From the NCBI RefSeq assembly GCF_002572525.1, contig NZ_PDBS01000001.1, positions 3,968,001 through 4,032,000 of the forward strand: a stretch of 64,000 nucleotides of DNA. Direction: 5' to 3'. Below, in pieces: positions 1 through 64,000 of this stretch. Numbering within the stretch: the stretch's first letter is position 1; every line of letters starts with the position of its first letter. A program made the translations under genes and the position numbers. The DNA is from Natrinema sp. CBA1119. GTDB taxonomy: Archaea; Halobacteriota; Halobacteria; Halobacteriales; Natrialbaceae. The notes under the pieces are model-generated. The model was given only the letters and a program-made list of their open reading frames with translations, was not told the origin of the DNA and searched no databases.

Positions 1-46
1 GGAGGATCTCTATCGCGTCGAGGACGTCCGGACGACGACCCACTGA
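1..46 (+). CDS. C-terminal end of an unidentified protein (partial)
   Basis: An open frame enters from the left edge and ends at a TGA at 44-46; the last residues read EDLYRVEDVRTTTH. Too short to assign a family. The 120 bases after it hold no gene. Confidence 0.5.
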   Translation, partial: EDLYRVEDVRTTTH

Positions 47-168
47 GCTCGCGATCCGCTTCTCGCAGCCACAGTAGACTCGCTCTCACTTTCGCTCTCG
101 AGCGATCGGTGAAAACGGTGGTTCACGGGTTCGCGACTCTACCGTCGAAACCCGTTTGATGCGTCAGC

Positions 169-825
169 TTACTCGGGAACGTACGTGGCCGATTTCAGTT
201 CACGGACGACGGTCGACTCGTGTTCGGCGATCCCGCCGACGAGTTCGCGGGCGGCATCTTCGACGTCGTCCTCGGCAACGACCCTGTTCGCCAGCCCCAG
301 TTCGCGGGCTCGGTCGGGATCGATCGCATCGCCGGTGAGAGCGATTTCTTTCGTGGCTCTGGTTCCGACGATCCGCTCGAGCGGTGCGATCGTGTGCGTC
401 GCGGCGATCCCGAACTGCACTTCCGGCAGGGACAGCGTCGTCTCCTCGCCGAGGACGAGGAAGTCACAGCGCAGCGAGAGGATGAACCCGATACCGACGA
501 GTGCCCCGTGGGCCGCCACGGCCGTCGGATACGGACGCGAGGTGAGGAAGCCGTAGATCTCGTCGTTCAGGTCATTGATCTCGTCCGCGTACTTCTCGTC
601 ATACTCCTCGTCGGCGACGATCTCCCTGTCCATTCCGGCACAGGTTGCCGGGCCGTTGCCGGCGATGATGAGCCCGTCCACCGCCTCCTCCGGCAACTCG
701 ACGAGAGCGTCACGTAGCTCCGAAAGGAGCTCGAGGGTGACGGCGTTGAGTTTGTCCGGACGATTCAATCGGACGGTAGCGATCCCATCGGATCGATCCA
801 CCGCGACGAGGTCGGGCGTTGCCAT
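169..825 (-). CDS. Enoyl-CoA hydratase/isomerase family protein
   Basis: Crotonase-fold protein of about 218 residues, likely acting on an acyl-CoA thioester in the cytoplasm. Seen: N-terminal strand pattern typical of crotonases ([21 protein letters not shown]), an oxyanion-hole region around [12 protein letters not shown], and a second one around [11 protein letters not shown]. The usual catalytic Glu pair is not obvious, so the reaction is open. The ATG at 825 is preferred; a GTG at 837 would add four residues. The protein is shorter than the usual 255-260 residues because the C-terminal helices are reduced. It stands alone, divergent from the PH-domain pair. Confidence 0.8.
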
Positions 826-963
826 GCCGATTACCACCCGTCAACTCCGCATAAATTCGGGGGTAATCGAACTGAACGCGACCCGAACCCGTCGGACTCT
901 CACGGCGTGCGAACCGCCGCCGCTTTCCCACCCTTTAATCACGATTGTTCCGTGACGATACGT

Positions 964-1452
964 ATGGAACGGCTCACTCCGCGAGTGCGGGGCGTCTGGC
1001 TCGCTCTCGCGATCGTTCGAGCCGCGATTTTCGGCGGGATCATCGTCGGCGCGACGATCGCTATTTCCCGCACCGACCTCTGGACCGACGCGCCCGCGGC
1101 ACTCGTCCCGGCTGCCGTCGCGATCGCCCTCGCGCTCGCCGTCCTGCGGATCGGCGTGGCCTGGCTGCGATACGGCGTCTGGCGATTCGACCTTCGGGAC
1201 GACGACCTCTACATCGAACGCGGCGTCTTCACGCGAACCAAGACGGTCGTCCCCTACGTCCGGGTCCAGCACGTCGACTCCAGACGCTCGCCGCTCGAGC
1301 GAACCGTCGGCCTCGCGACGGTGGTGGTATACACGGCCGGCTCGAGGAGTTCCGACGTCGCGATCCCCGGTCTGACGCCGGCACGGGCAGAGGAACTACA
1401 GGAGTCGCTGCGCCGGCTCGCGATCGAGAGCGCGGGTGAAGACGCCGTATGA
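964..1452 (+). CDS. PH domain-containing membrane protein (YdbS-like)
   Basis: Protein of 162 residues with two N-terminal membrane helices (about residues 12-60) followed by a bacterial PH domain (bPH2, formerly DUF304). The domain shows the usual core: [19 protein letters not shown], then [33 protein letters not shown] 964 is chosen because upstream in-frame residues do not look coding. Its stop overlaps the start of the next gene (ATGA at 1449-1452), so the two are cotranscribed. Paired YdbS/YdbT-type proteins are widespread; their role in the envelope is not well defined. Confidence 0.85.
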
Positions 1453-3053
1453 AGAAACTCCATCCGGCGTCAGTCGCCGTCCGATCGCTCTCGAGGAGCC
1501 TCAACACCGGCTTCGTCTTCTTCGTCGTCGGCGTCATCGTCTCGCCCGGCGGTAACGGGATGAATCTGCTCTCGGTGTTCGGTCTCGTCCTGTTCGGGGT
1601 CGTTACGGGAATCGTCTACGAGTTCGCCTACTACCAGCGATTTCGGTACGAACTCACTGCGGACACGTTCGATGTTACCTCCGGAGTGATCTCGCGTCGG
1701 GACCGCGAACTCCCCCTTGGTCGGGTCCAGAACGTCGATATCAGACAGAACGTGATCGAACGACTTCTCGGGATCGCGGCCGTCCACATCGAAACCGCCG
1801 GCGGCGGCGAAACCGAAGTCAGCCTCCAGTACGTCGACGAGTCGGAAGCCCGGCACCTCAGACGGCAACTACGGGGTGGCGCGAGCCCCGAGCGGACCGA
1901 AGGGGACGACGATGAGGCACTCGAGGACGAGGTAGACGCGGCCGATTCCGCTGTGGAGCCGTCGGCGGACGAAGAGATCCTGTTCGAGATCGAACCCCGC
2001 GAACTCGCAATCTTGAGCGTCTTCACCATCGATCCGGGGGCCAGCGTCCTGGGCGGTATCGCGCTCTCATTCGCCAGCGGATTCGATCCGGAAACGTTGC
2101 TCCCGACCGACCGAATCGCCGGGCTTCCGGGACCGGCGACGGGAATATTCCTCCTCGCCTGGGGGCTCTTGCTCTTCGTGCTCGCCGCCTGGATCGTCAG
2201 CGCAATCCTCACGTTCACCCGGTACTACGGCTTCCGGCTCACTCGCGTCGACGACGAACTCTACTATGAACGGGGGCTCCTCCAGCGCTACAGCGGGACG
2301 ATCCCCCTCGATAAGGTCCAGACGCTGACCATCTCGGAGTCGATCCCCTTCCGGTGGTTCGGCTACGCTGCCCTGGGCGTCGAGACGGCCGGGTACGCGC
2401 CCGGTCAATCCGGCTCCCGCGGGACGGAATCTGCGATTCCGCTCGCCGACGCCGACCGCGTGGTCGCGCTCGCACGCGCGATCGAACCGTTCGGCCCGGT
2501 GGATCTCGAGTCGCCGCCGCGTCGCGCTCGAGAACGGTATGCGGTCCGGTATCTACTCGTCGTGGCTGCGATCGTCGGCAGCGCGTACGCAGTGGCACGG
2601 TATACCGCGGTCGTTCGCCAGTGGTACGTCCTCGCCGTCCTCGCCGTGCTCGCTCCGTTCGCCGCCCACCTGAAGTGGTCGAATCGGGGCTACTGCGTCG
2701 GCGACCGGTACTTCCTCACGCGGGCGGGGTTCTGGCGGCGAACGACGAAGATCGTCCCCTACTATCGGGTGCAGGCCGTCCTTCACGAGGCGACGATCTT
2801 CCAGCGTCGCCGCCGTCTCGCCAGCGTGACTGCTGACACCGCGAGTTCCGCCTCCTTCTTCGGCCGGGCAGCGACGGCCCACGACGTGGATACGGATCGC
2901 GGCCTCGAGCTACAGGCCATCATCGAGGAGCGATTACAGGACCGTCTCCGGGCGCGCCAGCGCCAGCGGACGGTCGGGCGGTGGTTTCGGGAGGCGAGCG
3001 ACGACGAGTCGGCGGACGAGGACGCGTCGGTAGACCGCGACGACGAGCGGTGA
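1449..3053 (+). CDS. PH domain-containing membrane protein with three PH repeats (YdbT-like)
   Basis: Protein of 534 residues, the long partner of the gene it overlaps. It contains three bPH2-type units, each preceded by membrane helices: [22 protein letters not shown] near residue 80, [22 protein letters not shown] near 280 and [24 protein letters not shown] near 440. An acidic linker (about residues 145-180) separates the first two units. The C-terminus is a charged tail. Length and architecture match YdbT-family proteins. It probably forms a membrane complex with the 162-residue partner; the function is unknown. Confidence 0.85.
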
Positions 3054-3135
3054 CGGCCACAGGGGCGCAACGACTGCCGACGGCTCGAGAGGAGTAGTAC
3101 ATGACCGACTCCGAAACGGCCATGGAATAAGCGAC

Positions 3136-3338
3136 GTGCACACGAAAGTTGCGATCGCCTGTCAGGGTGGTGGGAGCACACGGCCTTTACTGCGGGGGCG
3201 CTCCAGCGGCTGTTACCGGAAATCGCGCGCCCGGAATACGAACTCATCGGCTTCTCGGGAACGCTTGGCGGCGCGATCTGTGCGCTCTTGGGCTGGTACC
3301 GACACACGTCGTCCCGGAGCTCGCCATCCGGGGATTAG
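3136..3338 (+). pseudogene. Patatin-like phospholipase remnant (frameshifted, truncated)
   Basis: GTG at 3136 opens VHTKVAIACQGGGS, the glycine-rich oxyanion loop that starts patatin-like proteins. The frame is then lost. One inserted base after 3177 (AGCACACGG to AGCCACACGG) continues it as HTAFTAGALQRLLPEI and ELIGFSGTLGGAICALLGWY, which holds the GxSxG nucleophile motif of patatins. The restored frame ends at TAG 3336-3338 after about 67 residues, against 250-300 in the family, and runs into the convergent dehydrogenase gene. I call it a decayed gene; the truncation stays even if the frameshift is a sequencing error. Confidence 0.7.
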
Positions 3339-4210
3339 TAGGTCAGGCTCATCCCGCCCTCGTGGGTCATGTCTCCGCCGTTGAGATGCGTACTGTGGTG
3401 TGAACAGCCCATCACGAACAGGTTGGCGACCTCGGAGGGCTCCATCATCTCTTTGACACGAGTGTGTTCTAACATCACGTTCTCGACGACCTCGTCGACG
3501 GTCATGTCGCGCCGATCGGCCGTCTCGGGGAGCTGTTTCGCGACGAGCGCCGTCTTGACGTAGGCGGTGCTGACGGTGAACGCTCGTACGTCCCCCTCGC
3601 CCTCGGCGGCAATCGACTGGGTCAGCCCCCGGAGCCCGAACTTCGTCGTGTTGTACGCGACCTTGTCCTGCGTCACGATGTGGCCGTGGACCGAGCACAT
3701 GTTCGCGACGACGCCCGTGCCGTCCTCGTTGTCGCGGAAATGAGGGAGACAGTGTTTCGTGAGCACCATCGGTGCCCGCTGCATGACGTCGTGCATCAGG
3801 TCGTACTGCTCGAGGGGGAACGATTCGATCGGTGCGACCGTCTGAATCCCGGCGATGTTGGCCAGATACCGGACGTTGCCCTGTTCGGCCGCTTCGTCGA
3901 CGATCCGCTCGAGATCGGCGTCGTCAGTCAGGTCGCCGACGACCGTGACGAGTTCGCCCGGCAGGGACAGGTCTTCGGCCTGGCTCTGCGTCTCGGCGAG
4001 GCCGTCCTCGTCGCGGTCCGTCGCGACGACGGTCAGGTCGTTCGCGGTGAAGGCCAGCGCAGTGGCCTGTCCGATACCGGAGCCGGCCCCCGTCACAATC
4101 GCGACGTTCTCGGCGGTATACTGTGGGTCCTCGAGTACCAGCAGATCGTCGCGAGTGAGTTTGGACGGTCCGTACGTTTCCATCGCCTCCTCGACGGTCA
4201 TGTCTGCCAT
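3335..4210 (-). CDS. SDR family oxidoreductase, 3-hydroxybutyrate dehydrogenase-like
   Basis: Short-chain dehydrogenase of 291 residues. Seen: the nucleotide-binding TGAGSGIG near residue 40, NIAG, and the catalytic YNTTK (Tyr-x-x-x-Lys) in DKVAYNTTKFG. The C-terminal part (STAYVKTALVAKQLPE, then EMMEPSEVANLFVMG) resembles bacterial D-3-hydroxybutyrate dehydrogenases, where a conserved VEKQ follows the PGYV loop. That substrate is an inference. ATG 4210 is preferred over an upstream TTG at 4231. The N-terminal extension of about 35 residues before the Rossmann fold is unusual. Confidence 0.8.
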   Translation of the reverse strand: MADMTVEEAMETYGPSKLTRDDLLVLEDPQYTAENVAIVTGAGSGIGQATALAFTANDLTVVATDRDEDGLAETQSQAEDLSLPGELVTVVGDLTDDADLERIVDEAAEQGNVRYLANIAGIQTVAPIESFPLEQYDLMHDVMQRAPMVLTKHCLPHFRDNEDGTGVVANMCSVHGHIVTQDKVAYNTTKFGLRGLTQSIAAEGEGDVRAFTVSTAYVKTALVAKQLPETADRRDMTVDEVVENVMLEHTRVKEMMEPSEVANLFVMGCSHHSTHLNGGDMTHEGGMSLTY

Positions 4211-4395
4211 ATCGATTCGGATGGAGACCAACGGGGAATAACTACCGCCGAGGTATTCCTAGCGCAACCGACCGGCTGAATTGCTCTCACTACCGGATGC
4301 TGGAGAGCACTGCCGGGAATCGGTGCGCCCCGTCCGACGTCAGATGAATTGGGTGCGTGTCCCGAACTTGTAGGTTGCCAGCGCCCACCCAATCA

Positions 4396-4419
4396 GTATA
4401 GCGGTATGTGATTTATGGG
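4396..4419 (+). repeat. 24-base inverted repeat, left copy
   Basis: GTATAGCGGTATGTG followed by ATTTATGGG. It matches the reverse complement of 7305-7328 at 23 of 24 positions; the only difference is the eighth base. The pair bounds the DUF5805/integrase genes. Confidence 0.75.
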
Positions 4420-5590
4420 TTTGAGAGCGGACAGTGCACGACTCCGGAAAGTACATCAGTGCGACAATTTTGCTGGACAAGAGATCGCTTGGCCGAACGA
4501 GTACACGTATCGAATTCGGGACCCACAGCGTCCCGTGAGGAGCTATCGCACTTACGTTCGTACAAGGCTACCAGCCGATTAAACGCCGTTCACGCCGTCA
4601 TGAGCCGACTCGAGTCGCATACGGTATTTCCCCTGTCTGACTGAGAGGGCTCCGAGAGAGACACGACAGACGGATCGGAATCGACTCGAGCATAGGAGTA
4701 CCGCAGTCTCACTGACAGACAACAAAGAGTGGCAGAACCATAGCAGCCACCGAACGTCACTTCCCGTTCGCACGACGGCTGTGTGATCGGTATGTGAATG
4801 GGAACGGTGTGTGACCGTTGCAGTCGGTAGTATAGTCGATGTCCGGAACGGCTTGCGTATCGATGTCTACGGTGTCCGGTCTGAACCGGTGAAATCGCTC
4901 GTCGACGACGCCGATACCGAGGTTCGACACAGCGTCGACTGGAGAACAGTCATCGTTCAACGCTGAACTTGCAACTCAGTGGCCGTGACCGAGAAAGTCT
5001 CGCTGAGAGAGCGCGTCGAAGCGACCAGTCCGAGCTGACTCCGCCTCTGGAAACGGTCGGATGACTCGCTTGACCCTCATACGATGGTACTGGCGTCCAC
5101 CGCAAACTGAGAAGGTCCCCTCTTTCCTGGAGATGCGCGAAAGGGGTACCGACTCGAGTGAATTCGTGATCGCGACGTTCTAACTCTCGGAGAGGCACGA
5201 CTGGACGACCGGATGTAGACTCGTTCGGAACCGAAGCGCGCTGCCGAGTCGATCATTCTGTGCGCAGTAACAGGCTATCGCCGGAGAGAGAAAGACCGAG
5301 ATCCGGCCGAATGCGAGCGGCGTCTACGAGACCAGTGCGTTGTCGCTGGAGCAGGTTCGATTCGGGACTGCATTTCCGATCGATAGTCGCCGAACGAATC
5401 GCGATACGTACGTAAAATCGACTCCATTCGCCGGTCAGCACTCGACGATTTGACGCCACGAGCGATGGAAGCGTCTCGGCCACCCAGCTGCTCATTGTCT
5501 CTGTATCTCAAAGTATAGGGCCACACATCAAAAATCAATATCTGATCTCGTATCACCACTGTAGTTACTTATCTTCGATAATAGGACTGC
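4420..5590. other. Gene-poor, AT-richer intergenic stretch
   Basis: About 1.2 kb between the dehydrogenase and the recombinase pair. The short open frames here (for example 4408-4644 on plus; 4950-5198 and 5253-5495 on minus) show no recognisable motif or acidic haloarchaeal composition. GC content looks lower than in neighbouring genes. It may be decayed mobile DNA. I see no RNA gene. Confidence 0.5.
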
Positions 5591-5594
5591 ATTC

Positions 5595-5673
5595 CGCGTT
5601 TGATTAGCCCTGCTAGCTGAGATAAATATACTTAGCTCGAATAATGGGTAGATTGAAGATCATCGCGTTTGAT
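5595..5673 (+). promoter_or_regulatory. Promoter of the DUF5805/integrase pair with duplicated CGCGTTTGAT
   Basis: An AT-rich TATA-like element (ATAAATATAC, about 5622-5631) lies some 50 bases before the ATG at 5683. The 10-mer CGCGTTTGAT occurs on both sides of it, at 5595-5604 and 5664-5673. Such an arrangement would suit autoregulation by the ribbon-helix-helix-like product, which is an inference. Confidence 0.4.
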
Positions 5674-5682
5674 GGATGACGT

Positions 5683-6078
5683 ATGAGCGATTCAGGAGAT
5701 ACTTCTCGAAAATCTGTCAAGACCTACGTCCCAGCCTACCAAAAATCGGAGTGGCAATCCCACGCCGACGATCTCGATATGAGTCAGAGCGAGTTCGTCC
5801 GAACGATGGTTCAGGCGGGACGAAAAGGGTTCGAAACCGGCTCTGCGGAACCCGATTCTCCGGACCCAGACCCTGGGGGTAACGCCCTCGAAACGCAGAT
5901 CCTCAAACTCCTCTCTGCTGACACGTATTCGTGGGACGAACTGCTCGAGGCGGTCTCCAACGACATCGAGTCGCGACTGGACGAGACGCTCGAGGAACTG
6001 CAATCGAACAATCGGATTCGATACAGCGGACGCCACGGGGGGTACACGACCGTCGACGGTGGTGGCGATGGCGACTGA
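5683..6078 (+). CDS. DUF5805-type ribbon-helix-helix-like protein
   Basis: Protein of 131 residues. The N-terminal half reads KSVKTYVPAYQKSEW...DLDMSQSEFVRTMVQAGRKGF, the strand-helix-helix pattern of RHH DNA-binding proteins. The C-terminal half (about residues 70-125) looks like a winged helix (ILKLLSADTYSWDELLEAVS...RIRYSGRHGGYTTV). I recognise it as the haloarchaeal DUF5805 family, which commonly sits in front of a tyrosine recombinase, as here. Its stop overlaps the recombinase start by 11 bases. Likely a regulator or accessory DNA-binding factor for that enzyme. Confidence 0.8.
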   Translation: MSDSGDTSRKSVKTYVPAYQKSEWQSHADDLDMSQSEFVRTMVQAGRKGFETGSAEPDSPDPDPGGNALETQILKLLSADTYSWDELLEAVSNDIESRLDETLEELQSNNRIRYSGRHGGYTTVDGGGDGD

Positions 6079-7114
6079 ACCCACCGGCGACGCGCCGGCA
6101 GATGTGACGGAACCGATCGCGTACTTCCTCGACGACCAGCGCTATCACGGCAAGAGCGAACGGACGCTCGAGGCCTACGAGCGGGTGCTTCGCCGGTTCG
6201 AGACGTTTCTCTCCGATCGCTTCGACGTCGAAGCGGTCGGGAACGCCCAGCGTCGGGAGTGTATGGCCTGGATTCACTCGCTACGCGACGAGTTCGAAGA
6301 CAGCACAATCGCGTCGTATGCGTCCTATCTCAATCGATTCTACGACTACATGGTCCGCGTCGGTGTCTTCGACGACAATCCGATGGCGCTCGTCATAGAG
6401 GAGATGCCCGAATCGATCGATACGAACCCGACGAGACGCGATATCTCGGTGGGCGAAATGCAGTCGTTCGTCGGAACGATCGCTCATCCCCTCGAGCGGG
6501 CCGTCATCGTCACCCTCCTCAAGACGGGGATGCGTGTCGGCGAGTGCTGTAATCTCGATCTACGGGACCTACACCTCGAGCTGCCGGAACTCGACCTCGC
6601 ATGGGAGCCCCGCGTCGGCCTCGAACGGCGACCCTCGTCGGTGTTCGTCTCGTCCGAGCCGGCCCGCGGAACGGCCGTCAACGGCGAGGAACGGACGGCC
6701 TCGAACAAGCGAAAGCGGGAGACGGTCGTCCCCGTGGACGACGAGCTTCGAGCGGCGTTACTCGAGTGGCTGGCCATCCGCCCCGACGCGATCTCGTCGG
6801 CACGGCCGCTCTTCATCGATACCGGGTCGTCCTGGGGCGAACGGCTAACACCGTCGGACGTCCGCTATATCGTCGAGAAACACGCTCGTGAGTACGGCTG
6901 GTACCGGACCGGCGGCGGCACAGGAGAGAACGTCACGCCACACTACTTTCGGCACTTCTTCACCACGCATCTGCGGGATCGCACCGGTGATCGGGGAATC
7001 GTCCAGTACCTCCGCGGCGACGTCGCCGGCGACGTGATTGATACCTACACCCACAACTGGGGCGACCGCGTCCGTGAGACCTACCTCGAGTCGATTTACT
7101 CCGTCACCCGGTGA
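6068..7114 (+). CDS. Tyrosine recombinase/integrase (XerC/D-like)
   Basis: Site-specific recombinase of 348 residues. The N-terminal core-binding domain (about residues 15-105) is a SAM-like helical domain (HGKSERTLEAYERVLRRFETFL). The catalytic domain has the first Arg in LLKTGMRVGECCNLDL, the H-x-x-R box in TPHYFRHFFTTHL and the nucleophile Tyr near the C-terminus in YLESIY. ATG 6068 is used; GTGs at 6059 and 6062 are in frame. It is paired with the DUF5805 gene and lies inside a 24-base inverted repeat (4396-4419 and 7305-7328). No tRNA-type attachment site is visible. Confidence 0.9.
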   Translation: MATEPTGDAPADVTEPIAYFLDDQRYHGKSERTLEAYERVLRRFETFLSDRFDVEAVGNAQRRECMAWIHSLRDEFEDSTIASYASYLNRFYDYMVRVGVFDDNPMALVIEEMPESIDTNPTRRDISVGEMQSFVGTIAHPLERAVIVTLLKTGMRVGECCNLDLRDLHLELPELDLAWEPRVGLERRPSSVFVSSEPARGTAVNGEERTASNKRKRETVVPVDDELRAALLEWLAIRPDAISSARPLFIDTGSSWGERLTPSDVRYIVEKHAREYGWYRTGGGTGENVTPHYFRHFFTTHLRDRTGDRGIVQYLRGDVAGDVIDTYTHNWGDRVRETYLESIYSVTR

Positions 7115-7304
7115 CCGGGCACTGGCAGTCCGACCGACCCTTCGACCGTCTCGTCGAGTTTCAGGTCGGCGTCTGTTCGGATCTCAGCTCATTTCGGCGT
7201 TGAACCGTTCGAAATTGTCGTCTGACGCCGGTTTTGTTTCACGAAAAACGTCTCGTGCCAAGTTTTTACTATAACCATACTAAACCCTCCTGTTGTATTT
7301 CGCC
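7115..7304. other. Intergenic stretch after the integrase with T-rich runs
   Basis: No gene. GGTTTTGTTTC and AGTTTTTACT (about 7231-7270) may serve as archaeal T-rich termination signals for the integrase operon. Confidence 0.35.
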
Positions 7305-7328
7305 CCCATAAATCACATACTGCTATAC
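7305..7328 (-). repeat. 24-base inverted repeat, right copy
   Basis: Reverse complement of 4396-4419 with one mismatch. It is followed by a small GC hairpin (GCCCCCT-CC-AGGGGGC at about 7336-7351). Between this and the lactonase gene only a promoter is visible. Confidence 0.75.
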
Positions 7329-7460
7329 CAATATCGCCCCCTCCAGGGGGCCTCGGATAGTCGTCTCTCCGTTATATTCCCCTGGAAGGACTGATTTCGT
7401 CGAGAGGGGGCTCTCGCAACCGCCGAACGGGTGCTCCCAGCGATACACGCTCCCGAAACG

Positions 7461-7467
7461 TTATTAG
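7461..7467 (+). promoter_or_regulatory. TATA-like box of the MBL lactonase gene
   Basis: TTATTAG, preceded by CGAAACG (BRE-like), lies 32-38 bases before the ATG at 7499. Confidence 0.4.
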
Positions 7468-7498
7468 CCGTTGTGTTGGCGTTTGCCTGTGGTGTCAT

Positions 7499-8305
7499 AT
7501 GGTAGACGCTAACATCCACGTGCTCGATCGCGGCAGTCTCGACGTCGACATGAACTACATGATGGAGGGCCACGTGCTCGGCACGCACGACAAGCCGAAT
7601 CCCGACATCGACTACGGCGAGATCCCGGTCTGGAGCCTCGTCATCGATCACCCCGAGGGGACGATCCTCTGGGACACCGGCTCCCATCACGACGCGCTCG
7701 AGGGGCACTGGCCCGAAGGGTTGTTACAGGCGTTTTATCCCTACGACGCCCACGAGCATCGCCTCGACGACGACCTGAACGAGGCCGGGTTCGGAATCGA
7801 CGACATCGATTACGTTTTCCAGACCCACCTGCATCTCGACCACGCCGGCGGACTGGAGTTCTTCGACGGGACGGACATCCCGGTCTTTGTCCACGAGAAG
7901 GAACTCAAGTACGCCTACTACAGCGCCAAGACCGACGAGGGCAGCGGCGCGTACATCCTCGAGGACTTCGATCACGACCTGAACTGGCACGTGCTACATC
8001 AGGACCGCGAGCGACACTTCGAGGATCTGGCGTTCGTCCGCTTCCCGGGGCACACCCCCGGACTCACCGGGACGACGATCCACCTCGACGGCGAGGGGAC
8101 GATCGTGTTCACCGGCGACCAGGTCTACATGGCCGACAACTTCGAGGCAGAGATCCCGCTCGGAGCGAACCTCCTCTGGGGGAAGACCGAGTGGTTCGAC
8201 AGCCTCCGTCGGATCCAGGAACTCGAGCGGCGTCACGACGCAGAGATCGTTTACGGACACGATCCCGAACAGTTCGAGGCCATGCAGCCGGGGTGGGGGC
8301 TGTGA
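7499..8305 (+). CDS. MBL-fold hydrolase, N-acyl homoserine lactonase family-like
   Basis: Metallo-beta-lactamase-fold protein of 268 residues. Seen: the zinc motif HLHLDHAGG near residue 105, GHTPGLTG with its metal-binding His near 183, TGDQVY near 205 and a final YGHD near 258. This pattern and the early GTILWDTG match the AttM/AiiA lactonase group, which opens lactone rings; the true substrate is unknown. The stop overlaps the GTG start of the next gene by four bases, so the pair is cotranscribed. The order lactonase then hydroxyacid dehydrogenase suggests breakdown of a lactone or hydroxyacid. Confidence 0.8.
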   Translation: MVDANIHVLDRGSLDVDMNYMMEGHVLGTHDKPNPDIDYGEIPVWSLVIDHPEGTILWDTGSHHDALEGHWPEGLLQAFYPYDAHEHRLDDDLNEAGFGIDDIDYVFQTHLHLDHAGGLEFFDGTDIPVFVHEKELKYAYYSAKTDEGSGAYILEDFDHDLNWHVLHQDRERHFEDLAFVRFPGHTPGLTGTTIHLDGEGTIVFTGDQVYMADNFEAEIPLGANLLWGKTEWFDSLRRIQELERRHDAEIVYGHDPEQFEAMQPGWGL

Positions 8306-9615
8306 GCTACGACCGGTCGGTCTCCGCCAGCCCGCACGAACTCACGCCGGAGACCGTCTGGCACGTCCAGATGCCACAGATTCGCGTCGGCCGCGGCGCG
8401 GTCAGGGAACTCGGATTCCAGCTCGCGGACCTGGGCGTCGACGGGGACGCGCGCGGACTGATCGTGACCGACGAAACCCTCGCCGAGATCGGCCACGCGG
8501 GGCGAGTCGCCGACCACGTCGAGGACGGGGGGTTCGACGTCGATATCTACGACGACTCGGAACGCGAACCCTCGATCGAAGCCGTCGAGGACTGCATCTC
8601 GTTCGTCCGCGAGGAGATGGGCGAAGACGGCTACGACTTCTACGTTGGGCTCGGTGGCGGAAGCTGTCTCGACACCGCGAAGACGACGCGCGCGGTCGTC
8701 GCTAACGGCGGCGAGATCCTCGATTACGTGGCCGAGCCGACCGGCTCCGGCGAGGACTTGACGGATTCGGGCCCGCCTCTCGTCTTACTCCCGACGACGG
8801 CGGGGACAGGGTCGGAAATCTCGCCGGTCGCGATCCTCTCCGTCGCCGAGAAAGACATCAAAGAAGGAATATCGAGCAACAACGTGCGGGCCGACGCGGC
8901 GGTGCTCGATCCGACGCTGACCACGTCGCTTCCACCGGACCTCACCGCGAAGACGGCGATGGACGCGCTCGGTCACGCCATCGAGGGGTACACGACTCAT
9001 CGATACGACGAGCTACTTCGTCCCGAGGAGCCCGCGAATCGCCCGGTGTATGCCGGCCGAACCGGGTTCACCGAACTGTTCAGCGAGAAGGCGATCGACC
9101 TCCTCTCGAGCAACGTGCGACGGGCGGTCAACAACGGCGACGACCTCGAGGCTCGCGAGGCGATGTTGAAGGGCGCGCTGTACGGTGCGATCGCCGGGTT
9201 GACGGCCGGCGCGAGCCTCTGCCACGCGATGGCGTATCCGGTGGGGAACAAGTACCACACGTACCACGGGGAGACCATCGCCGCCCTCACGCCGGCGAGT
9301 ACGCTCGGATACAACGTCGCAAGCGATCCCGACCGCTTCGCGGCCATCGCGGAGATGCTCGGCGCGAATACGGACGGGTTGGGCACCCGCGCGGCCGCCG
9401 ATCGCGCCCGCGAGGAGTTCGTCGCCCTCCAGCGGGATCTGACCGTCCTGCCGAGCGGCCTCCACGAACTCGCCGGCGTCACCGAAGACGAGATCGACTG
9501 GCTGGCCGAGCAGACGGTCGACACCCAGCAACGGCTGCTTCGGTGTAACCCGCGTCCGGTGGCGAAAGACGACGTCGCGGAAATCTTCCGCGACTCGCTA
9601 CACAACTGGGAGTAG
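8302..9615 (+). CDS. Iron-containing alcohol dehydrogenase, hydroxyacid-oxoacid transhydrogenase-like
   Basis: Group III Fe-dependent dehydrogenase of 437 residues. Seen: the cofactor loop GLGGGSCLDTAK, the PTTAGTGSEISPVAI segment, and metal ligands in TAMDALGHAIEGY, LCHAMAYPVGNKYHTYHGE. The overall pattern fits the ADHFE1/HOT subgroup, which interconverts 4-hydroxybutyrate and 2-oxoacids; the substrate is inferred. Start GTG 8302 overlaps the stop of the lactonase gene (GTGA); a longer upstream frame is only the shadow of that gene. The last residues are DSLHNWE. Confidence 0.85.
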   Translation: MSYDRSVSASPHELTPETVWHVQMPQIRVGRGAVRELGFQLADLGVDGDARGLIVTDETLAEIGHAGRVADHVEDGGFDVDIYDDSEREPSIEAVEDCISFVREEMGEDGYDFYVGLGGGSCLDTAKTTRAVVANGGEILDYVAEPTGSGEDLTDSGPPLVLLPTTAGTGSEISPVAILSVAEKDIKEGISSNNVRADAAVLDPTLTTSLPPDLTAKTAMDALGHAIEGYTTHRYDELLRPEEPANRPVYAGRTGFTELFSEKAIDLLSSNVRRAVNNGDDLEAREAMLKGALYGAIAGLTAGASLCHAMAYPVGNKYHTYHGETIAALTPASTLGYNVASDPDRFAAIAEMLGANTDGLGTRAAADRAREEFVALQRDLTVLPSGLHELAGVTEDEIDWLAEQTVDTQQRLLRCNPRPVAKDDVAEIFRDSLHNWE

Positions 9616-9648
9616 TCGACTGGAGGAAGACGGAACGGCTATCGGACC

Positions 9649-10575
9649 TTATCGGCCGACCGCGAGTTCAGTCTCGAGGTCGGCCCCGTCCAGCAGCGAT
9701 CGAACGAGCTCGACCGTCTCGGTGGTCTCCGCCGCGTTCTCGAGCAACACCGTTTCGCTCGGGAACAGTTGCTCGCCGAGCAAGAGGCCGTGATCGCGTG
9801 CGGTCGAGCCGGTAACGGTCAGGTAGACGCCAAGCCCCGCGTCGGCGATGGCCGCCTCCTCCTCGCGGCCCTCCTCGGGGTAGCGGAATTCGACGCCGTC
9901 GAGCGTTCGCGTTCCGAGCACGGCCTGGACGAGCCGTTCGTATCTGGGCTCGATACAGAGCGGCCCCTCGTAGGTCTCGAGGAAGTCCCGATCGACCGAT
10001 TCGGTGGACGGGACGACGTCGGGCGTGGCCAACAGTGTGTGGTAAACGGTGTCACCGAGCCCCGTGACGACCTGGACGTCAGTATCAGAGGGATCGATTC
10101 GGGCGTTTACGTCAGCGATTCGGTCGAGCGGCTCCGGTCGGAGTTCGACGACCTCCTCGAGGACGAGATCGGCGCTATCGAAGCCGAGCGCGAATTCGTG
10201 GGTCCGAAGCGATCGGAACGGCTCCTCGCGACCCACGAGCTGGATCGCCGCGTCGTCGGGTGCGCCCTTGACACCCGCGAGCGGGATCGTGACGCTGTCG
10301 AAGACGATTCGCCGCGGCTTTCCGGCGCGGTCGTCCCGCAACAGCGTGTACTCGGGTTCGGTCGGATCGTCGACGGTGCTGTAGTCGGCGAGACGATGGT
10401 AGACATCCTCCTCTTCGGGATCGACGCTGTCCTTCGTAACCGCCTTCTCGTGGCGGAGCGTCGACGTGATGCCGTCCGCGAGTTCGGGGACATCGAGGCG
10501 ACCTGCGATTCGGTCGAGCACCGACTCGAGCGGTCGCCCCTTTCGTGGCACAGCGATCGGTATCGTCTCGCCCAT
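9649..10575 (-). CDS. HisG-like (ATP phosphoribosyltransferase-like) protein of unknown function
   Basis: Protein of 308 residues. The start IPIAVPRKGRPLE resembles the HisG opening (IAVPNKGRL), and the C-terminal GVYLTVTGSTARDHGLLLGEQL with SETVLLEN resembles HisG's STGTTLRANGL...SxARLI segment. The middle is strongly diverged, with a 70-residue insertion-like acidic part before VTIPLAGVKG. Genuine HisG proteins are about 285 residues and keep E/D residues in the phosphoribosyl loop that I cannot place here. It may be a regulatory or repurposed paralogue. ATG 10575 is used; the upstream open frame is antisense to nothing known and low quality. Confidence 0.6.
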   Translation of the reverse strand: MGETIPIAVPRKGRPLESVLDRIAGRLDVPELADGITSTLRHEKAVTKDSVDPEEEDVYHRLADYSTVDDPTEPEYTLLRDDRAGKPRRIVFDSVTIPLAGVKGAPDDAAIQLVGREEPFRSLRTHEFALGFDSADLVLEEVVELRPEPLDRIADVNARIDPSDTDVQVVTGLGDTVYHTLLATPDVVPSTESVDRDFLETYEGPLCIEPRYERLVQAVLGTRTLDGVEFRYPEEGREEEAAIADAGLGVYLTVTGSTARDHGLLLGEQLFPSETVLLENAAETTETVELVRSLLDGADLETELAVGR

Positions 10576-10654
10576 CGATCGACTCTCTACTGGCGATAGA
10601 TAAACGAGTTGTGTTTCAAGAACAGTGGTGGCCCGATGCCGTTGCGGTCCGAAC

Positions 10655-12526
10655 TCAGTCCGAGAACATCGAACCGAGCTGGTCGCGCCACTCTTGGATG
10701 TCCGTGACGTCCGCCTGCACGTCCTCGAGGTCCTCTGCGACCGTCTCGAGGTCGTCTTCGACGCGTTCGATCTCGCTTTCGGCCCCCTCGAGACCGTCTT
10801 CGAGGTCGGCGACATCGGTATCGATCTCCTCGACGTCGTCCGTCAGATCGTCGACGGTATCGTCGAGTTCGTCGACGTCGTCCGCGACGCTGCCGATGTC
10901 CGACTCGAGATCGGCGTTCCAGTCGGAGAGATCCGCGATATCGTCGTCGAGTTCGTCGACTCGAGAGTCCGTCCCGGCGAGTCGATCGTCCATCGACGCG
11001 AGGTCATCCTCGAGCCCCTCGAGATCGGTCTGGAGCTCCTCGATGAGCTGTGCGCCGGTGCCGTTCTCCTCGAGGAACGTCTCGAGCGCATCGGTGTAGG
11101 CGGTGACCTCCTCGACGCGGGTCTGGAGGTGTTCGACTTTCGCGATCTCCGGGCCAGCGGGCTCGAGATCGAGTTCGGACTGGATCGTCTCGAGATCGTC
11201 GTCGTCGACCGTCCCGTCGCGAATTTCGGCTGCGAGCCGGGCCGCGATCGACCCGTCGAATTCGGGGACGGCGTTCGGGGCTGTGGCAGTTGGTTCGGCA
11301 GTATCGTCGGATTCGCTGGCCGTCTCGTCTAACTCGTCGGATTCGTCTTCAGTAGCCGGTTCGTCGTCCGCGGCCAGCTCGTCGTCCGCGGCTGGCGTCT
11401 CGGGCTCGGTATCAGCCGTCTCGAGTGAGTCGTCCGCGGCTATCGGTTCGGCGTCCTCGGTAGTCGGTTCGCCTTCGGCTATCGGTTCGGCGTCACCGTC
11501 GGTCGGTTCGTCCTCGGCTATCGGTTCGGCGTCACTGTCGGTCGGTTCGTCCTCGGCGGTTGCCTCGTCAGCGTCCGTCTCGATTGGCGCGTCGGTCTCC
11601 GTAGCGTGGTCATCCTTGGATTCGTCGGTCGCCGCGTCGGCCTCGAGATCGAGGTCGATCTCGGGTTCGTCCGCATCGTCCCCCTCGTCGGCCGGTTCGT
11701 CGTCCGCCTCGAGATCGAGGTCGACGCCGAGTTCGTCATCCTCCGCCTCGCTTCCGTCATCGTCTGCGGGTTCCGGAATCTCTTCTTCCTCGAAGCCGAG
11801 ATCGATATCCGGTGTCTCGTCGTCCTCGTCGTCCGATTCGATGTCTACCGGCTCCGGATCGGGATCAACATCTCCAAGATCGAGATCGAGCGCCGCCGAC
11901 TCGTCCTCGAGTGCTGCCGACTCGTCTGTCGGTGCATCCGCGGTCGCGTCAGTCTCGGGGTCCGAATCCGATGCCGGATCGGCAGCAGCCTCGTCGGCCA
12001 CAGCCACATCGTCCTGGCTCTCCTCGTCCTTGAGCCCCGGAACGGTGTCCGAGTCGCCGGCGATCATGTCCTTGACGGCCTGATTGCGATCCTCGGACAC
12101 GATGTTGCTGATGACCTCATCATCCACCTCGTCGGCGGTCGAGCGGTCGTCGTCATCGTCGGCATCGAGTTCGACGACCAACGGCTCCGTGAGGAACTCA
12201 GCAGCCCGGCTCTCGTCGTCGAGTTGGATACCGTAGACCGTCACGAGCCGGTCGCCGGCCTCGAGCGCGCCGGTGAATTCGACGTGATTGTCCTGATAGG
12301 CCGTCCAGTCGTCGCTGTGATAGTCGGGGTGGAATCCGACTTTGTCCATCGGGAACGATTCGGGAATGTCCTCGGAAAGCTGAAACGTGACCGGGTTATC
12401 GCGGTCCGATTCGATCTCGAACCGGATCGCGGGAACCGGAAACTCGTCCGCTGTAAACGTCTTCCGGACGGAGATCCCGTCTGCGCTGATCTCGATTGTG
12501 TCGTCCGTGTCGGCGGTACTGTTCAT
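10655..12526 (-). CDS. Highly acidic coiled-coil protein with degenerate repeats
   Basis: Protein of 623 residues in three parts. Residues 1-125 form a beta-rich domain (IEISADGISVRKTFTADEF, then KVGFHPDYHSDDW). Residues 130-430 are almost entirely Asp/Glu/Ala/Thr with degenerate repeats of about 14 residues (EDEPTDSDAEPIA, EDEPTDGDAEPIA, EGEPTTEDAEPIA). Residues 470-615 are a long heptad-type coiled coil (LEGLEDDLASMDDRL, VDELDDDIADLSDW, DVEEIDTDVADLEDG). No signal peptide. I do not recognise a function; the shape suggests a structural or scaffolding protein. The antisense Ser-rich open frame is a composition artefact. Confidence 0.75.
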   Translation of the reverse strand: MNSTADTDDTIEISADGISVRKTFTADEFPVPAIRFEIESDRDNPVTFQLSEDIPESFPMDKVGFHPDYHSDDWTAYQDNHVEFTGALEAGDRLVTVYGIQLDDESRAAEFLTEPLVVELDADDDDDRSTADEVDDEVISNIVSEDRNQAVKDMIAGDSDTVPGLKDEESQDDVAVADEAAADPASDSDPETDATADAPTDESAALEDESAALDLDLGDVDPDPEPVDIESDDEDDETPDIDLGFEEEEIPEPADDDGSEAEDDELGVDLDLEADDEPADEGDDADEPEIDLDLEADAATDESKDDHATETDAPIETDADEATAEDEPTDSDAEPIAEDEPTDGDAEPIAEGEPTTEDAEPIAADDSLETADTEPETPAADDELAADDEPATEDESDELDETASESDDTAEPTATAPNAVPEFDGSIAARLAAEIRDGTVDDDDLETIQSELDLEPAGPEIAKVEHLQTRVEEVTAYTDALETFLEENGTGAQLIEELQTDLEGLEDDLASMDDRLAGTDSRVDELDDDIADLSDWNADLESDIGSVADDVDELDDTVDDLTDDVEEIDTDVADLEDGLEGAESEIERVEDDLETVAEDLEDVQADVTDIQEWRDQLGSMFSD

Positions 12527-12552
12527 ATGAGACCAACGTTACCATACCATTA

Positions 12553-12560
12553 CTATAAAA
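12553..12560 (-). promoter_or_regulatory. TATA box of the acidic coiled-coil gene
   Basis: On the minus strand TTTTATAG lies 27-34 bases before the ATG at 12526, the spacing expected for a leaderless transcript. Confidence 0.5.
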
Positions 12561-12596
12561 CGTGCGGACAGTCTGGGTGCCGATTCGCGATGGGGA

Positions 12597-13430
12597 CTAC
12601 AGCTCGACCCGGTCCCCGATCTCGACGACCTCGAGTCGCCGGGGACGGTCAAAGCTCGCGGCGTGGTGGTGTAGCGCCGTCGGATCGGCGGTGAGCCCCT
12701 TCCACATGTCCCAGTGACTCGGCAGGAGCCGTTCGGTCTCGAGTGCGGCGGCACATTCGATGAGCTGATTCTCGTCGTTGTACCAGCGGGTTCGCTTTGG
12801 CTCGCGGGTCTGCTTGTCGGGAATCCGCCCGACGGAGCCGAACGCGAGCGCCGCGAGGTCGATGTCGTACTCGTCGCCGACTCGCTCGAACTCGTCGGTC
12901 GGTTTCGTGTCGCCGCCGTGGAAGAAAGTCCCAGCGTCGTGTTCGAACACGTAGCTCACTGGGTGGGTCGCGTCCGGATCGTTCGCAACCTCGACGTGGA
13001 CCGTGAATTCGCCGATCTCGAGCGCCTCGCCCTCGGCGACCTCGATCAGCTGGTCGTTCGTCACGTCCCACTCGTCCGTCCAGGACTCATCCTCGTGGGC
13101 GACCGCGACGCTGTCGTCGGGCGCGTAGAAGGTCGTACCGGTGTTCGCGAGAATTGGTGCCTGGCTCGGGCCGTGGACGTGATCGGTGTGTTCGTGCGTC
13201 GCGAGGACCGCATCGGCCTCGTCGACGGCCGCCGGATCGAACGGCACGGGGATCATACGGACCGTCCGCGGCGGATCGCCCAATCCGAGGTACGGATCGA
13301 TGTAGATCGTCGTTCCCTCGCTGCCTTTGACGATAAACCCGTTACAGCCGAGATACCAGATCGCAACGCCCGTCGGGTTCGCCTCCTCGACGTCGCGAAC
13401 CAGCCAGTCTCCCCAGTCGCTCTGAATCAT
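12597..13430 (-). CDS. MBL-fold metal-dependent hydrolase (UlaG-like)
   Basis: Protein of 277 residues of the UlaG/MBL-fold group. Seen: GVAIWYLGCNGFIVKGSEG...IYIDPYLG at the N-terminus, the metal motif ATHEHTDHVHG near residue 87, HPVSYVFEHDAGTFFHGGDT near 165 and a C-terminal LLPSHWDMW with the last ligand His. These fit a two-metal hydrolase such as L-ascorbate-6-phosphate lactonase, but haloarchaeal members are of unknown substrate. A single gene, with a gap of 70 bases before the acidic protein gene. Confidence 0.85.
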   Translation of the reverse strand: MIQSDWGDWLVRDVEEANPTGVAIWYLGCNGFIVKGSEGTTIYIDPYLGLGDPPRTVRMIPVPFDPAAVDEADAVLATHEHTDHVHGPSQAPILANTGTTFYAPDDSVAVAHEDESWTDEWDVTNDQLIEVAEGEALEIGEFTVHVEVANDPDATHPVSYVFEHDAGTFFHGGDTKPTDEFERVGDEYDIDLAALAFGSVGRIPDKQTREPKRTRWYNDENQLIECAAALETERLLPSHWDMWKGLTADPTALHHHAASFDRPRRLEVVEIGDRVEL

Positions 13431-13545
13431 ATGCGAGGATGCGAGGACCGACTGGGTAAGTGTTGTCGTCTGCGCTGACGGCCGACGAGGACGGCGCGTG
13501 AGGGAATTCGGAGAAGAGCGAGGATTCGAACGGACTGGTCACTGT

Positions 13546-14313
13546 CTATCGCGAAAACTCCGGGCGACAGCCCTCGAGCGTGCGGACATCCGTATTCGTC
13601 GTCGCCGTGCCGTCCGCAGCTGCGTCGTCGATCGTCGTGACTTCATCTGTGGACTGGATCCATTCGGCGCGGACTGCGGGATGGCCCTCGTACGAGACGC
13701 GGCCCGTCTCGTCGTCGTATCCGATGAGCGTCGCGTCGGCCAGCAGAGGAAGGTGGACGTGCACGAGTGAGGCCTCGACATCGTCGATGCGGTCCCGGGG
13801 AACCTCCCGGTCGGTCGTTTCGGCTTCGCGAGCCGCGACATCTCGAGCGAGCGGTTCGGTCCCGATGGGATGGGACTGATCGCTCAGTACCGACAGGACC
13901 GTCCGCCGGCGTTCGTCGGCGAGCGCACGGAACACCGCATCGAGCGTCTCCCAATCGGCATCGTGGTTCCCCGAAACGATCCGCTCGAGACGGGGGTCGT
14001 CGAAGGGCGAATGCTCGGCCGGAACGACCGATCCGTCGTCGGTCTCCGCGAGGAAGCCGGCAGCCACGAGTTGCGGCACAAGGCGGTGATACAGCTCGAC
14101 GAGCGCCCGTTGGTGCTCGTCCTCGGAGACCGAAGCGAGCCGGGTATCCGAGATTACTGCCGCGAGCCTGAACGCAAGATCGTCTTTCTCGATTCCCGCG
14201 GGCGATCGCTCCCGGACGATCTCGAGAACAGCTCGCCGAGAGGCGTCAGCGAGGATGTCGAAGCGCTCGTCGCGAGTAGCGGCGGTGGATCCGCTCGGAG
14301 CTGAGTTACTCAT
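13546..14313 (-). CDS. Transcriptional regulator with two winged-helix (DUF7344-like) domains
   Basis: Protein of 255 residues made of two related units: RFDILADASRRAVLEIVRERSP near residue 17 and VFRALADERRRTVLSVLSDQSH near 125. Each is followed by a helix with a conserved ALVELYHRLVPQLVAAGFL or ASLVHVHLPLLADATLIGYD pattern, which is the recognition/wing part. I recall this as the haloarchaeal DUF7344 type, usually one or two copies per protein. It probably binds DNA; the target is unknown. AT-rich DNA (about 14320-14420) upstream holds its promoter. Confidence 0.75.
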   Translation of the reverse strand: MSNSAPSGSTAATRDERFDILADASRRAVLEIVRERSPAGIEKDDLAFRLAAVISDTRLASVSEDEHQRALVELYHRLVPQLVAAGFLAETDDGSVVPAEHSPFDDPRLERIVSGNHDADWETLDAVFRALADERRRTVLSVLSDQSHPIGTEPLARDVAAREAETTDREVPRDRIDDVEASLVHVHLPLLADATLIGYDDETGRVSYEGHPAVRAEWIQSTDEVTTIDDAAADGTATTNTDVRTLEGCRPEFSR

Positions 14314-14565
14314 TGACTACTCGTCGGGGACTAGCGTGCAAAAGAACTGCTCCAAACTGCTTTGGAATCAGTGACTTATTACGATTCTTTAGCATGATAT
14401 TCAATGATATAATACTATTGGGGAGTGGACAGAGTGGATTACTCCGGTAAAATTGAAGAACATACTCTTTCACCGGGTTGTACTCGCGGCGTACCTGATC
14501 GAGTAGTATCGATCGCTGAAGCCGCGAGCGTGAGAAGCGCGAAAAAAGCCGTGACTATCGTGGCG
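14314..14565. other. Intergenic stretch between the regulator and dph2
   Basis: Contains the AT-rich promoter of the minus-strand regulator gene. No other gene or RNA is visible before the 3' end of dph2. Confidence 0.4.
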
Positions 14566-15615
14566 CTACCAGGTACCGTGGAACGTGTCGAACGAGAGGC
14601 TATCGAGCGGTTCGTCGCCGACGGCGATCCGGTACTCGCCCGGAGTGAGCATCGGTTTGTGGAACTGCGGGCCGTCGTCCGTCGTGATCCGCGGACAGCC
14701 GGTGTTGACGAACGCGTCCATGTCGAAGTTCTGCAGACGGTCGGGCGTGACCTCGTCCATCGTGATGAGGTAGGCGTTGTCGTTGTCGTCGATAATATCC
14801 TGCGCGATCTCCCAGCGACCCTGGCCGATCTTGGTACAGAAGATGACACCCCACTTCTCGGCGTCCATCGCGCGGTGAACCGCACCGTAGCGCTGTTTCA
14901 GGAACTTGTCCGTATCCGCGACGGTAACGACGTTGTTCACCGGGTCCGCGATGACGACGTGCTTGTCCGGATGTTCCATCGCCAGCCCGAGCGGGTGGAA
15001 CTTGCCGCCACCGACGTAGAGGACTTGCTCTGCGGGTACATCCGCGCTCGCGTAGTTACACCCGAGCACCTGCCCCTCGTTGGTCAGCCGCTCGTCGCCG
15101 CGACGGCTCTGGACCTCGTAGCCGCGCTCCTCGAGAAACGCGGTCATCTCCTCGTAGCGGTTCATGTGCTGGGCCGTCGTGACGAGGCCGACGCCCTCGG
15201 TCTCCTCGGGGGGCTCGAGAGTGTCCAGCGATTCCTCCATGATCGGCGTGACTTCGACGTTCGAGAACAGCGGGACGTAGATCACCTTGTCCGTGTCCTT
15301 CATCGGCGAGTGCCCGAAGTGGACGAAGACGTCGGTCCGCTTCATCAGATACGTATCGAGATCGCAGGCGCCGTAACAGGGCTGTCCCGAGAGCATGAAC
15401 GTCACGTCGTCGTCGGCCAGTGCACGGAGGTCGTCGGCGACGGCCGGCCCGCGTCGCTTCAGTCCCTCGGGGAACTGCAATCCGACCTTTTTCGCGTCGC
15501 GCTCCTCGATCGCCTCGACGATCTCCTCGAGTTCGTAGTCCCACTCGCGATCGTGCTTGAGGCTCATCCCTGTGTTCCGAAGGTCCCCCTCGGTATACTC
15601 TGACTCCTGACTCAT
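14566..15615 (-). CDS. dph2: Dph2: 2-(3-amino-3-carboxypropyl)histidine synthase (diphthamide biosynthesis)
   Basis: Radical-forming [4Fe-4S] enzyme that transfers the aminocarboxypropyl group of SAM to a histidine of elongation factor 2, the first step to diphthamide. The 349-residue protein has the three cluster cysteines in LSGQPCYGACD, LGCNYASAD and NTGCPRITTDD. Archaea use a single Dph2 in place of eukaryotic Dph1-Dph2. ATG 15615 (MSQESEYTEG) is chosen; upstream in-frame sequence to 15990 is not coding in character. Single gene next to a response regulator. Confidence 0.92.
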   Translation of the reverse strand: MSQESEYTEGDLRNTGMSLKHDREWDYELEEIVEAIEERDAKKVGLQFPEGLKRRGPAVADDLRALADDDVTFMLSGQPCYGACDLDTYLMKRTDVFVHFGHSPMKDTDKVIYVPLFSNVEVTPIMEESLDTLEPPEETEGVGLVTTAQHMNRYEEMTAFLEERGYEVQSRRGDERLTNEGQVLGCNYASADVPAEQVLYVGGGKFHPLGLAMEHPDKHVVIADPVNNVVTVADTDKFLKQRYGAVHRAMDAEKWGVIFCTKIGQGRWEIAQDIIDDNDNAYLITMDEVTPDRLQNFDMDAFVNTGCPRITTDDGPQFHKPMLTPGEYRIAVGDEPLDSLSFDTFHGTW

Positions 15616-15773
15616 TGGCCGTCCTAACGCCCACGGACGTATATACTGCACGCTGTACCGAGCGGTCCGAATTCGGCGGGTATAACGGTGAACGCGCCCT
15701 TGTGAATCAGCGCCTGAAATTGGGATCCGCTCGATCGGTCCGGTAGAGTTTCGACCGGTTCCTCGAGTCCCGA

Positions 15774-16364
15774 TCAGGGACGCTCGCTCGCACGGTGTGG
15801 CTCGGTCGGCGTACCCAACTCGCACGTCGCGAACTCGGCCCGAAAATCGTCGCCGTCGAACGTTGCCACCAGTTCGTCTAACGCGGTGAACACCTCCTCG
15901 AGCCGTCGCTGGAGCCTTTCGTACTCCTCGTCCGACTCGAAATCGTCCCGGCTTTCGAGTGCGCCGCGTTCGGCAGCGAGCGTCAAACACTCGTCCAGGA
16001 GATCGTCATATCGAGCGTGACGAAGCAGTCGGTCGACGGTCTCGAGAAGCGCGGCTCGCTCGAGGGGCTTTTCGAGGGAGCCGCCGGCAGTCGAGTGGAC
16101 CGCTGCTCCGCACTCGTCGTTCGAGATGATCGCCATGGTCTGTGCCGTCGCTCGACGTTCGATCTCGGCCGCGACGACAGTTCCGGATGCCGTCCGGAGA
16201 TCGCGGTCGACCAACACTGCGTCTGCGTCCCCGAGAAGCGACAACAACTCGTCGCCGGTCGTCGCCGTCTCGACTCGATAGCGATCGTCGAGCCACGATC
16301 GCACCTGAGCGACGACGGTCGGATCGTCGTCCGCGACGAGGACGGTGTTCGTATCACCAACCAT
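15774..16364 (-). CDS. Response regulator with HalX-type C-terminal domain
   Basis: Protein of 196 residues. Residues 1-115 are a receiver domain: acidic pocket ADDDPTVV, phosphoacceptor Asp in AVLVDRDLRT, and a Lys in SLEKPLER. The C-terminal 75 residues (YDDLLDECLTLAAERGALE...EYERLQRRLEEVF) match the helical HalX domain of haloarchaeal regulators. There is no DNA-binding domain, so output is likely through protein contacts. No histidine kinase lies beside it. Confidence 0.85.
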   Translation of the reverse strand: MVGDTNTVLVADDDPTVVAQVRSWLDDRYRVETATTGDELLSLLGDADAVLVDRDLRTASGTVVAAEIERRATAQTMAIISNDECGAAVHSTAGGSLEKPLERAALLETVDRLLRHARYDDLLDECLTLAAERGALESRDDFESDEEYERLQRRLEEVFTALDELVATFDGDDFRAEFATCELGTPTEPHRASERP

Positions 16365-16658
16365 AATTCGAGATGGTAGTACTTCGTGACCCGAGCGATA
16401 TCAAACTATGGACTAATTCAGCATCAGTAACACGTTCAGCGGCGATCGAATCGTCGAACTCGTCGCGACCGTCGATAATCGAGGAGCGGGCGCACGGAGA
16501 CCAGACGCGTCTCGAGTCGGACGGCGACGACGCGCAGTCGAAGCGACTACACCGGTCCGATCGCGGATAATACGGGTGTGTTCGGCCCGTTTCCGGTCCG
16601 ATTCTCGGTTCGTTTCCCGTCCCAACAGTCATAGTACTGGAGTGTAAACAGTGGGTTA
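16365..16658. other. Divergent intergenic region
   Basis: About 290 bases between the minus-strand regulator and the plus-strand membrane protein gene. It should hold both promoters; an AT-rich GTAAACAGTGGGTTAATGG runs into the start at 16659. No gene is visible. Confidence 0.4.
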
Positions 16659-17282
16659 ATGGCAGCGGAACAGGTCCCAGACGGGTATCTCTTCGACCTC
16701 TATCGTCGATACATCGGTGAACCGGAAGATCGAACCGACGTCTACGTCGGATTCGGGTTGTTTCTGGGCGGCATCGGACTGGCAGTCGTCGCGCTGTTGC
16801 TCTTTCTCTGGGGTAACACGTTCGAGGCACGATCCGCCGGCTACTTCTCGTGGGTAGGTCCCGCGTACGCGCTCGCGATGATGGGACTCCCGGTCGTAAT
16901 GCTCGGGATCGTTACGCTCCTTCCGTCGGAACGGCGGATGTTGTACGCGTCGATCGGCGGCGTGGCGATCACCGTCGCCGCGGTCGCCGGCTTCCTCTTC
17001 GCCTATCCGAAGAACTGGAACGGCTACGGTGCCGACTACACCGTTCAAATCGTCGCAGTGTACGCCGTCGGCCTCGCCGGCATTACCGCCTCGACGGGGG
17101 CGGCACTGATCGCCCACTACCTCGATATGGCGCAGCAAGCGGAGGCGGTGGTGACCGATGAGGAAACCGATGACGACGAGTCCGAGCTAACCGACGCGGA
17201 GATTCAACAGGATATCGACGACGCGATGGAGGGCGTCGAACTCTCGTGGGGGGCGTCCAGAAGACCGAACACAAGCGACTGA
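16659..17282 (+). CDS. Membrane protein, N-terminal part of a frameshifted gene (DUF7139-like)
   Basis: Residues 1-160 carry four membrane helices, among them GFGLFLGGIGLAVVALLLFLW and VAITVAAVAGFLFAY, followed by an acidic helix (VVTDEETDDDESEL). The frame ends in SWGASRRPNTSD at 17282. The next frame continues smoothly as SWGGVQKTEHKRLNF if one G is added to the GGGGGG run at 17248-17253. I recall haloarchaeal homologues (often annotated permease or DUF7139) as one protein of about 300 residues with this junction. It precedes the actin-like gene, suggesting a membrane partner, which is an inference. Confidence 0.75.
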   Translation: MAAEQVPDGYLFDLYRRYIGEPEDRTDVYVGFGLFLGGIGLAVVALLLFLWGNTFEARSAGYFSWVGPAYALAMMGLPVVMLGIVTLLPSERRMLYASIGGVAITVAAVAGFLFAYPKNWNGYGADYTVQIVAVYAVGLAGITASTGAALIAHYLDMAQQAEAVVTDEETDDDESELTDAEIQQDIDDAMEGVELSWGASRRPNTSD

Positions 17283-17581
17283 ACTTCTCGAGCGACACCC
17301 TCGACGATGTCAGCATCGATTCAGACGCCGGCACCACGACCACCCGATCGACGGGCGTCGACGCACAGGTCGCCGGTCTCAAGGGCCTCAAAGGGGGCGA
17401 AACGAAGGAGACCACCTCGAGTTCGACCGTCGACGATCAGACGGCGAAACTCAAAGAGCTTCGGGAGCAACAGCGCGCCGAAGAGTTGGCGACGGCCGAC
17501 GACGACGGCGCCGTCACGACGGTGACGAAACCGTTCACGAATCTGCTCGATCGCTTCCGAAACCTGGTAAAGCGGAATTAA
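17246..17581 (+). CDS. C-terminal part of the frameshifted membrane protein gene
   Basis: This frame, opened formally by a GTG, reads GGVQKTEHKRLNFSSDTLDD and goes on to a hydrophilic tail with two short KLKELREQQ-type repeats (VAGLKGLKGG, TAKLKELREQ) and a C-terminal VTKPFTNLLDRFRNLVKRN. It has no start context of its own and overlaps the upstream frame by 37 bases. I take it as the cytoplasmic tail of the same protein, separated by a one-base deletion in a G run. Confidence 0.65.
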   Translation: MGGVQKTEHKRLNFSSDTLDDVSIDSDAGTTTTRSTGVDAQVAGLKGLKGGETKETTSSSTVDDQTAKLKELREQQRAEELATADDDGAVTTVTKPFTNLLDRFRNLVKRN

Positions 17582-17647
17582 GACGGGGCTACGGAAAGAA
17601 ATAGCGTCTTATATCGTAGTATCAGTTCCGAAAGTTTCGCACATAGA

Positions 17648-17654
17648 TTTATAA
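17648..17654 (+). promoter_or_regulatory. TATA box of the actin-like gene
   Basis: TTTATAA lies 24-30 bases before the ATG at 17678, so the transcript should be leaderless and start independently of the upstream membrane protein gene. Confidence 0.55.
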
Positions 17655-17677
17655 TCCGTCAGTGGCCTTCCCAACAC

Positions 17678-18709
17678 ATGGCTAAAGGCCTGGACGTCGG
17701 AACGATGAACATCCTGTCAGCACAGCAGGATGGGAACGACACGGTTTTCGTGCAACAGCGTAACTCCTTCGTAGAGATCGAGTACTCGGATATGGCCGAG
17801 CAGATGCTCTCGCGAAGCGAAGTTCTCCATATTCGCAAAGACGACAAGGTCTACGTCGTCGGCGACGACGCGCTCAACTTCGCGAACATTTTCAACAAGG
17901 AGACCCGCCGGCCGATGAAACACGGGATCCTCTCGAACGACGAACAGAGCGCGATCCCGATGATGAAGCTCATCATCGAGCAGGTCGTCGGTGAGCCCGC
18001 CTATCCGGACGAGAAGCTCTACTTCTCGTCCCCGGCGGATCCGATCGACTCCGACCTCTCGACGCTCTACCATCAGAAGACGATCGAGTCATTCCTCGAC
18101 GACATGGGGTACGACTCCGAACCGATCAACGAGGGGATGTCCGTCATCTACAGCGAACTCGCGGACAACAACTTCACCGGCCTCGGTATCTCGTTCGGTG
18201 CCGGGATGACGAACGTCTGTCTCTCATACTACGCGGTGCCGGTCATGAAGTTCTCCGTCGCCCGCGGTGGCGACTGGGTCGACGAACAGGCCGCCCGCGC
18301 GACGGGGACGCCCGTCGACAAGGTCACCTCCATCAAGGAAGACGACTTCGAGCTCGACTTCACGACCGACGTCGGCGGCGTCGAGGGCGCGCTCTCGATT
18401 TACTACGAGAACCTGCTCGACTACGTCATTGAAAACATCGTGAAGGAAGTCGACGAGGAGGACGTCGAGGAAGGGCTGGACGTCCCCGTCGTCGTCACCG
18501 GCGGCACCTCGAGTCCCAGCGGCTTCGAGGCCCTGTTCAAGGACCACCTGGACGAGGCGAACATTCCGTTCTCGATCAGCGGCGTCACGCACGCGAACGA
18601 ACCGCTGTACAGCGTGGCACGCGGTGGCCTCGTCGCGGCTCGCTCCGACGAGGACATCGACCACGAGGAGGAAGCAGAGGAGGCCGAAGCGGCGGCCGCA
18701 AACGAGTAA
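17678..18709 (+). CDS. Actin-like protein, salactin/volactin-type
   Basis: Protein of 343 residues with the actin/Hsp70/FtsA ATPase fold: phosphate-1 [12 protein letters not shown] at the N-terminus, phosphate-2 [20 protein letters not shown] near residue 165, and the adenosine loop [19 protein letters not shown] near 275. The C-terminus is a short acidic tail. The sequence style matches the haloarchaeal actin homologue described as salactin in Halobacterium and volactin in Haloferax, a dynamic cytoplasmic filament affecting cell division or shape. That identification is from memory of the family. Own promoter; T-rich terminator after the stop. Confidence 0.8.
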
Positions 18710-18729
18710 CCCGTCGGCGCTGCTGATTG

Positions 18730-18739
18730 CGATTTTTTG
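18730..18739 (+). terminator. T-rich terminator after the actin-like gene
   Basis: GCGATTTTTTGG about 25 bases after the stop, between convergent genes. Confidence 0.4.
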
Positions 18740-18784
18740 GTGGTATTCGTTCGACCTCGAGCACCGCGAAGCGACGGCTCGCGT

Positions 18785-18967
18785 TCAGGTGTCGGCCGAC
18801 TCCTCGTAGAATCGATTGAACGCGTCTCGCCAGGACTCGACGTCCTCCCCGGTCGGCTGGTGTTCGACGGGAATGTCTGCGAACCCACACTGGGAACACG
18901 AGATCGTCGACACGTCGCCAAGCGAGAGTTCTTCGATGGCTCCCCCACACCGTGGACACTCGTCCAT
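18785..18967 (-). CDS. Small zinc-ribbon protein
   Basis: Protein of 60 residues with CPRCGG at the N-terminus and CSQCGF after a short beta hairpin (ELSLGDVSTIS), the CPxCG/CxxCG zinc knuckles of haloarchaeal small zinc-finger proteins. The tail (EDVESWRDAFNRFYEES) is helical. Function unknown; convergent with the actin-like gene. Confidence 0.75.
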   Translation of the reverse strand: MDECPRCGGAIEELSLGDVSTISCSQCGFADIPVEHQPTGEDVESWRDAFNRFYEESADT

Positions 18968-19153
18968 ACCTGTAACTTCGCCGGGATGTCCTTAACTCTA
19001 TTCGAACCCATCATGAAATTGACTGTTCGAATTCGCGCGAGGGAATCGTCCCCCTCTCGAGAACGGCGTCACAATCGGCGACACATCGAGCCGAATGTAT
19101 TACTACTACGTATTCAACAACCTTTTTGTATGCAAGCCATGTATGGCCGAGCA

Positions 19154-19549
19154 ATGAGTACGACATCGTCACCCGAGTCCGCGATCGAGCGGTGTCAGCC
19201 GGCCGACGCCACTCCCGTCGCCCTCGAGGCGACTGCGCTCGAGTCGACCGCTCCCGAATACCTCCGCGACCTCAAGCGCGAACTGACTGCGGACGGGCTG
19301 ATTCCCGCCGAGTTGACCGTTGTGGCGTGTTTCGACGAGGACTGTTCGCTCGCGACGCAGGAGGAAGTCGACCGCATCCGAGGCTATGTGCGCGCCAGCT
19401 CCTTCCTCGGCGTCGGAACCGTGACCGTCACGGTCGACGACGTCGCGGACCCCGCGAAGGTCCGACCCGCGCTGGCGGCGTGTGCCGAACGGGCCGACCG
19501 CGAGGGGCTCGCGTTCGAACTCGAGGGACCGATTTCGGTTGAGGACTGA
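19154..19549 (+). CDS. Conserved haloarchaeal hypothetical protein
   Basis: Protein of 131 residues, no recognised family. The core reads PEYLRDLKRELTADGLIPAELTVVACFDEDCSLATQEE, then FLGVGTVTVTVDDVADPAKVRPALAACAERA, an alpha/beta pattern. ATG 19154 is preferred; an in-frame ATG at 19130 is possible. AT-rich TATTACTACTACG at about 19098 could be the promoter. It lies ten bases before the methyltransferase gene, so the two are likely cotranscribed. Confidence 0.65.
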   Translation: MSTTSSPESAIERCQPADATPVALEATALESTAPEYLRDLKRELTADGLIPAELTVVACFDEDCSLATQEEVDRIRGYVRASSFLGVGTVTVTVDDVADPAKVRPALAACAERADREGLAFELEGPISVED

Positions 19550-19559
19550 ACGGTCGGGG

Positions 19560-20225
19560 ATGTCCGGTCCGTCTCGACGCACGCTCGCCCGTCGACTCGA
19601 GTCAATCGAGGACTTTTCGGAGCCCTCGGCACGATTGGAACAGTATCTGACGCCCGCGGAGCTGGCGGCCCATCTCTGCCATCTGGCGGGGTTACAGGGC
19701 GATCTCGCGGGCCGGGTCGTCGATCTCGGCACGGGAACGGGGATGCTCGCGATCGCGGCCTCGCTGTCCGGCGGTGATCGAGTCGCGGGGATCGATCTGG
19801 ACGCGGGGGCGCTCGAGATCGCTCGGCGGAACGAGCGGGCGGTTGCGGGCGGTGGCGGTGGCGGTGATGGTGATGGCAGCCGAAATCATTCGATCGAGTG
19901 GCTCCGCGGCGACGTCTCCCGCCATCCGTTTTCGCTCACCGACGCCACCGTGCTCTCGAATCCCCCCTTCGGTGCCCAGCGCGGGAACCGGCACGCGGAC
20001 CGGGATTTCCTCGAGACGGCCCGCGAGATCGGGTCCGTCTCCTATACGATCCACAACGAGGGGAGCCAGACGTTCGTCGAATCGTTCGCCGACGACGAGG
20101 GCGGGTCAGTGACCCACGCGTTCCGTGCCGAGTTCCCGATTCCGAAACAGTTCGAGTTTCACACCGCGGCACAGGAGACGCTCGAGGCCGAGGTCTTTCG
20201 CATCGAGTGGCCATCCCGGAAGTAA
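19560..20225 (+). CDS. METTL5-family RNA methyltransferase
   Basis: SAM-dependent methyltransferase of 221 residues. Seen: LEQYLTPAELAAHLCHLA, motif I VVDLGTGTGMLAIAAS, acidic GIDLDAGALEIARRN, and the catalytic NPPF in VLSNPPFGAQRG. These match archaeal METTL5-like N6-adenine methyltransferases (rRNA). A Gly/Asp-rich loop (AGGGGGGDGDGSRN) interrupts the domain near residue 105. The likely substrate is an rRNA adenine, by family. Confidence 0.85.
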   Translation: MSGPSRRTLARRLESIEDFSEPSARLEQYLTPAELAAHLCHLAGLQGDLAGRVVDLGTGTGMLAIAASLSGGDRVAGIDLDAGALEIARRNERAVAGGGGGGDGDGSRNHSIEWLRGDVSRHPFSLTDATVLSNPPFGAQRGNRHADRDFLETAREIGSVSYTIHNEGSQTFVESFADDEGGSVTHAFRAEFPIPKQFEFHTAAQETLEAEVFRIEWPSRK

Positions 20226-20344
20226 CGGGTAAAACTACTCGATCAGCGTTGAGAAGCGACGAGTCTCGAGTGTACCATCACAGGTAATACCGGTGTCTCG
20301 AGCGGTTCTCAGTGCCTCGAGCGTTTAGCTACCACTGGCAACAC

Positions 20345-20465
20345 GGGATTTCCACACCCTCCCCAGCCGATTCGCTCGATCGCTCCGCTCACTCGCTCAT
20401 CCCTCGCACAGGTCATCGACTGCCCTCGTTTTCACTTCGGTCAGTCGACAGCGCGCGCCACCGCA
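20345..20465 (+). repeat. Dispersed intergenic repeat, copy 1
   Basis: Starts GGGATTTCCACACCCTCC and continues with CCAGCCGATTCGCTCG, then TCACTCGCTCATCCCTCGCAC. The same order occurs inverted at 30178-30351, 34 bases being identical at the core. A second shared block GCGCGCGCCACCGC lies at about 20451-20464. No gene lies in 20226-20498. Confidence 0.65.
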
Positions 20466-20498
20466 GAGTGGTTCCGTGGTTCAGGGAGAAATCGGAGA

Positions 20499-22376
20499 TC
20501 AGTAGCCGTTGTACGTCTCCTGACTCGCGATCGCGACCCGCGTCCCGTCGGCGGCCGCGTAGATCGTCTCGTCGTTGCGTTCGAAGGTGAGTCCGCCGGC
20601 CGTCACCGTCTCGTTTTCGTCGGGGATCGCTGTCGTCGCGACGGCATTCGTCTCGGTCGAGTTGACCGCGAGGACGAACGTCCCGTCGTCGGAGCCGACG
20701 GTCACGTTTCGGCCGGCGATCTGCGCTTCGGCCCGGGAGGCGTTGGATTCGTGTGCGAGCCGTCGGTCCGCGCCGTCTTCCCACAGCCAGACCTGATAGA
20801 CGGCGTCGTTGCCGACCGGCTCCCAGCCGGTGCGTTCGACGTGGACCGCTTCGCGCCAGCCTAGGCCGCCGACGGCGACCGTCTCCTCGCCGGTAAAGGC
20901 GAGGCGTTGGGCGCTGACCGCCTCGAGCCAGATCTCGCGCTGGTCGCTGGCCACGATCACCCCGCTGGACTCGAGCCCCTCGTCGTCCTCGAGGGCCTCG
21001 ATACCGATCCCGGTGACGAGCCCGTTGGGAACGTCCTCGACGTACTCGACGGTGTAATCCTCGATCTGGACGGCCGCGTCCGAGGACGCAGTCGACTCGT
21101 CGACGACGAGGAAGTTCGCGGGGATGGCCATCCCGGCGACGATCGCGAGGATGCCGACAACCGTCAGGAACGCGGCTCCCTTGCGGGTCAGATCCGAGAG
21201 ACGGTCGGACTCGGGGCTCGGCCGATTTCCGCCGACGAGTTCGCGGACGCGGTCGACGTGAGCCGCGACGATGCCGCCACTGCGGCCACCGCGTGCCAGC
21301 TCGAGCGAGCGCGCGAGCGACAACTCGGCGTCACCGGCGGCTCCCGCAGTTCGGTCCCCCGAGCGACCGAGTCGCTGCCGAATCTCCGCTGGGATGAGGG
21401 GACGCTCGGACGCGGTCATCGAGAGCGTGACCACGAGCGCGAGCGCCGAGACGATGGCAACGCCCGGCCCCTGGAACAGCACGAAGGTGTTCTCGGCTCC
21501 GTACCAGTAGATCGCCCACAGCTGCTTCGAGAAGCCGAACAGCAACACGGCGAGCCAGAGTCGAAGCGGATTCGGACGGACGCCCCGCCGCTCGAGGAGG
21601 ACGATGCCGAGGACGAACCCGATAAAGAGCCCGAGTGCGTGACCCTGGATGGCGATACCGGCCCAGGACGGGGCAGACGGCGGGCTCGGCTGGGCAGTGT
21701 AGACACTGATCGGTTCTTGGAGCGCATAATATAGCCGCAGAACGACGCTCTGGACGCCGAGCGTTCCGATGATCGTCACGATCGGGTAGTGGACGATCGC
21801 GAACCCGGCGAGGGCGAAGACGACGCCCGAGAAGCCGATCACGGGGCCGAGCGCGAATAGGCTCGTCAGCAGTCCGACCCCGACGACGGCCAGTGGAAAG
21901 AGCACGAACGCCCGTATCCGCGGGTTCGCGCGCCACGAGTCGGCTCGCTTCGGCTCTCGGTCGTCCGGATAGTGTCCCCAGGCATATTCCGCGAGTGGCG
22001 CGACGACGACCGTCCCGGCGAGGTTGCCGATGAGGTGACCGGGGCCGGCGTGGGAAAACGCCGCTGTCACCATCCCAAGCGGATAGAAGTACGACCACGT
22101 GCGGAAGGGAATCGTCACGGGATCGTCGAAATCCGCGATCCCGCTCTGGACGAACAGATAGACGCCGACGACGAACGCGATGACGACGAGCGAACCCCAC
22201 GGAACGCCGTACACGAGCCGTTCCCGAGCCACGTCCCGCCAGCGCCGCGCCGGCCGGTGGACCCGTCTGACGACCGCGATCGACCCGACCAGCGACGCGG
22301 TGACGACGACCGCAAGCAGGGCCGCGAGCAAGCGCATATGCCGTGGTTCGAACGGGGCCGTATAGTGGTTTGCCAT
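20499..22376 (-). CDS. Rhomboid family intramembrane serine protease with C-terminal extracytoplasmic-type domain
   Basis: Membrane protein of 625 residues. The rhomboid core (about residues 60-330) has HLIGN at 114-118, the nucleophile in [13 protein letters not shown] (Ser183) and the dyad His in [12 protein letters not shown] (His246). After a basic linker with an additional helix ([16 protein letters not shown] near 410), a 200-residue soluble beta-rich domain follows. The substrate is unknown. ATG 22337 (MRLLAALL) is an alternative start that would begin right at the first helix. Confidence 0.88.
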
Positions 22377-22502
22377 CAGAAACGTCGTCGTGCCTCGGGT
22401 CCGAGCCGCGTCCCCGGCGGAGAGAGGGCAGCAATAGCGCCACGAACTGCAACGAGCGTCGGCTTCGAAAGGTACAAGCGGCCGACGACCGGACTATCCG
22501 CC

Positions 22503-22787
22503 ATGGAACTGCGGGTCACCGAGAGCACGGAGAACGAACTGTCCATCGAGATCGCCGGCGAGGACCACACCTTCATGAACGTGCTCAAGGGCGCACTGCT
22601 CGAGCACGACGACGTGAGTGCAGCAACCTACGACGTCAACCCCGAACAGTCGGGCGGCCAGACCGAGCCGATCCTGACCATCAAAACCGAGGGTGGTGCG
22701 GATCCGCTCGAGGCGCTCGAGGAAGGAGCGGTAACCGTTCGCGAGAAGGCGATGTCGTTCCGCGACGCGTTCGAAGCGGCCGCATAA
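22503..22787 (+). CDS. rpoL: DNA-directed RNA polymerase subunit L (Rpo11)
   Basis: Small subunit of 94 residues that pairs with RpoD (Rpo3) in the archaeal RNA polymerase assembly platform. Seen: the conserved [41 protein letters not shown] region broken at the expected positions, and the C-terminal helix [14 protein letters not shown] 22503 follows CGAAAGGTACAAG, a BRE/TATA-like element. Divergent from the rhomboid gene. Confidence 0.95.
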
Positions 22788-22915
22788 CCCCCGTTCGATC
22801 CGGCTCGATCACGTCCGATTCTGTCTCTCGTTGCTCCGGAGTACGACTCGACCGCCGGGAACACGCAGTCCGATGGCCGCCGGTCCGGACTGTCGGCCGA
22901 CCGAACACCGGCCGA

Positions 22916-23785
22916 CTAACACGTCGTATATATCACGTAGACCGATCCGTCGACGACGTGTATATCCAATCCTTCGGCATCGTACCCGGTGCGAGTGACG
23001 TCATCGTTCGAGCGGAGGGCTCCGACGATGTCCTCGGCGAGTTCCCGCTCGTCGTCGTAGTCGTCTATCGTCAGGACGCCCGGCACCTGCCTCACGACGT
23101 GATCGCCACTGCAGTCGGCGTTGAAGTCGCTCAATTCCGGCGGCTCGTGATCCGCGTCACCGTACTCGTTCGCCACGTACGCGCGGTTATAATACTCCGA
23201 ATACGCCGCGAGCCCGTCGTCGACGGCCCGCGACTCGTCGCGGTCGGCTTCGAGCCGATCGTGAATCTCTCCCTCCGTCGCCTCGAGATCGATCCCGGCG
23301 GCTTCGGTTCCGTCACCGGGTGCGTCCGGCGGCGACGGCGGCCCGATACCCGGCAGTATCGACGGCGAGATCACGCCCGTCGCGAACAGCGCGACGATGA
23401 CGCCGATCACGACGAGAATCGGCAGATACGGTTTCGCGACCGCGAACCAGCTCGGCGTTTCCAGATCGCGCTCGAGCCCCTCGTAGGTCTGCTCGACCCG
23501 CTCGAGGTCCGGGTTGCCACAGCGAGAACACGGCGGAGTGTTCCGGACGTGCTCCCGGCCGCAGTTGGGACAGGCCCAGACGTAGTCGGGACCGGTGTCG
23601 ACGGTGCCGGATTCCGTCAGTTCGGAACCAAAATCCGCATCGGTATCGACATCGCTCTCGGTCTCGCTCTGGGTTTCGTCGTCCACTCGGACGACCGCCT
23701 TCTCGAAGGTGTTGTGACCGCAGGCATCACAGGGAGGGTCGTTTTCAGCGTGCGGTTTCCCACACCACGTACACCGCCATTTCAC
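22916..23785 (-). CDS. Zinc-ribbon membrane protein with C-terminal CAP/peptidase-like domain of unknown function
   Basis: Protein of 289 residues. Two zinc ribbons come first: CTWCGKPHAENDPPCDACG (residues 5-23) and CPNCGREHVRNTPPCSRCG (near 72-90). One membrane helix follows (LPILVVIGVIVALFATGVI, about 120-140). The outer part is acidic and ends in GSVYVIYTTC, with pairs of Cys that might bridge. It reads SEYYNRAYVANEYGDADHEPPEL, somewhat like CAP-superfamily motifs, but this is weak. Function unknown. Confidence 0.7.
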   Translation of the reverse strand: MKWRCTWCGKPHAENDPPCDACGHNTFEKAVVRVDDETQSETESDVDTDADFGSELTESGTVDTGPDYVWACPNCGREHVRNTPPCSRCGNPDLERVEQTYEGLERDLETPSWFAVAKPYLPILVVIGVIVALFATGVISPSILPGIGPPSPPDAPGDGTEAAGIDLEATEGEIHDRLEADRDESRAVDDGLAAYSEYYNRAYVANEYGDADHEPPELSDFNADCSGDHVVRQVPGVLTIDDYDDERELAEDIVGALRSNDDVTRTGYDAEGLDIHVVDGSVYVIYTTC

Positions 23786-23925
23786 TGGTCGAAACGCGGG
23801 TCCGCGACGGAATAAACGTATTGAATACGACGGGTCGCGAATCCGGTTGATCGTGAATACAGCGGATAACGAATACGGCGGATCGCGGCGACGGTTCGTC
23901 GCTCGAGTTCAGAGACGGACGAAGA

Positions 23926-24741
23926 TCAGAGACGAACGGGGACGCCGTGCTCGTCGAGATAGGCTTTCGTCTCCTCGATCGAGTACTCGTCGAAGTGGAA
24001 GATCGACGCCGCGAGCCCCGCGTCCGCACCGGCCTCGGTGAACACGTCGTACATGTCCTCGGGACCGCCACAGCCCGAGGAGGCGATGACCGGCGTGTCG
24101 ACGGTTTCGCTGACGGCCGTCGTCAGGGGGAGGTCGTAGCCGTCTTTCGTCCCGTCCTTGTCGATCGAATTGACGAACAGTTCGCCCGCGCCCCGCGATT
24201 CGGCCTCTGCAGCCCACTCGAGGACGTCGATTCCGGTCCCCTCGCGGCCGCCCTTCTTCGTACACTCGAACCAGCAGGATTCGCCGTCGATTTCGACGTA
24301 GTGCTCGCCCTTCTCGTCGAACCGCCGTTTGGCGTCGACGCTGATGACGATACACTGGTTTCCGAACGCCTTCGCGCCCTCGTTGATGAGTTCGGGCCGC
24401 TCGAGCGCGCCGGTGGTGATCGAGACCTTGTCCGCGCCGGCCCGGAGCGTCTCCTTGATATCCTCGGTGGTTCGGATGCCGCCGCCGACTGTGAGGGGGA
24501 TGAAGACCTCGTCCGCGACGCGCTCGACGACGTCGAGCATCGTCTCGCGACCCTCGGCAGAGGCGGTGATGTCGAGGAAGACGAACTCGTCCGCGCCCGC
24601 GCGGTTGTACGCGCGGGCCATCTCGACCGGATCGCCGGTGTATTTCAGATCCTCGAAGTTGACGCCGGTGTAGACCGCCGGGTTCCCGTCGTCGTCGAGG
24701 TCCACGTCGATACACGGGATGACTCGCTTGGTCAGGACCAT
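23926..24741 (-). CDS. hisF: HisF: imidazole glycerol phosphate synthase cyclase subunit
   Basis: 271-residue (beta/alpha)8 barrel that, with HisH, converts PRFAR to imidazole glycerol phosphate and AICAR in histidine synthesis. Seen: [10 protein letters not shown] with the catalytic Asp, [10 protein letters not shown], the second catalytic Asp in [10 protein letters not shown], and [15 protein letters not shown]. No other his gene is adjacent. The minus-strand TTTACTA about 34-40 bases before ATG 24741 may be its TATA box. Confidence 0.96.
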
Positions 24742-24943
24742 GTGGTAACTACCGCTCGATTCGCACTCCGGGTAGTAAAGGGGTCTGGATCGATCGCGCG
24801 GGATGACACGACTCGGACCGGTCGATCCAGAGCGCGGACTCGAGCGACGGCCGCAGACTTCCGATCAGACGACCGGTCGCCAGCCCCCACCGCGGCCGAT
24901 CGGTGTAGGTGTTCTTAAGTGATCGAATCGAGAAGGGACGCGT

Positions 24944-25126
24944 ATGGCAGACGACACCGAACCACCCGAGGACGACGATTCGGGAGCCGACATCGGTCAC
25001 GATTTCGACGCCGACCGAACGACCGCACCGATGAGCGACTACTCGTCGCGAGCCGTCTTCATCGGTGCCCTAATCGCACTGATCGGCGCAGCGATCGCCT
25101 TCGGAATTCCGTTGCTCGCGGTCTGA
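24944..25126 (+). CDS. Small single-pass membrane protein (DUF7550-like)
   Basis: Protein of 60 residues: an acidic N-terminal half (DDTEPPEDDDSGADIGHDFDAD) then one helix (AVFIGALIALIGAAIAFGIPLLAV). Resembles the haloarchaeal DUF7550 family as I recall it. TATA-like TTCTTAAG lies upstream at about 24911. Function unknown. Confidence 0.7.
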   Translation: MADDTEPPEDDDSGADIGHDFDADRTTAPMSDYSSRAVFIGALIALIGAAIAFGIPLLAV

Positions 25127-25133
25127 ATATACG

Positions 25134-25355
25134 TTAGAAGACGTACTCGTCGTCGTGGCCCATCATGCCATCGTCTTCGAAGCCGGTTCCTGCGCCCTCG
25201 TCTTCGTCCGAGGGTCCACTGGTCTTGTATGCCTTGATGCCCGTCGAAAGGAGGTCCTCGATCGCCTCCTCGCGATTGACGAACTCGCCGCGTTCGACCA
25301 TCTGGGCGATCTGCATCTCGAGGTGCTCCGGTATGGTGATCTCTACTTTCGGCAT
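25134..25355 (-). CDS. CopG-like ribbon-helix-helix protein
   Basis: Protein of 73 residues: strand KVEITIPEHLEMQIAQMV, turn, helix NREEAIEDLLSTGIKAY, then an acidic tail with GMMGHDDEYVF. This is the RHH fold of CopG-type regulators (haloarchaeal DUF7120 type, from memory). Likely a dimeric DNA-binding protein. Confidence 0.75.
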   Translation of the reverse strand: MPKVEITIPEHLEMQIAQMVERGEFVNREEAIEDLLSTGIKAYKTSGPSDEDEGAGTGFEDDGMMGHDDEYVF

Positions 25356-25513
25356 CTGATTCGGCTTTCGGCGAGGGGGTATTTAGGTTTGACGGGGAGT
25401 CCACATCGATCGGAAGCACACGATCCGTCTCGTCGGAACGACAGACCCCGAGAAAGGAAAGCCGAAGCCGTCGCGCGGGGCCGTACAGGCGGGAGTCGTC
25501 GTCGCGGGTCGCC

Positions 25514-25813
25514 CTAGCGGTTGCCCATCATCGAATCGAACGCGTCCTTCAGTTTGGTCCCGGGCTGAGTCAGCGTCTCGAGTTGCCGGCTCATCTTCCG
25601 CTGATTGAAATAACTCGCGAACGCGAGGATCGTCGGCGGCCAGAGACCGACGAACGCGCCGAGCTCGCGCTTTCCGCGGAAGAAGAAGTAGTACAACGAG
25701 AGGCCGACCGACGCGGCCGACGCGACGACTGCGGGACCCATCGCCTGTTGGCCGATCTCCGCTGGTTCCTGTCCGGACAGTTCCCGTTCCGTTAGCTGTT
25801 GTTTGCTCGCCAT
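25514..25813 (-). CDS. Small membrane protein of unknown function
   Basis: Protein of 99 residues with two hydrophobic helices: GPAVVASAASVGLSLYYFFF and ELGAFVGLWPPTILAFASYF, then a polar helix (RKMSRQLETLTQPGTKLKDAFDSMMGN). Conserved haloarchaeal style; no function recognised. Confidence 0.7.
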   Translation of the reverse strand: MASKQQLTERELSGQEPAEIGQQAMGPAVVASAASVGLSLYYFFFRGKRELGAFVGLWPPTILAFASYFNQRKMSRQLETLTQPGTKLKDAFDSMMGNR

Positions 25814-26223
25814 GCAGTGATAGCCGTCGCCGAGACCGTACTAAGGGATGGCGAGGGTTTCGACGGAAACCCCCGAGTTGCGCCCGTGACTGTATCGTTT
25901 CGACCAGTTGTTGTCCCGATCCCCGCTTGCCAATTTGGGATTGCTCTGGGGCGACCGTCTCGGTCGCGGCGGTACTCGCATCTCAGTGTCCATCCGATTT
26001 GCTCATCCGGGGCTCTCGTTCCAGAGACTCGAGCCCGAGTCACCGACCGGGCCGAATCGAACGCGACACTCAGTCGGAGTGTTGTCAGTCAGTTCCGATG
26101 CACCCCGACCCGCATACGGGTGCACCGAAACCCGGGTACAACAGACCGAATCAGGTGAGAGGGACAACAGACCGTCTCAGGTGATGGCGTCAGATCTACG
26201 TCTATCGCGGCGTACGCACGAGT
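25814..26223. other. Intergenic region with a 21-base direct repeat
   Basis: No gene in 410 bases. ACAACAGACC-GAATCAGGTGA at 26138-26158 recurs as ACAACAGACC-GTCTCAGGTGA at 26164-26184 (19 of 21 identical, period 26), some 40 bases before the sulfite-oxidase-like gene. A TGCACCC/GGGTGCA stem lies just upstream at about 26098-26124. Confidence 0.5.
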
Positions 26224-26820
26224 ATGAATCCGACGGATGTGACTAAACTCTATCAGGAGTTTGGCGACGATCGACTGCCGCCGGGACAGCGCGAGACGTC
26301 CGCGTTTCCCGTCCTTTCGAAGAGCGGAACCCCCAACTGGGATCCCGAGACGTGGGAGTTCACCGTCACCGGTGCAGTCGACGAGGAGCTGACGTTCTCG
26401 TGGGCCGAGTTTCGAGAGTTACCGACCGTCACGCAACGGCAGGACTTTCACTGCGTGACCGGTTGGAGCAAGTTCGACTGCGAGTTTACCGGCGTCTCGT
26501 TCCCCGACATCGCCGCCCGAGCCGGTGTTCACGACGACGCGGTTCACGTCATGTTTTCCGCACTCGACGACTACACGACCGATCTCCCGCTCGAGGACTG
26601 CATGCGCGATGATGTCCTGTTCACGTGGGCGTTCGACGGCGAACCGCTCCCCGAGGATCACGGCGGCCCGCTCCGGGTGGTCACGCCTCACAAGTACGCC
26701 TACAAGGGTGCGAAGTGGGTCGACGGCGTCGAATTTCTCACGGAACCCCAGCGGGGGTACTGGGAACGCCGGGGGTACTCCCAGACTGCAGACCCGTGGC
26801 AGGAAGAGCGGTACAGCTAG
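26224..26820 (+). CDS. Sulfite oxidase-like molybdopterin oxidoreductase
   Basis: Protein of 198 residues with the molybdopterin-binding fold of the sulfite oxidase/YuiH group. Seen: TWEFTVTGAVDEELTFSWAEF, the Cys ligand in QDFHCVTGWSKFD, and a C-terminal GGPLRVVTPHKYAYKGAKWVDGVEF. This is a compact single-domain member with no Tat signal and no dimerization domain, hence cytoplasmic. Substrate unknown. Confidence 0.88.
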   Translation: MNPTDVTKLYQEFGDDRLPPGQRETSAFPVLSKSGTPNWDPETWEFTVTGAVDEELTFSWAEFRELPTVTQRQDFHCVTGWSKFDCEFTGVSFPDIAARAGVHDDAVHVMFSALDDYTTDLPLEDCMRDDVLFTWAFDGEPLPEDHGGPLRVVTPHKYAYKGAKWVDGVEFLTEPQRGYWERRGYSQTADPWQEERYS

Positions 26821-26913
26821 CGTCGATTCCGGCGAGACCTTCGAAGTGGACCCGTTTCGCGATCGGTCTGCAAATAGTTAGGCTGAAGGCGGGGCGGTCC
26901 TGACGTGGTGTCG

Positions 26914-28257
26914 ATGGACCGATCGTCGGGCGAGGGCCGACTGGCTGGTGAGACCGAGTCGGCGGATGGTGCCGTCGAACTCGTCAGCCGGAGCCGCGAC
27001 CTGGGGAGTGTTTCCGTCAGTTCGATCCTTGACGGAAACGCAGACTCACGCATTCAGTGGGCCGATCCCGACGGTCTCGAACTCGTCGGTCGAGGTGTCG
27101 CCGTTCGGTTTACCGCGGACGGTACCGACAGATTCGATCGAATTCGATCGCAGGCGAGCCGAGCGTTCGACCGGCTCACACACGACGGGCCCGCGGCGGC
27201 CCGACCGCGAGCGATTGGCGGCTTTTCGTTTCACGACGGCCACGAGCCGGCTGCCCCCTGGGCCGGCTTCGACGCGGCCTCGTTCGTCGTTCCGCAGATC
27301 CTCGTGACCCGCACCGACGACAGGACGTGGTTGACAGCCGTCGGAAGCCGAGCGGACGAGGCCGAGGACCGCCTCGAGCGCTGGCACGACCGCCTGTCGG
27401 CGCTGTCGACGACGCGACCGAGCGCTTCGCCACCCGGCGTCGCGGGAACGCGGCGCACTACCTCGCCGGCGGAGTGGACCGATCAGGTCGAAACCGTTCT
27501 CAAACGAATCGCTGCGGGACGGCTCGCGAAAGTCGTCCTCGCGCAGGCCCTTTGGGTCGACCTCGAGGGGCCGATCGACGTTCCCGCGACGCTCGAGCTG
27601 CTGGGACGCCAGTACCCCAACTGTTACCGATTTCTGGTCGCTCACGATGTCGGCGATACGTTCTTCGGTGCACCGCCGGAACGACTCGTTTCGAAACGCG
27701 GCGACCGCGTCGAGACGGAGGCGCTGGCCGGCTCGGTCCCCCGAGGTGAGACGCCGGCCGAAGACGAGACACACGTCGAACGGATGCGGGCCGACGCGAA
27801 GTTCCAGCACGAGCACGGGCTCGTCGTCGACGCGATCCGCGAACAGCTCGCTCCGTTCGCACGGGATCTCACCGTCCGCGAACAGACGATTCGCCGGTTG
27901 GCGACCATTCAACACCTGCAGACGCCGATCGAGGCGACGCTCGAGGGCGATCGTCACGTCCTCGAGATCGTCGAGGCGCTTCATCCGACGCCTGCGGTCG
28001 GCGGCGTCCCGCCCGACGCGGCCTGGGAGACGATCCGCGACGCGGAGCCGTTCGATCGGGGCTGGTACGCCGCGCCGGTCGGCTGGTTCGACGCCGACGG
28101 CGACGGCGAGTTCGCGGTGGCGCTTCGCTCCGGCGTCGCGAGCGACGAGACGGTGACGCTGTTCGCGGGGAACGGAATCGTCGCCGACAGCGATCCCGGC
28201 GACGAGTGGGACGAAGTACAGCTGAAGTTCCGGCCGATCCTCGACGAATTACAGTAG
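26914..28257 (+). CDS. menF: MenF: isochorismate synthase
   Basis: First enzyme of menaquinone synthesis, converting chorismate to isochorismate. About 447 residues. Seen: the chorismate-binding domain with LAKVVLAQALWVDL, FFGAPPERLVSKRGDRVETEALAGS, the PRGETPAEDE loop, and C-terminal HPTPAVGGVP with a Mg-binding Glu region. ATG 26914 is used; GTGs at 26905 and 26908 are in frame. Only 11 bases separate it from menD, so they form an operon. Confidence 0.93.
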   Translation: MDRSSGEGRLAGETESADGAVELVSRSRDLGSVSVSSILDGNADSRIQWADPDGLELVGRGVAVRFTADGTDRFDRIRSQASRAFDRLTHDGPAAARPRAIGGFSFHDGHEPAAPWAGFDAASFVVPQILVTRTDDRTWLTAVGSRADEAEDRLERWHDRLSALSTTRPSASPPGVAGTRRTTSPAEWTDQVETVLKRIAAGRLAKVVLAQALWVDLEGPIDVPATLELLGRQYPNCYRFLVAHDVGDTFFGAPPERLVSKRGDRVETEALAGSVPRGETPAEDETHVERMRADAKFQHEHGLVVDAIREQLAPFARDLTVREQTIRRLATIQHLQTPIEATLEGDRHVLEIVEALHPTPAVGGVPPDAAWETIRDAEPFDRGWYAAPVGWFDADGDGEFAVALRSGVASDETVTLFAGNGIVADSDPGDEWDEVQLKFRPILDELQ

Positions 28258-28268
28258 TACCTGATCCA

Positions 28269-30137
28269 ATGACCGCACCCAACCGCGCGACCCTCTGGGG
28301 TCGCGTCCTCGCCGACGAACTCGCAAAGAGCGGCCTCGAGGCCGTCTGTCTCGCGCCCGGCAGCCGATCGACGCCGCTGACGGTCGCCGTCGCCGAGCAC
28401 TCCGAGATCGACGTCTACTCGCACCTCGACGAGCGCGCCGCGGCCTACTTCGCGCTCGGCCGCGCACGGCGCACCGGCGAGCCGACGGCGCTGGTCTGTA
28501 CCTCCGGGACGGCCGCGGCGAACTTCCACCCCGCGGTGATGGAGGCCGATCGGGCCCGCGTCCCGCTGCTGGTTCTGACGGCAGACCGGCCGCCCGAACT
28601 GCGCGACAGCGGGGCGAATCAGACCGTCGATCAGGTCAAACTCTACGGCGACGCGGTCCGCTGGGACGCTGAACTACCAGCACCTGAGGCCGACGAGCGA
28701 AAAGGGCGTAGCCTCCGAACGACCGCAGCGCGGGCGCTGGCCGAAACGAGCGGCGTCGAGCCCGGGCCGGTCCACCTCAACTGTCCGTTCCGAAAGCCTC
28801 TCGAGCCGATCGACGTGCCCGGTGACGTCCCCGAGTCGTTCACCGAGACGCTGGCCGGAAGGGGACGGGACGGGCCGTTCGTCGAAACGACCGGCGGGAC
28901 GCGAGCGCTCGCGGACGACGACCACCGACGGCTGCTGGATGCGCTCGAGGCGGCCGACCGGCCGCTGTTCGTCGCGGGACCCGCCGATCCGGCGGCTCTC
29001 GCCGACCTCGAGCCCGCAGCCGTCACCGAACTCGCCGACCGGCTCGGCGCACCGATACTCGCGGATCCGCTCTCGGGGCTTCGGTTCGGCCCGCACGTCG
29101 GGTCGGCGGGCGGGGAGAACAGCGAGGGATCGCGCTCGATCTACGGGGGCTACGACGCCTACGTCGACGAACTGCCGTCGCCGGATGCGGTCCTCCGGTT
29201 CGGGGCCTCTCCGACGTCGAAACCCCTCCGACACTGGCTCCGGGATGCCGACGCCCGGCAGTTCCTGATCGATCCCGCAGGTGCGTGGCGCGAGGCGACG
29301 TTCACCGCGACGGACCTGCTGGCGGCCGATCCCGGGGCCGTCATCGACGGGCTGCTCGAGGCGATCGCGGAGAACGAACGCGCCGAGGGCGAGCACACCG
29401 ATTCGACGACGAGCGCGACGGTCGACCGCGACTGGCGCACCCGGTTCGATGCGGCCGAACGACGCCACTGGGAGGTCCGAGACGGGGCGCTCACGGCGGG
29501 TGCGCTCGAGTCGGAGCCGTTCGAGGGCGCGATCCTCGCAGCCGTCTTTTCGAACGCGCCGGACCCGGCGACGGTGTTCGTCTCGAACAGCATGCCGATC
29601 CGGGACGCCGACCGGTTCGGCCGGCCGCGAGCGGCCGACCTGACGGTGCTCGGCAACCGCGGTGCGAGCGGGATCGACGGGATCACGAGCACGGCGCTCG
29701 GGGCCGGCAGCGCGACCGACGACCCGCTCGTGCTCGTCACCGGCGACCTCGCCTTCTACCACGATTCGAACGGGCTGCTCGCCGTCGATCGCTGCGACGT
29801 GGACGCGACGATCGTGCTGCTGGACAACGACGGCGGCGGTATCTTCCACAAACTCCCGATCGAGGAGTTCGATCCCCCCTTCACGCAGCAGTTCAAAACG
29901 CCCCACGGCCTCGAGTTCGACGCGCTCGGGGAAACGTACGGTCTCGAGTTCGAGCGCGTGGCTCCCGCGGACTTCGCGGCCGCCTACCGCCGATCGCTCG
30001 AGGCCGCGGGCACGCAAGTCCTCGCCATCGAATTCGATTCCGAAACGAACCACCGGCGACGCGACGCGCTCGAAGAACGAGTTACGGAGGGGGTCGCGAG
30101 CGCGCTCGAGGACGATGCTGTCGGCAGTTCGGACTGA
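28269..30137 (+). CDS. menD: MenD: SEPHCHC synthase
   Basis: Thiamine-diphosphate enzyme joining isochorismate and 2-oxoglutarate to make 2-succinyl-5-enolpyruvyl-6-hydroxy-3-cyclohexene-1-carboxylate. 622 residues. Seen: GLEAVCLAPGSRSTPLTVA, VCTSGTAAANFHPAVMEA, the ThDP-binding segment GDLAFYHDSNGLL with LDNDGGGIFHKLPI. Start ATG 28269; the longer frame upstream is the shadow of menF. The rest of the pathway follows after an interruption. Confidence 0.95.
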   Translation: MTAPNRATLWGRVLADELAKSGLEAVCLAPGSRSTPLTVAVAEHSEIDVYSHLDERAAAYFALGRARRTGEPTALVCTSGTAAANFHPAVMEADRARVPLLVLTADRPPELRDSGANQTVDQVKLYGDAVRWDAELPAPEADERKGRSLRTTAARALAETSGVEPGPVHLNCPFRKPLEPIDVPGDVPESFTETLAGRGRDGPFVETTGGTRALADDDHRRLLDALEAADRPLFVAGPADPAALADLEPAAVTELADRLGAPILADPLSGLRFGPHVGSAGGENSEGSRSIYGGYDAYVDELPSPDAVLRFGASPTSKPLRHWLRDADARQFLIDPAGAWREATFTATDLLAADPGAVIDGLLEAIAENERAEGEHTDSTTSATVDRDWRTRFDAAERRHWEVRDGALTAGALESEPFEGAILAAVFSNAPDPATVFVSNSMPIRDADRFGRPRAADLTVLGNRGASGIDGITSTALGAGSATDDPLVLVTGDLAFYHDSNGLLAVDRCDVDATIVLLDNDGGGIFHKLPIEEFDPPFTQQFKTPHGLEFDALGETYGLEFERVAPADFAAAYRRSLEAAGTQVLAIEFDSETNHRRRDALEERVTEGVASALEDDAVGSSD

Positions 30138-30177
30138 TTTGGACTTCGAGGCTCGTTCTCGACTAGTGAACCGGCAT

Positions 30178-30351
30178 GCGGTGGCGCGCGCTGGGCCGCG
30201 GCGAACGGAGGCGAGGCGTGAACGAAGTGAGCGCCTCGGAACGCGAACGGTGACCGCAGGGAACCGTGAGCCGTGTGAGCCGCGGTATAACGCCGTGCGA
30301 GGGATGAGCGAGTGAAACGAGCGAATCGGCTGGGGAGGGTGTGGAAATCCC
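30178..30351 (-). repeat. Dispersed intergenic repeat, copy 2 (inverted)
   Basis: Reverse complement carries the same core as 20345-20409 (from GGGATTTCCACACCCTCC to TCGCTCATCCCTCGCAC, with a shorter middle) and the GCGCGCGCCACCGC block at 30180-30193. Between them lie runs such as GCTCACTTCGTTCACGCC. It fills the gap between menD and the convergent dnaJ-domain gene. Confidence 0.65.
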
Positions 30352-30467
30352 CTGTGCCCACGGTAGCAGAACACTTGCTTCTCCTATCGCCGAATCAAGA
30401 TCGATCTCGTCCGTGTCTCTGACAGAGTATATTTGGAAGATTCACGCGTACAGTTCAATATCGGTTT

Positions 30468-31451
30468 TCAGGGTCGGAGGGCCCACCAGAGGGCGACGGC
30501 GTAGCCGAACGGGACCCAGGCGAATCCGAGCGCCAGCAAGCCGAGAAGGGAGAGCGGATCGACCAGCGAAAACCCCACCATCCCGGCCGGAAAGAGGACG
30601 CTCCAGACGCCGAACGTTATCATCGCGACTCGAGGCGTCGTGAGCAGGTAGCCGATCAACAGGAGCGTGCACGCGGCGACGGTCACGTTCACCGGCAGTG
30701 AAAACAACGGCGTCAGACTCGCAACGACGAGCATCGGGTAGAGGAACGCAATTGATCCCACCGTAACCGCCGTCGTTCCATCGATCGGTTGCCCCTCCCA
30801 CTCGAGATCGACCGCGCCGTCCCAGTCGTGGACGGCGTAGCGGAACCCGCTCCCACCGTCGCCGTCGGCGTCCGCCGCGTCCCCGGGACCCGCCGTCGAT
30901 CCCGAATTCGGACTCCCGTTCGGATGCGATCGGTCGCCGTCGAAGGGCCAGTCGCCCGTCGCTCGTCGCTTTTTCCGTCGGCGTTGCCGATTGCTCCGCT
31001 GACGCGCGTGATGGGTCCCCGCTCGAGCGCCGCCGTCGCCGTCGGTCCCGCTTCGGGTCCGCCGGTTCGTTCTGGCCCCGCTCGAGCGACCCGATTTCCG
31101 TCGGCCAGCCGCAGTCGCGCCGCCGTTGTCGGTCGCGGAACCGACCGTGTCCGTGCCGCTCGAGTCGGCTGCCCCGTTCGCATGATCGCCGCCGCTCGGG
31201 GGTTCCCCACCGGCGGGCCCCCGCGCGAGACCGACGTAGGCGTCGTGGCCGAGCCGATCGTAGCGTGCGCGCTCCGCGCCGTCCGTGAGCACCGACTTCG
31301 CTGTCGTGACCCGCTGGAACCGCTCGGCCGCATCGGGGTCGTCGGAGTGATCCGGATGCGTCTCGAGGACGCGCTCTCGGTAGGCCGACTCGATCTCGTC
31401 TCGAGTGGCATCGGACCCGACCTCGAGCACCTCGTAGTACGACTCGCCCAT
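30468..31451 (-). CDS. J-domain protein with C-terminal membrane segments
   Basis: Protein of 327 residues. Residues 1-70 are a J domain (YYEVLEVGSDATRDEIESAYRER) with the HPD motif in LETHPDHSDD. Residues 75-200 are a Gly/Ser/Arg-rich, low-complexity linker. The C-terminal part (about 230-327) holds three or four membrane helices, for example IAFLYPMLVVASLTPLFSL. It probably recruits DnaK to the membrane. The tnpB element ends within 28 bases of the start codon, so the native promoter has been displaced. Confidence 0.85.
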   Translation of the reverse strand: MGESYYEVLEVGSDATRDEIESAYRERVLETHPDHSDDPDAAERFQRVTTAKSVLTDGAERARYDRLGHDAYVGLARGPAGGEPPSGGDHANGAADSSGTDTVGSATDNGGATAAGRRKSGRSSGARTNRRTRSGTDGDGGARAGTHHARQRSNRQRRRKKRRATGDWPFDGDRSHPNGSPNSGSTAGPGDAADADGDGGSGFRYAVHDWDGAVDLEWEGQPIDGTTAVTVGSIAFLYPMLVVASLTPLFSLPVNVTVAACTLLLIGYLLTTPRVAMITFGVWSVLFPAGMVGFSLVDPLSLLGLLALGFAWVPFGYAVALWWALRP

Positions 31452-31459
31452 CGCGTGAG

Positions 31460-32858
31460 CGCTTCGGCGGCCGGGTGAACTACCCCACCCTACTCAGCCG
31501 CTGGTGCGGCTTCGTTGAGGGTGGGGCTTCCTGTTTCGATGACGCGCTTTGCAGACACCGAATGGGTGTCCGGAGGGAGCGCAGTCTCCACAGGCGTGTC
31601 TTCGGGCCACCCAGCCCTAGTTCAGAAAAGCCGCGCTTGAGGACGTTCATCGCCGCGTTCGCGTCCCGATCACACTCGAGCCCACACGACGGACAAGAGT
31701 GTTCTCGAACCCAGATGGGTTTCGCCGTCTCCACATTACACTTCGCGCACTCCTTCGTCGTTCCTGGTGCTTCCACCTGAACGACGTGACAGCCGTACAA
31801 GTCTGCCTTGTATTCGAGGAGCGTGATGAACTGACGCCACGCCGCGTCCTGCTTGTTCCGAGCGTTCTGTGACTGCTCCAACATCCCCTTCACGTCCAAG
31901 TCCTCGACGAACACAGCATCGTACTCGCGGACGAGCCACGTCGTGATTTTGTGCTGGTAGTCCAGCACCTTTCGACGGATGTGCCGCTTGACCGTCGCCA
32001 CTTCTCGGCGTTGCTTCTCGTAGTTGTTCGACCCCTTCTCCTTCCGCGACAACTTCCGTTGCTCGTGGCGGAGGCGGTCGTACTCGTCTTCGAGGTCGAT
32101 CCAGTCCACGATCTTGCCGTCGCTAGTGTGAATGTAGTTCTGGATGCCGAGGTCAACGCCGACGCTGTTGCTCGCATCGAGCGAATCAACCGGGGGTTTC
32201 TCGGGAAGGTCGGCCTCGTCGGTTTCGAGGCCGAAGGAGACGAACCAGTCGCTAGTTGACTCTTTCTTGACCGTGACTTCTTTGATGTCGGCTTCGTCGG
32301 GGATTTCGCGGTGGTAGCGGATCGGGATGTCGCCGATTTTAGAGAGCCAGAGCGTCGCGCGTCGGCCACTCGTGTTTTTGAGTTCGAAGCCAGACTGCGA
32401 GTACGTCATACTCTGGAACTCCTGTGGTGACTTCCACTTGAGCTTCCCGACCTTGCGCCCGTTTTGTTTCTGCTCGGAGAGTCCGTTGAGGTTCTGGTAG
32501 AACCGAGTGACGGTTCGTTGCAGTGCTTTGGAGTTAACCTCCGCGAAGACGGGGAATTCGTCTTTCCAGTCGGTGAGTCGGTAGTGGTGTTTGTACGCGG
32601 AACCGATGTCATCAACGTCCACGTTCTCGTATTCGTAGAGAGTGTAGTTGTACGCTTGGCGATGAATGTCGATGTGAGAGTCCAGTCCAGCCGCTACCTT
32701 TTGTGTCGGGTATGCGGGATAGCGGTGACTGTACTCCATCGCTATCCCCTGATTAGAGATGTGTTCACTTAATGGCTTGTACTGTCGTGCGGCGATTCAT
32801 CCCCTCCCTACTCGCTCGCAATACTCGCTCCTTGAGGAAGGGGCATTCTCGCCTCAAT
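31460..32858 (-). mobile_element. IS200/IS605-type element carrying only tnpB (approximate ends)
   Basis: The element contains tnpB but no tnpA. On its 5' side (32791-32853) is an imperfect hairpin: GGCGATTCATCCCCTCCC pairs with GGAAGGGGCATTCTCGCC, of the subterminal kind found in this family. The 3' end lies just after the tnpB stop (GGGTGGGGTAGTTCAC). Exact ends are not determined. It sits between menD/dnaJ and menB. No target-site duplication is expected for this family. Confidence 0.7.
31480..32739 (-). CDS. tnpB: TnpB, RNA-guided endonuclease of an IS200/IS605-type element (C-terminus frameshifted)
   Basis: Protein of 419 residues. RuvC catalytic residues are present: D196 in SVGVDLGIQN, E279 in AVFVEDLDV, and the last Asp in CDRDANAAMN (about 357-359). 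The zinc ribbon has C331, C334, C349 and C352. TnpB proteins cut DNA guided by an omega RNA made from the element's 3' end. After about residue 376 the frame is wrong: one extra base near 31610 gives WPEDTPVETALPPD and a tail VIETGSPTLNEAAPAAE ending at 31490-31492, the usual end of haloarchaeal TnpB. The nuclease core is unaffected. Confidence 0.9.
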   Translation of the reverse strand: MEYSHRYPAYPTQKVAAGLDSHIDIHRQAYNYTLYEYENVDVDDIGSAYKHHYRLTDWKDEFPVFAEVNSKALQRTVTRFYQNLNGLSEQKQNGRKVGKLKWKSPQEFQSMTYSQSGFELKNTSGRRATLWLSKIGDIPIRYHREIPDEADIKEVTVKKESTSDWFVSFGLETDEADLPEKPPVDSLDASNSVGVDLGIQNYIHTSDGKIVDWIDLEDEYDRLRHEQRKLSRKEKGSNNYEKQRREVATVKRHIRRKVLDYQHKITTWLVREYDAVFVEDLDVKGMLEQSQNARNKQDAAWRQFITLLEYKADLYGCHVVQVEAPGTTKECAKCNVETAKPIWVREHSCPSCGLECDRDANAAMNVLKRGFSELGLGGPKTRLWRLRSLRTPIRCLQSASSKQEAPPSTKPHQRLSRVG

Positions 32859-33008
32859 TCTGGTAAAAAACCACTCGGGCTAGATGACTGTCACTCGCGA
32901 ACGGTGATCGCGCCGTGACCGCAGCACTCGCTGGCGCGGACATTCGGTCCGCATCCACCAGATAAACTGTATGATGCTATATCAAATCGGTCGAATCGCG
33001 ACGAGAAC

Positions 33009-33015
33009 CTATTTC
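33009..33015 (+). promoter_or_regulatory. TATA-like box of menB
   Basis: CTATTTC lies 27-33 bases before the ATG at 33042, which fits a leaderless transcript. menB therefore does not depend on the menF-menD operon. Confidence 0.35.
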
Positions 33016-33041
33016 ACGTCCCGCACACCACACTCGAGCAA

Positions 33042-33935
33042 ATGGTTTCGGAACTCTTCGACCCCGAGCAGTGGGAGTCGGTCGCGGACCTGAACGACGA
33101 GTTCGAGGACATCACGTACCACCGAGCGATCGACTCCGGAACGGTTCGGATCGCGTTCGACCGACCCGACGTCCGCAACGCCTTTCGACCGGGGACTGTC
33201 GACGAGCTCTACGACGCCTTAGATCACGCCAAGCGCCAGACGGACGTGGGCTGTATCCTCCTGACCGGCAACGGTCCGTCCTCGAAGGACGGCGGCTGGG
33301 CGTTCTGTTCCGGCGGCGACCAGACGATCCGCGGGGAGGACGGCTATCAGTACGAAGGGGACGAGGAACGGGCATCCGAGCAGGGGCGGCTACACATCCT
33401 CGAGGTCCAGCGTCTTATCCGCCACATTCCGAAGGTCGTCGTCTGCGTCGTCCCGGGGTGGGCCGTCGGCGGCGGCCACTCGCTGCACGTCGTCTGCGAT
33501 CTCACGCTCGCGAGCGAGGAACACGCGAAGTTCCTCCAGACCGACCCCGACGTGGCGAGCTACGACGCCGGGTTCGGCTCGGCGTACCTCGCCAAACAGA
33601 TCGGCCAGAAGAAGGCCCGCGAGGTGTTCTTCCTCGGGAAGACCTACGATGCCGAGGAAGCCGCGGAGATGGGCATGGTCAACGAAGCGGTGCCACACGA
33701 GGAACTCGAGGCGACCGCACTCGAGTGGGGCGAGCGCATCAATTCCAAGAGCCCGACGGCGATGCGGATGCTCAAGTACGCCTTTAACATGACCGACGAC
33801 GGAATGGTCGGCCAGCAGGTCTTCGCGGGCGAGGCCACGCGGCTGGGCTACATGACCGACGAGGCGGCGGAGGGACGGGACGCCTTCGTCGAGGGTCGTG
33901 ACCCCGATTTCGACGACTACCCGTGGCACTACTGA
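33042..33935 (+). CDS. menB: MenB: 1,4-dihydroxy-2-naphthoyl-CoA synthase
   Basis: Crotonase-family enzyme that closes the naphthoate ring of o-succinylbenzoyl-CoA. 297 residues. Seen: ITYHRAIDSGTVRIAFDRPDVRNAFRP, FCSGGDQTIRG, VPGWAVGGGHSLHVVCDLTLAS, and the family-specific PDVASYDAGFGSAYLAK. Followed by a lipoprotein gene and then menA, menC, menE on the same strand. Confidence 0.95.
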   Translation: MVSELFDPEQWESVADLNDEFEDITYHRAIDSGTVRIAFDRPDVRNAFRPGTVDELYDALDHAKRQTDVGCILLTGNGPSSKDGGWAFCSGGDQTIRGEDGYQYEGDEERASEQGRLHILEVQRLIRHIPKVVVCVVPGWAVGGGHSLHVVCDLTLASEEHAKFLQTDPDVASYDAGFGSAYLAKQIGQKKAREVFFLGKTYDAEEAAEMGMVNEAVPHEELEATALEWGERINSKSPTAMRMLKYAFNMTDDGMVGQQVFAGEATRLGYMTDEAAEGRDAFVEGRDPDFDDYPWHY

Positions 33936-33981
33936 GCGGCCGGGCGCTTGTCTGCCCGCTCCTCGAGTAATTCAACCGGCT

Positions 33982-35205
33982 ATGAATCGACGAACGTACC
34001 TCCGGCGGGCGGCCGTCCTCCCGGCTGCGCTCACCGTTGCTGGCTGTACAGCGCCGGGTATCGGAACGGACGAGGGTAACGAGAGCAGCGACGACCGCGA
34101 AACCGAAGCCGAACGCGACGGCGACGACGCCGCGGGAGCCGCGCCGATTCCGATGATCGAGGACCCGCCGGACGCGGTCTATCTCCCCGGCCACCGGAAA
34201 TCGATGCGGGTCCTCGAGCCGGTGCGAGCCGGCGACTACGCACTGTCACCGTTGCTCACGTATCCCCATCCGTTCTGGCTCGTCAGTGGCACTGATCGCC
34301 AGCTCGTCGAACCCGACGGCAGCCGCGGGGTCCACCTGATGATCGTCGTCTGGGACTCGGCGACGGAGCGCGTGCTTCCCGTCGACGGCACGCCCCTCGT
34401 GACGATCGACGGCGAGGACGACTGGCGGCGACGATCGTCGCTGTGGCCGATGCTCTCCCAGGAGATGGGGCTCCACGTCGGGGACACCGTCTCCCTCCCG
34501 AGCGATGGCACCTACGCCGTCAGGGTCGAACTGCCGCCCGTCTCGATGCGGCGAACCGGTGCGTTCGCGGGACGCTTCGGCGAGACCGAGACGGCGACGT
34601 TCGAATTTACCTATGACGACGCATTCCGCCAGGAGGTCGTCGACGGCATCGACCTCCTCGAGCGAGAGCGCTGGGGTGACCAGGGCGCGCTCGAACCCAT
34701 GACCGACGATAGCGACGGAGAAACGGAGGGAATGCACTCCGAAATTCCGTACTCCGCGCTGCCGCCCGCCGACGACTACCCCGGAACCCAGTTGCTCGAG
34801 ACGGACGCGGACCCCGGGACGGACTCGGGCGACGAGGGACCGATGAGCGGCGATGCGGCGTTCGTCGCCACGCTGCTCGAGTCCGGTTCGCGGCTGGCCG
34901 ACGGCGACGACCGATACCTGCTCGTCTCGCCGCGGACGCCGTACAACCGCGTGCCGCTCGCGAACATGTCGCTGCGCGCTGGGGTCGAACGGGACGGAGA
35001 ACCAGCCGTCGAGGAGCCGCTCGAGTTCACGCAAACGCTCGATAGCGAGTTCGGGTTCCACTACGGAGTGTCCCTCGCGGACGCGCGACCGGGCGATTCG
35101 GTACCGATCACGGTCGAATCACCGCCGCAAACGGCGCGACACCAGGGATACGAGACCGCGTTCGTCGAGATGGAGCCACTCGAGCTGGTGGTTCCCGAGC
35201 CGTAA
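33982..35205 (+). CDS. Tat/lipobox lipoprotein, possible iron-related (Tp34-like) protein
   Basis: Protein of 407 residues. The signal peptide MNRRTYLRRAAVLPAALTVAGC has a twin-Arg and a lipobox Cys, so it is anchored outside the membrane. An acidic linker follows. The domain at about 60-200 (VHLMIVVWDSATERVLPVD, LHVGDTVSLPSDGTYAVRVELPP, AGRFGETETATFEFTY) reminds me of periplasmic Tp34/P19 iron-transport proteins, and haloarchaeal relatives are listed as DUF7350; this is tentative. A second related beta domain follows. Its place inside the men genes is unexplained. Confidence 0.65.
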   Translation: MNRRTYLRRAAVLPAALTVAGCTAPGIGTDEGNESSDDRETEAERDGDDAAGAAPIPMIEDPPDAVYLPGHRKSMRVLEPVRAGDYALSPLLTYPHPFWLVSGTDRQLVEPDGSRGVHLMIVVWDSATERVLPVDGTPLVTIDGEDDWRRRSSLWPMLSQEMGLHVGDTVSLPSDGTYAVRVELPPVSMRRTGAFAGRFGETETATFEFTYDDAFRQEVVDGIDLLERERWGDQGALEPMTDDSDGETEGMHSEIPYSALPPADDYPGTQLLETDADPGTDSGDEGPMSGDAAFVATLLESGSRLADGDDRYLLVSPRTPYNRVPLANMSLRAGVERDGEPAVEEPLEFTQTLDSEFGFHYGVSLADARPGDSVPITVESPPQTARHQGYETAFVEMEPLELVVPEP

Positions 35206-35278
35206 TTTCACTGTCGATAGGGCATCGGTCGGCTCGCAATGCCAACGTTGACACTCTCTCGAGTGGGACACTCGATTA

Positions 35279-36222
35279 ATGAGTTCGGCCGAGGTCGAGA
35301 TATCACGGACGAAGGCGTGGCTGATGGCGGCCCGCCCCCAGACCTTGCCCGCGGCTGCGGCCCCGATCATCGTGGGGACGGGGCTGGCAGCCGACGAGGG
35401 GGTGTTCGCGCTGGTGCCGGCAGTGATGGCGTTCGTCGGATCGGCGTTGATACAGATTGGAACGAATTTCGCCAACGACTACTACGACGCGGTCAAGGGT
35501 GCCGACACAGAGGATCGCGAGGGCTTCACCCGCGTAACCCAGTCGGGGCTCATCTCGCCCGAGCAGGTAAAGCTCGCGACCGTCGTGACGTTCGGGCTGG
35601 CGATCCTCACCGGGACCTACCTCGTCTACGTCGGCGGGCTTCCGATCCTCGTGATCGGGCTCGCGAGCGTCTTCTGTGGCTGGGCCTACACCGGCGGCCC
35701 CTACCCGCTGGGCTATCACGGACTGGGCGACCTCTTCGTGTTCGTCTTCTTCGGCCTCGTCGCCGTGACCGGGACCTACTACGTCCAGGCCGCGGCCGTC
35801 CTCGCGGAGCCGCTGGCGACGACGATCCCCGACGGAACGATACCGCTCGAAGCCGTCGTGGCGAGCCTGCCCGTCGCCGGGATTTCGACCGCCATCCTCG
35901 TCGTGAACAACGTCCGCGATCTGGAGACAGACGCCGAGACCGGCAAACGGACGCTCGCAGTCCGGCTCGGCTACCGGTGGAGCCGCCTCGAGTACGTCGC
36001 CATGCTCGCGCTCGCCTACGTCGTCCCGGTCTGGTTCTGGCTCGCAGCCGGCTTCGGCCCCGGCGTGTTGCTCCCGCTCGTCACGCTGCCCTACGCCGCG
36101 ATGGTCGCCCGAACCGTCTGTACGCGAACCGACGGCGAGGCGCTCAATCCGGCACTCGAGGGGACCGGCAAACTGCTCGCGATGTACGCGATCTGTTTCG
36201 CGGGGGGCTGGTGGTCCTATGA
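35279..36222 (+). CDS. menA: MenA: 1,4-dihydroxy-2-naphthoate polyprenyltransferase (3' end frameshifted)
   Basis: UbiA-type membrane prenyltransferase attaching the isoprenoid tail. Seen: [19 protein letters not shown], the Asp motif [11 protein letters not shown], a second Asp motif in [23 protein letters not shown], and seven to nine helices. The open frame does not stop; it runs 660 bases through menC in the wrong frame as an Arg-rich tail. With one G added to the GGGGGG run at 36212-36217 the protein ends GLVVL at TGA 36220-36222, overlapping menC's ATG (36219), which is the normal layout. I therefore place the end there. Confidence 0.85.
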
Positions 36223-37331
36223 GTCAGATCGGCGATCTTTCCCTCGAGTACCGATCGTTCTCGCTCCCCCTCGCCGAGCCGTTGAAGACGGCCGACGGGA
36301 CGATCGACTCGCGGGACGGATTTCTCGTCCGGTTGGTCGACGAGAGCAGCGATACCGATGCGAACGGAACCGGCGGTGGAGTCCCGCCCGAACCCGCCGT
36401 CGGCTACGGCGAAGCCACGCCGCTTCAGGGGTGGACCGAGTCCCTCGAGGACTGCGAACGGGCGCTCGAGCGCGCTTGGGACGCGCTTCGGACGGGCGGG
36501 CCGAGCGAGGCGCTCGAGACTGTCGACCGGCAGGTCGCGGCAAGACACGCGCTCTCGCTCGCGCTCGCGGACCTGCAGGCGACGCGCGAGTCGACGCCGC
36601 TGTACCGCTATCTCGGCCAAGGTCCGATGGTGGGTCGGGTTCCCGTCAACGCGACGATCGGCGACGGCTCCCCCGCGGAAACGGTGTCCGAAGCACGTCG
36701 GGCGGTCGATCGCGGCTTCGATTGCTGCAAGCTGAAGGTGGGGATCCGAAGCGTCGAGGACGATATCGAGCGCGTTCGTCGCGTTCGCGACGCCGTCGGC
36801 CCGAATGTCGAACTGCGGGCCGATGCCAACGAGGCGTGGACCTACGAGGAAGCCGAATCGGCGCTCGACGCATTCGCTGATCTGGGGGTTTCGATCCTCG
36901 AGCAGCCGCTGCCCGCCGGCGCGCTCGAGGGACACGCCGACCTTCGGGCGATGAGTCGCGGCGTCTCGATCGCACTCGACGAGGGACTGCTCGAGCACGG
37001 CGTCGACTCGATTTGTGAGGCCGACGCGGCGGACGTCGTCGTCCTGAAGCCGATGGCACTCGGCGGAATCGACGTCGCCCGGAAGGTCGCGGCCTGGCTG
37101 ACCGAACTCGATATCACGCCGCTGGTAACGACGACGATCGACGGGGTCGTCGCGCGGACGGGCGCGGTCCACCTCGCGGCGGCGATCCCCGACGTGCCGG
37201 CCTGCGGGCTCGCGACCGGCGAACTGCTCGCGGCGGATCTCGGACGGGATCCCGTGTTGCTCGAGAAGGGGTCGGCGGTCGTCCCGCAGGCGAAGGGACT
37301 CGGCGTCTCGGACGTCTGGAGTGAGCGATGA
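36219..37331 (+). CDS. menC: MenC: o-succinylbenzoate synthase
   Basis: Enolase-superfamily dehydratase making o-succinylbenzoate. 370 residues. Seen: the KxK pair in CCKLKVGIRS, metal ligands in ELRADANEAW, LEQPLP and ALDEGL, and the final catalytic Lys in VVVLKPMALGG. The start overlaps the corrected menA stop and its stop overlaps menE by four bases, so menA-menC-menE are translationally coupled. Confidence 0.93.
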   Translation: MSQIGDLSLEYRSFSLPLAEPLKTADGTIDSRDGFLVRLVDESSDTDANGTGGGVPPEPAVGYGEATPLQGWTESLEDCERALERAWDALRTGGPSEALETVDRQVAARHALSLALADLQATRESTPLYRYLGQGPMVGRVPVNATIGDGSPAETVSEARRAVDRGFDCCKLKVGIRSVEDDIERVRRVRDAVGPNVELRADANEAWTYEEAESALDAFADLGVSILEQPLPAGALEGHADLRAMSRGVSIALDEGLLEHGVDSICEADAADVVVLKPMALGGIDVARKVAAWLTELDITPLVTTTIDGVVARTGAVHLAAAIPDVPACGLATGELLAADLGRDPVLLEKGSAVVPQAKGLGVSDVWSER

Positions 37332-38935
37332 CTCCGGCCCCAGTCGACTGGCCGACGCGCGATCCGATCGCCCACCGCGCGGCCGCGACGCCACAGCGGA
37401 CGGCGCTGCTCGATATCGAGACCGACGCGGCGTGGAGTTTTCGCGAGTTCGATCGTCGCGTCGACCGCGCCGCGTCAGCCCTCGAGTCAACCGTCCTCGA
37501 GCGAAGCGACGCGGAGCGAGGCGACTCTCAGAGAATCGGCGTCCTCATGGACACCCGCCCCGAGTTCGCGACCCTCTTTTTCGCCGCGATGCGGACCGGA
37601 ACGACCGTCGTCCCGCTCAACGTTCGCGAGACGACCGGCGAACTCATTGGGAAAGCCGAGCGGACCGATATCACCGCCGTCGTCTGCGAGCGGGCCACCG
37701 AAGCCGCGGCGCTCGAGATCGCGGCCGAAACCGAGTCGGTCGACGTTCGCTCTGTCGACGAACCGACCGACGACCGGACGGGATCGCTGCTCTCGTCCGA
37801 GCTGAGCGACGCGGCTGAGACCGACCGCGAGCTCGACGGCCGATCGGTCGAGCCGGTCCCGCTCGAGCGCGACGACACACAACTACTCATGTTCACCTCC
37901 GGGACGTCCGGGGAGCCGAAGGGCGTCCAGCTCACGGTCGGCAATCTGGTCGCGAGCGCCACGGCCTCCGCGTTCCGACTCGGTGTGCTGCCGAGCGATC
38001 GGTGGCTGTGCTGCCTCCCGATGTACCACATGGGCGGGCTGGCACCGGTCCTCCGGTCGGCGCTGTACGGCACGCCAGTCGTGATCCAGCGAGAGTTCGG
38101 CGGGGAATCGACCGCGCGCGTGCTCGAGGAGTACGATATCACGGGCGTCTCGCTTGTCCCGACGATGTGCAAGCGCCTACTCGAGGCCGGCTGGGAACCG
38201 GCCGACGCCCTGCGATTCGTCCTGCTCGGCGGCGCACCGGCCTCGAGCGAGTTGCTCGAGCGCTGCCGGACGGCTGACGTTCCGGTGCATCCGACCTACG
38301 GGATGACCGAAACGGCCTCCCAGATCGCGACGGCGACGCCCGCCGAAATCGACGCGCACGACGGAACCGTTGGACAGCCGCTGTTGTTCACCGATGTCTC
38401 CGTCGTCGACGAGACCGGCACAACGGTCGGGCCCGACGAAGAGGGAGAACTCGTCGTGTCGGGACCGACGGTGACGCCGGGCTATCTCGACGAGGCGAAC
38501 ACCGCGTCCGCGTTCGGCGAGCGCGGATTACACACTGGCGATGTCGGCTATCGCGACGCGGACGGCCGACTGTGGATCCTCAATCGCCGTAGCGACCGGA
38601 TCGTCACCGGCGGCGAGAACGTCGATCCCGGGGCGGTCGTCGCGGTGCTTCGATCGCATCCCCGCGTCGCCGACGCCGCAGTCGTCGGGCTCACCGACGA
38701 AGAGTGGGGCGAACGGGTCGCGGCGCTCGTCGTTCCCAACCCCGAGATCGATTCGGACGGGCGGCTCGAGCGGTCGCTGCTCGCTCACTGTGACGATCGC
38801 CTCGCCGGGTTCAAGCGACCGAAGACGATCGGGTTCGCCGACGAACTTCCCCGGACAGCGTCGGGAACCGTCGACCGCGACGCGGTTCGGGATCGGCTGC
38901 TCGAGGACGGCAACGACCCGGCCGAGTCGTCGTGA
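37328..38935 (+). CDS. menE: MenE: o-succinylbenzoate-CoA ligase
   Basis: Acyl-adenylate-forming ligase making o-succinylbenzoyl-CoA for MenB. 535 residues. Seen: ATP loop LLMFTSGTSGEPKGVQLT, CCLPMYHMGGL, adenine-binding HPTYGMTETASQIA, HTGDVGYRDADGRLWILNRRSDRI, and the C-terminal Lys region FKRPKTIGFADELPRTASGTVDR. Last gene of the men operon. Confidence 0.93.
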   Translation: MTPAPVDWPTRDPIAHRAAATPQRTALLDIETDAAWSFREFDRRVDRAASALESTVLERSDAERGDSQRIGVLMDTRPEFATLFFAAMRTGTTVVPLNVRETTGELIGKAERTDITAVVCERATEAAALEIAAETESVDVRSVDEPTDDRTGSLLSSELSDAAETDRELDGRSVEPVPLERDDTQLLMFTSGTSGEPKGVQLTVGNLVASATASAFRLGVLPSDRWLCCLPMYHMGGLAPVLRSALYGTPVVIQREFGGESTARVLEEYDITGVSLVPTMCKRLLEAGWEPADALRFVLLGGAPASSELLERCRTADVPVHPTYGMTETASQIATATPAEIDAHDGTVGQPLLFTDVSVVDETGTTVGPDEEGELVVSGPTVTPGYLDEANTASAFGERGLHTGDVGYRDADGRLWILNRRSDRIVTGGENVDPGAVVAVLRSHPRVADAAVVGLTDEEWGERVAALVVPNPEIDSDGRLERSLLAHCDDRLAGFKRPKTIGFADELPRTASGTVDRDAVRDRLLEDGNDPAESS

Positions 38936-39117
38936 TTCGGCGGTGGCCGTCGTCGGGCGATGCCCGACCGCTCGAGTGACGAAGTCGCGCTTCGTTTCCG
39001 TCGAGGAGACCGGTATCGAGACGGCACGATCGAGTGTGGTAACGGTTCTGGAGACGATCTCGAGACAAAGGGTATATCAGTATTTAGCCGCGGGATTCGG
39101 GACACATCTGATGGTAG

Positions 39118-39214
39118 CTCACAAAATTGTGAGTAGCGACATCACGCGGCCGAAGATCACGCGGTCGAACAACTGTGGTGTTGACAGCACTCTCAGTGTT
39201 GACGGCGCTCTCAG
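39118..39214 (+). promoter_or_regulatory. Palindrome and tandem repeats before the BCCT transporter gene
   Basis: CTCACAA-AA-TTGTGAG at 39118-39133 is a perfect palindrome. It is followed by ATCACGCGGCCGA (39141-39153) repeated as ATCACGCGGTCGA (39156-39168), then TGTTGACAGCACTCTCAG (39179-39196) repeated as TGTTGACGGCGCTCTCAG (39197-39214), ending 12 bases before the ATG. A TATA-like GTATTTAG lies upstream at about 39080. These look like operator sites. Confidence 0.5.
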
Positions 39215-39226
39215 GGGGGTCGACCG

Positions 39227-40816
39227 ATGAACACGGGGAAACTTCTCGGCCTCGAGGACGCGTCGCGGGCGGAGCGGGCCCTCTTTTTCGTGACGATGGG
39301 CGTGATGCTCTCGCTCGGCGGGTTCGGCTTTCTCCGGCCGTCGCTGCTGAGCAGCGTTCTCACCGGTGCGAAGGGATGGATACTCACCTACTTCGGCTGG
39401 TGGTTCATCCTCCTCGGGTTCGTTCTACTCATTGCTGTCTTCGCCTTCACAGTCTCGCGATACGGTCGGCTCCGTATCGGCGGCCCCGACGCCGAACCGG
39501 AGTTCGGCCTCTTTTCGTGGCTATCGATGGTGTTCACCGTCGGGTTCGGTGCCTCGGTTCTCATCTGGGGCGTCGCGGAACCGGTGTCGATCGTCCAGCA
39601 TCCGCCGCCGGATCCCGCCCCCGTCCAGGGCGCGTCGGTCGAGTCGATGGCGCTGGCCTTCATGTTCATTCACGAGGTGTTCCCGGGGCTGGCGATGTGG
39701 TATCTCCCCGTCGCGATCGCCTTCGGGATCGTGGTCTACACGGACGGCGTCGGCGAGTACAAGATCAGTTCGATGCTCACCGGTGTCGTCGACAAAGATC
39801 GCATCCCCGGGCTCTACTGGCTGGTCGATCTGGCGGCGCTCATCGCCACGATCGGCGGCATCTCGACGACGCTCGGCTTCAGCGCACAGACGATGTCGGC
39901 GATCCTCAGCCGCGTGTTCGGACTCGACGCGACGGTCCTGACCTACGCGGTGTTCGCGCTGATCGGCGCCGTCTTCCTCGCTGACGTCTGGCTCGGCCTC
40001 CGAAAAGGGATCCGCAACGCGGCTCGAGCGACGGTGGTGCTCATCGGCGTCGCGATGGCCGTGCTCGTGGTGGTCGGACCGACGCTCTACATGCTCGAAC
40101 TGAGCCTGGACGCGACGGGCGTCTGGCTCAGCGATATGTTCCGGCTGACGCTGTACACCGCGCCGGGAGCCGAGGGCAACTGGGCGGCCAACTGGACCGG
40201 CTTCTGGTGGGCCTGGTGGGCCGCCTGGAGCATCTTCGTCGGCAGTTTCGTCGCCCGCGTCTCGAAGGGGCGGACCATCCGGGAGATGTTCGCCGTGCTC
40301 GTCGTCGTCCCGACGGTCTTCACGTGGATCCAGCACGGCCTCATCGGTGGCTGGGTGCTCGCGCCGGGCTATCAGGAACCGGTCGCCGAAGCGATGGCCT
40401 CGGCGGGCAATCCCGCAGCCATCGCGAGAGCGCTCGAGATCACGCCGTTCGGCACGGTGCTCGCGGTGCTGTTCGTCCTCATCATCGCCGGCTACATCAT
40501 CACGTCGCTCGACTCGGCGGTGTTCATGATCTCGGCCATTACGCTGGGCGACGAGAACCCCAACCCGCGAAACCGCGCGTGGTGGGGCGCGCTGCTCGCG
40601 CTCTTCGGGATGATGTCACTCCGACTCGAGGAGTTCAGCGCCATCGAGTCGCTCTCGGTGACCATGGCGCTCCCGTTCTCGCTGTTCCTGTTGCTCATCC
40701 TGTATGGCAGTTACGTCGTGGCCCGGGACTACGTCCGGGACGACGAGCGGGAACGATTGGGTCCCCAGACGGTCCGCCGGCAGCGGACTACCCGCAGCGT
40801 GACTGACGACGATTGA
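39227..40816 (+). CDS. BCCT family betaine/choline/carnitine transporter
   Basis: Sodium- or proton-coupled transporter of 529 residues with about 12 membrane helices. Seen: GASVLIWGVAEPVSIVQHPP, and the Trp-rich substrate-binding region WTGFWWAWWAAWSIFVGSFVARVSKGRT typical of the family. It would import compatible solutes. The upstream region is rich in repeats that may bind a regulator. Confidence 0.92.
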   Translation: MNTGKLLGLEDASRAERALFFVTMGVMLSLGGFGFLRPSLLSSVLTGAKGWILTYFGWWFILLGFVLLIAVFAFTVSRYGRLRIGGPDAEPEFGLFSWLSMVFTVGFGASVLIWGVAEPVSIVQHPPPDPAPVQGASVESMALAFMFIHEVFPGLAMWYLPVAIAFGIVVYTDGVGEYKISSMLTGVVDKDRIPGLYWLVDLAALIATIGGISTTLGFSAQTMSAILSRVFGLDATVLTYAVFALIGAVFLADVWLGLRKGIRNAARATVVLIGVAMAVLVVVGPTLYMLELSLDATGVWLSDMFRLTLYTAPGAEGNWAANWTGFWWAWWAAWSIFVGSFVARVSKGRTIREMFAVLVVVPTVFTWIQHGLIGGWVLAPGYQEPVAEAMASAGNPAAIARALEITPFGTVLAVLFVLIIAGYIITSLDSAVFMISAITLGDENPNPRNRAWWGALLALFGMMSLRLEEFSAIESLSVTMALPFSLFLLLILYGSYVVARDYVRDDERERLGPQTVRRQRTTRSVTDDD

Positions 40817-40869
40817 GCGAGCGCCCCGTCGGAGCCGAAGTTAAGACGGTGGCGTCCTTACGCCGACCC

Positions 40870-41688
40870 GTGTGTACGCTCACGCTCGCCTGGCAGGTCT
40901 TCGACGACGCGCCGGTCGCTGTCGCCGCGAACCGTGACGAGGCGCTCGAGCGCGAGGCGCTGCCGCCCGCCGTCTACAGTGAGGAGCCGCTGATCGTCGC
41001 GCCGAGCGACGCCGAGGCCGGTGGCACCTGGATCGGCTACAACGAGTACGGCGTCTTCGTCGGTATCACGAACAAGTGGACCGACGCCGATCTCGCCGGC
41101 GAGCGCTCTCGGGGATTGCTCGTCGCCGACGTACTCGAGGCACGCTCCGCCGCGGATGCGAAATCGATCGTCGAAGCGGCGACCGACGCCGACGAGTACG
41201 ACGGCTTCTACCTCGTCGTGGCCGACGCGGCGGACGCGTTCTGTTACGAGTGGGACGGCGCGCTCTCCCTGACCGAGTTCGAGCCGGGGATTCACGTCGT
41301 CGTCAACGTCGCCATCGACGACGCGGTCGACGTCCCGTCGATCCGTCCGTCTGCAGGTCGAGCGCAAGCAGCGAACGCGAAATCAGTGCGAGAGGCGCTC
41401 GCGGCCGAGTCCGGAGAGACCGCTGCGGCGTGGCTCGAGCGGGCGGGTGACGTGCTCGGCGACCACGAGTTCGGCGTCTGCATCCACCGAAATGGGTTCG
41501 GGACGCGATCGTCGTCGCTGATCGCGCTCGGTCCGGAGACGGCGCGATACGCCTTCGCACCGGGGCCGCCGTGTCGAACGAGCTACAACGACGTATCCGT
41601 CAGAACCAGCGACGATGCGACCGATCCCGAACACGGGGGCCACGAGACCGACGAGGACTCTGCACTCGAAGGGGAAGGGCACATTTAA
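40870..41688 (+). CDS. NRDE family protein (TANGO2-like)
   Basis: 272-residue protein starting MCTLTLAW, as family members do with Cys2; hence GTG 40870 is chosen over the longer frame from 40813. The NRDE motif is in VAANRDEALERE. Also seen: GGTWIGYNEYGVFVGITN and a C-terminal RSSSLIALG. NRDE/TANGO2 proteins are Ntn-hydrolase-like and of debated function (heme handling in eukaryotes). Solitary here. Confidence 0.85.
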   Translation: MCTLTLAWQVFDDAPVAVAANRDEALEREALPPAVYSEEPLIVAPSDAEAGGTWIGYNEYGVFVGITNKWTDADLAGERSRGLLVADVLEARSAADAKSIVEAATDADEYDGFYLVVADAADAFCYEWDGALSLTEFEPGIHVVVNVAIDDAVDVPSIRPSAGRAQAANAKSVREALAAESGETAAAWLERAGDVLGDHEFGVCIHRNGFGTRSSSLIALGPETARYAFAPGPPCRTSYNDVSVRTSDDATDPEHGGHETDEDSALEGEGHI

Positions 41689-41760
41689 GCGGCTCGCTCC
41701 ATCTCGTATGGATATGGACGCACTCCTGCCTGTAGCGACGCACACGGCGAGGTGGTCACC

Positions 41761-42111
41761 GTGAGCGTTACCGCGGCCGAAGCCGAACTCACCGAGGACG
41801 AGCGGGCCGGGCTCGAGCTCGTCCGCGAGTCCGGCGGCATCCACCAGAGCGACTTCTGGAAGGAATTGGACGTCTCCTCGCGCAAAGGCAGCCGAATCGT
41901 CGAGTCGCTCGTCGAGAAGGAACTCGTCGATCGCGAGGAGACCGTGTACGACGGCCACAACACCTACTACGTCTCACCGACCGCTCGAGACCTCGATTTC
42001 ACGCTCCTGATGGCCGGCGACATGCTCTCGCCGTTTATCGGCGAGGAAGAGGTCGACCCCAACAGCGACGCCTTCTCGCAGTGGATCATGAACCTCGCGT
42101 ACGAGGAGTGA
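41761..42111 (+). CDS. Winged helix-turn-helix transcriptional regulator
   Basis: Protein of 116 residues. The winged helix covers residues 10-75: EDERAGLELVRESGGIHQSDFWKELDVSSRKGSRIVESLVEKELVDREE, a MarR/TrmB-like arrangement, followed by YYVSPTARDLDF and a C-terminal helical part. GTG 41761 follows ACC and gives the MSVTAAEAEL start; a GTG at 41752 is in frame. The target is unknown. Confidence 0.8.
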   Translation: MSVTAAEAELTEDERAGLELVRESGGIHQSDFWKELDVSSRKGSRIVESLVEKELVDREETVYDGHNTYYVSPTARDLDFTLLMAGDMLSPFIGEEEVDPNSDAFSQWIMNLAYEE

Positions 42112-42132
42112 TCGGTTCGTCGCAGTAGTCGG

Positions 42133-42933
42133 TCACGTTTCAGCCGATCCGATCGAGTTCCGCGCGCCCCGTACCTGAGCGACGTGGGTAAACGTGACCA
42201 GCCCCAATCCCCCGACGACGTTTCCTGCAGTCGCGATGACGACCGTCTCGGCCAGCGACCAGTACCCGATACCGGCACTGAAGAGGAACCCGAAAAACAC
42301 GTGGATCGCGGTGACGATCACGTGGTCGAACGGGCCGAGAGCCAGCAGGAACCCGACGATGTACGCAATCGTGATGCGGCTCCGGACGCTGTTGACGGCC
42401 TCGAGGAGGTACGAGAGGAGGCTCACAAGCGCGCCGCCGACGATGGCGCTGGCGAACATCCCCCGCATCGGTCGGTGGACGATCCCTTCGGCGGTCCGGG
42501 ACAGCGCGTGTGCCGACCCCGACGGGAGGACGCCGTCGACGGCGAAGGCGAACGCGAAGAGGAACCCGCCGATGAGATTGACGACGAGGGTGACGGCCCA
42601 CAGTCGAAAGAGCGACCCGAGCAGCCAGGAGCCGTCCTCATCGACCGCCTTCGCGGCCGGGTCGAAGAAGTTCTCGTTGAACAGTTCCGTTCGGCCGACG
42701 ACCAGGAAGACGACGCCGACGCCGAAGGCGAGCGCACCCGCGATGTGCGCGACGTCGCCGAACCGCGGTTCGACCAGTCCGTCGACGACCCCCAGCGCTG
42801 CGATGCCGAAGACGATCGTGAATCCCGCGATGAAGCTGGTCGCCGTCAGCTCGAGCAGCGATTGATCGATCCGCCGTTCGCCTTCCTCGACTGCCCGGTC
42901 GAATATCTCGTTGGGGTCCGGAGCGATGGGCAC
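42133..42933 (-). CDS. Formate/nitrite transporter (FNT) family protein
   Basis: Membrane protein of 266 residues with six helices. Seen: FIAGFTIVFGIAALGVVDG, VVGRTELFNENFFDPAAKAV and VIVTAIHVFFGFLFSAGIGYW. These resemble the YfdC-type branch of FNT pentameric anion channels. The substrate could be formate, nitrite or another small anion; the NirK genes 11 kb away do not decide this. Confidence 0.85.
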   Translation of the reverse strand: MPIAPDPNEIFDRAVEEGERRIDQSLLELTATSFIAGFTIVFGIAALGVVDGLVEPRFGDVAHIAGALAFGVGVVFLVVGRTELFNENFFDPAAKAVDEDGSWLLGSLFRLWAVTLVVNLIGGFLFAFAFAVDGVLPSGSAHALSRTAEGIVHRPMRGMFASAIVGGALVSLLSYLLEAVNSVRSRITIAYIVGFLLALGPFDHVIVTAIHVFFGFLFSAGIGYWSLAETVVIATAGNVVGGLGLVTFTHVAQVRGARNSIGSAET

Positions 42934-43052
42934 GCACTAGTTACTGTATTCTGACGAAAAAGTGACCGACATGAATACGCCACAGCAGTCCGACGCGGGC
43001 AGGGGCTGTGACGGGGCGGAAACCAGTCCGATTTAGGAGGGAGAGATTCCGA

Positions 43053-43466
43053 TTACTCGTAGGGGTCGAACCGTTCGATCAGGACGAAGGGGTCGCGTTC
43101 GCGGTTGTAGTACGGGACGTCGCCGTCGATGGCTTCGATGAGTCGGCGGTGGACTTCGCGTGCGGCGCGACCCTCGTCGGGCGCTAAGTGGTGCTGTCCG
43201 CGCATGTCCGTCCAGAATCCACCGTCGAGCCAGAGCAGCGTTTCGTCGTTCGACTGATAGACGACCTCTCCTTCCTCCGTGAGTCCGTCGATCGCGAGCT
43301 GGCGGCCGGAGAGCTGTGCGCGTGCGAGAACGGCGATGAGCTGACGACGAGAGACGGGTGCGTGCAAGGCGACGTTGTCGATCGTGTCGGCGAAATACTC
43401 CTCGACGAGGTCGCACGCTCTCGAGAACTCGTCGAATTCGACTTCCTGGTTCTGTGAGAGTTTCAT
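43053..43466 (-). CDS. Conserved haloarchaeal hypothetical protein
   Basis: Protein of 137 residues. ATG 43466 (MKLSQNQEVEF) is chosen because the upstream frame is Arg-rich and not coding in character. The N-terminal half is helical (ACDLVEEYFADTIDNVALHA); the rest reads EGEVVYQSNDETLLWLDGGFWTDMRG...APDEGRAAREVHRRLIEA and ends RDPFVLIERFDPYE. No family recognised. Confidence 0.7.
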   Translation of the reverse strand: MKLSQNQEVEFDEFSRACDLVEEYFADTIDNVALHAPVSRRQLIAVLARAQLSGRQLAIDGLTEEGEVVYQSNDETLLWLDGGFWTDMRGQHHLAPDEGRAAREVHRRLIEAIDGDVPYYNRERDPFVLIERFDPYE

Positions 43467-43594
43467 GAGAGTCTCCTGCAGTGATTCGTTCGGTATGGTC
43501 CTAGTTGACAGAACTGTATAAAAATGTATCTGTCGACGAAGATAGAGACGCGGCCGAATCGGGCGAGAAGTGGGGAGCGGACGTCGCGGCCCGT

Positions 43595-44878
43595 TCAGGC
43601 GAGCGCGCTCGCGGCGCGAATCAACCGCTCCTCGCCGAACGCGGGACCGATGAGCTGGAGCCCGACGGGGAGGCCGTCGGTCTCGCCCGCCGGAACCGAT
43701 ATCGCGGGCAGGTCGGCGAGGTTCACGGGAACGGTGTTCGCGTCGGCGAGATACAGCTGGAGGGGATCGTCCAGACTCTCGCCGAGTTCGAACGGCGGGA
43801 CCGGCATCGTGGGACTCGCGAGCACGTCGGCCTCCGAGAGGGCCTCGTCGAAGTCCTGTTTGACCCACGCACGAGCGTCCTGGGCTTTCTTGTAGTACTT
43901 GTCGTGGTAGCCCGCCGAAAGCGCGTAGGTCCCCAGCAAGATCCGGCGCTTGACCTCGTCGCCGAACCCTTCCTCGCGGGCCTTGGCGAACGCCTCATTC
44001 CAGTTACCCTCGTAGCCGCCCGAACGGCCGTAGCGGACGCCGTCGAAGCGCGCGAGGTTCGACGATGCCTCGGACATCGCGATGACGTAGTAGGCTTCGA
44101 CGGCGTGTTCGACCGAGGGAAGACTGACCTCGTGGTACTCCGCGCCGCGCTCCTCGAGGTCGTCCACTGCCGCCCAGAACGTCTCGACGACGCCCTCGTC
44201 GGCTCCCTCGAGCAGCTCCGTCGGAACGCCGATCCGGAGGCCGTCGACGTCGCCGGTGGCGGCGTCGGCGTAGCTCGCGCCGTCTTCGAGCGGCGTCTCG
44301 CGAGTTGTCGCATCGCGTTCGTCGCTCCCAGCGATCACGTCGAGCAACCCCGCGGCGTCCTCGACGGTCTCACCGAAGGGACCGATCTGCTCTAAGCTGT
44401 TGCCGTAGGCGACGAGGCCGTATCGGGAAACCAGCCCGTACGTGGGCTTGATACCGACGACGCCGCAGAAGGCGGCCGGGCAGCGGACCGAGCCGCCGGT
44501 ATCGGAGCCGAGCGCGAGGTCGGCCTCGCCGGCGGCGACTGCCGCCGCCGAACCGCCAGAGGAGCCGCCGGGAACGTGGCCCGGCGCGGCGGGATTGTCC
44601 GTCGCACCGAAGTGAGAGGTCTCGGTGGTCGTCCCCATCCCGAACTCGTCCATGTTGGCCTTGCCGACGATGGTCGCACCGGCGTCTTTCAGCCGAGAGA
44701 CGACCGTCGCGTCGTAGGGCGGAACGTAGTCCTCGAGCATCCGCGAGCCGCAGGTCGTTCGGAGGCCCTCGGTGGAGATATTGTCCTTGACCGCAACGGT
44801 CGTTCCCGCGAGCGGGCCGTCGTCGTCGTCGCCCTCGATCCGCGCTCCTGTGATGAAAATATTCTCCGACATGCTCAC
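43595..44878 (-). CDS. gatA: GatA: aspartyl/glutamyl-tRNA amidotransferase subunit A
   Basis: Amidase-family subunit that releases ammonia from glutamine for transamidation of misacylated tRNA. 427 residues. Ser-cisSer-Lys triad: TTVAVKDNIS (Lys), GGSSGGSAAAVAAG, and the nucleophile region GSDTGGSVRCPAAFCG. Start GTG 44878 overlaps the gatC stop (GTGA); ATG 44872 is an alternative. gatB is not in the window. Confidence 0.93.
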   Translation of the reverse strand: MSMSENIFITGARIEGDDDDGPLAGTTVAVKDNISTEGLRTTCGSRMLEDYVPPYDATVVSRLKDAGATIVGKANMDEFGMGTTTETSHFGATDNPAAPGHVPGGSSGGSAAAVAAGEADLALGSDTGGSVRCPAAFCGVVGIKPTYGLVSRYGLVAYGNSLEQIGPFGETVEDAAGLLDVIAGSDERDATTRETPLEDGASYADAATGDVDGLRIGVPTELLEGADEGVVETFWAAVDDLEERGAEYHEVSLPSVEHAVEAYYVIAMSEASSNLARFDGVRYGRSGGYEGNWNEAFAKAREEGFGDEVKRRILLGTYALSAGYHDKYYKKAQDARAWVKQDFDEALSEADVLASPTMPVPPFELGESLDDPLQLYLADANTVPVNLADLPAISVPAGETDGLPVGLQLIGPAFGEERLIRAASALA

Positions 44879-45153
44879 GAGACGTTGGGGCCCTTGAAAT
44901 AGCCGTCCTCGGTTTCCGGCGCGTTCCGGAGCGCCTCCTCGCTGTCGAGCGAGGGGCGTTCCTCGTCCGGTCGCATCACGTTCGCGAGGTCGGCGTCGCG
45001 ATCGACTTCCGGCACCTCGTCTAGCGTCTCGAAGTACTCGAGGATGTCCGCGAACTGCCCGGCGAACCGGTCGACCTCGTCGTCGTCGAGGTCGACGCGA
45101 GCCAGCTCCGCGACGTGGCGGACTTCCTCGGGACTGACGGCGTCGTCGCTCAT
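44875..45153 (-). CDS. gatC: GatC: aspartyl/glutamyl-tRNA amidotransferase subunit C
   Basis: Small subunit of 92 residues stabilising GatAB. Seen: SPEEVRHVAELARVDLDDDEVDRFAGQF and the C-terminal LRNAPETEDGYFKGPNV, both family hallmarks. ATG 45153 is chosen; a longer frame to 45249 lacks the pattern. Overlaps gatA. Confidence 0.93.
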   Translation of the reverse strand: MSDDAVSPEEVRHVAELARVDLDDDEVDRFAGQFADILEYFETLDEVPEVDRDADLANVMRPDEERPSLDSEEALRNAPETEDGYFKGPNVS

Positions 45154-45425
45154 ACGTGTTCGCACCGGCCTCCGGAGAGTAAGGGTTTCGATACCGCCCG
45201 CTTCTCGAACGCCACCCTGCTCGTGCGAAAAGAGAGCGCCTTCAGTCACGAGGGCCGAACGTGAATTGTCCGTTCCAGTTCAGTCGACGACTGGCCCCGA
45301 AGTGCTCGATCCCGGTCACGATGGCGGCCTTAAGATACTATTACCGCTGTCTAATCAGGTACTAATACTACAACTGTGGGAGATAATCAGTTCATACTCA
45401 AGGTCGCTGTCCGGGGACTGAAAGT

Positions 45426-45551
45426 ATGGACTGTGATAACTGCGAGGCCGACGAGGTTGCGTACACGCTAACGACCTACGTCGAATCCGGCGTCGAGGAG
45501 AGTGTCGACCTCCACTTCTGCTCGACGGATTGTCTGCGCGTCTGGACGTGA
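45426..45551 (+). CDS. Very small zinc-binding protein (DUF7576-like)
   Basis: A 41-residue protein reading MDCDNCEADEVAYTLTTYVE and ending LHFCSTDCLRVWT. The CxxC and CSxxC pairs suggest a single zinc site, as in MYM/TRASH-like knuckles. The frame is clean and an AT-rich promoter (CTTAAGATACTATTA) precedes it. Function unknown. Confidence 0.65.
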   Translation: MDCDNCEADEVAYTLTTYVESGVEESVDLHFCSTDCLRVWT

Positions 45552-45637
45552 GCGCCGAACCGGCTCGAAGCGCTCGAGGCGCGAGCCCGGCCGGGAAAAA
45601 CGTCCTCTAAGGACGGTCTGCGGCTAGGTGATGCCAA

Positions 45638-46555
45638 ATGGGAACGAGCACACGGGCGACGGTAGCGGAGTCGGAACTCGAGTCGGCCATCCCGGAACGG
45701 GTCGACGCGAACTCGAGCCGCCGAACAGTCAACGGGATCGAGTTACACGTCGTCACCGCCGGCGATCGAGCGGATCCGCTGGTCGTCTTGCTCCACGGGT
45801 TTCCCGAGTACTGGTACGAGTGGCGGACGCAAATCGCACCGCTCGTTGACGCCGGTTATCGCGTCCTCGTTCCCGATCAGCGGGGGTACAATCGCAGCGA
45901 GAAGCCCGACGGTGTGCGAGCGTACCGAACGGCGGAACTCGCGCGGGACGTCGTCGCTCTGATCGCGACCGAGGAACGCGACGCGGCCCACGTCGTCGGC
46001 CACGACTGGGGCGGGGTCGTCGCCTGGTACCTCGCGTGTCGGTTCCCCGGGGCCGTCGACCGCCTCGCCGTCGTCAACGCGCCGCATCCGACCGCGTACC
46101 GTCGGCAGCTACTCGCGAACCTCGAGCAACTGCGTCGGAGCTGGTACGCCGTCTGTTTTCAGCCGCCGTGGCTCCCCGAGTTCGCGTGTCGGTACGACGA
46201 GTATCACCTCCTCGAGCGGGCGCTTCGCGAAACGGCCGCGCCGGGAACGTTCACCGAGACCGATCTGGCCCGATACCGGCGGGCCTGGAGCCGGGACCGC
46301 GCGCTGACCGGGATGCTCAACTGGTACCGGGCGGCCGCGCGGTATCCGCCGAATCCGACGATCGACCGCGTCGCCGCGCCGACGCTCGTCGTCTGGGGCG
46401 AAGACGATTCGGCACTCGTCCCCCCACTGGCGGTCGACAGCGCGGCGTTCTGTGCGGAGCGCCGCCTCGAGATACTGCCGGGCGTGAGTCACTGGGTTCC
46501 CCACGAGGAACCCGAGCGACTGACGGAACTGTTGCTCGAACACGCGAGCGCGTAG
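45638..46555 (+). CDS. Alpha/beta hydrolase, epoxide hydrolase/haloalkane dehalogenase-like
   Basis: Protein of 305 residues. Seen: oxyanion loop LLHGFPEYWYEWRTQI, the nucleophile elbow VVGHDWGGVVAWYLA with Asp as nucleophile, VVWGEDDSALVPP and the catalytic His in GVSHWVPHEEPE. The HGFPE and GHDWGG motifs are typical of epoxide hydrolases and dehalogenases. Substrate unknown. Confidence 0.88.
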   Translation: MGTSTRATVAESELESAIPERVDANSSRRTVNGIELHVVTAGDRADPLVVLLHGFPEYWYEWRTQIAPLVDAGYRVLVPDQRGYNRSEKPDGVRAYRTAELARDVVALIATEERDAAHVVGHDWGGVVAWYLACRFPGAVDRLAVVNAPHPTAYRRQLLANLEQLRRSWYAVCFQPPWLPEFACRYDEYHLLERALRETAAPGTFTETDLARYRRAWSRDRALTGMLNWYRAAARYPPNPTIDRVAAPTLVVWGEDDSALVPPLAVDSAAFCAERRLEILPGVSHWVPHEEPERLTELLLEHASA

Positions 46556-46772
46556 CGTAAGGTCCCCCACGCCGCCGGATAGCGAGCGCGTGCTCGGTTC
46601 CGTGCGACTGGAGACCGGTCTCGAGTCAGCCGACCGGAACACGTTCGGGAGATGACTCTCGTCCCCGGTGTGCGTCAGTTCGACCGACCAGCACCGCAGG
46701 TATCCGAGGGACGGGCCGTCACGACTCCCGTCGGTCGGCGTCGACACCGTGCGGTGTTCGCCCTCGAGAGCT

Positions 46773-47207
46773 ATGCTCGACTCACACACGCGTCCGAACC
46801 CGATCGGCCGAATCGCTTCCGACCCGTTCGTCCTCGCCCTCGCCGCCGCCGACGCGGTCGTCGTGACGGCGTTTCTCGGCTTCGGCCTGTTCTCTCACGG
46901 GCTCGAGCCGTGGGAGTACCCGTTCTACACCCTCCGAACGGCGGCTCCGTTCGTGATCGCCTGGGGGATCGTCGCCCCGCTCTTGGGCGCGTACCGCCGC
47001 CGGACGCTCGAGTCCGTCGGACGGACGGTCGCCGTGGTCGGGGCCGCGTGGCTCACCGTCACACTGCTCGGCGGCGGGATCCGCGCCTCGCCGTACGTCC
47101 CCGGCGGGGCCCCGCCCGAGTTCCTGCTGGTCAACGCCGCTCTCGGGCTCGTGTTCGTCCTTCCGTGGCGGCTCGCGGTGGCCGGCGGCTGCCGCTGGCG
47201 GCGGTGA
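46773..47207 (+). CDS. DUF3054 domain-containing membrane protein
   Basis: Protein of 144 residues with four membrane helices: [57 protein letters not shown] and [23 protein letters not shown]. The [12 protein letters not shown] and LLGAY parts match DUF3054. ATG 46773 begins at a sensible distance before the first helix. Confidence 0.82.
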
Positions 47208-47290
47208 CCGGTACGCGGCCGTCGCGGGCGACGATGATCAGTACGCGGCCATCGCGGGCGGCGGCGACCAGTACGTGACCGTCGCGTGCA
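47202..47290 (+). repeat. Three degenerate 30-33 base tandem repeats
   Basis: GGTACGCGGCCGTCGCGGGC, CAGTACGCGGCCATCGCGGGC-like and CAGTACGTGACCGTCGCGTGC units follow one another just after the DUF3054 stop. In one frame they read [28 protein letters not shown]. That frame has no start of its own and joins the copper ATPase frame, so it is probably untranslated. Confidence 0.5.
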
Positions 47291-47478
47291 GTAGTGTCAG
47301 GGACGCGGCTGCGGTGGCGACGGTGGCCGGTGGTCGCGGAACGTACTGCCGATCCGGACTCGAGTCGGCTGGCCACCTGCTCCACCCCCTTACGGCTGCG
47401 AGCCGATCGGCCGACCGCGGTCGGACCGAACTCGTTCGGCGTCACGGCTACCCAGCGGCCGCGAGTATCGCTCGTGAG

Positions 47479-49929
47479 ATGAGTTCCTGCGCGCTCTGCG
47501 GGCTCCCGACGCCCGAGCCGCCGGTGACCGGGGACGACGTCGCCGGCCGCTTTTGCTGTCGCGGTTGCCTCGAGGTGAGCGCGACGCTCGCTGAAGTCGA
47601 CAACATGGACGGCTCGAACGTCGTGGACCGGGCGGCCGAGTCCGCCGAACGAGCGGTTCCCGACGGGTGTGCGGAGGCGTTCCTCGCGATCGAAGGGATG
47701 CACTGTTCGACCTGCGAGGGGTTCGTCTCCCTGCTGGGCGAACGCGAGGAAGGGATCCTGACAGTCGAAGCCAGCTACGCGACCGACACTGTCCGCGTCG
47801 TCTACGACCCCGATCGGCTGCTCGAGGCCGACCTTCCCGACGCGCTTTCGGGGTACGGCTACGAGGCGCGGTTCCGCGACGACGACGCGGGCGGCGGGCG
47901 GACTCGAGCCGACGAGGAGATCGCGCAGCGACTGCTGATCGGCGGGTTCCTGACGATGCTCGTCATGCCGTGGTACCTGTTCTACCTCTACCCGAGCTAC
48001 GTCGGAATCGAGACGGGGATCCTCTCGGTCGACGCGACGTCGCCGGTCGGGATCTACCTCCCGATGGCGATGATCGGCCTGTTGGCGGGCGGCGTCCTGT
48101 TCTATACCGGCTATCCCGTGTTGCGCGGCGCGTACGTCAGCCTCCGGGTCGGCCAGCCGAATATGGATCTGCTGATCGCCATCGCGGCGACCGCGGCGTA
48201 CGGCTACAGCACGGTCGCGCTGGCGACGGGGAGCACGCACCTCTACTACGACGTGACCGTCGCCGTGATCATGGTCGTCACGCTCGGGACCTACTACGAG
48301 CGTCGGATCAAGCGTCGGGCGACGGACCTGCTCACCGACGTGACCGCCGCACGGGTTCGCGACGCGACTCGCCGAACGACGGCGGGAGTTGAGACGGTCC
48401 CGGTCGATCGGCTCGAGGCCGGTGACGAGGTCCTCGTCAAACCCGGCGAGCGGATCCCCGTCGACGGGACGGTCGTCGAGGGGACGGCGGCGGTCGACGA
48501 GTCCGTCCTCACCGGCGAGTCCCTGCCGGTCACGAAGCGGCCGGGGGAGCGGGTCGTCGGCGGAGCGATCGTCACCGATAGCGCGCTCGTCCTCGAAGTG
48601 GGTGAGGGGGCCCAGAGCACGCTCGATCGCATCGCGACGCTCATGTGGGAGATCCAGAGTTCGACGCCGGGCGTCCAGCGGCTGGCCGACCGGCTCGCGA
48701 CGATCTTCGTCCCGCTCGTCCTGACGCTCGCGGTCGTCCTCACGGGCTGGCGGCTCGCGACGGGGACGCCGGTCAGCAATGCAGTTCTCACGGGGCTGAC
48801 GGTACTGGTCGTCTCCTGTCCGTGCGCGATGGGGCTGGCGACGCCGCTGGCGGTCGCCTCCGGGTTGCGCGACGCCCTCGAGCGGGGAATCGTGGTCGCG
48901 AACCCGACCCTGTTCGAGTCGGCGTCGGCCGCCGAGACGGTCGTCTTCGACAAGACCGGCACGCTGACGGCCGGCGAGATGGCCGTTCAGGAGGTCCGCG
49001 GCGACTCCGACGCGCTCGAGCGCGCTGCGGCCGTCGAACGCCTGTCGGAGCACCCCGCGGCTGAGGCCATCGTGGCCCACGCGGAGAGCGGGCAGTCGGA
49101 CCGGACCGAAAGCGGCGCGACCGTCGCGTCCGATGGCGGCCACCTCGAGCGCTCAGAAGGGGACGAGACGATCGAGACCGAGCCCGCGCTCGAGCCGACC
49201 GACTTCGAGCGCCACCCCGGCGAAGGCGTGAGCGCGACCGTCGACGGCGAGCGATGCGTCGTCGGGACGCCCGCGCTCGTCGAGCGACTGATCGGGCCAG
49301 TTCCCGACGACCTCGAGCGGGCGATCGACGAGGGTCGAGCGGCCGGTCGGCTCCCGGCCGTCGTGGGCTACGACGGGCGAGCGCGGGCCGTCATCGTCGT
49401 CGGCGACCGGACGCGAACCGAGTGGCGCGACGTCCTCGAGTCGTTTGCAGACCGCGAGGTGGTCGTACTGACGGGTGACGACGAGGCCGCGACCAAGACG
49501 TTTCGCGACCACCCGGCGGTCGATCGCGTCTTCGCGGGCGTTCCGCCCGACGGGAAAGTCGAGACCGTCCGACGACTCTCCCGCGAGGGGGTGACGGCGA
49601 TGGTCGGCGACGGTACGAACGACGCCCCCGCGCTGGCCGCGGCGGACGTCGGTATCGCGCTCGGCCACGGAACGGCCCGCGCGACGGACGCCGCCGATGC
49701 GATCGTCACCTCGAGCGACCTCCGCGGCGTCCGCGCCGTGTTCAATCTCGCGAGCGGCACTCGCCGTCGCATTCGCGAGAACGTCGCCTGGGCGCTGTTG
49801 TACAACGCCGTGGCGATCCCGCTGGCCGCGGCCGGACTGCTCAATCCGCTGTTCGCCGCGGTTGCGATGGCCGCGAGCAGCACCATCGTCGTCGTCAACT
49901 CCTCGCGGGCGGTGCTGGACGATCGATGA
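47479..49929 (+). CDS. Copper-type (CPx) P1B ATPase
   Basis: Heavy-metal translocating ATPase of 816 residues. N-terminal Cys-rich domain ([12 protein letters not shown]...[10 protein letters not shown]), then an HMA domain with MHCSTCEGF, transmembrane part, actuator TGES in [14 protein letters not shown] in [19 protein letters not shown], phosphorylation [13 protein letters not shown] locus SEHPAAEA and the hinge [23 protein letters not shown] with these neighbours points to Cu(I) transport. ATG 47479 starts MSSCALCG; the longer frame covers repeats. It could export copper or feed the NirK/CuA proteins encoded downstream. Confidence 0.92.
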
Positions 49930-50074
49930 GTACGTTTCCGGTGGAGTCTCACCGTTGCGCCTCGGCTTCGATCGATTTCGAATACCGTCTCACGGAGAGC
50001 GCAGTCGATTCCGTTTCGGGTACGACCCCCTCTCCACCCCCACACTTATCGATATGCGTTACCAAGGCACAGAT

Positions 50075-50203
50075 ATGGAACGGAGACGGCTTCTCCTCAC
50101 GTCTGCGACCGCCGCGGCGGTCATTCTCGCTGGGTGTGGGGGTCCAGAAGACGACACTGATGACGACGGCGGTGGCATTTACGCCCTCGACGAATCGGCG
50201 TAG
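50075..50203 (+). CDS. Tiny lipoprotein
   Basis: A 42-residue protein: MERRRLLLTSATAAAVILAGC with a lipobox LAGC, then GGPEDDTDDDGGGIYALDESA. The twin-Arg-like ERRRLLL and the hydrophobic stretch fit haloarchaeal Tat lipoproteins. An in-frame ATG at 50054 is possible. Function unknown. Confidence 0.6.
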   Translation: MERRRLLLTSATAAAVILAGCGGPEDDTDDDGGGIYALDESA

Positions 50204-50494
50204 TAAGCGTGGTGAGATACTGTTCGAAGCGTGAGGCTATTCCAGCGTACTCGCGCCACCGATTCGCACTCACCTACGAATCGCTGTGACCGAATTCAGA
50301 TGTGAAGAGGGACGGAGGGGGCCGCAACAGGACCGTCGTTGAATCGGCTCGGAACCCCCAGACCGCCTGCTGTTGGTTTTCTGTGATCGCCCGTCGGTGC
50401 GTCACCGATTCTATTGGTCGCGACGAACAGCGATACCAACCGGTCTAGTTCGTGGGTACTCCACTATGCGAAAACCAGAAGAATGGGATCGAGT
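50204..50494. other. Intergenic stretch before the respiratory block
   Basis: About 290 bases between convergent genes. I see no gene, RNA or strong repeat in it. Confidence 0.4.
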
Positions 50495-51220
50495 CTACGC
50501 CTCCGGAACCGACGACACGTACCGGCGGTACCGACGCAGGGTCTCGCCGTCCTCGTCGCGCAGTTCGACGACGAACTCCGCCTGGCCGACGGTCTCCTCG
50601 AGGTCGGCCTCGCGGATCGTGAACTCGTAGGGCGGTTCCTCGACGCGCTCGACCTCGCGGTCGCCGCTGGTCACGACGACGCTATCGATCCCCGTCGAGT
50701 CCGAGAGCTGGCAGTCGATCTCGCCCCCGGACTTGCTACACGCCAGATCCGGGTTGACATCCGTCCCCGAATCGTTCCCTAACGGTGACTGGAAGTCGAG
50801 TACCATGGGCGAGATGGGTGCGGTCCCGAGTATCAGGACGATAGTCAGGAAGATCGAGATGTTGATCTTCGAGCCGTTTCGAGCGATCGTCCGGACGATC
50901 GGGCGTTCGGCGGTCCGCCGGAGCCGGATCACGAGCGGCACGATCACGGCGTGGGTCAGCGGCCCCCAGAGGATGAGGACGAAGCCGTAGGCCCGAACGT
51001 ACTCGAGGATCGTCCACTCGATCCCGTAGGAGAGGACCAGGCTGCTCGCCGACCAGCAGAAAAAGCCGAAGAAGAGCAGCCCGGCGCTCTTGAACAGCCG
51101 CCAGATCGGCGTGTTGGCGTAGTAGACGCTCAGGAGGTCCCGCCAGGCCTGGACGAGGACTCGCCTGACGAACGATAGCGGCGATGCGGTCGCGTCGGCG
51201 TCAGCATCGGAGTGTGTCAT
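50495..51220 (-). CDS. Membrane protein of unknown function at the end of the oxidase block
   Basis: Protein of 241 residues with three membrane helices (SAGLLFFGFFCWSASSLVLSYGI, YGFVLILWGPLTHAVIVPLVI, KINISIFLTIVLILGTAPISP) and an outer C-terminal beta domain (IDSVVVTSGDREVERVEEPPYEFTI). Two Cys lie in DLACSKSGGEIDCQL. It follows subunit I by 37 bases on the same strand, so it may be an accessory subunit or assembly factor; that is an inference. Confidence 0.7.
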   Translation of the reverse strand: MTHSDADADATASPLSFVRRVLVQAWRDLLSVYYANTPIWRLFKSAGLLFFGFFCWSASSLVLSYGIEWTILEYVRAYGFVLILWGPLTHAVIVPLVIRLRRTAERPIVRTIARNGSKINISIFLTIVLILGTAPISPMVLDFQSPLGNDSGTDVNPDLACSKSGGEIDCQLSDSTGIDSVVVTSGDREVERVEEPPYEFTIREADLEETVGQAEFVVELRDEDGETLRRYRRYVSSVPEA

Positions 51221-51257
51221 GGGTGGGTGGAACGAACGAAACGGTTCGTCGGGTCGA

Positions 51258-53003
51258 TCAGGCGCCGATCGACCAGAGTTGGGTCAGCAGATACCAGTTC
51301 AGTAGGTAGGTGATGACGAAGGCACCGAGGAAGACCAGACAGAGGACGAACGTACCGCGCATCTCGTAGGCATGGACGGGATCGTCGGGGTCCTGTGCCA
51401 TGCCCAGCCCGCCGTCCGCGACGAGGTCGGCGTTATCGTCGGCGCTCTCGACGCGGTCGCCGAAGACCAGCGAACCGACTGCCACGAGAACGAAGAGGAT
51501 GCCACCCGCGATGGCGAGCAGAGCGAAGATCCCGAAGACGGCGAACAGGGGTGCTGCAGCCGAGAGGCTGAACTCGGTGCCGGGGATGTTTTCGACTACC
51601 TCGGCAGTCCGGCGAGGAACGCCGTAGAGAATGCCGACGTACATCATCATCAACACGGCGACGCCCATCGCGGCCGAGTAGAAGAACGGCTGGATCGACG
51701 CGAGCCGCTCGGAGACGTACTGGCGCATGAACATCGTTCGGATCACGAAGAAGATCAGGCCCATGAACGCGACCGTGGTCCCGAGGACGACCGTCGCGTG
51801 GAAGTGACCGACCGTCGCGAACGTGTTGTGCCAGGTCATGTTGAGTTGCAGTTGGCCCATCATAACCCCCGTAATCCCGCCGAGGAAGCCGAACAGAATG
51901 ATCGAGAAGATCGTCGAGGAGAACACCGGATCCCGCCAGGGAGCCGACGTCAACCAGCCGAACAGCCCGCCGCCCTTCCCGCGCTTTCGGCGGCCGGCCT
52001 CGATTCCCGCCGGAATGGCGAACGCGTGGATCAGACTCGCGAACGTGGCTCCGTAGAACGCGTAGGACGTGTTCCAGAGACGCCAGCCGGTCGACACTGC
52101 GGGATCCGACAGCAGGTGATGTGCCGCCCCGAGGTTGATGAAGAACAGATAGAGGATGAAGGCGGTCCGCGAGACCTTCTCGCTGACGACCTCCGCGCCG
52201 GCGACGACGTGGGTCAGGAAGTACCAGACCGCGATCATCGCGACGAGATTGATCTGCTGGGTTCCGTGGCCGATGATCCAGTACATCTGACGGTACCAGG
52301 CGGCGTCCCACCACTGGATGTACTCGAGTCGCCACAGCAGGGTGGGAACGAACGCGAACAGGCCGCCGACGAGCGCCTCGACGGCGATGATTCCCGTAAC
52401 GAAGGCGGCGAAGCTGACGAGCGGGAGCGTCTTCCGCGGATTTTCGCGCTTCTCGTACCACATCGTCGCGAAGAACGGCAGCGCGGCGACGACGGTGCCC
52501 AGGATGAAGACGATCGCACCGGCGTAGAACAGCGGCGAGATCGGCATCGGGACGTAGGCTGTCAACAGCGGCGCTTCGTTGGGCGCCTCGGTGGTCCAGA
52601 TCGCGTAGTTGACCAGCAGTGCGCCCGCGACCATGACGAGCCAGCCGGCCTTCGCAACGCTCGTGAACGGCAGCCGGCGGCCGAGAACCATCGGCCCGCC
52701 CACGTAGAGGATCGCGATCTCCATGAACACCATCCAGAAGATGAGCAGGTTCCACGCGTGCAGGCTGAGGTGCGTGTAGAAATCGCCCGGATCGAGCAGC
52801 CCGATCACTTCCCAGCGTGTCATCGCGACGGTGATGGCGAAGATGCCGCCGTACAGCAGGGCGACGACCGCCGTGAGTCCGAACAGTTTGACGAGGTTTT
52901 CGACGGACCGGTGGATCTCGAGGCCCGTCACCGAGCAGGTTCGGAAGCCGTCGTCGCGGTACTCGTTGTCGAACAGGCCGAGAACGTCTAGTTTGTGTGC
53001 CAT
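51258..53003 (-). CDS. Heme-copper oxidase superfamily subunit I, candidate CuA-type nitric oxide reductase
   Basis: Membrane protein of 581 residues with about 14 helices. Low-spin heme His in FYTHLSLHAWNLL, CuB ligands H246 (IIGHGTQQIN) and H295-H296 (LGAAHHLLSDP), and heme ligands H400 and H402 (VGHFHATVV). In B-type oxygen reductases the helix-VI motif is H-P-x-V-Y, with Tyr cross-linked to His and needed for O2 splitting. Here it is H-G-T-Q-Q, with Gln250 at the Tyr place. Loss of that Tyr marks NO reductases in this superfamily. Databases may label it cytochrome oxidase. Subunit II lies five bases upstream. ATG 53003 is used. Confidence 0.85.
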   Translation of the reverse strand: MAHKLDVLGLFDNEYRDDGFRTCSVTGLEIHRSVENLVKLFGLTAVVALLYGGIFAITVAMTRWEVIGLLDPGDFYTHLSLHAWNLLIFWMVFMEIAILYVGGPMVLGRRLPFTSVAKAGWLVMVAGALLVNYAIWTTEAPNEAPLLTAYVPMPISPLFYAGAIVFILGTVVAALPFFATMWYEKRENPRKTLPLVSFAAFVTGIIAVEALVGGLFAFVPTLLWRLEYIQWWDAAWYRQMYWIIGHGTQQINLVAMIAVWYFLTHVVAGAEVVSEKVSRTAFILYLFFINLGAAHHLLSDPAVSTGWRLWNTSYAFYGATFASLIHAFAIPAGIEAGRRKRGKGGGLFGWLTSAPWRDPVFSSTIFSIILFGFLGGITGVMMGQLQLNMTWHNTFATVGHFHATVVLGTTVAFMGLIFFVIRTMFMRQYVSERLASIQPFFYSAAMGVAVLMMMYVGILYGVPRRTAEVVENIPGTEFSLSAAAPLFAVFGIFALLAIAGGILFVLVAVGSLVFGDRVESADDNADLVADGGLGMAQDPDDPVHAYEMRGTFVLCLVFLGAFVITYLLNWYLLTQLWSIGA

Positions 53004-53008
53004 CGATA

Positions 53009-53548
53009 TCACTCCTCCACGATGATCGTGCCGTGCATGGTCCTGTGCCCCTGCCCGCAGAACTCGTTACAGATGATGTGGTAGGTGCCCGGCTCGTCGA
53101 ACGTCATCGGGACGACCCACTCGTAGCCGGGCAGCACCTGCAGGTTGATCTGCTTGCTGAGCGCGTCCTCCGGCCGCAGCGAGAAGCCGTGCTGGACGTC
53201 CATGGAGCTGAGGTGAATGTCGTACTCCGTCCCCGCCTCGAGGATGACCGGTGCGCCGTCCCACTGGAAGCGCATCGCATTGAGATAGACGTCCGTCTCG
53301 GGCGGGACGAGGCCGTCCTCGGTCTCGGTCCCGTCTTCCTTGTACGCGCTCATCTTCTCGCGGTACGCCTCGGCGTCAATGCGGAACGTTTCGCCGATCG
53401 GGTTCTGATCGCCGACGCGCGTCCAGGTGCTCATCCACCCGAAGAGGATGAGCGACCAGGCGGCGCCCAGCCCGAGCCAGATCGACTCGCGTCTGTTGAC
53501 CGGCTGATCCCACCAGTTGCCGTCCGGGGGTTTGAGTGGTGACGTCAT
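53009..53548 (-). CDS. Heme-copper oxidase subunit II with CuA site
   Basis: Protein of 179 residues. One N-terminal helix (SIWLGLGAAWSLILFGWMS) anchors a cupredoxin domain outside the membrane. The CuA ligands are complete: H120 in DVQHGFSLR and C160, E162, C164, H168, M171 in CNEFCGQGHRTM. It would accept electrons from a copper protein or cytochrome and pass them to subunit I. Only one transmembrane helix, as in ba3-type oxidases. Four bases from the small-subunit gene. Confidence 0.92.
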   Translation of the reverse strand: MTSPLKPPDGNWWDQPVNRRESIWLGLGAAWSLILFGWMSTWTRVGDQNPIGETFRIDAEAYREKMSAYKEDGTETEDGLVPPETDVYLNAMRFQWDGAPVILEAGTEYDIHLSSMDVQHGFSLRPEDALSKQINLQVLPGYEWVVPMTFDEPGTYHIICNEFCGQGHRTMHGTIIVEE

Positions 53549-53552
53549 CGAA

Positions 53553-53702
53553 TCACCCTAGTGGAACGGAAAAGACGTCGACCCAGCCCCACGCGACGTA
53601 CGAAAGCGCGAAGAACACGAGCGCCGCCGCCGCGAGTAGCCAGATGCGGTTGTACAGTCGTTGCATCATCGGTTCCGATTCGCTCGAGTGTGACCCAGTC
53701 AT
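53553..53702 (-). CDS. Small single-helix subunit of the oxidase-like complex (CbaD-like)
   Basis: Protein of 49 residues: polar start MTGSHSSESEPMMQRLYN, one helix IWLLAAAALVFFALSYVAWGW, short tail. Its position directly before subunit II resembles the small subunit of ba3-type oxidases. ATG 53702 is chosen; the longer frame to 53945 covers promoter-like AT-rich DNA. Confidence 0.7.
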   Translation of the reverse strand: MTGSHSSESEPMMQRLYNRIWLLAAAALVFFALSYVAWGWVDVFSVPLG

Positions 53703-53951
53703 TTCCTTTCGGTCGAAATTCGTTATGAAAGCTGCATAGCCGTTCTCCCGCACATATTCCCCTTCCTCTCTGTCAAAAGAGTTGCAATTACGACCAGTCA
53801 CATTCTCGCCCCAGGATATTGGAATTAATACGGGGCAGAATCGAGGGAAAGAGCGACCAACGGTACGATGAGACGTGAAGACGAGGTGTGAAAAGGAGGA
53901 CGAATGGCAGTTCTCCGGGTGGGCCGTCCGCGGCGGGATACCCACTCTCGC
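53703..53951. other. Intergenic region between nirK and the oxidase genes
   Basis: About 250 bases with AT-rich parts (GTATTAATTCCAATATCC on the minus strand, about 53812-53829) that probably include a promoter for the three oxidase genes. No gene visible. Confidence 0.4.
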
Positions 53952-55049
53952 TCACGGATCCTCGTCGTAGACGTCGGGGTTTTCCTCGCCCTGAACGTTG
54001 ACGACGCCGAGTGCGCCGCGGTGGACGACCCGCGAGAGGGCGTGGTCGACGAGCTTGACCGGACCGGGAACGGGGAACTCCATCTCAGCGGCGGTGGTGG
54101 TGCCCGGCGGGACGGGAGTCGTCTCGACGTTGTTGGCGGGTTCGCTCAGCAGGTCGCCGCTGCGGTAGAGGTTGCTCCAGACGTTGCCGATCGGGTGGAA
54201 CGAGCTCAGCAGATTCGGGCCGCCGTTGGCGAAGTAGACCCGGGCGGTCTCGCCGGTGTTGGCCTGCATGGGGCCGACGCCGTCGGCGGTGAAGCCGTAG
54301 GCCTGACCGTTGAAGACGACGTAGGTGGGCTCTTCGCGCATCATCGCGTCGTGATCGAACGCGTGGTGGCCTTCCTCGCCGACCTCGCCGGCGGTGTAGA
54401 TCTCGTGCTGGCCGAGGTAGAACTCGTTGTCGACCTCGGGCAGGCCGTCCTCGGGTTCGACGAGGATCGAGCCGAACATGCCGCTACTGATGTGGTAGTC
54501 CATGGCCGGGACCGCACAGTGGTAGATGAACACGCCGGGATACTCCGCGCGGAACTTGATCTGGGTCGGGTCGTCGTCGGGGGCGATGGTCGTCGCGTCG
54601 GCGCCGCCTCCAGGGCCGTAGACCGCGTGGAAGTCGACGTTGTGCATCGCCGCGTTCATGTCTTCGGGAACGTCGAAGGTGAGGTTAACCGTGTCACCCT
54701 GACGGACCCGGATCATTGGTCCCGGCACCTGCCCCTCAAACGTCATATAGTCGAAGGTGACGCCGGGTTCGATTTCGGCGGTGACCTTCTGCGTTCGAAG
54801 CGTCACGTCGTGCGTGCGGGGCTCGTTCCAGTCGACCGGTGCCGGAACGTCCGTGGGATCCCGCGCGATCTGGTCGATGTCGACCGATTTTGCCGCTTCT
54901 AGTCCTTCCTCTTCTTCCTCGCCGCCGTTCTGGTCGCTGTTCGCTTCGGTGCCCGATTCGTCACCGCCAAGGCAGCCGGCGACTGCGACCGCTCCGGCTG
55001 CACCCATCGCCTGCAGGAACCGTCGTCGGTGAGCGTTGTGTTGGGTCAT
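53952..55049 (-). CDS. nirK: NirK: copper-containing nitrite reductase
   Basis: Reduces nitrite to NO outside the cell membrane. 365 residues: Tat-type start HRRRFLQAMGAAG with lipobox GC26, acidic linker, then two cupredoxin domains. Type 1 copper ligands H136, C178, H186, M191; type 2 ligands H141, H177 and H336 (LVDHALSR); catalytic Asp139 (NVDFHA) and His285 (SSFHPIG). All are visible, so the enzyme should be active. It stands between ctaB and the NOR-like complex in the same orientation. Confidence 0.95.
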   Translation of the reverse strand: MTQHNAHRRRFLQAMGAAGAVAVAGCLGGDESGTEANSDQNGGEEEEEGLEAAKSVDIDQIARDPTDVPAPVDWNEPRTHDVTLRTQKVTAEIEPGVTFDYMTFEGQVPGPMIRVRQGDTVNLTFDVPEDMNAAMHNVDFHAVYGPGGGADATTIAPDDDPTQIKFRAEYPGVFIYHCAVPAMDYHISSGMFGSILVEPEDGLPEVDNEFYLGQHEIYTAGEVGEEGHHAFDHDAMMREEPTYVVFNGQAYGFTADGVGPMQANTGETARVYFANGGPNLLSSFHPIGNVWSNLYRSGDLLSEPANNVETTPVPPGTTTAAEMEFPVPGPVKLVDHALSRVVHRGALGVVNVQGEENPDVYDEDP

Positions 55050-55208
55050 CGTCCTACATCCGAAGAGATGGCAGACAGACGTTCAATAGCAGCGACGGTT
55101 CTCGAAAATCAGTAATTGAATTGGCACTTCCCGCTATACTGTGGGCTACTATATACCCCGCCGATAACTGCCGACGGGAGCGGGTGACCACGTGGCGTTC
55201 GCCGGCAG

Positions 55209-56657
55209 TCAACCGGCGATCACGAGCGTCTCGAGGACGATCGCGAGAAGGATCGCGCCGAGGTAGTAGTTCGAGACGTAAAACGAGCGGAGCGCGACCG
55301 CGTCGGTCGGGCGACGATACTGGCGGATCACCGACCGGAGGAAGACGGCACCGAGCGAGACGGACGCGAGCGCGTAGACCCAGCCGAGTCCCGCCAGCCA
55401 GCCGAGGGCGCTCGCAGCTAGCAGCGTCGCACCCAGATAGAGCGCGATGTGTCGACGCGCGGCGAGCACGCCTTCGGTAACGGGAAACATCGGGAAACCA
55501 CCACGTGCGTAATCGTCGCGATAGGCGATCGCGAGGCTGTAGAAGTGTGCCGGCGTCCACAGGAAGATCACCGCGGCGAGGGCAATCGCGGGCGGTCCGA
55601 CGGATCCCGTGACGGCCGCCCAGCCGATGATCGCGGGAAGCGCGCCCGCGCCGCCGCCGAGAACCGTGTTCCAGACGGTGTTGGGCTTCAGGACAACCGT
55701 GTAGAGGGCGGCGTAGTAGCCGATGGCGGCGAGCGTCAGCGCCGCGGCCAGCACGTTGACCCACGCGACGAGAACGGCCATCGATGCGCTCGTGAGGACG
55801 ATGCCAAACGCGAGAGCGTTCCGCGCCGGGACGAGATCGTGAACCAGCGGCCGGTCGGCCGTCCGGTTCATCCGCCGATCGCGGTCGCGCTCGTACACGT
55901 GATTGAACGTCCCGCTCGCGCCGATCGCGAGGACGCCACCGGCGAGCGTCGCGAGCGCGACCGACGGCTCGAGCGGCGTCCCGGTCAGCGTCGCCAGCCC
56001 CATCCCGGCCAGTGCGACGAGACAGAGCAACCACATCAGCCGCGGTTTGGTGAGCGTCAGATACGCACCAGCCGTTCGACGGAAGCGTGCAATTCGCCCG
56101 CTCGGGATGTCGGTCTCTGCCGCGATATTCGCGTCTTCACCGGCAGCGACGTCGCTCGCTTCTGCGACTGATCGCGCTGGCTCGACGGCGTCCGGCTGCG
56201 CCGATCGATCGCTGGCACCGTCCTCGAGGGTCCGAACGAGCGCGACGATGAGGCAGGCGAAGATGACCATCGCGAGGACGAGGTGAAGGCCGGACGCCGC
56301 GGCGGGGCCGCCGACGACGAGCGCGGCACCGAGAGCGACCTGGATCGGAAAGAGGACGATCGCACAGCCGACGAGCCAGGTCACGCGGCGCCCGATATCG
56401 ACCTGCCGGGCGGCCAGCCCGGACGCGACGACGAGGAGGCCGGTCACGAGGGCCGCCACGCGGTGAGCCCAGAATAGGAGGAGGTCGCCTGAGAGCGAGC
56501 CGAGCGACGAATCGGTCGCACAGCCCGGCCAGGTGGGACAGGACGCCGCGCCGTCGGTCGCCGAAACGGCAGTCCCGAGCGCGACGAGGATGTAGGCCGC
56601 GATCGTCGTCGCTGCGAGCAAGTCCGCAAATCGTCGTTGGTTGAGATCGTCAATCAT
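55209..56657 (-). CDS. ctaB: Heme o synthase (protoheme IX farnesyltransferase) with N-terminal CtaA-like half
   Basis: Protein of 482 residues. The N-terminal 140 residues hold four helices resembling half of CtaA/Cox15 (ALGTAVSATDGAASCPTWPGCATD, WAHRVAALVTGLLV). A polar linker follows, then a UbiA-type domain from about residue 195: LTKPRLMWLLCL, the Asp motif NHVYERDRDRRMNRTADRPL and TPAHFYSLAIAYRDDY. It adds farnesyl to heme b, giving heme o for heme-copper enzymes. ATG 56657 is chosen. Its position argues that the neighbouring complex uses heme o or a. Confidence 0.92.
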   Translation of the reverse strand: MIDDLNQRRFADLLAATTIAAYILVALGTAVSATDGAASCPTWPGCATDSSLGSLSGDLLLFWAHRVAALVTGLLVVASGLAARQVDIGRRVTWLVGCAIVLFPIQVALGAALVVGGPAAASGLHLVLAMVIFACLIVALVRTLEDGASDRSAQPDAVEPARSVAEASDVAAGEDANIAAETDIPSGRIARFRRTAGAYLTLTKPRLMWLLCLVALAGMGLATLTGTPLEPSVALATLAGGVLAIGASGTFNHVYERDRDRRMNRTADRPLVHDLVPARNALAFGIVLTSASMAVLVAWVNVLAAALTLAAIGYYAALYTVVLKPNTVWNTVLGGGAGALPAIIGWAAVTGSVGPPAIALAAVIFLWTPAHFYSLAIAYRDDYARGGFPMFPVTEGVLAARRHIALYLGATLLAASALGWLAGLGWVYALASVSLGAVFLRSVIRQYRRPTDAVALRSFYVSNYYLGAILLAIVLETLVIAG

Positions 56658-56720
56658 CTGGTATCGGTAGCATCGTCTCGTCGGTGGTCGTGGGGGTAGC
56701 CCCACGAAGTCGGTTTCCGG

Positions 56721-57014
56721 TTACGCGTCGTCTCTCGTCTCGAGCGCCCCGTTCGTCCGCCAGATGACGGTCACGACGTCGTCATCGCGTTCGACTGGTT
56801 CGTAGGTGTAGCCGCGGTCGTCCAGTTTCGGAAACAGAAACTGGGGGACGCGGTCGTTTCGCTGGACCAGAACGGTCTCCGCGGGGAGCTCGGCGAGCGT
56901 CTCGAGGGTCCGTTTCAGTGGCTCCGGGGGACCGAGCGAGCGTACGTCGATCGTTTCCCGCGGTCGGTCGGACGGTGCGTCCGTGCCGTCGACGATGGCT
57001 GCTATCGTGGACAT
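56721..57014 (-). CDS. DUF2249 domain protein 1
   Basis: Protein of 97 residues. The domain reads ETIDVRSLGPPEPLKRTLETLAELPAETVLVQRNDRVPQFLFPKLDDRGYTY, the sulfur-carrier-TusA-like fold pattern of DUF2249. These proteins often lie with nitrite/NO reductase genes; their job is not established. Last of three in a row, 63 bases before ctaB. Confidence 0.82.
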   Translation of the reverse strand: MSTIAAIVDGTDAPSDRPRETIDVRSLGPPEPLKRTLETLAELPAETVLVQRNDRVPQFLFPKLDDRGYTYEPVERDDDVVTVIWRTNGALETRDDA

Positions 57015-57053
57015 GGCGATGTGGGTAGCGATATCTCGACCGATTGCGATCGG

Positions 57054-57299
57054 TCAGGCCTCCAGCTTCGGGAATCGGGCGACGAACTCGTCGGGGGCAT
57101 GTTGCTCGACCTCGTAGCCGTCAGCGTCGAAGCTCTCGACTTCGGCCTGAAACTCGTAGAACAGCGGCTTGGGCTCGTGATCGTTGACGATCGTGAGCGT
57201 CTCGCCCGGCTCGAGGGCCTCGAACTCGTCGTGGATGGTCGGGTGGCGGTTCACCGGTTGAATGTCTCTGACATCGAGTCGCGTCATGTACTGGTGCAT
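57054..57299 (-). CDS. DUF2249 domain protein 2
   Basis: Protein of 81 residues: TRLDVRDIQPVNRHPTIHDEFEALEPGETLTIVNDHEPKPLFYEF, a clear DUF2249. ATG 57299 or 57287 is likely; the longer frame to 57377 would run through a CGAAC-N2-GTTCG palindrome at 57328-57339, better read as an operator. Confidence 0.82.
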   Translation of the reverse strand: MHQYMTRLDVRDIQPVNRHPTIHDEFEALEPGETLTIVNDHEPKPLFYEFQAEVESFDADGYEVEQHAPDEFVARFPKLEA

Positions 57300-57327
57300 C
57301 GGAACGGCTGCCGGATGGTAATTCGTG

Positions 57328-57339
57328 CGAACACGTTCG
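57328..57339. promoter_or_regulatory. CGAAC-AC-GTTCG palindrome before DUF2249 gene 2
   Basis: CGAACACGTTCG, a 12-base palindrome 29 bases before ATG 57299. Same type as the boxes at 57672-57766. Resembles the anaerobic-respiration promoter motif linked to NarO-type regulators in Haloferax, from memory. Confidence 0.5.
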
Positions 57340-57404
57340 GGATGCCGGAGCGCTCGTGAATCATCACTAGGTCTCACACGGTCGACGACACGGTTCGGGC
57401 GGTG

Positions 57405-57632
57405 TTACGCGTGTTCGATACGCACGTGCCAGACGCCGTCCTCGCGTCGCTCGCTCTCGTGAGCGAATCCGCGATCGTCGAGTTCCTCGTAGAGCGGGAC
57501 CGGTTCGAACGGCACGATCAGTCGTAACTGACCGCCGCGTTCGAGCGACTCGAGTGCGGTAACGATGTCGTCGAACGGCGGTCCGTCGATCTCACGGACG
57601 TCGAGCGTCCGTTCTGTTGATTCGATCGTCAT
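57405..57632 (-). CDS. DUF2249 domain protein 3
   Basis: Protein of 75 residues: RTLDVREIDGPPFDDIVTALESLERGGQLRLIVPFEPVPLYEELDDRGFAHE. ATG 57632 is chosen; the longer frame to 57818 enters the regulatory region. First gene of the minus-strand respiratory block and divergent from the regulator gene. Confidence 0.82.
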   Translation of the reverse strand: MTIESTERTLDVREIDGPPFDDIVTALESLERGGQLRLIVPFEPVPLYEELDDRGFAHESERREDGVWHVRIEHA

Positions 57633-57671
57633 CGGTCCGTCGTTCGGTCCGCGGCGGGTTGGCCGTTCGTC

Positions 57672-57766
57672 CGAACGTGTTCGCGGCAGCCGATCTTCCC
57701 GGTGCGCGGGAATCAGCCGAACATATTCGTCACTGCCAGTATATAGCTCCGAACAGAACACGTTCG
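57672..57766. promoter_or_regulatory. Divergent promoter region with three CGAAC-N2-GTTCG-like boxes
   Basis: Boxes: CGAACGTGTTCG (57672-57683), CGAACATATTCG (57718-57729) and AGAACACGTTCG (57755-57766). A TATA-like GTATATA (57739-57745) sits 23-29 bases before the regulator's ATG, between two boxes. The arrangement suggests shared control of the regulator and the minus-strand block, perhaps autoregulation. Confidence 0.55.
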
Positions 57767-57767
57767 T

Positions 57768-58445
57768 ATGGCCCACGCAACCCTCACGCTCACGATGCCC
57801 GAGTCGATCTGGATCCAACAGGTTTCGACGGACTTTCCCGAGTCGAACTTTCGCGTCCTCGCGGCCGTTCCCGGCTCAGACACCGGCTTCGCCCTCGTTA
57901 GAATCGCCGGTTCGGCGGTTCCGGACGTGGTCGAAGCCATGGAGGACCACCCGCAGATCACCGAACTTTCCCTCGCCCAGTGGAGCGATGACGAGGCGAC
58001 GGTCCACTTCGAGACCACCGCACCGCTCCTGTTGTTCTCCTCTCGAGAATCGGGGATGCCGATCGAACTGCCGGTCGAAATCCAGGACGGCGAGGCGACG
58101 ATCGACGTCACCGGCTCCCGGGAGCGATTGGCCGAACTCGCCGAACAACTCGAGAACTTCGGCCTCCAGTACCGGATCGAGCACGTCCGCGAGCGGCTCC
58201 ACGAGAGCCAGCTCCTCTCGGACCGCCAGCTCGAGGTGATCGTCGCCGCCGTCGAAGCGGGCTACTACGACACCCCACGGCGCAGTTCACTGACGGAGCT
58301 AGCTGATCGTCTCACGATTGCCAAATCCACGTGTAGCGAGACGCTCCATCGGGCGGAAGAAGCGATTGTCAAGCGGTTCGTCGAAGATGTCCCCAGCGTC
58401 TCCGACGGAGAAGAACCGCTCGAAGAAACGGCCGCAAGTACGTAA
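57768..58445 (+). CDS. HTH_10 (bacterio-opsin activator-type) transcriptional regulator
   Basis: Protein of 225 residues. The N-terminal 150 residues form an alpha/beta sensor-like domain (TLTLTMPESIWIQQVSTDFPES). The C-terminal HTH_10 domain reads LLSDRQLEVIVAAVEAGYYDTPRRSSLTELADRLTIAKSTCSETLHRAEEAIVKRF. It lacks the Cys cluster that NarO carries before its HTH; one Cys lies in the HTH. This is closer to DmsR-like proteins. Being divergent from the nirK block and surrounded by shared palindromes, it is the likely regulator, by inference. Confidence 0.85.
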   Translation: MAHATLTLTMPESIWIQQVSTDFPESNFRVLAAVPGSDTGFALVRIAGSAVPDVVEAMEDHPQITELSLAQWSDDEATVHFETTAPLLLFSSRESGMPIELPVEIQDGEATIDVTGSRERLAELAEQLENFGLQYRIEHVRERLHESQLLSDRQLEVIVAAVEAGYYDTPRRSSLTELADRLTIAKSTCSETLHRAEEAIVKRFVEDVPSVSDGEEPLEETAAST

Positions 58446-58703
58446 TTCGATCCGCTGACGTCGCGCTCCGGTTTGGGACACCTCTCTGCCGTCCGCGTCG
58501 GTAGAGTGGTGATCCGACGAAAATCGACGGCCGAATTTTGCAGTACCGGGGAATCGGTTCGAGTGTGAGACTCGCGTCGCGCTGGGTTCCCGCCCTCGAA
58601 CTCCGGGAGGAAACAATGAAATCCACCCACCTGACGCTTCGGGGCTTCCGCCACTGAAGCCCATCTGTCGAGTTGGGTCGATATCCGATTCCGACGGCGA
58701 TTG

Positions 58704-58731
58704 ACTTATATGGGCGAACATGATCGGTTCG
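58704..58731 (+). promoter_or_regulatory. AT-rich element and CGAAC-N7-GTTCG inverted repeat before the Fe-S operon
   Basis: CTTATATGG at 58704-58712 is followed by CGAACATGATCGGTTCG at 58715-58731, a wider-spaced relative of the boxes near 57700. It lies 150 bases before the ATG at 58881. Confidence 0.35.
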
Positions 58732-58821
58732 ATTCTCATGGTGTGGAAATCGGCTCACTCCTTCATGCGAGTACGGTTATGAGACGAGGAATGAGGATCC
58801 ACAAATGAACGATTTGAAGTG

Positions 58822-58858
58822 CATGCCGTCGAGTACTCTCGGCATGACACCAGTGTCA
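58822..58858 (+). promoter_or_regulatory. Two overlapping inverted repeats upstream of the Fe-S operon
   Basis: CATGCCG-11 bases-CGGCATG at 58822-58846, then TGACAC-CA-GTGTCA at 58845-58858, 23 bases before the ATG at 58881. They may be operators or mRNA hairpins. Confidence 0.45.
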
Positions 58859-58880
58859 TATACAGAGGTGTTCTGATCTA

Positions 58881-60527
58881 ATGAGCACGGACGATGAATC
58901 ATTCCACCCCCTCGGAGACGAGTGGGAAGGCGAACTCGAGACGATGCTCGACGATACCGAGTACGACAGCCAACTCGGTATGGACATGGCCCGCGACGCG
59001 ATGCGGGTCACCAAGGGCGAACTCTCCGAAGCCGACTTCCACGAGAAGTATCACGAGGATGTGATGGAGGAGTTCGGCGAGGACGAGCGACCGACCAAGG
59101 AGGCCTACGAGGCGGCCCAAGAGGAGGCCAAGGGGACGTTCTCCCGAATGGTCGATAAGTTCGACGGCGACGGCGAGGAAACCCGTCGCGAGACCATGAA
59201 GAAGATGGGCGTCGGCGCGACGGCCGTCGGCCTCGGTGCGTTCGGTACCGTCAGCGACGGTCCCGAGCACAGCGTGGCCGAAGGCCCGCGCCAAGAGACC
59301 ACCGAGGAGAGCGACACCCAGTGGGGGATGACGATCGACCTCGAGCGGTGTGACGGCTGTCTCTCCTGTATGACCGCCTGTTCCGAGGAGAACGATCTCG
59401 ACCAGGGCGTCAACTGGATGTACGTCATGGCCTGGGAGGACGACAACCACCACGGCCAAGAGGGCTCCGAGTACGACGTCTACACCGACTTCAACATGGG
59501 GAGCGACTTCAACATGCTCGTGCGGCCGTGCCAGCACTGCACGGACGCTCCCTGCGAGAAGGTCTGCCCGACAACGGCGCGTCACACGCGCGACAAGGAC
59601 GGTCTCGTGTTGACCGACTACGACGTTTGTATCGGCTGCCGGTACTGTCAGGTCGCCTGCCCCTACGGCGTCAACTACTTCCAGTGGGACGAACCCGATA
59701 CGGCCTACGAGGACATCGACGGCCTCGAGGATCCCGACAACCCCGACCAGATCACGCACGCCGAGTACGATCACGGCGAGCGCTGGGTCGACAGTCGCGC
59801 GCCTCGCGGGACGATGAGCAAGTGTACGATGTGTCCGTCCATGCAGGACGGCAAACAGGGAGAAGAGCAGGTCGGGACGACCGCCTGCGAGTCGGCCTGT
59901 CCGCCGGGCGCGATCCAGTTCGGCAACGTCAAAGACGAGAAGAGCGATCCATCCCAGCACCGCGAGCACCCAGTCAAGAGTCGCGCGGTCATTCACCTGA
60001 CGAACGGCACCGAAAGCAGTAAATCCGCTCCGTCGGCAGACCAGATCGACAGCGCCCTCAGCGAGGGCGACGACCTCGAGACTGCGATCGATAATATCGA
60101 GGGGCTCACCATGGACATTCTCGCGGTCATGAAGTCGATCGAGATGGTCAGCGAAGGCACCGAGCCCAGCGACGACGAGAACAACTCCATCCTCTCGGCC
60201 GAACAGGATATCCTCTCCGCAGTCGAGGCCTTCCAGCAGTACGTCGACCTCGACACCGAAGAGGCGTATACCGAACTGGGACTCGGCGACGGCAGCGAAC
60301 AGCAGGCTCGGTTCCGACTCGAGCAATACACGGGCGACCCGAGTTCGTTCCAACTGCTCGAGGACATCGGAACGAACCCGAACATCACCTACCTCGGCCA
60401 ACAGCCCGGACCGGAGGCCCACCAGGTCGACGGTCCGACCGCCTACGAGGACGTCGACCTGCTCGACGAGCGCCAGGAGGACCTCGACGAAGGCACGGTC
60501 GGGCGGATTGACGGGGTGTCCTTATGA
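58881..60527 (+). CDS. PsrB/DmsB-like protein with four [4Fe-4S] clusters and a long N-terminal domain
   Basis: Electron-transfer protein of 548 residues. Residues 1-95 are an acidic helical domain. A twin-Arg-like RRETMKKMGVGATAVGLGAFG lies at about 101-121, unusually far from the N-terminus. Cysteine groups: CDGCLSCMTAC (near 156), CQHCTDAPCEKVCP (near 216), CIGCRYCQVACP (near 248) and CTMC with CESACP (312-340). A 170-residue C-terminal helical tail follows. Overlaps the NrfD gene by four bases. No molybdopterin subunit is encoded nearby. Confidence 0.9.
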   Translation: MSTDDESFHPLGDEWEGELETMLDDTEYDSQLGMDMARDAMRVTKGELSEADFHEKYHEDVMEEFGEDERPTKEAYEAAQEEAKGTFSRMVDKFDGDGEETRRETMKKMGVGATAVGLGAFGTVSDGPEHSVAEGPRQETTEESDTQWGMTIDLERCDGCLSCMTACSEENDLDQGVNWMYVMAWEDDNHHGQEGSEYDVYTDFNMGSDFNMLVRPCQHCTDAPCEKVCPTTARHTRDKDGLVLTDYDVCIGCRYCQVACPYGVNYFQWDEPDTAYEDIDGLEDPDNPDQITHAEYDHGERWVDSRAPRGTMSKCTMCPSMQDGKQGEEQVGTTACESACPPGAIQFGNVKDEKSDPSQHREHPVKSRAVIHLTNGTESSKSAPSADQIDSALSEGDDLETAIDNIEGLTMDILAVMKSIEMVSEGTEPSDDENNSILSAEQDILSAVEAFQQYVDLDTEEAYTELGLGDGSEQQARFRLEQYTGDPSSFQLLEDIGTNPNITYLGQQPGPEAHQVDGPTAYEDVDLLDERQEDLDEGTVGRIDGVSL

Positions 60528-61876
60528 GTACGAAGGAGCCAACGGAAGCGGACATCCTTCGTCCGATCAACACGCTCACGAAGAAGTACTTCATCCTGTA
60601 CGGTGCCGCGACACTGGGTCTCGTCGCCTTCCTCATCGCCTGGGCCTACCAGCTTCAGCAGGGCCTTATCGTCACCGGCCTCGGCGACTGGGGGAGCGGT
60701 GGCGGCTCGACCTGGGGACTGTACATCGGCGCGTTCATCTGGTGGGTCGGTGTCGCTCACGGCGGCATCATCCTCTCGGCCGCCGTCCGCCTGCTCAATA
60801 TGGACCGGTACATGCCGGTCGCTCGACTCGCGGAGATGACGACGATCGGCGGTCTCTCGGCCGCCGGCTTCTACATCCTGGTCCACATGGGACGTCCGGA
60901 CCGGATGGTGACGAGCGTCATTGGTCACTACCACATCACGGTCAACAATTCGCCGCTCGTGTGGGACGTGACCGTCATCACGGCCTACTTCGTGCTGTCT
61001 GCGACCTACCTCGGACTGACGTTGCGCTATGACGTTAACCGCCTGCGTGACGATCTGCCGGACAAGTTCGAACCGGTCTACAAGATACTGACTATCGGCT
61101 ACAGCGAGAAAGAAGACAAGGTCATCGATCGGATGGTCTGGTGGCTCGCCGCCGCAGTCATCATCATGGCCCCCCTCTTGCTCCACGGCGGCGTGATTCC
61201 GTGGCTGTTCGCACTCCTTCCGGCGATGCCCGGCTGGACCGGTGCGATTCAGGGGCCGATGTTCCTCAGTATCGCGCTGATGTCGGCGATCAGCGGCATC
61301 ATGATCATCTCCTACGCGTTCCGCCGAGCCTACGACTGGGATCATATCATCACCGACGACATCTTCCGCGGACTGCTCCTGTGGCTCGGATTCTTCACCC
61401 TGCTGTTCCTGTGGTTCCAGCTGCAGACGATCATCAACGGCGTCTTCCTCGGACCGACCAACAAGGCGGTCGCGATCGAAGCGAAGATCGGCCATCCGGT
61501 CTACCAGGTTGCGATGACGATGATCTTCGGCACGCTCGTGTATATCTTCCTGCAGGGGATCCGTCCGGCCCTGTTCAGTAAGAAGCGAGCCCTCATCGCC
61601 AGCTGTATCATCCTCGCCGGGACCCTGACCGAGAAGATCCTGTTCGTCGTCGAGGGATTCCTGCACCCGACGTTCGACATCTACGCCAACACGCCCGGGA
61701 CCTACTTCCCGAGCCTCATCGAGTGGCTCTCGCTCGTCGGAACGACTGCGCTGGTTGCACTTTTATTCCTCAACCTCTCGAAGCTCGTTCCAGTGGTCGA
61801 ACTCCACGCGGTCGAACACCTGCGCGGCGACCACGCACACGATGACGAAGCGACCGAACCCGAGGTGGAAGCATGA
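60524..61876 (+). CDS. NrfD/PsrC family membrane subunit
   Basis: Membrane protein of 450 residues with about ten helices. Seen: GAFIWWVGVAHGGIILSAAVRLL, ILVHMGRPDRM, and VNNSPLVWDVTVITAYFVLSATY, typical of the larger NrfD/ActC/PsrC subfamily. Such subunits exchange electrons with menaquinol and dock an Fe-S protein. Coupled by four-base overlaps to both neighbours, so the three products form one complex. Confidence 0.9.
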   Translation: MSTKEPTEADILRPINTLTKKYFILYGAATLGLVAFLIAWAYQLQQGLIVTGLGDWGSGGGSTWGLYIGAFIWWVGVAHGGIILSAAVRLLNMDRYMPVARLAEMTTIGGLSAAGFYILVHMGRPDRMVTSVIGHYHITVNNSPLVWDVTVITAYFVLSATYLGLTLRYDVNRLRDDLPDKFEPVYKILTIGYSEKEDKVIDRMVWWLAAAVIIMAPLLLHGGVIPWLFALLPAMPGWTGAIQGPMFLSIALMSAISGIMIISYAFRRAYDWDHIITDDIFRGLLLWLGFFTLLFLWFQLQTIINGVFLGPTNKAVAIEAKIGHPVYQVAMTMIFGTLVYIFLQGIRPALFSKKRALIASCIILAGTLTEKILFVVEGFLHPTFDIYANTPGTYFPSLIEWLSLVGTTALVALLFLNLSKLVPVVELHAVEHLRGDHAHDDEATEPEVEA

Positions 61877-62184
61877 ACGCAGCACTGACAGCGATCCCAT
61901 CGGAACTCCTGTACCACGGCTACGACGGCACCGCCGGCTTCACCGGCTTCGCCAACGAGGGAACCTGGATCATCTTCGCGGTCATCCTGGTTCCGGTCTA
62001 CATCATGCTCGCGGCGTGGTTCCTCGGTGAACCCCGCGACACGAAGACCGGACTGCTCGGCGTGAGCTACCTCGTCGGACTGACGACATCGATGTGGGTC
62101 GGGATGTTCGTCCTGACCGTCCTGATCGGTATCGTCTTCTACGGCGGCCCGCCGGAGCCGATCAGCGGCGTCGGCCCGCCGTAA
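61873..62184 (+). CDS. Small membrane subunit of the Fe-S/NrfD module
   Basis: Protein of 103 residues with two helices: TWIIFAVILVPVYIMLAAWFLG and TTSMWVGMFVLTVLIGIVFYGG. It overlaps the NrfD gene by four bases. No family recognised; probably a small structural subunit. Confidence 0.75.
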   Translation: MNAALTAIPSELLYHGYDGTAGFTGFANEGTWIIFAVILVPVYIMLAAWFLGEPRDTKTGLLGVSYLVGLTTSMWVGMFVLTVLIGIVFYGGPPEPISGVGPP

Positions 62185-62321
62185 CCGTCGCCGTCTCACA
62201 ACGAACACCGATTTATTTTTCGCGACCGTCAACCCGTAAGCGGTGCCGTTCAGCAGTGATTCGGTCCCGAACCATCACACGTATCCCGTTCCACATCCTT
62301 CCAACGACTAACACAGCCACT

Positions 62322-63413
62322 ATGAGCATTACAGAACACGAACTCGAGATCAAACTCGAGGAGGTCGAAGATCCGGACATCGGCGAAGACATCGTCTCGC
62401 TCGGACTGGTCAACGACGTCGTTATCGACGACGAGACGGCCCGCATTTCGCTCGCGTTCAACGCGCCGTACGCTCCCTCCGAGATGGCGATCGGGAATCA
62501 GATCCGCGATGTCATCGAGGACGCCGGTCTCGAGCCCGACCTGCGGGCCCACGTCGGCGAGGAACACGGCTTCGACGACGAGGTCCTCCCGAACGTGCGC
62601 AACGTCATCGCCGTTTCCTCCGGCAAAGGCGGCGTTGGCAAGACGACGGTCGCGGCCAACCTGGCGGCCGGACTCGAGAAACGCGGTGCGATGGTCGGCC
62701 TGCTCGACGCCGACATTCACGGGCCGAACGTTCCGCAGATCCTCCCGCCTGAGAGCGACCCCGGCGTCACGCCCAACGAGGAAATCGTGCCACCACGCTC
62801 GGACGGTGTCCGCGTCATCAGTATGGGCATGATGATGGAAGACGACGACGACCCCGCAATCTTGCGCGGGCCAATGGTCAACAAGTTTATGATGAAATTC
62901 CTCGAGGGCGTCGAGTGGGGACGACTCGATTACCTCATCGTCGACCTCCCGCCGGGGACCGGCGACGCGACGCTGAACCTCTTGCAGTCGATGCCCGTGA
63001 CGGGCTCGGTCGTCGTCACGACGCCCCAGGAGATGGCGTTAGACGACACCCGAAAGGGGATTCAGATGTTCAACAAACACGACACGCCGGTGTTCGGCGT
63101 CGTCGAGAACATGAGCTCCTTCATCTGTCCGTCCTGTGGCGACCAGCACGGGCTGTTCGGGACCGGCGGTGCGGACACCATCGTCGACAAGTACGACGTT
63201 CCGCTGCTGGGCAAGATTCCGATCCACCCCGACTTCGGGGCCGACGGCAGCGAGGGGGCGCTCGTCAAGGACGACGACAGCGAGGTCCAACAGCACCTCG
63301 AGGACCTCGTCGGCGAGGTCGCCGACCGAATCGGCGAGGCCAACCGCCGTACGGTCTCGGAAAACATCACGCAGGAACCGGCGAACAAGCTACCGACCGA
63401 GACGAAAGACTGA
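62322..63413 (+). CDS. Mrp/NBP35-family Fe-S carrier ATPase (ApbC-like)
   Basis: P-loop ATPase of 363 residues that binds and transfers Fe-S clusters. An N-terminal DUF59/MIP18-like domain (IKLEEVEDPDIGEDIVSLGLVNDV) precedes the deviant Walker A in VSSGKGGVGKTTVAANLA. Also seen: LLDADIHGPNVPQIL, VDLPPGTGDATL and the cluster-binding Cys pair in FICPSCGDQHG. ATG 62322. It lies 137 bases after the Fe-S operon, suggesting supply of clusters, which is an inference. Confidence 0.93.
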   Translation: MSITEHELEIKLEEVEDPDIGEDIVSLGLVNDVVIDDETARISLAFNAPYAPSEMAIGNQIRDVIEDAGLEPDLRAHVGEEHGFDDEVLPNVRNVIAVSSGKGGVGKTTVAANLAAGLEKRGAMVGLLDADIHGPNVPQILPPESDPGVTPNEEIVPPRSDGVRVISMGMMMEDDDDPAILRGPMVNKFMMKFLEGVEWGRLDYLIVDLPPGTGDATLNLLQSMPVTGSVVVTTPQEMALDDTRKGIQMFNKHDTPVFGVVENMSSFICPSCGDQHGLFGTGGADTIVDKYDVPLLGKIPIHPDFGADGSEGALVKDDDSEVQQHLEDLVGEVADRIGEANRRTVSENITQEPANKLPTETKD

Positions 63414-63514
63414 GCGCTCCGACGGCGCGCTCACCTATCGCGGCTCATCGTTCTCTCCGAACCCGTTTTCTCCGTCCCCTGCAGTTATGATTCCGTCCAT
63501 CGAACAGAGACGCA

Positions 63515-63840
63515 ATGCTCGATACGTACGCCGATTCGATCGACGACCTCGAGCCGGGAGCCGGCGAGGTCGAGACCGCGGAACTGGTCGTCAGCAACGA
63601 TGTCCTCGTGAAGGCCTTCGCGCTCGGACCGGGTGCTGAACTCGAGGCCCACGAGCACGCCGATAGCACGAACGTGTTTCACGTGCTCGAGGGGACAGTC
63701 ACGGTGATTCAGGACGACGAGCGCGAGGAGATCGACGCGCCAGGAGTCGTCCACCACGAGCGCGGCGTCGACACGGTGCGGAAAACGAGACCGACGAGAC
63801 GGTGATCTTCACTGCGAGCCTCTGTCCGATGCCGTCCTGA
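63515..63840 (+). CDS. Cupin domain protein (C-terminus frameshifted)
   Basis: Small beta-barrel protein. Seen: FALGPGAELEAHEHADSTNVFHVLEGTVTVIQDDE with metal-binding His residues of a cupin. The open frame from ATG 63515 stops at 63805 after GVDTVRKTRPTRR. With one C added near 63762 (GTCGACACGG to GTCGACCACGG) it reads VDHGAENETDETVIFTASLCPMPS and stops at 63840, a normal cupin end. I therefore extend the gene to 63840. Confidence 0.75.
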
Positions 63841-63856
63841 GGTGCCGGTGATGCAG

Positions 63857-64000
63857 TCAGTCTGAGCTTTTCCGCGTCTCCTCGTCCTCGAGCAGCGAGA
63901 CGATGTACTTCCCGACGTGATCGTCCATCCGACGCTTGTAGCCGGCCTGCCGGGCGAGTCGATCGAGTTCGCGAGCGACGAGGCTACCGTACTGGACCGC
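63857..64000 (-). CDS. C-terminal part of an unidentified protein (partial)
   Basis: Minus-strand frame entering from the right edge and stopping at 63857-63859. The 47 residues include YGSLVARELDRLARQAGYKRR and end GKYIVSLLEDEETRKSSD. Acidic, helical composition consistent with a real haloarchaeal gene; family not recognised. Confidence 0.6.
   Translation of the reverse strand, partial: AVQYGSLVARELDRLARQAGYKRRMDDHVGKYIVSLLEDEETRKSSD

Follow-up and report, generated by a model that had tools for sequence, protein, structure and literature searches.

The window, a stretch of 64,000 nucleotides from Natrinema sp. CBA1119, carries genes for a predicted nitric oxide reductase of the eNOR family. 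They lie close to genes for the copper nitrite reductase NirK, for two small companion proteins and for candidate regulatory and supply functions, and a promoter motif is found among them (Table 1).

Table 1. Features of the eNOR locus; positions are those of the window.
Feature	Position	Strand	Remark
Heavy-metal/copper P-type ATPase	47275..49929	+	ORF start probably too far upstream
241-aa eNOR-associated membrane protein	50495..51220	-	conserved downstream of subunit I
eNOR subunit I, catalytic haem-copper subunit	51258..53012	-	PF00115, ligands, tree, alignment
eNOR subunit II, one TM helix and cupredoxin domain	53009..53548	-	complete CuA site
49-aa single-TM protein, proposed third subunit	53553..53702	-	between NirK and subunit II, 4 nt upstream of the latter
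Denitrification promoter motif of haloarchaea (CGAAYATDKTYG), here in the variant form GGAATATGTGCG	53749..53760	-	58 nt upstream of the 49-aa ORF
NirK, copper nitrite reductase, Tat-lipoprotein signal	53952..55049	-	TIGR02376
CtaB (haem O synthase) with a CtaA-like half joined to its N-terminus	55209..56705	-	profile match
Three DUF2249 genes (56721-57014, 57054-57377, 57405-57818)	56721..57818	-	
HTH_10 (bacterio-opsin-activator-like) regulator	57768..58445	+	profile match

Catalytic subunits and their relation to ba3 oxidase

Subunit I matched PF00115 with 175 bits in a profile search. Its GTG start overlaps the stop codon of subunit II, and an alternative ATG lies three codons further in, at 53003; residue numbers are counted from this ATG, as in the first-pass annotation. 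That annotation had listed H246, H295-H296, H400 and H402 as kept and the Tyr of O2 reductases as replaced by Gln250, and had claimed a complete CuA ligand set in subunit II. Our alignment bears out the former, and all six CuA ligands (H120, C160, E162, C164, H168 and M171) were found in subunit II. Together with H82, a low-spin haem ligand, subunit I retains the full set of histidine ligands, namely three metal-B histidines, two low-spin haem histidines and the proximal haem histidine. Among homologues of subunit II the CuA ligands are retained in at least 55 of 56, and the gene stands directly beside that of subunit I in 52/52 eNOR loci.

Where O2 reductases have H-P/A-x-V-Y, subunit I reads H-G-T-Q-Q-x-N. 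The cross-linked helix VI Tyr of B-type oxygen reductases (H-x-x-x-Y) is therefore absent and Gln250, invariant in 53/53 eNOR relatives, takes its position. All 53 eNORs have Q249, Q250 and N252, at positions that are occupied by V, Y and W in 8/8 B-type references; the motif is not a product of chance. In its general form, H-G/S-x-Q-Q-x-N, it is diagnostic and present in 53/53 eNORs; the Gln also occurs in Rhodothermus and Bacteroidota relatives that are 60-68% identical. Hallmarks of qNOR and cNOR (a helix VI Glu, and a quinol-type N-terminal domain or a NorC cytochrome c subunit) were not found.

For both subunits the best relative of solved structure is the ba3 oxidase of T. thermophilus, which was also the first match of a fold model. 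The two enzymes share the fold, the haem and CuA ligands, a one-helix third subunit (proposed here) and part of the K channel (PDB 1EHK/1XME; PMC3141039). They differ in that Tyr237, Tyr244 and Thr312 of ba3 correspond to Gln, Ile/Val and His; the fold alignment shows about 24% identity. Of the K path, Y248 and S309 are kept as Y261 and S323, and E15 of ba3 subunit II aligns with E21 of subunit II; T312 is replaced by H326, which is invariant in eNORs. Tyr244 of the K path corresponds to Ile or Val, so that proton conduction is putative. The genome encodes a ba3 oxidase of its own (L006) which, unlike subunit I in the window, has an ordinary H-A-V-V-Y motif; a small one-TM ORF lies upstream of its subunit II as well.

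Companion genes, promoter motif and NirK

The 49-aa protein shows a pattern, W-L-L-A...Y..W-G..D....P, that is conserved from haloarchaea to Thermus. The gene order IIa-II-I, as in ba3 oxidase, is likewise conserved at eNOR loci. We propose that the protein is the positional analogue of ba3 subunit IIa and a third eNOR subunit; as a PDB profile search returned weak, unrelated matches, the link to IIa is drawn from gene order and topology. The 241-aa gene follows subunit I in archaeal and Rhodothermota eNOR loci. Its product has N-terminal TM helices, a C-terminal beta domain and two invariant cysteines (C161/C170). No Pfam or NCBIfam match was found for it, and the matches of a fold search were weak beta-sandwich ones, none of them reaching E <= 0.001. 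Both small proteins may be eNOR subunits. The two genes had been overlooked in the first-pass annotation; these genes and the promoter motif are also not found in the portion of the published eNOR description available to us (PMC8756737).

The haloarchaeal denitrification promoter motif was taken from PMC10062603. Of 41 archaeal loci, 28 carry it upstream of their eNOR operon, where about one would be expected, and an exact copy lies at 57718-57729, upstream of the HTH_10 regulator. In Hfx. mediterranei, denitrification induces proteins of the DUF2249 type (PMC11218638). The CtaB-CtaA-like fusion and the P-type ATPase, encoded near eNOR in 33/52 and 36/52 loci, are likely to serve haem and copper supply, respectively.

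NirK scored 378 bits against TIGR02376 (cut-off 296) and has a Tat motif and a lipobox. The catalytically complete residue set is present: H136/C178/H186/M191, which we take to be the type-1 Cu ligands, H141/H177/H336, presumably the type-2 ligands, and in addition D139/H285. The earlier observation that nirK stands directly upstream in the same orientation is correct for the window, but the arrangement is local: the position of nirK varies among relatives, and immediate adjacency is not conserved even in close Natrinema. In the window, nirK is separated from eNOR by 250 nt and has no recognisable denitrification motif directly upstream, both of which we count against our preferred explanation. 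In Ardenticatena maritima, eNOR is likewise encoded with NirK, in a published nirK-eNOR operon (PMC4653789); that organism is bacterial (Chloroflexi), and its arrangement differs from the spaced, unconserved one seen here. At the level of whole genomes, NirK was encoded in 68/72 eNOR-positive versus 140/319 other haloarchaeal genomes (Fisher 7e-17), and within the genus in 12/12 eNOR-positive genomes versus 2/10 of those without eNOR.

Family assignment and alternatives

In the tree of heme-copper subunit I that the first-pass annotation had proposed, the enzyme fell into the eNOR clade and outside the O2-reducing B-type clade. The eNORs form one clade (support 100/100), sister to the ba3-type (B) oxidases (100/98) and separate from A, C and qNOR/cNOR; sNOR, gNOR and CuANor sequences were not part of this tree. 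The earlier reading thus holds: an NO reductase related to the B type, with CuA and with Gln for the cross-linked Tyr, its catalysis being predicted from sequence. The choice between eNOR and sNOR, which it had left undecided, is settled as eNOR by the Gln (Asn in sNOR, Asp in gNOR) and by placement in the eNOR clade. With a probability of about 0.9, we conclude that the genes specify a nitric oxide reductase of the eNOR family, most probably composed of three subunits, and that assembly and supply genes surround them. Murali and colleagues reportedly described NO reduction by the Rhodothermus marinus eNOR in PNAS in 2024. The enzyme is not of a new kind but a further haloarchaeal copy of the recognised, little-studied eNOR, oxidase-like in build. 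The family (Hemp & Gennis 2008) is described in PMC8756737, including Natronomonas and other Halobacteria. It shares with the enzyme in the window the Gln for Tyr, all His ligands and a CuA subunit II adjoining subunit I, and there is no essential difference.

The fold and the haem and CuA ligands, all as in ba3 oxidase, would also suit a divergent oxygen reductase of the B type whose cross-linked Tyr is functionally replaced by Gln or by a Tyr on a different helix. Such an enzyme could draw on Y285, an invariant, eNOR-specific Tyr of helix VII that lies one turn away from where C-type enzymes have theirs. However, the exact C-type position is Ile or Leu in 53/53 eNORs, and on this ground we reject a Tyr supplied from another helix. 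The eNOR clade is separate from every B-type reference, the tie to NirK and the denitrification motif is strong, and besides its canonical ba3 the genome already encodes five A-type-like oxidases of full length; we therefore regard an oxygen reductase as very improbable. Still less credible is membership in another CuA-containing NOR family. In sNOR, gNOR and Bacillus CuANor, too, the haem-copper subunit I is combined with a subunit II of the cupredoxin type, but their diagnostic residue is Asn, Asp and Asn, respectively, as listed in Table A4 of PMC8756737, against Gln in 53/53 eNORs.

Proposed mechanism and role in haloarchaea

In the eNOR model, NirK would reduce nitrite to NO outside the membrane. 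Electrons would reach CuA of subunit II, probably from an extracytoplasmic copper protein of the halocyanin type, and pass via the low-spin haem to the haem/metal-B site of subunit I, where a presumed metal-B centre would convert 2 NO to N2O and water. The Tyr of O2 reductases donates an electron and a proton for O-O splitting; with Gln250 in its place, O2-cleaving radical chemistry would be lost, and what remains would be a polar site that lends itself to N-N coupling. The protons probably come from the cytoplasmic side by way of an altered K-type channel, with E21 of subunit II, S323, Y261 and H326, in which case NO reduction would be electrogenic.

The first-pass annotation had also pictured a pathway without the usual cNor/qNor. 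This stands for the locus but not for the cell: a canonical qNOR is encoded on the same contig (L008; 1403969-1406284), which rules out qNOR-free denitrification in this organism. The haloarchaeal qNOR (NorZ) is predicted to carry out the same NO to N2O reaction; unlike eNOR, it is a single subunit with a quinol-type N-terminal domain, no CuA and an active-site Glu, and is distant in the tree. An eNOR that mainly detoxifies NO, with respiration left to qNOR, would be compatible with the family assignment. This genome has NirK, eNOR and qNOR, and neither narG nor nosZ was found at the thresholds used; on Thermus plasmids, a 41%-identical eNOR has a DUF542 protein and a regulator of the Rrf2 family as neighbours. 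Yet electron entry at CuA and a K-like channel point to energy conservation, and eNOR is the only NOR detected in many NirK-bearing haloarchaea, so that we consider a mainly detoxifying role unlikely, if far from negligible.

Published surveys name qNor (NorZ) as the sole NOR of haloarchaea (PMC8400030, PMC8301774). Among 391 haloarchaeal genomes, we detected eNOR in 72; of the 68 that also encode NirK, 25 lack an intact qNOR, contradicting the qNor-only statements. Nineteen of these 25 are at least 95% complete by estimate, and two carry qNOR remnants beside nirK. Annotations frequently label the eNOR proteins as cytochrome oxidases. Our fuller interpretation is tentative, at slightly less than even odds: eNOR would conserve energy as an NO reductase of three subunits, one of them a IIa-like peptide so far unrecognised (plus a dedicated 241-aa partner in the haloarchaeal/Rhodothermota branch), would belong to the haloarchaeal denitrification regulon, and would be the sole NOR of a sizeable NirK-bearing group that a qNOR-only survey scores as NOR-less.

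Since 72 of the genomes carry eNOR and 25 of the NirK carriers among them have no intact qNOR, the potential for N2O formation in hypersaline settings is under-called. Strains with eNOR and without qNOR offer a direct test system for NO respiration by an oxidase-like enzyme. Salt-loving archaea would make N2O by a route overlooked in surveys of the group.

Family and active site of the enzyme

The locus encodes an eNOR, a kind of enzyme that is already known, and NO reductase activity is predicted. The first-pass annotation had described a CuA-type candidate NO reductase encoded with NirK and had left its type undecided; the locus is real and was correctly read, and all residue numbers (counted from the ATG at 53003) proved correct. 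In a tree of 37 haem-copper subunits that included A, B, C and cNOR/qNOR families, the 17 eNORs formed a single clade (support 100/100). Its sister group was the 8 B-type oxidases (100/98), and A, C and cNOR/qNOR were placed far away. Derivation of eNOR from B-type oxidases is likely, but unproven because the tree has long branches and an unknown root.

Q249, Q250, N252, Y261, S323 and H326 are invariant among 53 eNORs, versus V, Y, W, Y, S/T and T, in this order, in 8/8 B-type references. The nearest named relatives of subunit I (N. salsiterrestre, N. ejinorense and N. altunense) are 94% identical, and relatives from Rhodothermus MAGs 64%. Murali et al. (PNAS 2024) reportedly found that the eNOR of Rhodothermus marinus reduces NO. 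PMC8756737 names this Gln as the defining feature of eNOR and records the enzyme in Natronomonas, other Halobacteria, Chloroflexi and Proteobacteria. In Ardenticatena, nirK and eNOR have been described as forming an operon (PMC4653789).

For both subunits, the closest solved structures are those of Thermus thermophilus ba3, and subunit I as modelled by AlphaFold (mean pLDDT 74, pTM 0.77) also has this oxidase as its top match. We mapped residues by alignment to it, with ba3 numbering for its residues. Y237, Y244 and T312 of ba3 are replaced by Q250, I257 and H326, whereas Y248 and S309 are retained as Y261 and S323, and E15 of ba3 subunit II as E21. Subunit I lacks the Tyr radical donor required for O-O cleavage, and the alternative Tyr of C-type enzymes in helix VII is absent as well, its position being Ile/Leu in 53/53 eNORs. 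A modified K-type channel is plausible; one channel is predicted for eNOR in PMC8756737. Y285 in helix VII, ten residues ahead of His295 and one turn beyond the C-type Tyr position, is invariant in the 53 eNORs and Phe in 8/8 B-type references; it merits inspection in a structure.

Companion proteins and promoter motif

Features at and around the eNOR locus (window positions)
Feature	Position	Strand	Remark
CtaA-CtaB fusion	56705-55209	-	first in transcription order
NirK	55049-53952	-	second in transcription order
Gap between NirK and 49-aa ORF			250 nt
49-aa one-helix ORF	53702-53553	-	
eNOR subunit II	53548-53009	-	
eNOR subunit I	53012 or 53003 to 51258	-	
Codon of Y285	52147-52149		in subunit I
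241-aa membrane protein	51220-50495	-	last in transcription order
Heavy-metal P-type ATPase	47275-49929	+	just past the 241-aa protein gene
Three DUF2249 genes, bacterio-opsin-activator-like regulator			other side of locus
Four motif sites	57328-58726		within 1.4 kb
Tat-motif ferredoxin/NrfD operon	58881-61876		
Putative oxidoreductase module	58881-63413		
IS605 OrfB/TnpB-like gene	31480-32739	-	

Two companions had been missed by the first-pass annotation, the 49-aa and 241-aa genes. The 49-aa protein was present in 50/52 eNOR loci (tblastn), and P11, L22, L23, Y35, W38, G39, D42 and P47 are invariant or nearly so. This small gene also occupies the same position on Thermus plasmids and in Defluviimonas and Thermomicrobium, with subunit I at just 38-42% identity. 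The IIa-II-I order of the Thermus ba3 genes offers a parallel, and a comparable small ORF precedes subunit II of the ba3 oxidase in the window's own genome. IIa, the third ba3 subunit, is one helix (PMC3141039). A sequence search gave no match to IIa, so the 49-aa protein is only a putative subunit. The 241-aa protein, with a helical N-terminus, a beta-sandwich-like C-terminus and invariant C161/C170, was present in 49/52 loci, including Bacteroidota and Rhodothermus (34-38% identity); no counterpart was recognised in the loci of Defluviimonas, Thermomicrobium and Thermus.

The promoters of Hfx. mediterranei nirK, nor and nosZ have CGAAYATDKTYG in common, 66-79 nt before the start codon (PMC10062603). 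Allowing at most one mismatch, we found this motif ahead of the 49-aa ORF, at a distance of 35-126 nt, in 28 of the 41 archaeal eNOR loci. When pieces were instead drawn at random from these loci, 1.0 of the 41 had a site on average, and at most 5 did so over 300 draws. A refined pattern matches 36/41, a figure that is descriptive only because the pattern was refined post hoc on these loci. The window carries the variant GGAATATGTGCG at -58 (two mismatches to the published motif), as do its close relatives. As controls, the own-genome qNOR has a one-mismatch site upstream and the own-genome ba3 has none. No site was found upstream of the window's nirK, so nirK and eNOR may not share a transcription unit.

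Four more sites with at most one mismatch are grouped near the DUF2249 genes, an HTH_10 regulator and the ferredoxin/NrfD operon. The genes at 58881-63413 may form a quinone-linked oxidoreductase module; they encode an Fe-S subunit with a Ferredoxin_N domain, a membrane subunit resembling NrfD and an Fe-S carrier of the ParA/NUBPL type.

Denitrification genes and distribution

Besides eNOR, the 5.06 Mb genome of this Natrinema-like haloarchaeon encodes five full-length oxidase subunits I with H-P-E-V-Y and a single canonical ba3 with H-A-V-V-Y, as well as a fragment of one further oxidase. Its one qNOR (G000:C1:1403969-1406284) has H-M-W-V-E and a quinol-type N-terminal domain. The window's NirK is the only one above the family cut-off, and neither NosZ nor narG exceeded theirs. 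A second nirK-like copy outside the window (G000:C1:2097434-2098365) is interrupted, its two pieces lying in different frames (model positions 2-105 and 108-322).

Among 391 haloarchaeal genomes we counted eNOR (matches at least 63% identical) in 72, qNOR in 205 and NirK in 208. NirK accompanied eNOR in 68/72 genomes versus 140/319 without eNOR (Fisher 7e-17, uncorrected for relatedness), and within the genus in 12/12 versus 2/10 (p = 1.4e-4). NirK and eNOR occurred without qNOR in 25 genomes. Of these, 21 showed no trace of qNOR in a second, looser search, and 4 showed only fragments. These genomes contradict the statement that qNor is the sole haloarchaeal NOR (PMC8400030, PMC8301774). In two of the 4 eNOR-bearing haloarchaea with fragments, the qNOR remnants directly adjoin intact nirK (G215:C4:157939-159754 and G327:C1:1291948-1293352), which suggests that qNOR was lost there and eNOR kept.

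On Thermus thermophilus plasmids (L116, L117), eNOR is annotated as a cbb3-type oxidase and adjoins an Rrf2-family regulator, a DUF542 protein and a multicopper oxidase. In the tree, haloarchaeal eNORs adjoin sequences from Rhodothermota, and R. marinus SG0.5JP17-172 is reported to have a NirK that groups with archaeal NirKs (PMC4770552); both would be consistent with a joint transfer. Relative to the published accounts examined, three things are new: the pair of conserved companions, the motif at the eNOR promoter and the figures for co-occurrence. For the organism itself, the gene content predicts reduction of nitrite to N2O.
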